DNA from: Candidatus Poribacteria bacterium | GTDB taxonomy: Bacteria > Poribacteria > DTPJ01 > WJIO01 | Direction: 5' to 3' | DNA: 30,113 bases | NCBI GenBank assembly: GCA_014730235.1 | Contig: WJIO01000250.1 | Coordinates: 1-30,113 of the forward strand | Shown: positions 1 to 30,113 of the stretch, piece after piece | How the letters are laid out: every line of letters begins with the position of its first letter | How positions within the stretch are numbered: the stretch's first letter is position 1 | Program-made: the position numbers and the translations under genes | Notes under the pieces: model-generated | Seen by the model: the letters and a program-made list of their open reading frames with translations, nothing else | The model's database searches: none | What the model was told of the DNA's origin: nothing

Positions 1-86
1 GCTCCTGGATTACTGCTTTCGCAGGAATGAAAAGTTGAGAAAATTTCAATTATAACCATACTAAACCCGACTAAACACGAAAGAGT
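1..86. repeat. Partial, diverged copy of the MITE-like repeat
   Basis: This is the right half of the roughly 120-bp inverted-repeat element seen complete at 13423-13543 and 28362-28481. It keeps the core ctgctttcgcaggaatga, a degenerate version of the gctgagaa/ttttcaa segment, and a right terminus ending near cgaaagagtt. The left half is outside the window. The terminus has several substitutions, so this looks like an old copy. The stretch 87-263 is AT-rich and shows no gene or recognisable RNA. Confidence 0.6.
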
Positions 87-263
87 TATAATGGTTGATG
101 ATATGGGGTATTGAGGTGTTGGATGTCTGATAAATGCCATTAATGCTCTAAAGATGCTGGTGTAGTGCCAAAACCGGGCTAATAGGTAATAAGATGAATT
201 ATTACTTTAAAGACAATTTCTGGTTAATTTTGTCTTAAAATTTAAATTTATTTTCTTTACTGA

Positions 264-292
264 TTGACATTTTTTTTCAGTAATGTTATAAT
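264..292 (+). promoter_or_regulatory. Perfect-consensus sigma70-type promoter upstream of acs
   Basis: TTGACA lies at 264-269 and TATAAT at 287-292, separated by exactly 17 bp. The -10 box is also preceded by TG (284-285), giving an extended -10. All twelve hexamer bases match the consensus. Transcription is predicted to start near 299, about 325 nt before the acs start codon. Function is inferred from sequence alone. Confidence 0.8.
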
Positions 293-298
293 TTTAAT

Positions 299-623
299 GG
301 CAACATGTTTTTAACTAAAAAAAAGCGGTTTGATTCTCTAAGAATAAATTTATCAAGTTGCCTGATATAAATTATAAAAAAAAAGAATCCTCACCCCGGG
401 CAGCTACCCTTAATTTGCTTGGGATACTTCGTGCGCTAATCTTATTTTCAGGTAATCTACACTGTATCTGAAAATCTGAAGTGGATAAACTAACCAGTTA
501 TCCAATTTAACTGCATATGAAAAGAGATATTCACATCTATCTACTTCACACACTAACAATCAACTCTATAACAACAAATCCTTTAATAAAACTTAGTCTA
601 TTTTAAAAAATGGAGGAAAATTT
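299..623 (+). promoter_or_regulatory. Long 5' leader of acs, possibly structured
   Basis: About 325 nt separate the predicted transcription start from the acs ATG, with no open reading frame of note. Visible pairings are GGCAAC (299-304) with GTTGCC (357-362) and GATTCT (332-337) with AGAATC (384-389). These two pairings cross, as in a pseudoknot. Local hairpins lie at about 448-477 and at 483-503 (ggataa...ttatcc). I do not recognise a known riboswitch class. The acs ribosome-binding site GGAGG is at 612-616. A regulatory role is only a hypothesis. Confidence 0.35.
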
Positions 624-2612
624 ATGCCAGACGAAAAAAGCACCGGTATTGACTCTATGATGGTCGAAGAGCGGAAAGTTCCACCTCCCAAGGAATTTTC
701 TGAAAAAGCTCATATTAAGTCAGAAGAACAATACCAGGAAATGTATGATGAGTCAATCAACGATCCTGACGGTTTCTGGTTAAAACATACCAAAGAACTG
801 CTGGATTGGTTTAAAGAACCCACAAAGGGTTGCGAATACACATGGGATACAGCCGATAATAATATAGACATCAAGTGGTTTGAAGATGGTGAGCTTAACC
901 TGTCTTACAACTGCCTGGATCGTCACCTTGAGACATGGCGAAAAAACAAAGCCGCTATTATATGGCAGGGAGAACCTGAAGAAGACGTAAGGATATTCAC
1001 ATATCAGGAACTCCATAGAGAAGTTTGCAAGTTTGCCAACGTTCTTAAGAGCAAAGGCCTGAAAAAGGGTGATCGTATTGCCCTTTATATGCCCATGATT
1101 CCTGAACTGGCCATCGCAATGCTGGCCTGCACACGGATCGGTGTTATCCATTCAATAGTTTTTGGTGGTTTCAGCGCAGAAGCCCTGGCTAATCGTATAC
1201 AGGACTCAGACTGCAAAGCCCTGATTACCAGCAACGTCTCCCTGAGAGCCGGTAAAACTATTCCTTTGAAAGATACTGCTGATGAAGCCGTAAAAGATTG
1301 CCCCACCATTGAAAACGTTATCGTTGTAAAACGTACCGATGATCCTGTTGAAATGTTAGAAGGTCGCGACACATGGTGGCATGATGAAATGGTTGATGTT
1401 TCGGCTGATTGTGAACCGGAAGTCATGAAGGCTGAGGATACCCTGTTTATCCTTTACACCTCTGGCTCAACTGGCAAACCCAAAGGTGTTCAACATACCA
1501 CCGGCGGTTATTTGACTTATGTAACCATGACTCATAAGCTGGTATTCGACATCCATGATGAAGACACTTACTGGTGTACCGCCGATATCGGCTGGATTAC
1601 CGGACACAGCTACATTGTATATGGCCCTCTGGCCAATGGTGCAACCTCTGTTATGTTTGAGGGTGTTCCCACATATCCGGATGCCAGTCGTTTTTGGCAG
1701 ATTGTTGACAAATTCCAGATTAATATATTCTATACTGCTCCTACAGCTATCCGCGCTCTGGCAAGACTTGGTGAAGAATGGATCGAAAAATGCGATCTCT
1801 CAAGCCTGCGTCTGCTTGGTACAGTTGGTGAACCTATCAACCCGGAAGCCTGGATGTGGTATTATAATCACATTGGCAAGGGCAAATGCCCCGTTGTTGA
1901 TACATGGTGGCAGACTGAAACTGGCGGAATCCTGATTACACCGCTCCCCGGTGCTCATACCCTTAAACCGGCCAGCGCATCAAAACCATTCTTCGGCGTT
2001 GAACCCGTTATCCTTCGGGAAGACGGTTCTGAATGTGATACTAACGAAGGTGGAAAGCTGTGCATTAAGAAACCCTGGCCCGGTATTCTGAGAACTACCT
2101 GGGGTGATCATGATAGATTCATCCAGACTTATTTCAGCATGTATAACGACCTTTACTTCACCGGTGATGGTTGCCGTAAAGATGAAGAAGGCGACTACTG
2201 GTTGATGGGTCGTATTGATGACGTCGTTAATGTTTCCGGTCACAGGATCGGTACTGCTGAAGTTGAAAGCGCTTTAGTCAGTCATGATGCTGTCGCTGAG
2301 GCTGCTGTTGTTGGTAGACCACACGATGTCAAAGGTCAGGCTCTCTACGCTTATGTTACAGTAAGACAGGGTGTAGAAAAAACTGAAGACCTTATTAAGG
2401 AACTTATGAATCACGTTCGCAAGGAGATTGGCCCAATTTCCAGACCCGACGCGATTCAGTTCGCTGATGCTCTGCCCAAGACCCGAAGCGGTAAGATCAT
2501 GAGACGTATTCTCCGTAAGATCGCCGAAGGTACAACCGACACTCTCGGTGATACCAGTACATTGGCTGATCCTAGCGTCGTTGATACACTTATCGAAGGT
2601 CGTGTAGAATAG
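624..2612 (+). CDS. acs: Acetyl-CoA synthetase (AMP-forming acetate-CoA ligase)
   Basis: This enzyme activates acetate with ATP and CoA to acetyl-CoA, AMP and pyrophosphate in the cytoplasm. At 662 residues it has the usual Acs length. The N-terminal cap (about 35-90) contains [12 protein letters not shown]. The AMP-binding signature [12 protein letters not shown] lies near residue 280, [10 protein letters not shown] near 430, and [20 protein letters not shown] near 530. The C-terminal motif [11 protein letters not shown] carries the catalytic lysine at about residue 624, the residue that Pat-type acetyltransferases modify in Acs of other bacteria. The start is supported by GGAGG at 612-616. 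The gene sits behind a perfect promoter and is followed by a strong terminator. An OFA-type carrier and a CoA-transferase fused to a GNAT domain lie downstream, so the three form an acetate/short-acid module, though each spacer holds a hairpin and they need not be one operon. Confidence 0.97.
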
Positions 2613-2632
2613 ACAACTATCCAGACAGAAAA

Positions 2633-2681
2633 GCGCTCGTACTGTTCCTTAATTCCCGGATGGTGCGAGCGCATTTTGTTT
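2633..2681 (+). terminator. Rho-independent terminator of acs
   Basis: A 10-bp stem is formed by gcgctcgtac (2633-2642) and gtgcgagcgc (2663-2672), with one G-U pair, enclosing a 20-nt loop. A T-rich run attttgttt follows at 2673-2681. It begins 20 nt after the acs stop codon. Confidence 0.85.
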
Positions 2682-2727
2682 ACGTTGCCAACTCCATCAC
2701 TCATTATTACAAAAGAGGATATTTGTT

Positions 2728-4020
2728 ATGCAAGATTCATCTCAAGAAAAAGTAATGAATCGGTCGTTGGTTGTTGTTGGTGCTCTCCTTATCCAGCTTT
2801 GTCTCGGTGCTATTTACGCATGGAGCGTTTTTACCCCTTACCTTAAAAAAGCCCCCTTTAATTTTTCCAATACCCAAACACAGGTTATATTTTCCGTCGG
2901 TCTGGCCGTATTTGCTGTAGTCATGGTACTTGCAGGACGATGGCAGGCAAAAGCCGGCCCTCGCAAAGTCGCCCTTATAGGTGGTGTTGTGTTGGGTGCT
3001 GGATATATTCTGGCGGGGTTATTTGGTAAAAACTTTATCAGTCAGGTTATATTCATCGGTGTTATCGGCGGCACAGGTATTGGATTTGCCTACGTTTGCC
3101 CCATCGCTGTAGGTATGAAATGGTTCCCGGATAAAAAAGGCCTTATAACCGGTCTGGCTGTAGCAGGCTTTGGTTTTGGTGCTCTTATATGGGTCAAACT
3201 GGCTGGTAGCTGGGGTCATCTGCTGGAAAATATGGGTGTTTCCAATGTTTTCCTGATATACGGTATTATATTTGCCGCTGCTGTTATTATTGGCTCTATA
3301 TGGATGGTCAATCCTCCTAGGGGATGGAAACCTGCTGGATGGAAACCACCAGAAGAAAGCCCCGATGGCGGCGGTGGTTCAGGAACAACTAATTTTCTAC
3401 CGGCAGAAATGCTCAAAACCCCTCAATTCTACGGTATTTGGCTAATGTTTATATTCTCAGCCATGGCCGGTTTGATGGTCATTGGTATAATCAAGCTGTT
3501 TGGAATTGATGCTCTTCAGAAGAGCGGCCTTACTGCTGAGCAAGCCAGCGCAGCCGCCGGAACAGCTATGGCTGTTTTCTATTCTATTGCCAACGGTCTT
3601 GGTCGTATCATATGGGGAACTCTTTCCGATAAAATCGGCAGAAAAACATCTTTAATCCTTATGTGTTTCTTCCAGGGGATAATGATGCTGATATTCTTCT
3701 GGATGGGTGGAAATACATACCTGCTTTATCTTGGTGCAGCCATCATAGGATTTAACTTTGGCGGAAACTTCTCATTATTCCCGGCTGCAACTTCCGACTT
3801 CTTTGGAACGGAAAACGTAGGCAGAAATTACGGTTGGGTATTTACAGCCTACGGTGTAGGCGGAATTGTGGGCCCGATTATGGCCGGTGCTATACGTGAC
3901 GCAGCAGCAGGTTCTGGAAGCGGAAGCGGAGCATGGCTAACAGCTTTTATCGTTTCAGGTGTCGCCTGTTTGGTAGCGGCTGTTATCGGATTAATCATAA
4001 AACCACCCAGAAAAGCGTAG
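2728..4020 (+). CDS. OFA-family MFS transporter (monocarboxylate/oxalate-formate type)
   Basis: This is an integral inner-membrane carrier of 430 residues with about 12 hydrophobic segments. The first segment contains QLCLGAIYAWSVF, a hallmark of the oxalate:formate antiporter (OFA) branch of the major facilitator superfamily. A cytoplasmic loop (about 190-230) is rich in Pro and Gly, with the sequence ESPDGGGGSG. The loop motif GRIIWGTLSDKIGRK (about 290-305) is the second-half counterpart of the MFS signature. GAGG at 2715-2718 supports the start. It follows acs and precedes a CoA-transferase, so an acetate, formate or other monocarboxylate is a plausible substrate, but the true substrate cannot be read from sequence. 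Confidence 0.88.
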   Translation: MQDSSQEKVMNRSLVVVGALLIQLCLGAIYAWSVFTPYLKKAPFNFSNTQTQVIFSVGLAVFAVVMVLAGRWQAKAGPRKVALIGGVVLGAGYILAGLFGKNFISQVIFIGVIGGTGIGFAYVCPIAVGMKWFPDKKGLITGLAVAGFGFGALIWVKLAGSWGHLLENMGVSNVFLIYGIIFAAAVIIGSIWMVNPPRGWKPAGWKPPEESPDGGGGSGTTNFLPAEMLKTPQFYGIWLMFIFSAMAGLMVIGIIKLFGIDALQKSGLTAEQASAAAGTAMAVFYSIANGLGRIIWGTLSDKIGRKTSLILMCFFQGIMMLIFFWMGGNTYLLYLGAAIIGFNFGGNFSLFPAATSDFFGTENVGRNYGWVFTAYGVGGIVGPIMAGAIRDAAAGSGSGSGAWLTAFIVSGVACLVAAVIGLIIKPPRKA

Positions 4021-4064
4021 TGTTTGATTTATCATAGGACATGATAATATCAGAATAAAATATT

Positions 4065-4098
4065 GTAGGTTGGGTTGAGCCTGCGAAACCCAACCTAC
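4065..4098 (+). terminator. Hairpin after the OFA transporter, possible terminator
   Basis: Perfect 12-bp arms gtaggttgggtt (4065-4076) and aacccaacctac (4087-4098) enclose a 10-nt loop and are followed by tttt. Palindromes reading GTAGGTTGGGTT/AACCCAACCTAC are scattered repeats in many bacterial genomes, so this may be a repeat acting as a terminator. A shorter relative lies at 27257-27281. Confidence 0.55.
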
Positions 4099-4154
4099 TT
4101 TTAGCCGCAAATATATAATGATCGTAAATAATCACAAAAAGGGGATGAGGTACA

Positions 4155-6044
4155 ATGCCATCGGAAAAAGATTGGCAAAATGTCTTTGCAGAGCGTAAGA
4201 TGAGCGCAAGAGAAGCTCTTTCCAAAATACGAAGTGGTAGCCGTATTTTCCTGAGTCCGGGATGCGGAGAACCCCAGCATCTGCTGGATGAGCTTGTAAA
4301 ACTCGGTGGCACTGATAGGCGTTTAAATGATGTAGAAGTTGTCCATATGCTCACAGTCGGTTCTGCTCCTCATGCCCAGAAACGCTATGATCGGCACTTC
4401 CGGCATAATTCATTGTTTGTTGGGCCGGGTGTAAGAACTGCCGTTACTGAGGGAATAGCTGATTATACACCTATATTCCTTTCTGAAATTCCCGCCTTAT
4501 TCACCAGTGGGCGTATGCCTTTGGATGTGGCCCTTATACAGGTTACGCCACCTGATAACTTCGGATTTTGCTCTCTGGGTGTATCTGTAGAAGCCGTAAA
4601 AGCAGCCGCTCAGGCTGCTGAATTGATAATAGCCCAGGTAAATCCTCAGATGCCCAGAACACTGGGTGACAGCTTTATACATGTAAGCAATCTAGATATC
4701 ATCGTAGAATATGACGAACCCATCTTGGAGGTTTTCCCTCCCGAACCCGATGACGTAGCAAGGGCTATAGCAAGACATGCTACCCGCTTGGTGGAAAATG
4801 GTTCTACTATCCAGATTGGTATTGGTCGTGTGCCAAACGCGGTACTTTATGGATTGGCTGACAAGAAAGATTTAGGTGTACATACTGAGATGTTCTCCGA
4901 CGGGCTTATTGACCTGATAGAAGCCGGAGTAGTAAATAACACCAGAAAAACCTTCCATCCCGGAAAGATACTTGCCACCTTCTGCATCGGCACTCGCAGG
5001 TTGTATGATTACGTTGATAACAACCCCATGTTTGAGTTCCGACCTGTGGATTATAATTCATCCCCTATAAATATCGCCAAAAATGAAAAGATGGTAGCAA
5101 TCAATACAGCCTTACAGGTTGATATTACCGGCCAAGTATGCGCCGATTCATTGGGATATAAGATATACAGCGGCATAGGCGGTCAGGCAGACTTTATCCG
5201 GGGAGCGGCTTTAGCACCCCAGGGTAAACCCATAATAGTTTTACCGTCAACAGCCAAAGACGGCACAGTTTCCCGTATAGTACCAAGACTCAGCGATGGT
5301 GCAGGTGTTGTTACCACAAGGGGTGATGTTCACTACATAGTCACAGAATATGGTGTAGCTTATCTGCACGGAAAAAGCCTGAGAGAACGAGCAACAGCCC
5401 TTATTCAAATAGCCCATCCCAAGTTCCGGGAACAACTGCTGAATGAAGCCAAGTCAATGAAATACCTGTTTGAGGATCAGATTATACCTGAAGGCGCTTA
5501 TCCTGTGGAATTAGAGCACACTCAGGAATTTAATGGTATTGAGTTGTTCTTCAGACCCGTTAAAGCCAGCGATGAAAGGCTTTTCCAGGAATATCTTTAC
5601 AGAATGTCAGAAAGGTCTGTATACCTGAGATTCTTCCAGATCCGCAGGGATTTCCCAAGACAACTGGCCCAGGAACTTGTGGCTGTGGATTACAATGAAA
5701 ATCTGGGTATCGTAGCAACTCTGGGTAACTCTGACACAGCACCCATTGTTGCCGCCGGACACTGGATGCGTGATTATAACGAGAACAGAGCCGAAGTGGC
5801 CTTTTCTGTTGCTGATGAATACCAGAAGAAAGGAATAGGAAGCCATCTGCTTCGCTTCCTTATGAGGGTTGCCAGAGAAAGAGGATTGAAAGGTTTTACA
5901 GCTACAGTAATTGCATCAAATACAGGTATGATAAAGGTTTTCCAGAAAAGTGGATGTATACTGCATACTGATTATGACAGCGGCGAGGTATATCTCTGGT
6001 TTAACTTTGACGAAAAGGCAGAGCCGAAATCCATCAATCCATAG
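4155..6044 (+). CDS. Acetyl-CoA hydrolase/CoA-transferase fused to a Pat-like GNAT acetyltransferase
   Basis: This is a two-domain cytoplasmic enzyme of 629 residues. Residues 1-450 are a class I acetyl-CoA hydrolase/transferase: GVHTEMFSDGL carries the probable CoA-thioester glutamate (E245), with GIGGQADFIRGA and YGVAYLHGKSLRERA further on. Residues about 460-629 are a GNAT domain with SVYLRFFQ, AEVAFSVADEYQKKGIGSHLL (acetyl-CoA pyrophosphate loop QKKGIG) and SNTGMIKVFQKSGC. The YLRFF segment and order of motifs resemble the GNAT part of protein acetyltransferases of the Pat/YfiQ type. Such fusions are known in other bacteria. The domain could acetylate the Acs encoded two genes upstream, but that is inferred. 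GATGAGG precedes the ATG. The gene converges on the SPOR-protein gene with a 10-bp gap. Confidence 0.9.
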   Translation: MPSEKDWQNVFAERKMSAREALSKIRSGSRIFLSPGCGEPQHLLDELVKLGGTDRRLNDVEVVHMLTVGSAPHAQKRYDRHFRHNSLFVGPGVRTAVTEGIADYTPIFLSEIPALFTSGRMPLDVALIQVTPPDNFGFCSLGVSVEAVKAAAQAAELIIAQVNPQMPRTLGDSFIHVSNLDIIVEYDEPILEVFPPEPDDVARAIARHATRLVENGSTIQIGIGRVPNAVLYGLADKKDLGVHTEMFSDGLIDLIEAGVVNNTRKTFHPGKILATFCIGTRRLYDYVDNNPMFEFRPVDYNSSPINIAKNEKMVAINTALQVDITGQVCADSLGYKIYSGIGGQADFIRGAALAPQGKPIIVLPSTAKDGTVSRIVPRLSDGAGVVTTRGDVHYIVTEYGVAYLHGKSLRERATALIQIAHPKFREQLLNEAKSMKYLFEDQIIPEGAYPVELEHTQEFNGIELFFRPVKASDERLFQEYLYRMSERSVYLRFFQIRRDFPRQLAQELVAVDYNENLGIVATLGNSDTAPIVAAGHWMRDYNENRAEVAFSVADEYQKKGIGSHLLRFLMRVARERGLKGFTATVIASNTGMIKVFQKSGCILHTDYDSGEVYLWFNFDEKAEPKSINP

Positions 6045-6054
6045 TATTAATAAA

Positions 6055-6909
6055 TTAATGGATCCCGGCTATATGTGTTTTGGTTTGATAACCTGAGTCA
6101 GTGTAGAGTTTTTCTGTCTCTGGAATTATACCTATACGACTAACTATAATATAAGATAATCCCTCCTTTTGACTCAATTCCTTCGCCGCATCAAGGGCTT
6201 TCTGTCTGCTTTCAAAATGTCCTACCAAAACTCGATACCATTTATCATTGTTTGATCTGGGAGATTCTATGCGTACTGTATAATTATTTTTATCAATGGT
6301 ATCTCTAAGTTTTTCTGCCTTATCGAGACTATCCCGGGTAAAAGCCCCAATCTGTATCGTAAAGAATTGAGATTCCTTTTGCGTATATTCTTCTTTTGAA
6401 AAACCAGAAATTGAAGCTTTTGTCACTTTGGAGTTATTTGTTTCTTTTTCTTTTTGTAGCTCATCTTCTATAAGGGCTGTTTTATTTTCTTCTGATTTTT
6501 TTACCATGTCTTTTTTGATTTCAGGTTTTTCCAGCATGCTTCTGAAATCTCTTTGGGTATCGACTGGTCTTGGTTGGAGCCATAGAACCATCAAAACAAT
6601 TATAACACCGGATATTATCCCGAAAGAGGATATATTCAAAGCTTCTCTGAATTTCATATATCTATCAGGTAAAAATGCATTTTCTTGATTGTTGAAACGG
6701 GCATCAGCAATACCCATTAGCCAGAAAATAACAATGGCAAAAATGCGTATAAAGCCAAGTATAGGCGAAGATATTTTTATAGAGAGAGAAGCCAGCAGCG
6801 CGGTATAAATGAGAACATAATCCAGACCCTTTAATATTTCACCGGAATATATCTGACCAAAACCGCAATATACAAAAGAAAGTATGGGAGCTATTCTATT
6901 CCTTTCCAA
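6055..6909 (-). CDS. Membrane protein with C-terminal SPOR domain
   Basis: The protein has 284 residues. The N-terminus (about 5-75) is hydrophobic and contains SFVYCGFGQIYSGEILKG, resembling the PG-GQ-Y-G pattern of small TM2-type membrane proteins. A further membrane helix (about 95-112, FGIISGVIIVLMVLWLQ) leads to a charged linker (115-175), then a SPOR domain (about 180-260) with FTIQIGAFTRDSLDKAEKL and WYRVLVGHFESRQKALDAA. SPOR domains bind denuded peptidoglycan glycans at division sites, so a role in the cell wall or septum is likely, with the domain in the periplasm. The start is TTG, supported by aggggtg 8 nt upstream. The membrane/SPOR combination is uncommon to me. Exact function is unknown. 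Confidence 0.82.
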   Translation of the reverse strand: MERNRIAPILSFVYCGFGQIYSGEILKGLDYVLIYTALLASLSIKISSPILGFIRIFAIVIFWLMGIADARFNNQENAFLPDRYMKFREALNISSFGIISGVIIVLMVLWLQPRPVDTQRDFRSMLEKPEIKKDMVKKSEENKTALIEDELQKEKETNNSKVTKASISGFSKEEYTQKESQFFTIQIGAFTRDSLDKAEKLRDTIDKNNYTVRIESPRSNNDKWYRVLVGHFESRQKALDAAKELSQKEGLSYIIVSRIGIIPETEKLYTDSGYQTKTHIAGIH

Positions 6910-6962
6910 TTTATTTTCACCCCTGTATGCTATCCTTTAAATACAATCATGGACATAACTCA

Positions 6963-7048
6963 TTACTTATTGTCGCTATAAGTGGATATTTCCGGTCTTT
7001 AAGTTTAAATTCTGAGCTTTAGACATCCGCAGGTACGACAATAAGTTA
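6963..7048. repeat. 86-bp imperfect inverted-repeat unit
   Basis: Arms ttacttattgtcg (6963-6975) and cgacaataagtta (7036-7048) match at 12 of 13 positions. This lies in the 536-bp divergent spacer 6910-7445, which otherwise holds repeat remnants and presumably the promoters of both flanking genes. No clear promoter hexamers were found there. Confidence 0.45.
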
Positions 7049-7180
7049 TATTCATTTTTCAGCAATTACAAATCAGATGAAAATCCCTTGCTAAAAATAT
7101 CAATAATTGTTATAGTTGTTATCAAAATTTAATCCTGAAAAGCCCAAAAAGTGAATATTATAAACATATCTTTCATTTTT

Positions 7181-7330
7181 GGCTCTTCCGGGCTTAGTGT
7201 AGTTATAATTGAAAATTCTCTCAGCTTGTCATTCCTGCGAAATTCTTATTCCTTTTTGAAAAAGCTTGAGGAAGGAATACAGTTTTCCAAAATAACGTGT
7301 TTTTTGGTTTCCTGACTTCGTGGGAATGAC
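7181..7330. repeat. Rearranged MITE copy with an expanded hairpin loop
   Basis: The left terminus ggctcttccgggcttagtgt and the inner part up to gtcattcctgcgaa (7228-7241) match the MITE copy at 26921-27040. The matching arm ttcgtgggaatgac is displaced to 7317-7330, with 75 bp of unrelated sequence in what is normally a tiny loop. The right terminus is absent. A second terminus-like piece (tgaaaagcc near 7135-7143) faces the other way just upstream, so the site looks like a collision of two elements. Confidence 0.55.
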
Positions 7331-7445
7331 GAATTCTATAGACAACAATAGAAAAAAGGTAAATACTATTTAGGTGCTGTCATTTTCTACAAACTTGGTA
7401 AATACGATATTAGGGAATTGAATCAAACAGGAGTATATTTATAGA

Positions 7446-8525
7446 ATGACATCAAAAGATAGAATTAAAGCAGCTATAGAGGGTAAGGAAGTGGATCACA
7501 TCCCCTTTTCTCCCTTTCTTGCCTATGTTTGGGAGCATTTCCCGGAGGAAATACGCAGCAAGGGGCAACTGGCCTTTCATAAGGAAATCGGGGCCGATCC
7601 CTTGTGGAGGGGTGCTCCGTGTCCGGTGACGGCAATTCCTCCCAAGCTGGAAACCCGAAGCTTTAACGAGGACAACCGGGCTGTTACTGAAACCATAACA
7701 CCGGTAGGAAAACTCAGGCAAGCCCATATCCACAGCAGCGAAGGTAATACAAGCTTTCTGGTGGAGCATCAGCTAAAAACCGAGGAAGATTACAAGACAT
7801 TTCTGTGGATAGAAGAAAATACAAAGTATGAATTGCGTATGGAAAATGTGGAAAATCATTTCAAAGGTACTAATTATCAGGGCTTTTCCATAGGTATGCT
7901 CATCCCCCGGGGGAAGTCGGCTTTTCAACAGATGGTGGAAAATTATGTGGGAACGGTAGAGCTTATATATGCCCTGGAGGATTACCCTGATACGGTGGAA
8001 ACCTTATGGCAAACCATGGTGGAAAATGACCTGAAAGCTTTGCGAATGGTGGCAGAGACGGAAAGTTATAAATATTTCCTTACTTGGGAGGATTCAGGCA
8101 CTCAGAACTACTCCCCAAAGCTTTTTGAAAAATATATCGCCTCTGAGATCGGCCAATGGTGCGATATGCTCGAAGCAAACGGAAAAGCTTATTTTCAGCA
8201 CGCATGCGGACATGTTAAAGCAATACTTAAGCCTATGAAAAAATGTGGCGCGTATGGAATCGAAAGCATACCCGCGCCACCTACCGGAGATGTCACATTA
8301 AAAGAAGCACGGGATATAGTCGGTTCGGATTTCTGCATTATAGGCGGAATAGAACCAACGGATTTCCTTAATCTGTCTATAGAACAACTGGAACCTTATG
8401 TTGAACAGGTAATTACCGATGGTTCAGGAGGGCCTTTCGTCCTGGCCAATTCAGATTCATGCCCTCCCGGTGTTACAGTGGAAAAATTTAGGCTTGTGGC
8501 TGATATTGCCAGACGCAGGCGTTAA
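7446..8525 (+). CDS. Uroporphyrinogen decarboxylase-family protein, MtaA/MtbA-like, with complete zinc site
   Basis: A 359-residue TIM-barrel protein of the UROD superfamily. The opening (SKDRIKAAIEGKEVDHIPF) is typical of the corrinoid methyltransferase branch rather than heme-pathway HemE. HACGH (H252, C254) and SDSCPPG (C339) occupy the positions of the His-x-Cys...Cys zinc ligands of methylcobamide:thiol methyltransferases such as MtaA, MtbA and CmuA. This suggests methyl transfer to or from a thiol, but no corrinoid protein or coenzyme M gene is in view. AGGAG at 7429-7433 supports the start. It is the first gene of a likely operon with 8542-9672 (16-bp gap) and 9693-11567 (20-bp gap). 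Substrate unknown. Confidence 0.85.
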   Translation: MTSKDRIKAAIEGKEVDHIPFSPFLAYVWEHFPEEIRSKGQLAFHKEIGADPLWRGAPCPVTAIPPKLETRSFNEDNRAVTETITPVGKLRQAHIHSSEGNTSFLVEHQLKTEEDYKTFLWIEENTKYELRMENVENHFKGTNYQGFSIGMLIPRGKSAFQQMVENYVGTVELIYALEDYPDTVETLWQTMVENDLKALRMVAETESYKYFLTWEDSGTQNYSPKLFEKYIASEIGQWCDMLEANGKAYFQHACGHVKAILKPMKKCGAYGIESIPAPPTGDVTLKEARDIVGSDFCIIGGIEPTDFLNLSIEQLEPYVEQVITDGSGGPFVLANSDSCPPGVTVEKFRLVADIARRRR

Positions 8526-8541
8526 AACAGGAGAATAAATT

Positions 8542-9672
8542 ATGGCAAAAATGTCAGGCAGGGAAAGACTCCTGAGAGTATTTCGACAGCAGGAAACTGA
8601 CCGTATGCCTATATGGTTATGGGGTGTTGATCCCATGTTTAAGTCAAATCGTCCATCCTGGGCCCCTTTATACGAAATGGTGGAAAAATACGATCTGGAG
8701 ATTATGCGTTCATGGTCACCCAGACCCAAACCCAGGCCAAAAGACGTACCGCCGCCTCCTCCAGGCCCGGAGAGGATGCAGGCGGAAAGACCGGATATGT
8801 GGGAATATCACCGGAAAATCAAAACACCAAAAGGTGATCTAACACAGATATATTATGCACCAAAAGACGGCAGTCCGGGATATGTTGTTAAGGATTACAT
8901 TAAAACCCCTGAGGATGCTGAAAAATGGCTTTCCTTACCCCACAAAATAACCGAACCGGATATTGAAACCGATTCATATTTTGAACTGCTGGAAAAAACC
9001 GGAGACAGGACTATCATCATGATAGGTGTTGGCGAGGCTATGTATTCCATAGAGGCCATGATGGGTTCCGAATCCTTCGGGATATTTATAATGGATGAAC
9101 CGGAACTTCTGCATGAGATGATCGGTCGTGCTTATGAAAGGGTGGAAAATCTCGTTAAGTTTTACCTCGCCCATGATGTAGGAGATTATTACGGATGGGT
9201 AGGCCCTGAGCTATGTATTCCCCCCCTGGCTTCACCTAAACACTTCCGGGATTTCGTGTCCAGATACGACAAACCTATAATAGATTTAGTCCACGATGCA
9301 GGAAAGCTTGTATGGGTTCATTGTCACGGTGACATGAAGCCGGTTCTGGAGGATTTTGTCCAGATGGGTGTTGACTGCCTCAATCCCATAGAACCCCCGC
9401 CTATAGGTGGATTAACCCTGGCCGAAGCAAAAGAGGTTGTCAATGGACGCATGACCCTTGACGGTGGCGTGCAAAACGGCTGGTTCGATACTATGGAACC
9501 CCACGAAATGGAAGAAGCCGTAGAGGAAATCATATCAATGGGAAAACCCGGCGGATGCTACATATACGGTCAAACCAGTGACCCCGGAACATGGGTATCT
9601 CTAAGCGAAAAGCACCTGGCCAATTTTAAGGTTTTTGTGGAAACGGCAGTAAGGTTAAGGGAGTATGACTGA
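8542..9672 (+). CDS. Second UROD-family protein, with altered metal-site residues
   Basis: A 376-residue UROD-superfamily protein (GRERLLRVFRQQETDRMPIW at the start). It is clearly paralogous to the preceding gene but distant. It carries a Pro/Arg-rich insertion at about 58-77 (RPKPRPKDVPPPPPGPERM). The expected zinc motif reads VHCHGD (H260, C261, H262), so the Cys of His-x-Cys is replaced by His. The late cysteine region reads GQTSDPGT with no Cys at the equivalent place, although C339 lies nearby. LTLDGGVQ-like sequence (306-311) follows the family pattern. RBS ggag is about 10 nt upstream of the ATG. Translation is probably linked to its neighbours. It may act in a pair with the upstream protein. 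Reaction and substrate unknown. Confidence 0.82.
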   Translation: MAKMSGRERLLRVFRQQETDRMPIWLWGVDPMFKSNRPSWAPLYEMVEKYDLEIMRSWSPRPKPRPKDVPPPPPGPERMQAERPDMWEYHRKIKTPKGDLTQIYYAPKDGSPGYVVKDYIKTPEDAEKWLSLPHKITEPDIETDSYFELLEKTGDRTIIMIGVGEAMYSIEAMMGSESFGIFIMDEPELLHEMIGRAYERVENLVKFYLAHDVGDYYGWVGPELCIPPLASPKHFRDFVSRYDKPIIDLVHDAGKLVWVHCHGDMKPVLEDFVQMGVDCLNPIEPPPIGGLTLAEAKEVVNGRMTLDGGVQNGWFDTMEPHEMEEAVEEIISMGKPGGCYIYGQTSDPGTWVSLSEKHLANFKVFVETAVRLREYD

Positions 9673-9692
9673 ATCTTCAAGAAGGAAATATA

Positions 9693-11567
9693 ATGGACAA
9701 ACAGGATATAAAAGCGAAGAGATGGGAAAGCATTGCCGAATGGTATGCACAAAGCAGAAGATGGAGAAATGAAAAGCCAGTAGACGGGAAAGTATGGATA
9801 GAGCCAAACCATGCTAAAGCATGTGAACCCAATATATGGGAGATAATCTATCAGGTTGGTCATACACCTCTAAAAGCTGGCGCTCATTTATCTGTAGAAG
9901 TCTCATCTGAATGGAAAATGGATCTGGGACGCATTTATCCAGCACCACACCTTGTTCCTGCCGGTTCTTCAAGCAACGGATACGGCGTACCTGTGCAGGT
10001 AAAAACATCCAGGGATGATATAGAAATTGATCTGGCCATTTCTCAACCTTCAAGATTTAGTATAATAGATGTGGCTATAACCAGAGGTATACTTCAGAAG
10101 GATGATATTATAAAAATAATACTGGGTAGATCTGATGGATCAAAGATCCGGGCCCAGAAGTATTCTCAGGACGCGGTATTTACTATGGGGGTAGATTTAA
10201 CCGGAAACGGAGAGTATCGCAGAATTTCTCCGTTACCCTTTGTTTCAGTTTCCGGCAGTTGGGCAACCGCTTTAAAAATAATCGCACCGGCTACAGTAGA
10301 TACGGATGAATTATTTGACATAAAAGTTATGCCCATTGATTCTTACGCCCACAATCCAGCATCGGATTACACCAGCGAAGTTGAACTTAAAGCTTCTAAT
10401 GCTTTGGAGATACCTTCCACAATAAAATTTGACCAAAATCCCATATCATCTGTAAAAGCAAGGGTTAAAAGTAATGGTATATATCGCATCACTGGTGTTG
10501 ATATGGGTAACGCCCTGATAGGAAGAAGTAACCCAATTGGCGCAGGATTTTCCAGCGATGGGAACATATATTTTGGCGATATACACGGACAGGTATACGA
10601 AAGTATAGGTACTGGAACTTCTGACGAATATTTTTCATGGGGAAGAGATGTGGAAAGGCTGGATTTCTGCGCACTGGCGAATCATTACGGAGGCAGGTAC
10701 AACGCAACACCAGATGTGTGGAATATTGTACTGGATACCACCAATAAATACAACCAACCCGGTAAATTCGCCGCTATTATAGGCTATGAATGGGGAGGAC
10801 GATCCGGCCACAGGAACGTATACTATAGAGGCGATACAGGCTTATTATATCCAGGATTTGAGGATAGATCAAATTCTCTGGATAAGTTATGGAATCTCCT
10901 TGACAGTCAGGATGTATTGACAATACCGCATCATTCCAGATACTGCACACCTACCGACTGGTCTTTGAGAAACGACAAAATGCAGAGGCTGGTAGAGATT
11001 TGCTCCCAATGGGGAATATCCGAATCCGGCGGCTCCCATTCAGTGCAGTATGCCCTGTCAAAGGGCCATAGGCTTGGATTTATCGGCGGCACAGACACTC
11101 ACTTCGGTCAACCCGGACACGGCGCTCATGGCATAAACGAAGGTCGCGGCCTGACGGCTGTTTATGCAAAAGAACTCACCAGAGAAGCCGTTTTTGATGC
11201 TCTTAAAGATAGATTCTGCTACGCAACCACCGGTGACAGAATACTGCTGGATTTCAGGCTAAACAACCTGAGAATGGGTCAGGGAGCTGAATATTCAACG
11301 GAATATAATACAAGGAAAATATTTGTAAAAGCAGAGGGTACAGCCAACATAACAAAAGCTGAAATTATAAGGAATAACAAAGTTATTCATTGCCACACCG
11401 GAAAGGGTTTATCAGTAAGTTTCGATTGGGAAGACAAAGAATCCTTAGATGATATTGCTTTCAAACCATCTTATGATGGTGATTCACCCTTTGTATATTA
11501 TTACTGTCGGATAACTCAGGAGAACGGACAGATGGCATGGAGTAGTCCTATTTGGATTAATCTGTAG
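9693..11567 (+). CDS. DUF3604/PHP-like metal-dependent hydrolase
   Basis: A 624-residue protein without signal peptide. The first 280 residues look like beta-sandwich sequence. The second part resembles DUF3604 proteins, which are related to PHP phosphoesterases. Putative metal-binding motifs are YFGDIHGQ (about 290), ALANHYGG, IPHHSRY (about 410) and GGTDTHFGQPGHG (about 465), followed by TREAVFDALKDRFCYATTGDR, a typical DUF3604 segment. A C-terminal beta domain follows. GAAGGA just upstream supports the start. It is third in the set with two UROD-family genes, which suggests a shared catabolic pathway that I cannot identify. The family has no settled reaction. Confidence 0.85.
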   Translation: MDKQDIKAKRWESIAEWYAQSRRWRNEKPVDGKVWIEPNHAKACEPNIWEIIYQVGHTPLKAGAHLSVEVSSEWKMDLGRIYPAPHLVPAGSSSNGYGVPVQVKTSRDDIEIDLAISQPSRFSIIDVAITRGILQKDDIIKIILGRSDGSKIRAQKYSQDAVFTMGVDLTGNGEYRRISPLPFVSVSGSWATALKIIAPATVDTDELFDIKVMPIDSYAHNPASDYTSEVELKASNALEIPSTIKFDQNPISSVKARVKSNGIYRITGVDMGNALIGRSNPIGAGFSSDGNIYFGDIHGQVYESIGTGTSDEYFSWGRDVERLDFCALANHYGGRYNATPDVWNIVLDTTNKYNQPGKFAAIIGYEWGGRSGHRNVYYRGDTGLLYPGFEDRSNSLDKLWNLLDSQDVLTIPHHSRYCTPTDWSLRNDKMQRLVEICSQWGISESGGSHSVQYALSKGHRLGFIGGTDTHFGQPGHGAHGINEGRGLTAVYAKELTREAVFDALKDRFCYATTGDRILLDFRLNNLRMGQGAEYSTEYNTRKIFVKAEGTANITKAEIIRNNKVIHCHTGKGLSVSFDWEDKESLDDIAFKPSYDGDSPFVYYYCRITQENGQMAWSSPIWINL

Positions 11568-11582
11568 AAAGGATAAAGATCG

Positions 11583-11906
11583 ATGAAAACGAGGATAGTA
11601 ACACGGGGTGATGACAGCGGAAGCTGCCCGGATGTATAAGGATATGGAAGGTTTATGCATGGGTTTGCATGGTACTGTTACTGATGAATGGAACACCCTC
11701 GCTGGGGCCCGGTTCTTGGCCCGGCTAAGGTTCCGTCATTGGTGATGAAAGACAGTACTTTTTTCAAAACTACACAGACCCTATGGGAAAACAATCCTGA
11801 TAATCATGAGATTATAGCAGAACTAAAATCCCAATTGGATACAGCCCGTTTGGAAGGTTTGAATATAGAATACATGGACACCCATATGGGTTTTAGCTGG
11901 TTTTAG
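11583..11906 (+). pseudogene. Decayed ChbG/YdjC-type carbohydrate deacetylase
   Basis: Pieces of one protein are spread over two frames. Frame A gives MKTRIVTRGDDSGS (11583 on), matching the metal-binding DD near the N-terminus of YdjC/ChbG proteins, and stops at 11637-11639. Frame B (from 11620) gives EAARMYKDMEGLCMGLHGTV and TDEWNT, the internal GLH region. The reading then returns to frame A at about 11688 with HPRWGPVLGPAKVPSLV and ends in IEYMDTHMGFSW, the D-x-H metal motif. About 30-40 codons are missing after the first piece, there is at least one frameshift at 11685-11700, and the C-terminal half is gone. The intact family removes acetyl groups from chito-oligosaccharides. Now almost certainly non-functional. 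Confidence 0.75.
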
Positions 11907-11918
11907 GGACTGAAACCT

Positions 11919-11991
11919 ATGCTGCCTTCGCAGGAATAACAGGTAAACGATATTCATTTAATAATGACGGGTAAATGATATTCATTTAATA
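11919..11991. repeat. MITE core remnant followed by a direct duplication
   Basis: atgctgccttcgcaggaataaca (11919-11941) is a mutated core of the MITE-like repeat. Next to it, ggtaaacgatattcatttaa (11942-11961) recurs as ggtaaatgatattcatttaa (11970-11989) with one difference. The second copy runs into the ribosome-binding site (GGAGG at 11993-11997) of the aminotransferase gene. It may be a slippage duplication or a doubled regulator site. Confidence 0.5.
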
Positions 11992-12003
11992 TGGAGGAAA
12001 ATA

Positions 12004-13185
12004 ATGTCTAAATTAGCATTGGATGGAGGAAAACCTGTAAGGACAAAAGCTTTTCCCGGATGGCCAATCTGGGATGAAACAGAGAAGAAATCTCTTATGG
12101 AAACACTAGAGAGTGGACAATGGGGTTTGTATAACTCAAAAATTTCTGAATTTGAGAAAAAATATGCCGACTTTGTTGGTGTTAATCACTGTATTCTCGT
12201 TACCAGCGGTACTACAGCCCTGGTAATATCGCTAATTGCTGGGGGCATAGGTGAAGGTGACGAGGTTATTATCCCCCCATATACCTTTACCGCTACGGCA
12301 GCAGCGGTTCTGATGATGAATGCTGTTCCTGTATTTGTTGATGTTGACCCGGGAACTTATAACATGGCCCCGGAGGAATTTGAAAAAGCTATTACCGAAC
12401 GCACAAAAGCCGTTATTCCCGTTCATATCGCCGGTGGACCGGCTGATATGGATGCTATAATGGCAGTTGCAAAAAAGCATGATATTTTTGTTATCGAGGA
12501 TGCTTGCCAGGCCCATGCGGCTGAATGGAAAGACCAGAAAGTAGGTGGTATTGGTAATATGGGATGCTTCAGCTTCCAGGCCAGTAAGAACCTGTGCGCT
12601 GGCGAGGGTGGGGCCATAACCACAAATGACCCGGAACTTGCTGATAGAGCATGGGCTTATCACAACTGCGGCAGGTCTCAGGATGCTTCCCGATATGAAA
12701 CTTACGGCCTTGGCGCAAATTTCAGGATGACCGCATGGCAGGCTGCTATTTTATTATCTCAGATGACAAGATTGGAAGAGCAAACAAAGACAAGAAATGA
12801 AAATGGTGTTTATCTTTCAGAAAAACTGGCTGAGATAGAGGGAATAACTCCGGCCCGGAGAGATGAAGCTATAACGTGTCATGCCTATCATCTATACATG
12901 TTCCAGTATGATTCCAGCAAATTCAATAACAAACCCAGGGAGAAATTCCTGGAAGCCCTTTCGGCTGAGGGGATTCCATGTTCCCGGGGATACCATCCTC
13001 TCTATAAACACGATATGTTCCGGAAACCTATCGGAGGTATAGATTACTCCAAAATAAACCTTCCTGTAACAGAAAAAGCCTGTAACGAAGAGGCTGTCTG
13101 GCTCAAACAATCTACACTTTTGGGTACTAAAGAGGATATGGACGATATTATAACAGCGGTTAAGAAAATTAAAGACAACTTCTAA
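12004..13185 (+). CDS. DegT/DnrJ/EryC1/StrS-family PLP aminotransferase
   Basis: A cytoplasmic, fold-type I PLP enzyme of 393 residues. TSGTTALVISLIAG (68-80) binds the cofactor phosphate. DEVIIPPYTFTATAAAV and VIEDACQAHAA (around 163-173) are typical of the family. FSFQASKNLCAGEGG contains the Schiff-base lysine K195. The N-terminus LALDGGKPVRTKAFPGWP resembles the inosose or sugar aminotransferase branch (StsC/RbmB-like), so an amino-cyclitol or amino-sugar product is plausible. GGAGG at 11993-11997 fixes the start. It stands alone between a pseudogene and a terminator, with no nucleotide-sugar genes nearby. The in vivo substrate cannot be told. Confidence 0.92.
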   Translation: MSKLALDGGKPVRTKAFPGWPIWDETEKKSLMETLESGQWGLYNSKISEFEKKYADFVGVNHCILVTSGTTALVISLIAGGIGEGDEVIIPPYTFTATAAAVLMMNAVPVFVDVDPGTYNMAPEEFEKAITERTKAVIPVHIAGGPADMDAIMAVAKKHDIFVIEDACQAHAAEWKDQKVGGIGNMGCFSFQASKNLCAGEGGAITTNDPELADRAWAYHNCGRSQDASRYETYGLGANFRMTAWQAAILLSQMTRLEEQTKTRNENGVYLSEKLAEIEGITPARRDEAITCHAYHLYMFQYDSSKFNNKPREKFLEALSAEGIPCSRGYHPLYKHDMFRKPIGGIDYSKINLPVTEKACNEEAVWLKQSTLLGTKEDMDDIITAVKKIKDNF

Positions 13186-13193
13186 AAATTGAT

Positions 13194-13222
13194 GGTTCCT
13201 CCGGGTTTAGTCCGAAGGAACC
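13194..13222 (+). terminator. Terminator hairpin derived from MITE ends
   Basis: ggttcctccgg and ccgaaggaacc pair over 11 positions with one mismatch around the loop gtttagt, and aatttcattt follows. It starts 8 nt after the aminotransferase stop codon. The arm ggttcctccgggtttagt is nearly the terminal sequence of the local MITE, and the flanks aaattgat/aatttcat match at 6 of 8 positions. It therefore looks like a 29-bp relic of the element with its interior deleted. Confidence 0.6.
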
Positions 13223-13236
13223 AATTTCATTTATTC

Positions 13237-13300
13237 GGTTTTTCCGGTTTTAGTGTGGTAAAGAATCTTCAATTATAATCACACTAAAACCGAAAGAGCC
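13237..13300. repeat. 64-bp internally deleted MITE copy with near-perfect target duplication
   Basis: Termini ggtttttccggttttagtgt (13237 on) and cacactaaaaccgaaagagcc (to 13300) are inverted repeats that match the longer copies, but the ctgctttcgcag core is missing. Flanks are atttattc (13229-13236) and atttattt (13301-13308), matching at 7 of 8 positions. Confidence 0.7.
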
Positions 13301-13422
13301 ATTTATTTTACTATTTAACTATATGGATTAACCGCCGGCATGATAATTGCGCTTTTAGTAACTGATGATCACGCTTTTTTAGGAATATATTAACAATTTA
13401 TCTACTTATACATTATAAATAT

Positions 13423-13543
13423 GGTTCTTCCGGGTTTAGTGTGGTGAAGATAAGAGACTTCTTCATGCTGTCATTACTGCTTTCGCAGGAATGACAAGCT
13501 GAGAAGATTTTCAAATTATTACCACACTCAAGCCGGAAGAGCC
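13423..13543. repeat. Full-length 121-bp MITE-like element with 8-bp target duplication
   Basis: The element begins ggttcttccgggtttagtgt and ends accacactcaagccggaagagcc, with inverted ends of about 24 bp. Its interior is a palindrome around ctgctttcgcag. It is flanked by the identical octamers ataaatat at 13415-13422 and 13544-13551. It contains no ORF, so any transposase would act in trans. Related copies are at 26921-27040 (opposite orientation) and 28362-28481 (same orientation). Confidence 0.8.
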
Positions 13544-13624
13544 ATAAATATATTATAAAATTATCAGAAATCCGATAAACAGTGTCAGAAATTTGACTTT
13601 TTACACATCAAGGGGGTGTAGAAT

Positions 13625-16600
13625 TTGGGCAGAATAAAACTTTCAGTCCATATTCCTTCTTTTGTTACATTTTCACTAATTTTATTAATCTTTTCAATAT
13701 ATATTGTCAATATTGCCAATGCAGCAGCTAATGTTCCCTATCCAACTCCCGACCTTATACTTATTGTCTCAGGAAACGAACAGGAAGGTGTCGTCGGTCA
13801 GCCTTTGGATGAACCATTTGTAGTTAAGATTCTGGATAACAATAAATCTCCAGTAGCGGCTGCATCGGTGAAATTTGAGGTTACAAGCGGGGATGGTAAG
13901 TTAACTAAAAACCCAATTACCGATCCTACAGGGAAAACCAGTATCAAAGTCTTGACAAATAACACCGGTAAAGCAGGTATCAGGTTTATAATGGGTCAAA
14001 GCAAAGACCCGCATATAGTCAGAGTTACTGCTGGGGATGCTGATCCTGTGCAATTTGTAGCCACTATAGGCAATTCTCCTCCTCAGCTTGCCGCTATAGG
14101 TAATAAAACCGTTGAGGAAGGCAAGAATATCAATTTTTTGGTTACTGCAACTGATCCAGATGATGGTGATACAGTGACGCTTTCGGTTGAATCCCTTCCT
14201 GCCAATGCCAGCTTTAATCCCAATACAGGTGTATTTAATTTTAATCCTAACTTTGATCAGGCGGGTACATACGCGGTTAAATTTATCGCCAGTGATGGCC
14301 ATCTGACTGATTCCGAAACTGTAAATATTACCGTCCAGAACGTAAACCGTCCACCCAGCTTTGATATTACTGAAAATTGGACTGTGGACGAAAACAGCCA
14401 GCTAACCATAGCTCTAAACCCAAATGATCCCGACGCTGAAACCCTTTCTTTCTCCGCTTCCTATATGCCACCTGGTGCTACTTTAGATCGGCAAGGGCCT
14501 CAGCAATCGGTATTTAACTGGAAGCCGGATTATAATACTGTAATATCATCCTCACAAAAAGAATTTAATATAACCTTTACAGTAACAGATCCAGCAGGAT
14601 TAACGGTATCTGCTACCACAACCATAACTGTAAATAACGTGGAGCCGCCTCCTTCTGCTGATATAGACGTTGTTCCTCTGGAACTGGATTATGGTTCTGT
14701 AGGACTTGATTCCTCTAAAGACAGGATTTTCAGAATATTTAATCAGGGCAACGCATTATTAAATATCCAGAGTATCTTTTCAAATAATTCCCAGTTTGCT
14801 CTTATTGCCTATTCAGAGGAAGATGAACAGTTTGTTTCTGTGACCTATTCTGACGCCAAGGCTAACTTTGTTGCAAATATTTATGCTGAAGACGATCCCA
14901 GGTATGCGTCAATAGTTATGCCACCAGATAGTATGGCACCAGTAATTATAACCAATTCTAATGATCCCCGATATATGGTTGAAATGTATTCTGAATATCT
15001 TGGTGTTATACCCCGGGTTCAGTATATTAAAAATAACGACAATATAGTAGATGTAAATTATCCAGGGATCGCGCCGGCAGGAAATCTGCTCCTGGTAACC
15101 AGATTTACCCCTACATTAGAGGGTATCCATGAAGGCAAGCTGGAAATAAACAGCAATGATCCTGATGAGCCATTAGTAACAGTTGATGTAAGAGGTGCAG
15201 GTGTTCCTGAACCAATCATAAGCATTTCACCTCTAAATCTGGATTTTGGCCAGGTAGAGATCGGTCAATCTTCTGTCAGAAATTTAAATGTAAGTAACAA
15301 AGGCAGCAAAGTTCTAAATATCCAGAACATAACATCAAGCAATAACCAGTTTACCGCGCCAAAACCTTCAGGTATTATCCCTGGTGAAACTAAAGGTGTA
15401 ATTGTAACATACAAACCAACAACTCTGGGTCCTGTTACCGGTGAGTTATCAATAGTTAGTGATGATCCTAAAGCACCTGTGGTTACGGTTTCAGTTCAGG
15501 GAACGGGTTTAAAGCCGCCTGAACCGGATATAAGGATAGAAACGTTAAGCCTTAACTTCGGACAGGTATATACAAACAGTTCACTGGAAAAAACTTTCCG
15601 TATATACAACGACGGTGAAGCAAATCTTGATATTGCAGACATTACATCGAATAACTCTCAATTCACAGTTCCTGCATATTCAGATATACTGCCCGGTGAA
15701 AATGCAGATGTAACCGTTAATTATCAACCAACTACAGCAGGCAGTCATAACGCTTTAATTACAGTAAAAAGTAATGATCCCGATGAACCGCAGAAAACTA
15801 TAACAGTTCAGGGTGAAGGTGTTGCTCCTCCTAAACCAATTATACGCATTGAACCTATGGAAATTAACTTTGGTGATGTAGAAATTGGTGAACATAAGGA
15901 CGAAACATTTGCTATACATAATGATGGTAACGACATTTTGAATGTGTCCAGTATAGCTTCCAATAACAGCCAATTTCAGGTTTCCGGTAGCCCGAATATA
16001 GATCCGGGTGAAGTAACCTATATAAATATACAATTTGTTCCGGTTTCAGCAGGTGCAAAGACCGGTTTGGTTACCGTACAAAGCAATGATACTGACAATT
16101 CCACAAAAACCATAGATGTTCAGGGTGAAGGAATAGTAGTCCCAAGACCTGATATAAGAATTTATCCCGCTTCTGTGGATTATAGTCAGGTAGACGTGGG
16201 TAGTTCTCAGACCCGAAACATTCGTATATACAATGACGGTGATGCAAAGTTATGGATTTCAACTATAACCTCCAGCAGTAGTCAGTTTATCATACTGGAT
16301 AATCCGGATGTGGAAGCGGGAGAGATGAAACAGTTGAGAGTTAGGTTTACCCCTGTTTCAGCCGGAAATAAACAGGCGACCATAACCATAAACAGCAATG
16401 ATCCTGATGAATCTGTTGTAAATGTAGAGCTTATGGGTGAAGGCGTTGTTCCTCCTGCTCCCGAAATTCGTATAAATCCTGCAAGTCTGGATTTTGGTGA
16501 TGTGGATTTATCTCAATCAGTAACCAAGAAATTCCGTATCTATAATGATGGTGAAGCTGCATTGAATATAACCAGCATAACATCCAGTAACAGTCAATTC

Positions 16601-19441
16601 ACAATATTGGATAATCCAAGCACTATAGCAGTAGATGGTCTTTCTGATGTGCGGGTGAAATTTATACCTTCATCAGCAGGAACAAAGACAGCATCTGTGG
16701 TTATAGCCAGCAACGATCCTGACGAATCCAGCAAAGTCGTTCCTGTGCAGGGGGTAGGAATTCCTGCACCTGTTCCTGACATAAATGTTTCTCCTGTTAG
16801 TCTGAATTTTGGTCAGGTGGGAGTTGGCGCACAAATGGATAAGGCTTTGCGCATATATAACGAAGGTGATGCTGTATTAAATATTTCCAGCATAACATCC
16901 AATAGCAATCACTTTACAATATTAAATGAGCCGGATATAGAACCGGATTCCTTTGCTGATATTAATGTTCGCTTTAAGCCTTTCACAACTGGAGTCAAGA
17001 CCGGATCACTAACCATATCCAGTAATGATCCGGATGAAAATACCGTTTCAGTTCCACTTGAAGGTGAAGGTATACATCAGGAATTCCCGGATATATATGT
17101 GACTACCAATATACTGGAATTTGGGGATGTTGAAATAGGCAGTTCGTCTCAGCAGTCATTCCAGATATACAATTTGGGTGATGCTGTATTACAAATATCC
17201 GATATAACATCCTTCGATAGTCGTTTTGTGGTGCTTAATAAACCAAATGTAGCTGCCGGCTATAGCGCTGTGATACAGGTTAGATTCTCGCCTGTTGCCT
17301 ATGGCACAAGAAGCGGAACGCTGACGATTAAAAGCAATGATCCGGATGAGTCTGAAGTATACATTACCGTTGTCGGTAATGGTATATACCCCGGATATGC
17401 CGATGTTGGTGTCTGGAACAAAGTTGATATACAGAATATATCTCAGACTATGAGGGATGTTTTCTTTATTAATAATGACACCGGCTGGCTTGTAGGAGAT
17501 AACGGACTTATCGCCAGCAGTGATGACAGTGGTGATACATGGTCGTTACAGAACAGTAACATAACAAAATCTCTAAGAGGAATACATTTCACAAGCCAGA
17601 ACAACGGCTGGGCTGTTGGACAGAATGGCACTATTCTTTATACAAATAACGGTGGAACATTCTGGAGCACCTACAGCGCAGGTGGAAACAACACGTTAAA
17701 CGATGTATACTTTATGTCAAATCGTGGATGTATAGTTGGCGATGACGGCATGATTCTGACATCATATGGAAGTAATGACTGGATTGTACGGGATTCAGAT
17801 ACAGGGAGAGATCTAAACGCGGTATGCTTTGCAAGTGCCTATCGCGGTTGGATTGTAGGAAATTCAGGGACAATACTCCATACTACAAATGGTGGTAATA
17901 CATGGACCCAGCAATATACCGGCACTAACGCTGCCCTTAACGGTGTAGATTTTGTGAATACGCAGATCGGCTGGGCTGTGGGTAGTTTCGGTAAGATATT
18001 ACACACTACAAATGCAGGTCAGACATGGACATCCCAGGATGGGGGCATTGGTTTCATAACACTGCATGATGTGGACTTTATTAATTCCAATGAAGGCTGG
18101 ATTGTTGGGCAGAATGGAATTATCCTTTATACAGATGATGGTGGCGAAACATGGATAAATGTAGACAGCAAGATCAGCAATACCATAAACGCCGTCCATT
18201 TCAATGATACCGAAAACGGTTGGGCTGTAGGCTATTACGCCTCTATTCTCAAGCACTACATGACAGATCAGCCAGTTATAACATCTGTAAGCGTTACAGG
18301 TTCTCCCGCTGGTGCTGGTGATGTGATTACTATAATCGCCCAGGGAACACCGGGAAATACATGCAGTTTCTCCATCGCAGGGGTTGTATGGAATAGACTT
18401 ATGACTGAAAATCCATCTGGAACCTACAGGGGAACATATACAGTTTCCCAGGGGGTAAATGTCACATCTGCAACAGTAACAGTGGTTATGACTGATGAAA
18501 ATAGCAACGTGGACACAGACAGCAGTAAGAAGGTGACTATTGATACCCAGGCGGGTATTACGTCTATAAGTGTAACAGGAAGCCCGGCGAGGTCGGGAGA
18601 TAATATATCTATTACTATAGAAGCCGATCCCGATGGTAGTGCGAGATTCTCCATCGCAGGGGTTGTCTCAAACCTGGTAATGACGGAAGGTGCAAACGGT
18701 ATCTATTCTGCAAATTACACCACACCATCATGGGCTTATGTAAAAGATGCTGTTTTAACCATAAGCTTTACCGATGAGTCGGCCAATACCATAAATAATA
18801 CCAACAGAAAAGTTAGCATTTATCCCAACTGGGATGTAAATATGGACGGTATTGTAGATATATCCGACCTGACCATAGTTGCGTCAAAATTTGGTAATCA
18901 GGTTGCAACAGGTGATCCATCGGATATAAATGAAGATGGAACAGTGGATATTTTCGATCTGACGACTGTATCCAGTCACATGGGTGAATCGGCGGCAAAC
19001 GCCTCACCAGCAGTCCGGTTGCCTGTCACAGATAAATCTCAATTGGCTGTGTTGCGGGATGTCTATAATTCAATAGACTGGTCTGGTAATGATCCTTCTC
19101 TGAATTCCCTGGAAAATCTGTTTACCGATATATTGGGATTAAGAACAGCGAAGTTCCAGCTTATGCAGAACTATCCCAACCCATGTAATCCCGAAACATG
19201 GATACCATACAGCTTATCAGAAGCCGGTGATGTTGTAGTTAAAATATACGATTCTATGGGTAAGTTGATCCGAACCCTGGATATAGGTCATAAAAATCCC
19301 GGTGTGTATTATAATAAGGGAGACGCTGTATACTGGGATGGTAAAAACGAATATGGAGAAAGCATATCCAGCGGATTGTATTTCTACAGCATTAAATGTG
19401 GGGAATTCAATGCAATGCGTAAGATGATGGTTAGGAAATAG
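13625..19441 (+). CDS. Giant modular exported surface protein: Ig-like, ASH repeats, Ycf48-type propeller, dockerin, FlgD/T9SS-like C-terminus
   Basis: A 1938-residue protein with TTG start and RBS agggggtg at 13611-13618. Signal peptide 1-33 (ends NIANAA). Then come a Big/invasin-like Ig domain (40-148) and two cadherin-like He_PIG domains (about 150-240 and 245-340). Eight ASH/choice-of-anchor-D repeats of about 103 residues follow (343-1255), each with FG(Q/D)V...(I/L)YNDG...ITS.NSQF and ending SNDPDE...V.GEG. The first has an insertion of about 80 residues. Next is a seven-bladed Ycf48-like propeller (1259-1546; seven GW(A/L/I)VG motifs, one as GCIVG), two Ig-like domains (1549-1730), a dockerin-type calcium pair (1735-1787; DVNMDGIVDISD, DINEDGTVDIFD), and a C-terminal FlgD/T9SS-like domain (1842-1938; NYPNPCNPETWIPY). 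Probably secreted and attached outside the cell for adhesion or scaffolding. Ligand unknown. Confidence 0.93.
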   Translation: MGRIKLSVHIPSFVTFSLILLIFSIYIVNIANAAANVPYPTPDLILIVSGNEQEGVVGQPLDEPFVVKILDNNKSPVAAASVKFEVTSGDGKLTKNPITDPTGKTSIKVLTNNTGKAGIRFIMGQSKDPHIVRVTAGDADPVQFVATIGNSPPQLAAIGNKTVEEGKNINFLVTATDPDDGDTVTLSVESLPANASFNPNTGVFNFNPNFDQAGTYAVKFIASDGHLTDSETVNITVQNVNRPPSFDITENWTVDENSQLTIALNPNDPDAETLSFSASYMPPGATLDRQGPQQSVFNWKPDYNTVISSSQKEFNITFTVTDPAGLTVSATTTITVNNVEPPPSADIDVVPLELDYGSVGLDSSKDRIFRIFNQGNALLNIQSIFSNNSQFALIAYSEEDEQFVSVTYSDAKANFVANIYAEDDPRYASIVMPPDSMAPVIITNSNDPRYMVEMYSEYLGVIPRVQYIKNNDNIVDVNYPGIAPAGNLLLVTRFTPTLEGIHEGKLEINSNDPDEPLVTVDVRGAGVPEPIISISPLNLDFGQVEIGQSSVRNLNVSNKGSKVLNIQNITSSNNQFTAPKPSGIIPGETKGVIVTYKPTTLGPVTGELSIVSDDPKAPVVTVSVQGTGLKPPEPDIRIETLSLNFGQVYTNSSLEKTFRIYNDGEANLDIADITSNNSQFTVPAYSDILPGENADVTVNYQPTTAGSHNALITVKSNDPDEPQKTITVQGEGVAPPKPIIRIEPMEINFGDVEIGEHKDETFAIHNDGNDILNVSSIASNNSQFQVSGSPNIDPGEVTYINIQFVPVSAGAKTGLVTVQSNDTDNSTKTIDVQGEGIVVPRPDIRIYPASVDYSQVDVGSSQTRNIRIYNDGDAKLWISTITSSSSQFIILDNPDVEAGEMKQLRVRFTPVSAGNKQATITINSNDPDESVVNVELMGEGVVPPAPEIRINPASLDFGDVDLSQSVTKKFRIYNDGEAALNITSITSSNSQFTILDNPSTIAVDGLSDVRVKFIPSSAGTKTASVVIASNDPDESSKVVPVQGVGIPAPVPDINVSPVSLNFGQVGVGAQMDKALRIYNEGDAVLNISSITSNSNHFTILNEPDIEPDSFADINVRFKPFTTGVKTGSLTISSNDPDENTVSVPLEGEGIHQEFPDIYVTTNILEFGDVEIGSSSQQSFQIYNLGDAVLQISDITSFDSRFVVLNKPNVAAGYSAVIQVRFSPVAYGTRSGTLTIKSNDPDESEVYITVVGNGIYPGYADVGVWNKVDIQNISQTMRDVFFINNDTGWLVGDNGLIASSDDSGDTWSLQNSNITKSLRGIHFTSQNNGWAVGQNGTILYTNNGGTFWSTYSAGGNNTLNDVYFMSNRGCIVGDDGMILTSYGSNDWIVRDSDTGRDLNAVCFASAYRGWIVGNSGTILHTTNGGNTWTQQYTGTNAALNGVDFVNTQIGWAVGSFGKILHTTNAGQTWTSQDGGIGFITLHDVDFINSNEGWIVGQNGIILYTDDGGETWINVDSKISNTINAVHFNDTENGWAVGYYASILKHYMTDQPVITSVSVTGSPAGAGDVITIIAQGTPGNTCSFSIAGVVWNRLMTENPSGTYRGTYTVSQGVNVTSATVTVVMTDENSNVDTDSSKKVTIDTQAGITSISVTGSPARSGDNISITIEADPDGSARFSIAGVVSNLVMTEGANGIYSANYTTPSWAYVKDAVLTISFTDESANTINNTNRKVSIYPNWDVNMDGIVDISDLTIVASKFGNQVATGDPSDINEDGTVDIFDLTTVSSHMGESAANASPAVRLPVTDKSQLAVLRDVYNSIDWSGNDPSLNSLENLFTDILGLRTAKFQLMQNYPNPCNPETWIPYSLSEAGDVVVKIYDSMGKLIRTLDIGHKNPGVYYNKGDAVYWDGKNEYGESISSGLYFYSIKCGEFNAMRKMMVRK

Positions 19442-19499
19442 TATCATATGACCCTATAAGGATCTTATATACTATAAACAGTAATCTCTAAAAATGATA

Positions 19500-19543
19500 T
19501 AAAATCCATAATGCCAAAGTATACTTTGGCATTATGGATTTTA
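19500..19543. terminator. Bidirectional terminator, 44-nt perfect palindrome
   Basis: Bases 19500-19521 are the exact reverse complement of 19522-19543, with no spacer. The sequence has A-rich and T-rich ends, so each strand gives a hairpin followed by Ts. It sits between the convergent stops of the giant surface-protein gene (19441) and the propeller gene (19549). Confidence 0.85.
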
Positions 19544-19548
19544 AAGTA

Positions 19549-20706
19549 TTAGCTTCCTTTGGGCTTTATGAACAGAGTTTCTGCATAGGCGATCCATCCT
19601 GATCGCAGATCCACCCTGAACCATCCTTCATCATTTTTCTCATGGAAGCGAGTAGGTGAACGTTTGCCAAACTCCTTGAGATCGTATTGTTCCCATGTTT
19701 CACCCAAATCCAATGACACGATAATTCCTGTGTTTAATGGTGATGCAGGGGCGCAATGGGATGCCAGGATCACGTTATCCTGAATAATCATGTTTCCAGA
19801 TTCCACGCCCGGATTAAAAAGCATGGTATGAGCATCAATATTGGTTATATCGTCAGGAGAGCATCTGAAAACACCCCGGTCATGGGGTTCGGGACCGTTG
19901 GCATCACTGATCCAGTAAAGCTGACCATCAACAAAGCTTATACCTCCGGATTTGTAGCGGGTGTTTAGCTTGTTTGATATTATAACCTTCCAATCCCATT
20001 CATCTTTTATAGCATCATAAGTGCCTCTCAGCCAATGACATTCATATCCCTCTTCCCTGTCCATGTCACCTGTGCAGGCATAAAAAGCATTTTCGACGGT
20101 ATTATAGGATACAATGTGAATATGGCGGCATAATACCGGGTTATCGGGATTACCAAGAAGTTGTCCTGTTGACCCTCCACCGGCTGAACCGTTGTCCCTG
20201 TAGTAGGGGTTTTGACCGAAGGTGTAGGCAATTTTTACAGTATAACCATTATCCGTTGAGTAGTAGATATTTACAGGAGCTGCGCCACCTAAAACGTTAC
20301 AGTAATTTCCCCACACAAGCATTTCCACGCCATTTATATCCCATGAGTTAATACCAGAAAGGGTGTGGAAGTACCAACCCGGATAGTCTGGATTTTGCGG
20401 CTTATGGGGTTTGTAATCAGAACCGTCAATATCTATCAATTTAACTTGCTTATATGACTTTAGATTATCTGTGCTGAGGTACAGGTTTGAACCTGTGCCA
20501 AATATTACATTTCCGTTTTTCAGAATATGACTGAACGTTATACTATCTGCGTCAGGAAATGGTATGCTGTATGGCCATGTATTACTGTTGTCTTCAGAAA
20601 GAAAAATCTTACCATCCCCAAAGCCAAAGGCCCTATTATCTCGCTGGGAATCTATATAAGGAATTCCCGACGGCTGATAATACCAGAAATGATCCGTTGA
20701 AAACAT
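19549..20706 (-). CDS. Asp-box (BNR/sialidase-like) beta-propeller protein
   Basis: A 385-residue protein with no signal peptide or membrane segment. Asp-box-like motifs S-x-D-x-G-x-T-W are scattered through it: LSEDNSNTWPYS (about 36-47), YLSTDNLKSY (about 80), YYSTDNGYTVK (about 150) and VSLDLGETWEQY (about 340). This indicates a sialidase-type propeller fold. I do not see the arginine triad of true sialidases clearly, so enzymatic activity is uncertain. It could be a carbohydrate-binding or glycoside-acting protein. aaggag lies just upstream of the ATG on the minus strand. It converges on the giant surface protein, which also carries a propeller, across a shared terminator. Confidence 0.75.
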   Translation of the reverse strand: MFSTDHFWYYQPSGIPYIDSQRDNRAFGFGDGKIFLSEDNSNTWPYSIPFPDADSITFSHILKNGNVIFGTGSNLYLSTDNLKSYKQVKLIDIDGSDYKPHKPQNPDYPGWYFHTLSGINSWDINGVEMLVWGNYCNVLGGAAPVNIYYSTDNGYTVKIAYTFGQNPYYRDNGSAGGGSTGQLLGNPDNPVLCRHIHIVSYNTVENAFYACTGDMDREEGYECHWLRGTYDAIKDEWDWKVIISNKLNTRYKSGGISFVDGQLYWISDANGPEPHDRGVFRCSPDDITNIDAHTMLFNPGVESGNMIIQDNVILASHCAPASPLNTGIIVSLDLGETWEQYDLKEFGKRSPTRFHEKNDEGWFRVDLRSGWIAYAETLFIKPKGS

Positions 20707-20882
20707 GTTATTTTCTCCTTGTATTTTGGATTTTTAATCGCTATTATCAAGTCCGAAAAATGAGACTATTAAAATAAAAATCAATAATACATTGGTATTG
20801 TAATAGCTAAGTGAAGAAAAGATTTACCAAAAGGGAAAAATGCTATAGATCACCAAATTGGTAAACGAAAAGAGGTAATTCT

Positions 20883-21017
20883 ATGGCATTGGAAATACAG
20901 GAAAAAAATAACAGATTTTGAGTAATATGGCAAGGATATTTTGTCATAGATGCCGTTGATGCAGAAAAAACAAGCTTTGGTTTAAATTCAGAACGTTTGT
21001 TTCCCAATAGAAAAGAC
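20883..21017 (+). pseudogene. Possible disrupted small ORF with in-frame TGA
   Basis: An ATG at 20883 preceded by aagagg opens MALEIQEKNNRF, is closed by TGA at codon 13 (20919-20921), and then continues in the same frame as VIWQGYFVIDAVDAEKTSFG and onward to the terminator hairpin at 21018. The residues look protein-like, with hydrophobic and acidic positions alternating, but I do not recognise a family. It may be a decayed gene or chance. The rest of the spacer 20707-21062 holds only the upstream region of the propeller gene and the terminator. Confidence 0.3.
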
Positions 21018-21052
21018 ATAACCCCACGACTTTCAGAAAGTCGTGGGGTTAT
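21018..21052 (-). terminator. Terminator of the envelope-gene operon
   Basis: Arms ataaccccacgactttc (21018-21034) and gaaagtcgtggggttat (21036-21052) are exact inverted repeats separated by one base, giving a long GC-rich stem. On the minus strand gtcttttc follows. It starts 10 nt beyond the stop codon of the lytic transglycosylase gene. Confidence 0.8.
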
Positions 21053-21062
21053 GAAATTGTGG

Positions 21063-21818
21063 TTAATTACTCTCCCTGTAAAAACGGGTTTTGGCTTCCG
21101 GATACAGCCTCTTGAATTTATTCAGATACTGCTTCAGAGAACCCGGAAGCTGGTCATATGGTCTGTCAAGATAACGGGTACCTGAGGCATACATCCTTAT
21201 ACTCTTTTCCAGACTTCCTGTAGATCTGATATTATCTTTCATAATTTTAACTGTTACTTCGCATGCATCATTTATATCAAAGGGGTTATATGGTGAGCCA
21301 TCGGCTTTTCGGTAATGTTTATAATGCTCCGGTTGATGCTGCCAGGGCCCCAGACACTTGGTTCTTCGCTGGATAACCACTGGATCTTCCGAGAAGTTGG
21401 ACTCGATAGCCAGTAGCGTCCATATAACCGCTGGTTCAAAATTCATCCTCCGACATGTTTCCGAAATTACCCTTTCATATCGTTCAATACTGCTTTCAGA
21501 TTTATTATAGATTTCAGATTCAGGTTTTTCTGGTTTCTGGTAAATATATTCTGTCTCCTGTTGAACTGCTCTGGTTTGGGTAATTCGGTTTTTTTCATCC
21601 ATGTAGGAGATCCTCTCATCAAGCTCAACCATCTCCCCCAATAAGACTTTGGCCTTTGTCAATTTCCCTTCGGCTATAAGCTTATCCATCTGGGCTTTCA
21701 GGGTTTCAATCTGCAAGCGCATCATGGCCTCTTCCAGGCTTATGGCGTATATTCGCTGGACAATTACCGTAATAAACATTATGGCGATTATTGATGAAAT
21801 TAAGATTTTCTTAAACAT
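21063..21818 (-). CDS. SLT-type lytic transglycosylase, membrane anchored
   Basis: The protein has 251 residues: N-terminal membrane helix or signal (5-25), a helical region (28-90) with leucine-zipper-like spacing, and a transglycosylase SLT domain (about 110-245). The domain reads YERVISETCRRMNFEPAVIW followed by LLAIESNF, in which E139 is the expected catalytic acid of lysozyme-like lytic transglycosylases. The usual G-L-M-Q motif is replaced by CLGPWQHQPEHY, and PFDINDACEVTVKIMKDNI matches the late helix. Such enzymes cut peptidoglycan glycan strands in the periplasm. It is the last gene of the eight-gene operon and overlaps the TonB-like gene by 19 nt, so coupling is tight. It likely opens the wall for the complex encoded upstream. 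Confidence 0.82.
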   Translation of the reverse strand: MFKKILISSIIAIMFITVIVQRIYAISLEEAMMRLQIETLKAQMDKLIAEGKLTKAKVLLGEMVELDERISYMDEKNRITQTRAVQQETEYIYQKPEKPESEIYNKSESSIERYERVISETCRRMNFEPAVIWTLLAIESNFSEDPVVIQRRTKCLGPWQHQPEHYKHYRKADGSPYNPFDINDACEVTVKIMKDNIRSTGSLEKSIRMYASGTRYLDRPYDQLPGSLKQYLNKFKRLYPEAKTRFYRESN

Positions 21819-22840
21819 TCATAACTCTCCTTTCTATTATGATTTTCTACGGTTAATATTATATCTCTGTTTATTGATCCTATACCTCTGGGTATTGAAA
21901 CTGTAAAAACAACATCTTTACCTCTGGTGGTAAAAATTGCCTTGTAACTCTTATACTGGCTGTAATCACCGTCAATCTTTCCGTTAATACCCTTATCAAT
22001 AGAACCCAGGATCAAGTCAACTATATCATAGGTTGGAACTACGGCTAAATATGCGTGGGGGTTGTCTGAAGCATCTCTGGCAATTTTTCTGTAGCGACTG
22101 CCAGTTATAACCGATCCATAATTCCAGGCCAATCCATCCTGGCTGTTGGGATTTGAAATTATTCCCTTGTCCATATCTATCTTGCCGATGATATAGTTGA
22201 TCATACCGGATTTCATCTCTACAGCAAAGAATCCATAACCCTTTGCCTTGTAAAAATTCAGTTGATCCTTCATGTTTACATCTTTATATGTTATATGTAT
22301 CCTGGGAAAAGCTCTTGGTTTTTTGTTGTTTGTCTGAGTTCTTATAAACACATCCAACTCTTCGTCACTCAGTTCTATAGACTTTTCCTCTTTTGCAATA
22401 TAGGGGCTGCCGGCTGAATCTTTGACTTCCTTGGGTTCTGGTATGTATTCAGCCGGCAGCTTCGGAGGAGGAGATTGAGGAGGCAAAGCTTCCTCCAGTT
22501 CCACAGCCGCACTTTCCATTTTGGGTTCTTCCTGCTCCACAGACTGTTTTATTTCGGTTTTCGTCACGGGAGCTTCTTGAGTTTTGGTTTCCGCAGCTAT
22601 TGTTTCTATTTTTTCAGGGACGACTGGTTCGGGTATTTTTTCTATCACAGGTATTTCCACAACCTCCACAAGTTCTATGAATACCTCTTCTTTTTCCTGA
22701 ATTTCTTCCTTTACTTCTTCTTCAGGTTTCAATTCCTGTTTTGTTTTCGCTTCGGGTAGAAATCGGATCAGGGTCACAGCCATGATAATACCTATGATAC
22801 ACGAAATACCTATTTTAGCGGGAGTTTCCATCCTCAACAT
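21800..22840 (-). CDS. TonB-like single-TM periplasm-spanning protein
   Basis: The protein has 346 residues: a short cytoplasmic N-terminus, one membrane helix (about 8-28, KIGISCIIGIIMAVTLIRFL), then a long Glu/Pro/Val-rich spacer (30-150) with PVIEKIPEPVVPEKIE and LPPQSPPPKLPAEYIPEPKE. A folded C-terminal domain (about 165-340) contains FPRIHITYKDVNMKDQLNFY and other beta-rich sequence. This is the layout of TonB and TolA, but the C-terminal domain does not look like canonical TonB_C, so the call rests on topology and on the ExbB/ExbD-like genes upstream. The first ATG is chosen because tggag lies about 10 nt before it, while the ATG at codon 4 has no usable spacing. VirB10-like topology is an alternative, but no secretion ATPase is nearby. 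Confidence 0.65.
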   Translation of the reverse strand: MLRMETPAKIGISCIIGIIMAVTLIRFLPEAKTKQELKPEEEVKEEIQEKEEVFIELVEVVEIPVIEKIPEPVVPEKIETIAAETKTQEAPVTKTEIKQSVEQEEPKMESAAVELEEALPPQSPPPKLPAEYIPEPKEVKDSAGSPYIAKEEKSIELSDEELDVFIRTQTNNKKPRAFPRIHITYKDVNMKDQLNFYKAKGYGFFAVEMKSGMINYIIGKIDMDKGIISNPNSQDGLAWNYGSVITGSRYRKIARDASDNPHAYLAVVPTYDIVDLILGSIDKGINGKIDGDYSQYKSYKAIFTTRGKDVVFTVSIPRGIGSINRDIILTVENHNRKESYECLRKS

Positions 22841-22854
22841 CCTTTTTCTCCATG

Positions 22855-23505
22855 TTAGATTTTATCCACATAACCCAGGCTTTTCAGCATAGCGTCCACT
22901 TTTTCTTTGGCTTCCTGGTAGGCCTGACGTTCAAGAACAGCTTTTTCCCGGGCTTTTATATCCTTCTGCTGTTTGCTTTCCACTGATGTTTTTACTGATG
23001 ATAGGCCGTGATCTCTTTCTGATGCGGATACCAGCATATCATCGTCTTTTTCAACCTTATTAGAAAACAGACCGCTTCTTTCCACAATACGGCCGGCTTC
23101 CTGACGCACCTTTTGAATTTCAGCTTCTGAATCAACAGATTTTGCTACCGATTGAGATTTTTCAGGTTTCATGAATGATTTTGTGGTTTCCTGTTCTGTT
23201 TTTTCTTTGGTTGATTCATCTGTTTTTGTATTAGCAAAAAACTCTTTTTCCAGTTTTTCAAAGTAAGGATCTATATAAGGTTTTTTCTGCTTTTTTGATT
23301 CTGGCATAGGTATATCTTCATTTTGCTGGCTTTCTGAATCAACTAAAACATCTGGTTGTTGTATTTTCTGTTCAGAATCTACTATTGGTTCTGAGACTTT
23401 ATTTTTATGTCTGGAAGTTACAACCCAGGCAGTAGCTACCAGCATAATAGTTACAGCAACGACAATACAAAGAACTGCGGCTCTACCTGTTTTTTTATTC
23501 ATCAT
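22855..23505 (-). CDS. Single-TM protein with disordered, coiled-coil periplasmic part
   Basis: The protein has 216 residues: Lys/Arg-rich start, one membrane helix (about 9-29, AVLCIVVAVTIMLVATAWVV), then a polar, Lys/Glu/Ser/Gln-rich region. Residues about 125-145 and 175-212 have the heptad-like charge pattern of coiled coils (for example KDIKAREKAVLERQAYQEAK). No family recognised. Its ATG overlaps the stop of the ExbD-like gene by 4 nt, and it precedes the TonB-like gene by 14 nt. The topology parallels TolA helical linkers, so a structural or bridging role in the complex is a reasonable guess. Confidence 0.7.
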   Translation of the reverse strand: MMNKKTGRAAVLCIVVAVTIMLVATAWVVTSRHKNKVSEPIVDSEQKIQQPDVLVDSESQQNEDIPMPESKKQKKPYIDPYFEKLEKEFFANTKTDESTKEKTEQETTKSFMKPEKSQSVAKSVDSEAEIQKVRQEAGRIVERSGLFSNKVEKDDDMLVSASERDHGLSSVKTSVESKQQKDIKAREKAVLERQAYQEAKEKVDAMLKSLGYVDKI

Positions 23506-23927
23506 TTTGATCCTCCATTTACCTTTGAATAGGCTATTCCCATATTCATATTATTTTCTTTAAATTTTTGGGACATTTTAATAAAAAAATCCTGCTTGTG
23601 AATGGGTAATGACAAGTCAATAACGGGTTTGCCATCCAGGGATGATAAGTTTAGGTTATCAATTGAAGTTCTTGAAATTTCTACGCCATCGGCTGTTGTG
23701 ATAATACATTCATCCCCGTCATTACCCATTCGTATTATATAAATAGTTCCATTTCCCTGACTTGACTGCTCTTCTGGCATCTGGATTTCCTGAATTTCCG
23801 CATTCTCCCCCTGTGCTTCATTTTCCATGACTGCGCCAAAGTGGGCTACACTCAAAGCCAGTATCAAATGGCTGATAATTATCCAGGGTAAATCCGATGG
23901 GCTTTGCAGGTATTTCAGAATCTTCAT
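23502..23927 (-). CDS. ExbD/TolR-like protein, divergent
   Basis: The protein has 141 residues: N-in membrane helix (about 14-33, LPWIIISHLILALSVAHFGA), a linker, and a small periplasmic alpha/beta domain. The segments GTIYIIRM, ADGVEISRTS and KPVIDLSLPIHKQDFFIKMS followed by a helix and MNMGIAY match the order of elements in ExbD/TolR periplasmic domains. ExbD and TolR have a proton-carrying aspartate at the start of the membrane helix (motif P-x-x-D). Here SPSD places D12 in about that position, but the match is weak. It directly follows the ExbB-like gene (6-nt gap), the usual order for these pairs. Assignment is inference from topology and position. Confidence 0.55.
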   Translation of the reverse strand: MKILKYLQSPSDLPWIIISHLILALSVAHFGAVMENEAQGENAEIQEIQMPEEQSSQGNGTIYIIRMGNDGDECIITTADGVEISRTSIDNLNLSSLDGKPVIDLSLPIHKQDFFIKMSQKFKENNMNMGIAYSKVNGGSK

Positions 23928-23933
23928 CCCGGA

Positions 23934-24536
23934 CTACTCCTCTCTTTCATCCCGCTTGTGGATGGCGAACATGTAGGCCACCAGCAGTATGCTAAAAGCT
24001 GCGTATCCTCCAATGGTACTGATTAACGCCTCGGAAATCTTTGCCCCTACCAATGATGCGTTTTCCAGACCAGCGCCCAATCCCCCGCACATAGCCGTGT
24101 ATGTATTCACCTGCCCCAGCAGGGGTGTTTCTATTAACATGGCTGCGCTTACCTTTGACAATACGGAAGTATAACGGGGCCAATCCTCGATCCTGATCCC
24201 CTGAAGACGGGAGTATACAGCAATCCCGGTGATTAATACGGCAAAACCAATTCCCAACCCGGAAGAATACGCGCTCCATCCAACTTTATCCACCAGCATA
24301 CTCATCAAATTGACGCCGTATCTGTAGATACCCACTAACTGGATCAGGGCCAGGACAGCTATCTCAATCAGCATCATGGTTGCAGTAAAGAATGCCAGTT
24401 TTGATTTTTCATCCATCGTCAGGACATAGTTGTTATCGTTCATTTTCTCCCGCCTTATGGGTATCGCCACCGCACCACCCTCTCCCTTTGCGTTAAATCT
24501 ATACGCGTCCTGGTTTTCTATAATTACATCTTCCAT
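23934..24536 (-). CDS. ExbB/TolQ/MotA-family proton-channel-like inner-membrane protein
   Basis: The protein has 200 residues: a polar N-terminus, then hydrophobic helices at about 47-70, 90-109, 128-153 and 165-192. The last two carry the family signature: ETPLLGQVNTYTAMCGG (136-152), then KISEALISTIGGYAAFSILL (166-185). This parallels the PLLGLLGTV...IAEALLATAIGL...IP pattern of ExbB/TolQ/MotA, with the channel threonine at T174. Family members form pentamers that use the proton or sodium gradient to drive a partner protein. It is followed at once by an ExbD-like gene, and a hairpin in the 46-nt spacer before it may modulate its expression. The extra helix compared with ExbB is unusual. Confident on superfamily, not on subfamily. 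Confidence 0.72.
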   Translation of the reverse strand: MEDVIIENQDAYRFNAKGEGGAVAIPIRREKMNDNNYVLTMDEKSKLAFFTATMMLIEIAVLALIQLVGIYRYGVNLMSMLVDKVGWSAYSSGLGIGFAVLITGIAVYSRLQGIRIEDWPRYTSVLSKVSAAMLIETPLLGQVNTYTAMCGGLGAGLENASLVGAKISEALISTIGGYAAFSILLVAYMFAIHKRDEREE

Positions 24537-24543
24537 CTTAACA

Positions 24544-24579
24544 CTCCAAAAAATAACTGATCACGAATTACGGATCAGT
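24544..24579 (-). terminator. Terminator or attenuator hairpin inside the envelope operon
   Basis: On the minus strand actgatc...gatcagt (24579-24556) forms at least a 7-bp stem and is followed at once by tattttttgg. It lies between the stop of the small exported-protein gene (24583) and the ExbB-like gene (start 24536). It could lower expression of the motor genes relative to the first three genes. Confidence 0.55.
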
Positions 24580-24582
24580 GTT

Positions 24583-25050
24583 TTATATCTGAAATTTCAA
24601 CATTTTTCCCGATATAATGGAATTTTCAGCCGGATTTACTCCGTGTTTGTATATCCTGCCTTCGATTACCACAAATCCCAGACCTGAGGCTTTATAATCC
24701 ACCACTTCTATTACATCCGAGTTAAGACGGAAAGGGCAAAAAGGAAGTCTTTGTTCAAACCATCGCATATCATCGGTTGTCTTAGGCCTGCGTCGGGCCA
24801 CCACATTGGTTATCTGGTAAGTTGCGTCGAATACATCCCGCTGATACATTATGGGATCCTGAGTTATAAACAGGGATGCAGTTGCACTTTCACATGATGT
24901 AACCAGCTTAATCAGTGATTCCTGGATTACCTGTTCCCTGAGTTTTTCCACGTTTATTCTCATGGATTCCGGTGTGTTAATTGTCTCTGCGTTTACGTTT
25001 GAAGATACAAACATTATGGTTATCAATGCAGCGGTAAATATGATTCTCAT
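24583..25050 (-). CDS. Small exported protein of unknown function
   Basis: The protein has 155 residues with a clear Sec signal peptide (1-21, IIFTAALITIMFVSSNVNA). The mature part has a helical first half and a more beta-rich end (VIEVVDYKASGLGFVVIEGR). Two cysteines (in SCES and PFCPF) could form a periplasmic disulfide. No family recognised. Its ATG overlaps the stop of the coiled-coil gene by 4 nt, which implies coupled translation and a shared task in the periplasm. Confidence 0.8.
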   Translation of the reverse strand: MRIIFTAALITIMFVSSNVNAETINTPESMRINVEKLREQVIQESLIKLVTSCESATASLFITQDPIMYQRDVFDATYQITNVVARRRPKTTDDMRWFEQRLPFCPFRLNSDVIEVVDYKASGLGFVVIEGRIYKHGVNPAENSIISGKMLKFQI

Positions 25051-26075
25051 TTGCTTCCACTCTCCTTCCTACGGGCTTTTACCTGTCGGTCTATCCTCTC
25101 TACTCTATCCCTCCAGCTTTCGCCGGGTGTGGTTGTCAGGTTGGCCGAATTTACTTTGCTTGATCTGGTGTTCTTGGATATTATGTCACCGATCTTCGGG
25201 AGTTTTTTTACCTTTGGAGGTCTTTTGAGATTGCCCATACGGTTGTGAGCTTTGGTTAATTTGGCTGAAAGAAGCTCCAGAGCCACTGTAAGGCCTTTCT
25301 GTCTCAGTCTATCCTCCCAGGCCAGGGATTCATCCAACATCAGGAAGGCTTCATTCAGTGTATAGGAAACGTTGTTCTGTATCTCCTGGTAATAGTCAAC
25401 TATCCACTCCATATCAACCGTCTCTTCGTCATGATCCATGAAATCCTCAAGCTGAGACTGGAACAACTCCCAGCTATATTTTATAGTCTCACGCTTCTGG
25501 GCCATGTTGGGATCGATGGCGGCTATTTCGTCGAAAAGGTCGCCGCTGATAACGTCCTCCAGTCCGGTGAAGGCCTTGGCAAAGCCTATCATGCTGTCCT
25601 GGTACTTATACATGGCCTCTTTATCCACATCACCCCGCTTGTCCAGCATTTCCTTATGTTCCAGCAGATCCCCCAGCTTGCTGTTAAGGTCGATTACCTG
25701 GGAGATTGTATTGATGCGCTTATACAGCATCTTTTTGTAAAGGTTTATGGCCTGTTCCTGAAGCTGTACGATATTGGCGTTATCGCCGATCATCTGGTAT
25801 ATCTCGATCTTGTTGGGTTTACTGCCGGGTCTTAATCCCTGGGCTATTTTTTGGGCTTCAGCGTCGATCTGCTTCTGAAGTTCCTGAATCCTGATCTCGA
25901 TACCCTCTTCAGAGTCCTTTAAATCCTCAAACGCGTTGTCAATATCGCTGATGGTTTCATCCAGGGCTTTCATAAGGTCAATTCCCATTATCTCATCGGG
26001 AAAGTCGTTAGCAGTAACAGGAAGAACGAAAAGTGTAACAACCGTACAAATCGCCAAAAATCTCATCTTTATCAT
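25047..26075 (-). CDS. Exported helical coiled-coil protein of unknown function
   Basis: The protein has 342 residues with a signal peptide (about 1-22, FLAICTVVTLFVLPVTA). The mature protein is almost wholly helical and highly charged, with coiled-coil stretches at about 35-80 (ALDETISDIDNAFEDLKDSE), 100-160 and 250-285. A basic C-terminal tail has KRPPKVKKLPKIG and RDRVERIDRQVKARRKE. No enzyme motifs. It follows the lipoprotein gene after 4 nt and overlaps the next gene by 4 nt. It may be a periplasmic rod or adaptor between the outer-membrane lipoprotein and the inner-membrane complex, which is inferred only from topology and order. Confidence 0.8.
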   Translation of the reverse strand: MIKMRFLAICTVVTLFVLPVTANDFPDEIMGIDLMKALDETISDIDNAFEDLKDSEEGIEIRIQELQKQIDAEAQKIAQGLRPGSKPNKIEIYQMIGDNANIVQLQEQAINLYKKMLYKRINTISQVIDLNSKLGDLLEHKEMLDKRGDVDKEAMYKYQDSMIGFAKAFTGLEDVISGDLFDEIAAIDPNMAQKRETIKYSWELFQSQLEDFMDHDEETVDMEWIVDYYQEIQNNVSYTLNEAFLMLDESLAWEDRLRQKGLTVALELLSAKLTKAHNRMGNLKRPPKVKKLPKIGDIISKNTRSSKVNSANLTTTPGESWRDRVERIDRQVKARRKESGSK

Positions 26076-26079
26076 GTCC

Positions 26080-26661
26080 TTATCCTCCTATCTGGTTCTG
26101 TGCTGAATCTACCCACGATACCAACTGGTATGGAACCTTTGTCCAGTAGCTTTGCTCTTTACGACCTATGGATATATCACCCAGGTAGAGCAGTACGGAT
26201 TCTTCCTTTGAAATAACCCTCTCGGATATATCCGAGACATTACGAGCAAATTCGGTGCATCCTGCAATCTGCTTTACCATGTCCACCGCTTCCTGGGGTG
26301 AAGAAGCCTTTTTACCGGCGATAAAATACATCCTGGCCCCTTCCATGGCCAGAAGATAAGCCGCTTCGCTGTCGGGCTTGGGCCCATAATGACCCCTTGC
26401 CAGCTTCATATACTGTTCGGCGGCATCGGCATACTGACCGGCTGCGACCAATCCAGCAGCAAACCGCATAATATCCTCCGGATCGGATTTGTCACCAATA
26501 CGATGGCTTGGTTCAAGCCCCGATTCCGGGACATATACCTTCTGATATTCTACAGTATAAGGCTCTTCCGGAACGTTGCTGGAACAGGCCGTCAAAATAA
26601 CCGGCACAAACAAAATGACTAATAAAACATAGCTTCCTTTCAATATTTTTGGTCTTAACAT
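26080..26661 (-). CDS. Outer-envelope lipoprotein with TPR-like helices
   Basis: The protein has 193 residues. The lipoprotein signal ends in the lipobox LTAC with C26, followed by SSN, so outer-membrane retention is likely by the usual sorting rule (no Asp at +2). Residues about 65-125 contain MRFAAGLVAAGQYADAAEQY and AAYLLAMEGARMYFIAGK, helix pairs resembling tetratricopeptide repeats, which bind other proteins. First gene of the eight-gene operon, with a strong RBS gaggaggt 6 nt before the ATG. TPR lipoproteins are common partners of Tol-like and gliding machines (for example GltE-type), so an anchoring role is plausible. Confidence 0.8.
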   Translation of the reverse strand: MLRPKILKGSYVLLVILFVPVILTACSSNVPEEPYTVEYQKVYVPESGLEPSHRIGDKSDPEDIMRFAAGLVAAGQYADAAEQYMKLARGHYGPKPDSEAAYLLAMEGARMYFIAGKKASSPQEAVDMVKQIAGCTEFARNVSDISERVISKEESVLLYLGDISIGRKEQSYWTKVPYQLVSWVDSAQNQIGG

Positions 26662-26730
26662 CTTGATACCTCCTCATGGAATTGTTATTATTTTCTTGCT
26701 GTCGTCTGTAAAGACGGCGTTAATGGCTGT

Positions 26731-26748
26731 AAATATTCTGGAATATTT
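26731..26748 (-). promoter_or_regulatory. Palindrome upstream of the envelope operon, possible operator
   Basis: aaatattc and gaatattt are perfect 8-bp inverted repeats separated by tg, 70-87 bp before the start codon of the lipoprotein gene. A second hairpin (cgtct-gtaa-agacg, 26703-26716) lies between it and the gene. No convincing promoter hexamers were seen. The remaining spacer 26749-26920 is AT-rich and shows no gene. Confidence 0.4.
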
Positions 26749-26920
26749 TTTACCCTTAAATACGTCTTAATTGGTTTATACGCTTTTAGAGATTGTCTAT
26801 TATGGAATCCCAGCGCAATGACAAATATAAAACACTTAGATCTACCTAAACGGATTTAGATCTCAAGTAATTAATATATAAGAGAAATTGTTTTCGACTT
26901 GGGGAAAGAATAAAAGTAAG

Positions 26921-27040
26921 AGTTCTTCCGAGTTCAGTGTGGTAATAATTGAAAATTTTCTCAGCTTGTCATTCCTGCTTTCGCAGGAATGACAGCATAA
27001 ATAAGTCTCTTATCTTTACCACACTGAACCCGGAAAAGCC
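26921..27040. repeat. Full-length 120-bp MITE-like element with 8-bp target duplication
   Basis: Ends agttcttccgagttcagtgt and ttaccacactgaacccggaaaagcc are inverted repeats. The centre gtcattcctgc-ttt-cgcaggaatgac is at 26968-26993. Identical octamers aaagtaag flank it at 26913-26920 and 27041-27048. It lies in opposite orientation to the copies at 13423 and 28362. Confidence 0.8.
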
Positions 27041-27061
27041 AAAGTAAGTAATATATTCTAT

Positions 27062-27193
27062 ATACCACATACCACCTGCACAATATATGGTAAAATATAC
27101 GTTATTGGAGGGAGTTCTGGATTTCTTTATGCCCTTGGTGCTGTCCCACAAATCCTTACAGTCATTGAAGCATATAATACAGGAGTTGAATCT
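27062..27193 (+). pseudogene. Kelch-repeat gene remnant
   Basis: One frame reads CTIYGKIYVIGG, then LTVIEAYNTG, the core of a Kelch propeller repeat (G-K-I-Y-V-I-G-G ... E-x-Y). It has no start codon or RBS, no neighbouring repeats, and the element ending at 27040 lies just upstream. It is best read as the surviving scrap of a larger Kelch-protein gene. Downstream sequence in the same frame stays open to about 27309 but shows no recognisable domain. Confidence 0.55.
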
Positions 27194-27256
27194 TACGGTG
27201 TTGAATTAAATGGAAAAAACATCCACATGGGGGAGTATGAAAAAATAGCTAATTGT

Positions 27257-27281
27257 GGGTTGAGTCTGGGAAACTCAACCC
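27257..27281 (-). terminator. Hairpin downstream of the znuA-like gene
   Basis: gggttgagt (27257-27265) and actcaaccc (27273-27281) form a 9-bp stem with a 7-nt loop, 23 nt after the stop codon on the minus strand. The T-run (ctatttttt) comes about 9 nt further on, so terminator strength is doubtful. Its sequence resembles the palindrome at 4065-4098. Confidence 0.45.
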
Positions 27282-27304
27282 TTAACTCTTTAAAAAGTAA
27301 GAAA

Positions 27305-28213
27305 CTATAGCTCTGAGAAAGCTTGAGATACTTTTCTCAGGTTATTAATATAGTCTTTTTTCAGAGGATCGATGAGCACCATATGTCCTTTAATCTCTTT
27401 GGCGATAACCTCTGCGCTTTTTGTGCTGAATTGCGGCGATGCGAAGATAACCTTTGCATTATATTCTTTAGCCTGATTGATAAGATTTTGTATTCCCCTG
27501 GCTGTGGGATTTTTACCACCTTCTTCGATAGGCATCTGCTCAAGATTATAAGACCTCGCGAAATATCCCCAGGCGGGATGGAAAACCATAAAAGTCTTAA
27601 CTTTCTTACTTGATAAAGCCTTTTTTATTTCACTATCAAGTTTATTAAGTTCCTTGATATATGCCTCTTTGTTGCTGGTATAATATTCCTTATTTTTGGG
27701 GTCAAGAGAAATCAGAGCTTTATGAATATTTTCAACCATTATTATGGCATTCTTGGGTGAAAGCCATATGTGAGGGTCATAACCCTTGTTTTTGTGATCA
27801 TCAGAATTCTTCTCCTGGTCATGTTCTTTTTCATGGTCGTGTTTGTCATTCATCCTGTGTAATTTTACATTCTTAGAAGCATCAACCACGACCATATTTA
27901 CATTTGTTGAAATTATTTTATCCAGCCATACCAGCTCAAATTCCACAGGAGTACCAACTTTTACATACATCTTCGCCTTGCTGACATTGACCAACTGGTT
28001 AGGGGTAGGCTCATAAGAATGTGGTGAAGCACCTGGTGGCACCATAACGTTGACAGTAACCTTATCACCACCTATTTTTTCTGTAAATTCCTGAAGAGGT
28101 ACTATGCTTACCACAATTCCCAGTTTATTAGAATCTCTTTCCTCCTTTGAACACCCATATACTATTGTTAGAATTATAAACAAACTAATAAGTATCAATC
28201 TTTTCTTTGGCAT
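27305..28213 (-). CDS. znuA: ZnuA/TroA-type zinc-binding lipoprotein of an ABC transporter
   Basis: The mature protein captures zinc (possibly manganese) in the periplasm and hands it to an ABC permease. From the ATG at 28213 it has 302 residues: lipoprotein signal with lipobox IVYGC (C21), GASPHSYEPTP (H65), a His/Asp/Glu/Lys-rich loop (about 119-145, KHDHEKEHDQEKNSDDHK) typical of zinc-specific members, DPHIWLSP (H148), VFHPAWGYFARSY (H212) and LIDPL (D282), which make up the expected metal site. I prefer this start to an upstream TTG because ggagg lies just before it. Permease and ATPase genes are not adjacent, so it is an orphan within the window. Confidence 0.9.
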   Translation of the reverse strand: MPKKRLILISLFIILTIVYGCSKEERDSNKLGIVVSIVPLQEFTEKIGGDKVTVNVMVPPGASPHSYEPTPNQLVNVSKAKMYVKVGTPVEFELVWLDKIISTNVNMVVVDASKNVKLHRMNDKHDHEKEHDQEKNSDDHKNKGYDPHIWLSPKNAIIMVENIHKALISLDPKNKEYYTSNKEAYIKELNKLDSEIKKALSSKKVKTFMVFHPAWGYFARSYNLEQMPIEEGGKNPTARGIQNLINQAKEYNAKVIFASPQFSTKSAEVIAKEIKGHMVLIDPLKKDYINNLRKVSQAFSEL

Positions 28214-28262
28214 AATATCCTCCAAAAGCAATGCGTAGATAGTTTTGTATGATTATGGATAT

Positions 28263-28268
28263 ATTATA
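28263..28268 (-). promoter_or_regulatory. Extended -10 promoter candidate for the znuA-like gene
   Basis: The minus strand reads TGATATAAT, a TGnTATAAT extended -10 box, about 50 nt before the ATG. No good -35 is visible at the proper distance. No clear Zur-box palindrome was found beside it. Confidence 0.4.
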
Positions 28269-28361
28269 TCAGAATTTAGTCAGATTAGCACGATAATTTC
28301 TTTCAATAACAACCTGAATAATTGATGAATTCTTCAATAAGCCAATAGGTTTAGAAAATTT

Positions 28362-28481
28362 GGTTTTTCCGAGTTTAGTATGGTAAAGATAAGAGACTTA
28401 TTTATGCTGTCATTCCTGCGAAAGCAGGAATGACAAGCTGAGAGAATTTTCAACTATTACCACACTGAACCCGGAAGAGCC
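28362..28481. repeat. Full-length 120-bp MITE-like element
   Basis: It begins ggtttttccgagtttagtat and ends ttaccacactgaacccggaagagcc-like (actattaccacactgaaccc, ending at 28481), with the core cctgcgaaagcagg. Same orientation as 13423-13543. Its flanks gaaaattt and aaagtgtt agree at only about half the positions, so the target duplication has decayed or been lost. Confidence 0.75.
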
Positions 28482-28598
28482 AAAGTGTTCACGGACATAA
28501 ATTTTATGCTTCGAGAGTCGAAAATTTGAAATATAGGTGTTTTTATGATAATATTATCAGGAATTATAATATCTCGATAATAATACGGAGGATAAATC

Positions 28599-30113
28599 AT
28601 GGAAAATCAAACATCCCACCCTTCAGGTCTTATGTGCGAACTAATGGAACACCCAAAGAATACAAGTATAACAAATAAATACCCATCATTTAGCTGGATC
28701 GTTAACGATGAGAAGAAAAATTCAATTCAAACAGCATATCAGATAATTGTAGCGTCTAATCCGGATTTAATAAGCGAAAACAAAGGTGATATGTGGGATA
28801 CTGGTCAAGTGGAATCTTCTGAATCCATCAACATTAAATATAACGGACATCCACTACAGTCACATAAATATTATTACTGGAAAGTTAAAACCTGGAACCA
28901 TGAATCAGTTGCCAGCGATTATTCCAAAGTCCAGAAGTTTTACACAGGTGAATTAAGCCATGAATATAAGACGGCTGTATACACTCTGGAGAAAAGCAGA
29001 ATATCACCTGTGAATATAGTAGAAAAAGGAAAAGGGCATTATTTTGTTGATTTTGGTAAAGATGCCTTCGGAACTGTTGAATTGATCCTTGAAAGTACTA
29101 TAAATACAGATATTGTATTACATCTGGGAGAAATGGCTAATGAAGATTTTACCGTTAATCGTAATCCCGGCGGCACTATAAGATACCGGGAAATCAAACT
29201 ACCTGTTAAAAAGGGAAAACATACATATCAGGTTGAAATACCACCTGACAAGCGAAATACAGGCCCAAAAGCCATAAAAATGCCGCCGGAAGTCGGCGAG
29301 GTTTTACCCTTTAGATACTGCGAAATAGCAGGAACACCAGGTAAAATAACCCCTCACAATATAAGTCAAATAGCTGTCAATTACCCTTTCAATGAAGATG
29401 CCTCCCACTTTGAATCCAGCAATGAAACCCTTAACGCAGTATGGGATATTTGTAAATACAGTATAAAAGCCACATCCTTTTGCGGTGTTTACATTGACGG
29501 CGACAGGGAAAGGATTCCATACGAAGCCGATGCTTATATTAACCAGTTAGGTCATTACTGCGTAGACCGGGAGTTCACCCTGGCACGGCAAAGTCATGAA
29601 TATCTTATATATAATCCCACCTGGCCCACCGAGTGGTTTTTGCATTCTGTCCTGATGGCCTGGGCTGATTATATGTATACCGGAAACACCCGATCTCTGG
29701 AGTATTTTTACACCGATCTGAAAGCAAAAACCCTAATTGCATTGGAGCGGGAAGATGGCCTTATAAGCACCAGAACTGGTCTGGTGACTGATGAAGTTCT
29801 GAAATCATTGCATTTTGACGGCAATATAAGGGATATTGTGGACTGGCCTCCCGGATCGTTTACAAAAAGCGGCGAGGTTGGCGAACAGGATGGCTACGTC
29901 TTTACAGATATAAACACCGTTGTAAATTCTTTTCACTATATGACCCTGAATCTTGCATCCCGGATGGCCAGTGTTTTAGGTAAGAATGAGGATGAAAGCC
30001 TGCTTTTTCAAAAGTCAGAATTGGTAAAGGAATCAATAAACGAAAAACTTCTGGATAAAGATAAAGGTATATATATTGATGGTGAGGGAACTGACCATTC
30101 CGCTCTCCATGCC
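28599..30113 (+). CDS. Alpha-L-rhamnosidase-like glycoside hydrolase (GH78 type), 3' end outside window
   Basis: An open frame from ATG 28599 (RBS cggagg just upstream) runs without a stop to the window end, 505 codons. The N-terminus (about 8-115) is a fibronectin-like domain with PSFSWIV, AYQIIVAS, MWDTGQVES and YYYWKVKTW, usual at the start of bacterial rhamnosidases. A beta-sandwich region follows (YFVDFGKDAFGTVELILEST). The catalytic (alpha/alpha)6 domain begins near 275 with FESSNETLNAVWDICKYSIK, then GVYIDGDRERIPYEADAY (about 297-314), matching the family's acid-rich active-site segment, and PTEWFLHSVLMAWADYMYTG. The protein cleaves terminal rhamnose from glycans or glycosides. No signal peptide is seen, so it may act on imported oligosaccharides. 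It has no neighbour in view to suggest a pathway. Confidence 0.88.
   Translation, partial: MENQTSHPSGLMCELMEHPKNTSITNKYPSFSWIVNDEKKNSIQTAYQIIVASNPDLISENKGDMWDTGQVESSESINIKYNGHPLQSHKYYYWKVKTWNHESVASDYSKVQKFYTGELSHEYKTAVYTLEKSRISPVNIVEKGKGHYFVDFGKDAFGTVELILESTINTDIVLHLGEMANEDFTVNRNPGGTIRYREIKLPVKKGKHTYQVEIPPDKRNTGPKAIKMPPEVGEVLPFRYCEIAGTPGKITPHNISQIAVNYPFNEDASHFESSNETLNAVWDICKYSIKATSFCGVYIDGDRERIPYEADAYINQLGHYCVDREFTLARQSHEYLIYNPTWPTEWFLHSVLMAWADYMYTGNTRSLEYFYTDLKAKTLIALEREDGLISTRTGLVTDEVLKSLHFDGNIRDIVDWPPGSFTKSGEVGEQDGYVFTDINTVVNSFHYMTLNLASRMASVLGKNEDESLLFQKSELVKESINEKLLDKDKGIYIDGEGTDHSALHA

Follow-up and report, generated by a model that had tools for sequence, protein, structure and literature searches.

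The window analysed here, a stretch of 30,113 nucleotides that makes up the whole of contig C181 of a draft genome (5.53 Mb, 451 contigs; the bin lists 4.8% contamination), harbours several copies of a short element with inverted ends. The locus raises the question of what these copies are, which transposase moves them and why their interiors vary. A first-pass annotation of the sequence had assigned them to a MITE family, here called MITE1, and the high copy number, the inverted ends and the marks of transposition described below all support this assignment. Three full copies and a 64-bp form were checked and found to be correctly placed. The copy at 13423..13543 (+) has 121 bp, arms A-B and a REP centre with a TTTC loop, and is flanked on both sides by the exact target site duplication (TSD) ataaatat. 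Its centre, which resembles CGTC-1-type REPs, occupies positions 13468..13496 and consists of the head TGTC, the stem ATTACTGC/GCAGGAAT with the loop TTTC, and then GACA. The 120-bp copy at 26921..27040 (-) presents arm B first, with the exact TSD aaagtaag in both flanks, and is opposite to the other two full copies, in agreement with the varying orientation reported before. The third copy, at 28362..28481 (+) and also of 120 bp, lacks a TSD (gaaaattt/aaagtgtt) because its right flank is a remnant of the right end of another family, X (AAAGTGTTCACGGACATAAATTTTATGCTTCG, 28482..28513, +). The 64-bp form at 13237..13300 (+) has no REP centre, and its duplication agrees at 7 of 8 positions (atttattc/atttattt), so that two exact duplications and one imperfect one were found, as annotated. 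Pairwise identity among the three full copies is 85-93%, and within each of them 19-20 of 24 bases are identical between the inverted ends, which fits the length of about 24 bp proposed for these ends.

Three further places in the window had been annotated as damaged copies. The one at the contig start (1-86 in the annotation, about 1..87 here, +) is indeed a partial MITE1, truncated by the contig start and with a degenerate right end. The other two did not hold as such: the element at 7181..7330 (+) is chimeric, with the left end of MITE1, arm B and the REP centre followed by a non-MITE1 arm, and 11919..11941 is no more than what is left of the central REP stem-loop. A 29-bp hairpin (GGTTCCTCCGGGTTTAGTCCGAAGGAACC) at 13194..13222 (+), 8 bp 3' of the stop codon of an aminotransferase gene, can be read either as a minimal, end-to-end MITE1 remnant or as a terminator. 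The Rfam search of the window returned no match. Positions 13625-19441 of the window encode a protein of 1938 aa that repeats with a period of 312 bp, or about 104 aa; by eye, a putative dockerin-like segment, BNR-like repeats and a sorting-like domain at the C-terminus were recognised in it.

The terminal inverted repeats of MITE1 comprise about 24 bp (GGTTCTTCCGGGTTTAGTGTGGTA). The genome-wide search for the ends, which the first-pass annotation had proposed, was carried out with an 18-base end pattern and at most three mismatches; it found 468 forward and 481 reverse matches in the whole genome, compared with 3 + 3 for the reversed pattern, and therefore at least about 470 copies are present. 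With the 121-bp copy as query, at least 40 full-length or near-full-length places of 87-100% identity were found, 40 of 884 candidates having been scored. Further statistics come from a sample of 984 kb (18% of the genome), which consists partly of contigs picked as known holders of copies. In this sample, a 24-bp weight matrix (PWM) detected 311 ends, versus 5 with the reversed matrix, and 116 end pairs. MITE1 elements there are mostly 62-244 bp in size and possess no coding capacity. Three longer end pairs of 1137, 1203 and 2128 bp were considered as autonomous elements and rejected, since they enclose unrelated genes and no transposase. Contigs of the draft frequently terminate inside MITE1 copies. 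Searches of viral contigs with either end variant, and of plasmids, gave no match.

MITE1 copies are located almost exclusively between genes. Entirely intergenic positions were found for 109 of 113 copies, and 3 lie mostly within an ORF, versus 87% of random placements; the median distance to the nearest gene is 48 bp. Convergent gene ends host few copies (5/92). The predicted hairpins far exceed shuffled sequence in stability (z -7.6 to -11.2).

Transposition of MITE1 is shown by its duplications, by empty sites and by nesting. Among the first 80 testable copies (first 730 kb), 29 have an exact 8-bp TSD and 51 one with at most one mismatch, while shuffled flank pairs of the same 80 copies gave 0.19 and 2.15, respectively. 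In the same test, shifted registers yielded 0-3 matches, and lengths of 7 and 9 bp yielded 0-4, so the annotated duplication length of 8 bp, not 7 or 9, is well founded. Across the 984 kb, 111 copies could be tested, of which 41 have an exact duplication and 64 one with no more than one mismatch; absence of flanking repeats from most copies, named in the annotation as a sign of stable structural elements, was thus not seen, and about 40% of paired ends are without a good TSD. The duplications are AT-rich as proposed, with 90% AT versus 69% in the flanks. Empty sites were found as well: the joined flanks of the copy at C224:7231-7351 match 27 places, the best listed being 93-98% identical across the junction, and these places are copies of a second family, Y, uninterrupted by MITE1. 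Joined flanks of C313:4881-5006 gave 26 such matches. The screen flagged 19 copies, of which several others were self-matches or weak and are left out as proof. The annotated claim of transposition is therefore borne out by strict 8-bp TSDs together with empty sites. Short and non-coding, with 24-bp inverted ends and a constant 8-bp TSD with empty sites, MITE1 is as a MITE family very abundant yet ordinary.

The first-pass annotation did not include the REP centre, the interchange of arms, the nesting of families or the chimeric nature of one damaged copy in the window. CGTC-1 REPs have a CGTC or TGTC head, an 8-bp stem with initial AT, a 4-base loop and a CCA tail; they include dRS3 and RPE-6, and CGTC-type REPs apparently have no dedicated transposase (PMC3733652). 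The MITE1 centre possesses the CGTC-1 head, an 8-bp stem starting with AT and a 4-base loop, and on these features it is classified as a putative CGTC-1-type REP stem-loop. Variation of the centre accounts for the length ladder of 64/120/141/163/185/206 bp in the 984-kb sample. Type I centres read TGTC-ATTCCTGC-(GAAA or TTTC)-GCAGGAAT-GACA, with the REP ending in GACA or CCAG. Type II centres carry a second palindrome, TTCAAGCTTTTTGAAAAAGCTTGAA, in place of the loop, and type IV is derived from type II and longer. In type III, two REPs point their tails at each other (...GCAGGAATCCAG...CTGGATTCCTGC...); combinations of III and IV occur as well. All types occur on the same arms, some MITE1 forms are without REP, and the arms themselves, of which at least five kinds (A-E) were distinguished, combine in many ways. 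The direction of the loop relative to the arms also varies, with 20 TTTC and 14 GAAA among A-B copies.

In the 984 kb, we found 172 CGTC-1 units in 149 centres, 169 of them with a head on at least one side; 65 have a head and a tail, and 97 have heads on both sides. Among 144 centres with usable flanks, repeated arms are present on both sides in 110, on one side in 27 and on neither in 7, and as a control 3 of 400 random 60-mers passed as repeated arms. Many of the repeated arms beside the REP are not MITE1.

Family Y possesses its own arms, ends GTAATCGTTAAAAAATG and a TSD of 5-6 bp, and the same REP as MITE1. Its copies measure 91 bp without the REP and 124 bp with it (examples at C31:24699, C32:28802, C76:27179 and C169:37549), and the two forms differ by the stretch between the near-repeats TTGTCATT/TTGTAATT. 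Eight chimeras join a Y end and a MITE1 end at the REP, and seven of these are without any TSD, as expected of recombination products. Arm clustering, tallied by hand, indicated that about 14 of 129 fully classified centres pair a MITE1 arm with a non-MITE1 arm; since the genome is a draft, some of these inter-family chimeras could be misassemblies at the common centre. Family X has ends CCAAGCATAAAWTTTA and a 9-bp TSD, for example ACCATAAAT and ATTGAAGCA, and contains MITE1 nested at AAAGTTTT. X elements with nested MITE1 are about 163-333 bp long (L329, L333, L339, L344 and others). Over the left half of X, the best 40 copies found agree with 97-100% identity, and the amplification of X is therefore recent. 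Half-X flanks such as 28482-28513 in the window point to possible recombination between copies.

As to the transposase, the first-pass annotation had proposed that an ISL3-like enzyme encoded elsewhere mobilises the family. This proposal is partly supported. The 8-bp, 90% AT TSD of MITE1 is an ISL3 trait, and the outer 11 bp of the MITE1 end (GGTTCTTCCGG) agree at 10 of 11 positions with the ends of ISL3 elements of other bacteria (GGTTCATCCGG), a comparison in which the first eight bases were largely preset by the pattern for picking ISL3 ends and which is meaningful because the end sits at a constant distance from the stop in most loci. Copies with arm C have the outer end GGCTCATCCAG. The inner 13 bases of the MITE1 end (TTTAGTGTGGTA) differ from the ISL3 ends examined. 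As for a full IS with the ends of MITE1, which the annotation had suggested looking for, no complete IS with the 24-bp ends (GGTTCTTCCGGGTTTAGTGTGG) was found in the draft genome itself or in relatives. The search for the ISL3 zinc ribbon gave nothing above the cut-off, and no MITE1 ends occur in the 24 genomes whose ISL3 transposases are closest.

Three ISL3 (PF01610) fragments are present in the draft, every one at a contig end. The one credible fragment, on contig C391 (L066 3-176), covers the C-terminal 58 residues of an ISL3 transposase and is 98% identical to the transposase of a Desulfobacteraceae MAG and 95% identical to that of a Neomarinimicrobiota MAG (L146, L147). This similarity may reflect either a recent cross-phylum transfer or a binning error. 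In the relatives of this fragment, the IS terminates with GGTTCATCCGG right after the transposase stop. As a direct parent of MITE1 it was rejected, because the relatives' IS ends at the stop (GGTTCATCCGGG...) and the inner bases differ. A MITE1-like end about 300 bp 3' of the fragment belongs to another element. The contigs with the other two fragments, C342 (L061) and C236 (L062), look foreign to the genome by their gene content, which by eye includes a primase-like gene and XRE-type regulators. A contig-end match on C27 with a GTCTCTTCAGAGTTAAGTGTGG end led to no transposase. The transposase gene may be lost, or may be missing from the assembly, because multi-copy ISs break short-read assemblies. 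Mobilisation of MITE1 by an ISL3-type transposase is the best inference, and we regard it as somewhat more likely than not.

Taken as a whole, MITE1 is likely a non-autonomous element, probably moved by an ISL3-type transposase, that carries REPs as passengers and exchanges its parts at a shared palindrome. The enzyme would be a DDE transposase, with ISL3 the most likely family, and would cut AT-rich intergenic targets with an 8-bp stagger. REPs would be carried as passengers of MITEs, both in MITE1 and in the unrelated family Y, since they nearly always adjoin MITE arms in the two families. Recombination or template switching at the common REP palindrome could invert the loop and swap nested centres, and the same exchange could join arms of different MITE families, because the palindrome is common to all these elements. 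In addition, family X has been amplified with MITE1 nested inside. More tentatively, and at somewhat less than an even chance, CGTC REPs may be dispersed as centre modules that are interchanged between MITEs, the palindrome acting as a swivel and arm exchange giving rise to new MITE families.

Another family with 8-bp TSDs and ends starting with GG, such as IS1595, could be the mobiliser instead of ISL3. IS1595 transposases are common in the phylum (53/81 genomes), and relatives showing no ISL3 transposase have the related ends TTCAGAGTTAAGTGTGG, there flanked by 8-bp TSDs. Nonetheless, IS1595 has 0 matches in the genome itself, 30 IS1595 loci are without MITE1-like ends and the ISL3 ends share 10/11 outer bases with MITE1, which makes a mobiliser from outside ISL3 unlikely. 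Far more improbable is a reading in which the copies are not transposons at all and serve as stable hairpins with a structural or regulatory function (terminators, attenuators, REP/BIME-like repeats). Very stable hairpins, intergenic positions at a median of 48 bp from a gene and the REP centre agree with such a role, but the strict 8-bp TSDs, the empty sites, the nesting in X and Y, the essential lack of copies in relatives and the lack of an Rfam match do not, and terminators are further disfavoured by the scarcity at convergent gene ends. A secondary role of the MITE1 hairpins in expression is possible.

The modular interior and the chimeras might also be short-read assembly artefacts at repeated palindromes, given that contigs often end inside MITE1 and that the common centre is repeated many times. 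This is quite improbable, as centre variants I-IV recur at constant lengths within intact 8-bp TSDs, which misassembly would not produce, and the centres of 28-100 bp are below the usual read length; the doubt touches only the inter-family chimeras. Alternatively, the REP itself could be mobile and have inserted independently into several MITE families without exchange of arms, as the two forms of Y and the MITE1 copies without REP might suggest. Solitary REPs, however, make up just 7 of 144 centres, chimeras of two families exist, and the size difference in Y between the near-repeats fits deletion as well as insertion, so that we consider independent insertion doubtful.

Similar to ISL3-derived MITEs, MITE1 possesses ends starting GGTTC-TCCGG, an AT-rich 8-bp TSD and no coding capacity. 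It is unlike the ISL3 elements examined in the inner half of its ends, in that no parent was found, and in its exchangeable arms and nested REP centres. BOX elements are built as boxA-boxB-boxC. Those of Streptococcus pneumoniae are, like MITE1, modular small repeats (PMC3049150). Their modules are tandem boxes, whereas the variable part of MITE1 is a palindrome centre between transposon ends. The MITE1 centre shares with dRS3 (Neisseria) and RPE-6 (Rickettsia conorii) the character of CGTC-1 REPs that form outward-headed dimers (PMC3733652), but the REPs of this genome sit almost solely beside MITE arms. REP-carrying MITEs are not without precedent: QMITE2 of Coxiella burnetii contains a REP, of GTAG type, and comes in several lengths, and differs in its REP superfamily, its 7-11-bp duplications and its 78 copies (PMC5896051). 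The passages on QMITE2 consulted describe no centre shared among unrelated MITE families (PMC5896051), and what makes MITE1 interesting is a REP centre that is both shared and exchangeable. The literature searched contains no ISL3-type MITE of such build, and no CGTC REP as a centre common to unrelated MITE families with arm exchange. For the spread of CGTC-type REPs such as dRS3 and RPE-6, MITE arms give a concrete, testable dispersal route, and MITE1 offers a clear natural series in which the centres of short palindromes are exchanged.

The MITE1 end pattern does not exceed background in 58 genomes of the phylum, apart from a handful that have a sister end; among the genomes searched, the expansion of MITE1 is therefore confined to the lineage of the present one. 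The first-pass annotation had considered copies at orthologous sites in distant relatives a sign of stable structural elements; in the relatives searched, nothing beyond stray matches turned up, the few with the sister end aside. This end is related but different (TTCAGAGTTAAGTGTGG / GGYTCTTCAGRGTTAAGTGTGG) and belongs to other non-autonomous elements, 270-1200 bp in size, some of them flanked by 8-bp duplications. In one relative (G004), contigs C17, C21, C23 and C29 (L226-L229) stop about 50 bp inside elements ending in GGYTCTTCAGRGTTAAGTGTGG, as expected of a multi-copy, unassembled IS.

Follow-up and report, generated by a model that had tools for sequence, protein, structure and literature searches.

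Does a cluster of eight minus-strand genes in a Candidatus Poribacteria genome encode a proton-driven trans-envelope machine of its own? To our knowledge, few motors of this proton-driven class are known by function, namely the flagellar, Ton, Tol, gliding, and Zorya systems. The first-pass annotation of the window, i.e., the whole 30,113-nucleotide stretch of DNA that was analyzed, had proposed that the cluster is an operon combining an ExbB/ExbD/TonB-like motor with a lipoprotein and a lytic transglycosylase. The window corresponds to the entire contig C181 of an assembly of 5.5 Mb.

Organization of the operon

The eight open reading frames (g1 to g8) extend from position 26661 down to position 21063 and form one operon (Table 1), with intergenic gaps of 4, 46, 6, and 14 nt and overlaps of 4, 4, and 19 nt. 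Each of the eight is preceded by a purine-rich Shine-Dalgarno-like stretch and, in a comparison of the six frames, each obtained its top codon score in the called frame. The hairpin of the terminator that closes the operon (-27.5 kcal/mol, z -8) was equalled by none of 200 shuffled sequences. Operon structure and terminator were thus as described in the first-pass annotation. The same holds for export or membrane anchoring of the products, based on the lipobox of g1, the signal-peptide-like N-termini of g2, g3, and g8, the single N-terminal transmembrane (TM) segment of g5, g6, and g7, and the three to four TM segments of g4. Upstream from the operon, no long open reading frame was found on the operon strand between positions 26662 and 27304. 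A ZnuA-type gene (27305-28231; PF01297, E 3.4e-79) is located beyond this gap.

Table 1. Features of the operon in the window.
Feature	Coordinates	Strand	Product	Characteristics
g1	26080..26661	-	193-aa lipoprotein	lipobox LTAC, Cys26, Ser at +2
g2	25047..26075	-	342-aa secreted protein	signal peptide; mainly helical, coiled-coil-like
g3	24583..25050	-	155-aa secreted protein	signal-peptide-like N-terminus
g4	23934..24536	-	200-aa ExbB/TolQ/MotA-like subunit	core TPLLGQVNT (137-145) and ISEALIST (167-174)
g5	23502..23927	-	141-aa ExbD/TolR-like subunit	one N-terminal TM segment; periplasmic domain 61-132
g6	22855..23505	-	216-aa single-TM protein	charged periplasmic region
g7	21800..22840	-	346-aa single-TM protein	Glu/Pro-rich linker, C-terminal domain of about 180 aa
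g8	21063..21818	-	251-aa exported protein, C-terminal SLT domain	PF01464; signal-peptide-like N-terminus
Terminator	21017..21053	-	Rho-independent terminator	fully paired stem of 17 bp; T-rich stretch downstream

A predicted ExbB-like helix pair in g4

Assignment of g4 to the ExbB/TolQ/MotA family held for the signature residues but not for the family score, since the match to PF01618 (E 0.0039, 17.4 bits) was below the Pfam gathering cut-off of 22.9. This E-value alone is unconvincing because the spurious family DUF2484 matched the TM region of g4 with an equal score, because the 6.2 bits obtained by HMMER with an ExbB profile of our own were attained by 7 of 1000 shuffled sequences, and because a few unrelated open reading frames reached scores similar to that of g4 in a test of our own HMM. 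The operon might be read as encoding envelope proteins grouped around an SLT enzyme, in which g4 is not a proton channel and two of its TM helices resemble ExbB by chance. The subthreshold score and the equally scoring spurious models favor this explanation, which we nevertheless consider quite unlikely, given the adjoining gene for an ExbD/TolR-like domain (see below) and the register of four residues of g4. Alignment of g4 with ExbB by hhalign (P 0.0013) reproduced the register found by HMMER, and P138, T145, and T174 are aligned with P141, T148, and T181, which are conserved in ExbB (PMC12215075, PMC7014051). E169 is likewise in the ExbB register. The spacing between the proline and the first threonine is 7 in both proteins, and that between the two threonines is 29 in g4 versus 33 in ExbB. 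At the level of these alignments, g4 displays an ExbB-like helix pair with polar threonines in register.

Other properties of g4 depart from the family. Hydropathy and charges suggest an N-in protein with four TM segments. Its cytoplasmic loop apparently comprises about 21 residues, leaving almost no cytoplasmic domain, whereas the known relatives have two or three helices in the cytoplasm at this place (PMC12505986). In the described members of the 'GIT' group of non-flagellar MotAB homologues, which includes AglRQ/S, these helices form a condensed domain (PMC12505986). The region spanning residues 172 to 192 lacks any proline, and the counterpart of the conserved P190 of ExbB TM3 is therefore missing.

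The modeled periplasmic domain of g5 has an ExbD/TolR-type fold

Neither PF02472 nor any other sequence profile matched g5, whether the entire protein or parts of it were used. The ExbD/TolR layout proposed for this protein was nonetheless supported by its fold, as modeled by AlphaFold from the single sequence and compared with about 1000 PDB chains. Residues 61-110 and the helix that comes next were modeled confidently (block-mean pLDDT of 70-91 for residues 61-130). The best match was TolR (Z 8.2, 3.4 Å over 82 residues), followed at ranks 2 to 4 by ExbD (Z 7.8, 7.7, and 7.5), which was superposed with 1.8-1.9 Å over 64-67 of 72-75 residues. The first other fold appeared at Z 6.9, with unrelated folds from there down. 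A Z near 8 may by itself reflect a common structural arrangement, and the Foldseek E-values were weak (0.012 for TolR). The assignment carries weight because ranks 1 to 4 were occupied by the very family that had been predicted, because nearly the entire ExbD domain was covered, and because the gene adjoins the ExbB-like g4. The comparison shows, for the modeled periplasmic domain of g5, a fold of the ExbD/TolR type.

The pairing of g4 and g5 is also in keeping with the adjacency that is typical of A/B gene pairs (PMC12505986). As in the 'GIT' homologues, the B subunit has a short periplasmic domain devoid of an OmpA domain. No acidic residue is present within the TM segment of g5. D12 directly precedes the hydrophobic helix, at the edge of a helix modeled with low confidence, and the essential Asp25 of ExbD likewise precedes a hydrophobic helix (PMC7014051).

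g8 is a predicted lytic transglycosylase

The C-terminal part of g8 (21066-21506) matched positions 5 to 104 of the 117 positions of PF01464 with an E-value of 9.4e-7 and 28.8 bits, above the Pfam cut-off of 21.3, which confirmed the SLT transglycosylase proposed earlier. Detection required the domain alone, as the full-length protein used as profile query missed it. The predicted catalytic residue is Glu139, within AIESNF (137-142), which conforms to the ES-x-F motif. Together, the match above the cut-off and this motif identify g8, by sequence, as a putative lytic transglycosylase. In the AlphaFold model of entire g8, the SLT part was of low confidence and the structural matches involved the N-terminal helices only.

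Accessory enzymes of the SLT/VirB1 type share with g8 the PF01464 domain, its catalytic Glu, and a gene located beside that of the machine possibly served. The co-occurrence of an SLT enzyme, a coiled-coil secreted protein, and a lipoprotein would fit a channel for secretion or conjugation resembling a type IV secretion system (T4SS), with g8, g2, and g1 in the places of VirB1, VirB5, and a VirB7-like lipoprotein, respectively. We regard such a channel as most improbable: the operon encodes no VirB4 or VirB11 ATPase and no match to the VirB8, VirB9, or VirB10 families, g5 has an ExbD/TolR fold, and no match was found in 72,556 plasmids. In contrast to the VirB1-like enzymes, g8 has a long N-terminal helix and is joined to a motor operon rather than to a secretion system.

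Candidate transducers and exported partners

The first-pass annotation had attributed a TonB/TolA-like protein to the operon, and the layout of g6 and g7, each with a single TM segment and a long, charged linker, agrees with this proposal. The sequence hallmarks do not: the SHLS motif (Ser-x3-His) of the TonB/TolA TM helix (PMC12215075) is absent from the TM helices of both proteins, and the TonB/TolA C-terminal domain (PF03544) was detected neither in full-length g7 nor in its C-terminal part. The TonB encoded elsewhere in the same genome, on contig C239, does carry the SHLS motif. Residues 61-67 of g7 (VEIPVIE) resemble a D-box (PMC10907165), and such a stretch occurred in 14% of shuffled sequences, which is within chance. 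On the basis of its architecture, g7 is a candidate force transducer. The missing SHLS motif in g6 and g7, combined with the missing counterpart of Pro190 in g4, suggests that both partners lack the docking network of Ton and Tol.

The TPR lipoprotein of the earlier description was retained as a lipoprotein, owing to the lipobox of g1. Its TPR part was only weakly matched (TPR_20, E 0.14), and g1 may possibly contain one TPR-like helix pair. The Ser residue at +2 suggests an outer membrane location. Profile searches revealed no significant family match for g2, which has a helical periodicity near 3.6, and no known family for g3.

A motor pair encoded together with a TPR-like lipoprotein and with coiled-coil and single-TM proteins is reminiscent of the Agl-Glt machinery, and non-flagellar MotA homologues such as AglR are found in trans-envelope settings of this kind (PMC12505986, PMC9389320). 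In a motility or surface-transport machine of that type, g4 and g5 would drive periplasmic and outer membrane parts while g8 opens the wall. This possibility appears distinctly improbable, as the operon lacks an outer membrane barrel, a cytoplasmic polarity protein, an ATPase, and any family match to such a machine, and as the genome already contains flagellar genes with a MotA-MotB pair (contig C101).

Distribution of the operon and other motor genes of the genome

Relatives of the operon were sought with single-protein queries and with a concatenated eight-protein query in 84 genomes of the same phylum, including its own. None was found in the 83 others, one of which belongs to the same order. 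Conserved synteny across Poribacteria, which the first-pass annotation had suggested looking for, was therefore not observed among these genomes. The closest match of the neighboring acetyl-CoA synthetase (80% identity) is in a Candidatus Poribacteria MAG (G084), in which no relative of the operon was detected. There was likewise none in 27 genomes of other phyla, in 64, 167, 392, and 68 genomes of four further phyla, or among phages and viral contigs, and 8-residue patterns derived from the operon retrieved no relative from a species-genome collection. Overall, relatives were found in 0 of about 790 other genomes with these single-sequence queries, which distant relatives (roughly below 25-30% identity, an estimate) would escape. 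The few weak matches were rejected as ordinary ExbB proteins or stretches containing stop codons. Small MotA/ExbB-like proteins in relatives were likewise rejected, being an FtsX-like protein, lone MotA-like genes, or MotA/OmpA pairs. PADLOC models for the Zorya defense system gave no ZorA or ZorB match.

In addition to the MotA-MotB pair, contig C239 of the same genome carries a set of the composition TPR-ExbB-ExbD-TonB, and on C74 ExbB is clustered with lipoproteins of the TPR and coiled-coil kinds. Given these three sets, the operon is not the only motor set of the genome but a further, divergent one.

Tol-Pal is connected with wall enzymes, and a diverged Tol-Pal system might comprise g4, g5, and g7 as TolQ, TolR, and TolA, with g1 replacing Pal and g8 aiding septal wall cleavage. 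TolR is the best match of g5, and the two systems share a single-TM transducer, periplasmic partners, a link to the wall, and a lipoprotein of the outer membrane type. We nevertheless hold this explanation to be unlikely. The eight proteins gave no match to TolB, CpoB, or a Pal/OmpA domain, the SHLS motif is missing from g6 and g7, other ExbB/TolQ clusters are present in the genome, and the operon is confined to one of the same-phylum genomes searched.

A proposed trans-envelope machine

We consider it rather probable that the operon encodes a divergent, lineage-restricted, proton-driven trans-envelope machine that works in the manner of ExbBD/TolQR and is equipped with a dedicated lytic transglycosylase. 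A separate machine of this kind had been put forward on first inspection; the proposal gains from the occurrence of the ExbB-like/ExbD-like pair and the SLT enzyme in one operon and loses its TonB/TolA component beyond layout. Motility, surface display, or export, the tasks named in the first-pass annotation, are conjectural. Several defining features of the Ton and Tol systems fail in the operon, and the earlier statement that the set is non-standard stands, as TolB, Pal, an OmpA domain, and an ATPase are all absent from the eight proteins. With ExbBD-TonB, the operon shares the Pro/Thr/Thr core in register, a periplasmic partner with the ExbD fold, and a single-TM protein with a proline-rich linker. 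It differs by the lack of SHLS, the TonB C-terminal domain, the TM3 proline, and a receptor, by a g4 subunit almost devoid of a cytoplasmic domain according to hydropathy, and by the addition of an SLT enzyme and a lipoprotein.

Operation as an ExbBD/TolQR-type motor with its dedicated lytic transglycosylase is likely, and the following scheme can be envisaged. A ring of g4 would enclose a g5 dimer, with a proton path involving D12 of g5 and T145 and T174 of g4. The periplasmic domains of g5 would hand motion to the Glu/Pro-rich g7, and perhaps to g6 too. g7 would span the periplasm to reach g1, the lipoprotein at the outer membrane, as well as g2 and g3, which are secreted. Local cutting of peptidoglycan by g8 might enable the assembly to pass through the wall, or wall cutting might be coupled to the motor. 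Our best guess for the role of the machine is envelope remodeling or anchoring in a Tol-like manner.

More tentatively, and on balance doubtfully, the operon could represent an undescribed class of proton-driven trans-envelope motor, a reading that takes jointly a four-TM A subunit in which the cytoplasmic domain is all but missing, a B subunit with the ExbD/TolR fold, docking of the transducer without the Ton/Tol Ser-His network, and a built-in lytic transglycosylase. If g4 is indeed devoid of a cytoplasmic domain, it would provide a minimal channel ring. If g6 and g7 dock without SHLS, force transmission would be possible in the absence of the network of contacts that Ton and Tol are thought to share. 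That a further, divergent motor occurs beside the MotAB and Ton-like sets suggests that motors of this type have an additional task.

Additional ExbB- and MotA-like clusters

The source genome (G000) carries a further unusual cluster, locus L201 (G000:C74:37000-47000), in which no ExbD was visible. At locus L046 of a related genome, the MotA-like partners contain a long coiled coil and the MotB-like partners are of the OmpA type, an association of tandem pairs reminiscent of Zorya. No B subunit was visible beside the tandem MotA-like proteins of locus L042.

Features of the window and of other loci
Feature	Location	Remarks
ExbB/TolQ-like protein	L201	227 aa
417-aa protein	L201	Several TM segments; TonB-like Glu/Pro tail
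TPR lipoprotein	L201	
Coiled-coil lipoproteins	L201	
Probable barrel protein	L201	
Two MotA-like/MotB-like pairs	L046 (G003:C24), 4116-10196	Tandem
Two MotA-like proteins	L042, 3385-4381	152-153 aa; tandem; very similar
Membrane protein	Window, 6055-6909	By visual inspection, SPOR-like (peptidoglycan-binding) region at the C-terminus
Surface protein	Window, 13625-19441	1938 aa
385-aa protein	Window, 19549-20706	Strand of the operon; weak Sortilin-Vps10/BNR similarity

Genes neighboring the operon

Acetyl-CoA synthetases displaying 69-77% identity with that of the window were found at L048, L049, L093, and L078 in MAGs labelled Chloroflexi and Nanoarchaeota, which may reflect transfer or else misbinned contigs.

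The gene encoding the 385-aa protein is located past the operon terminator. The surface protein harbors repeated Ig-like units and Asp-box-like repeats, and its C-terminus is a FlgD-like/sorting-type domain (NYPNPCNPETWIPYSLSEAG...KMMVRK).
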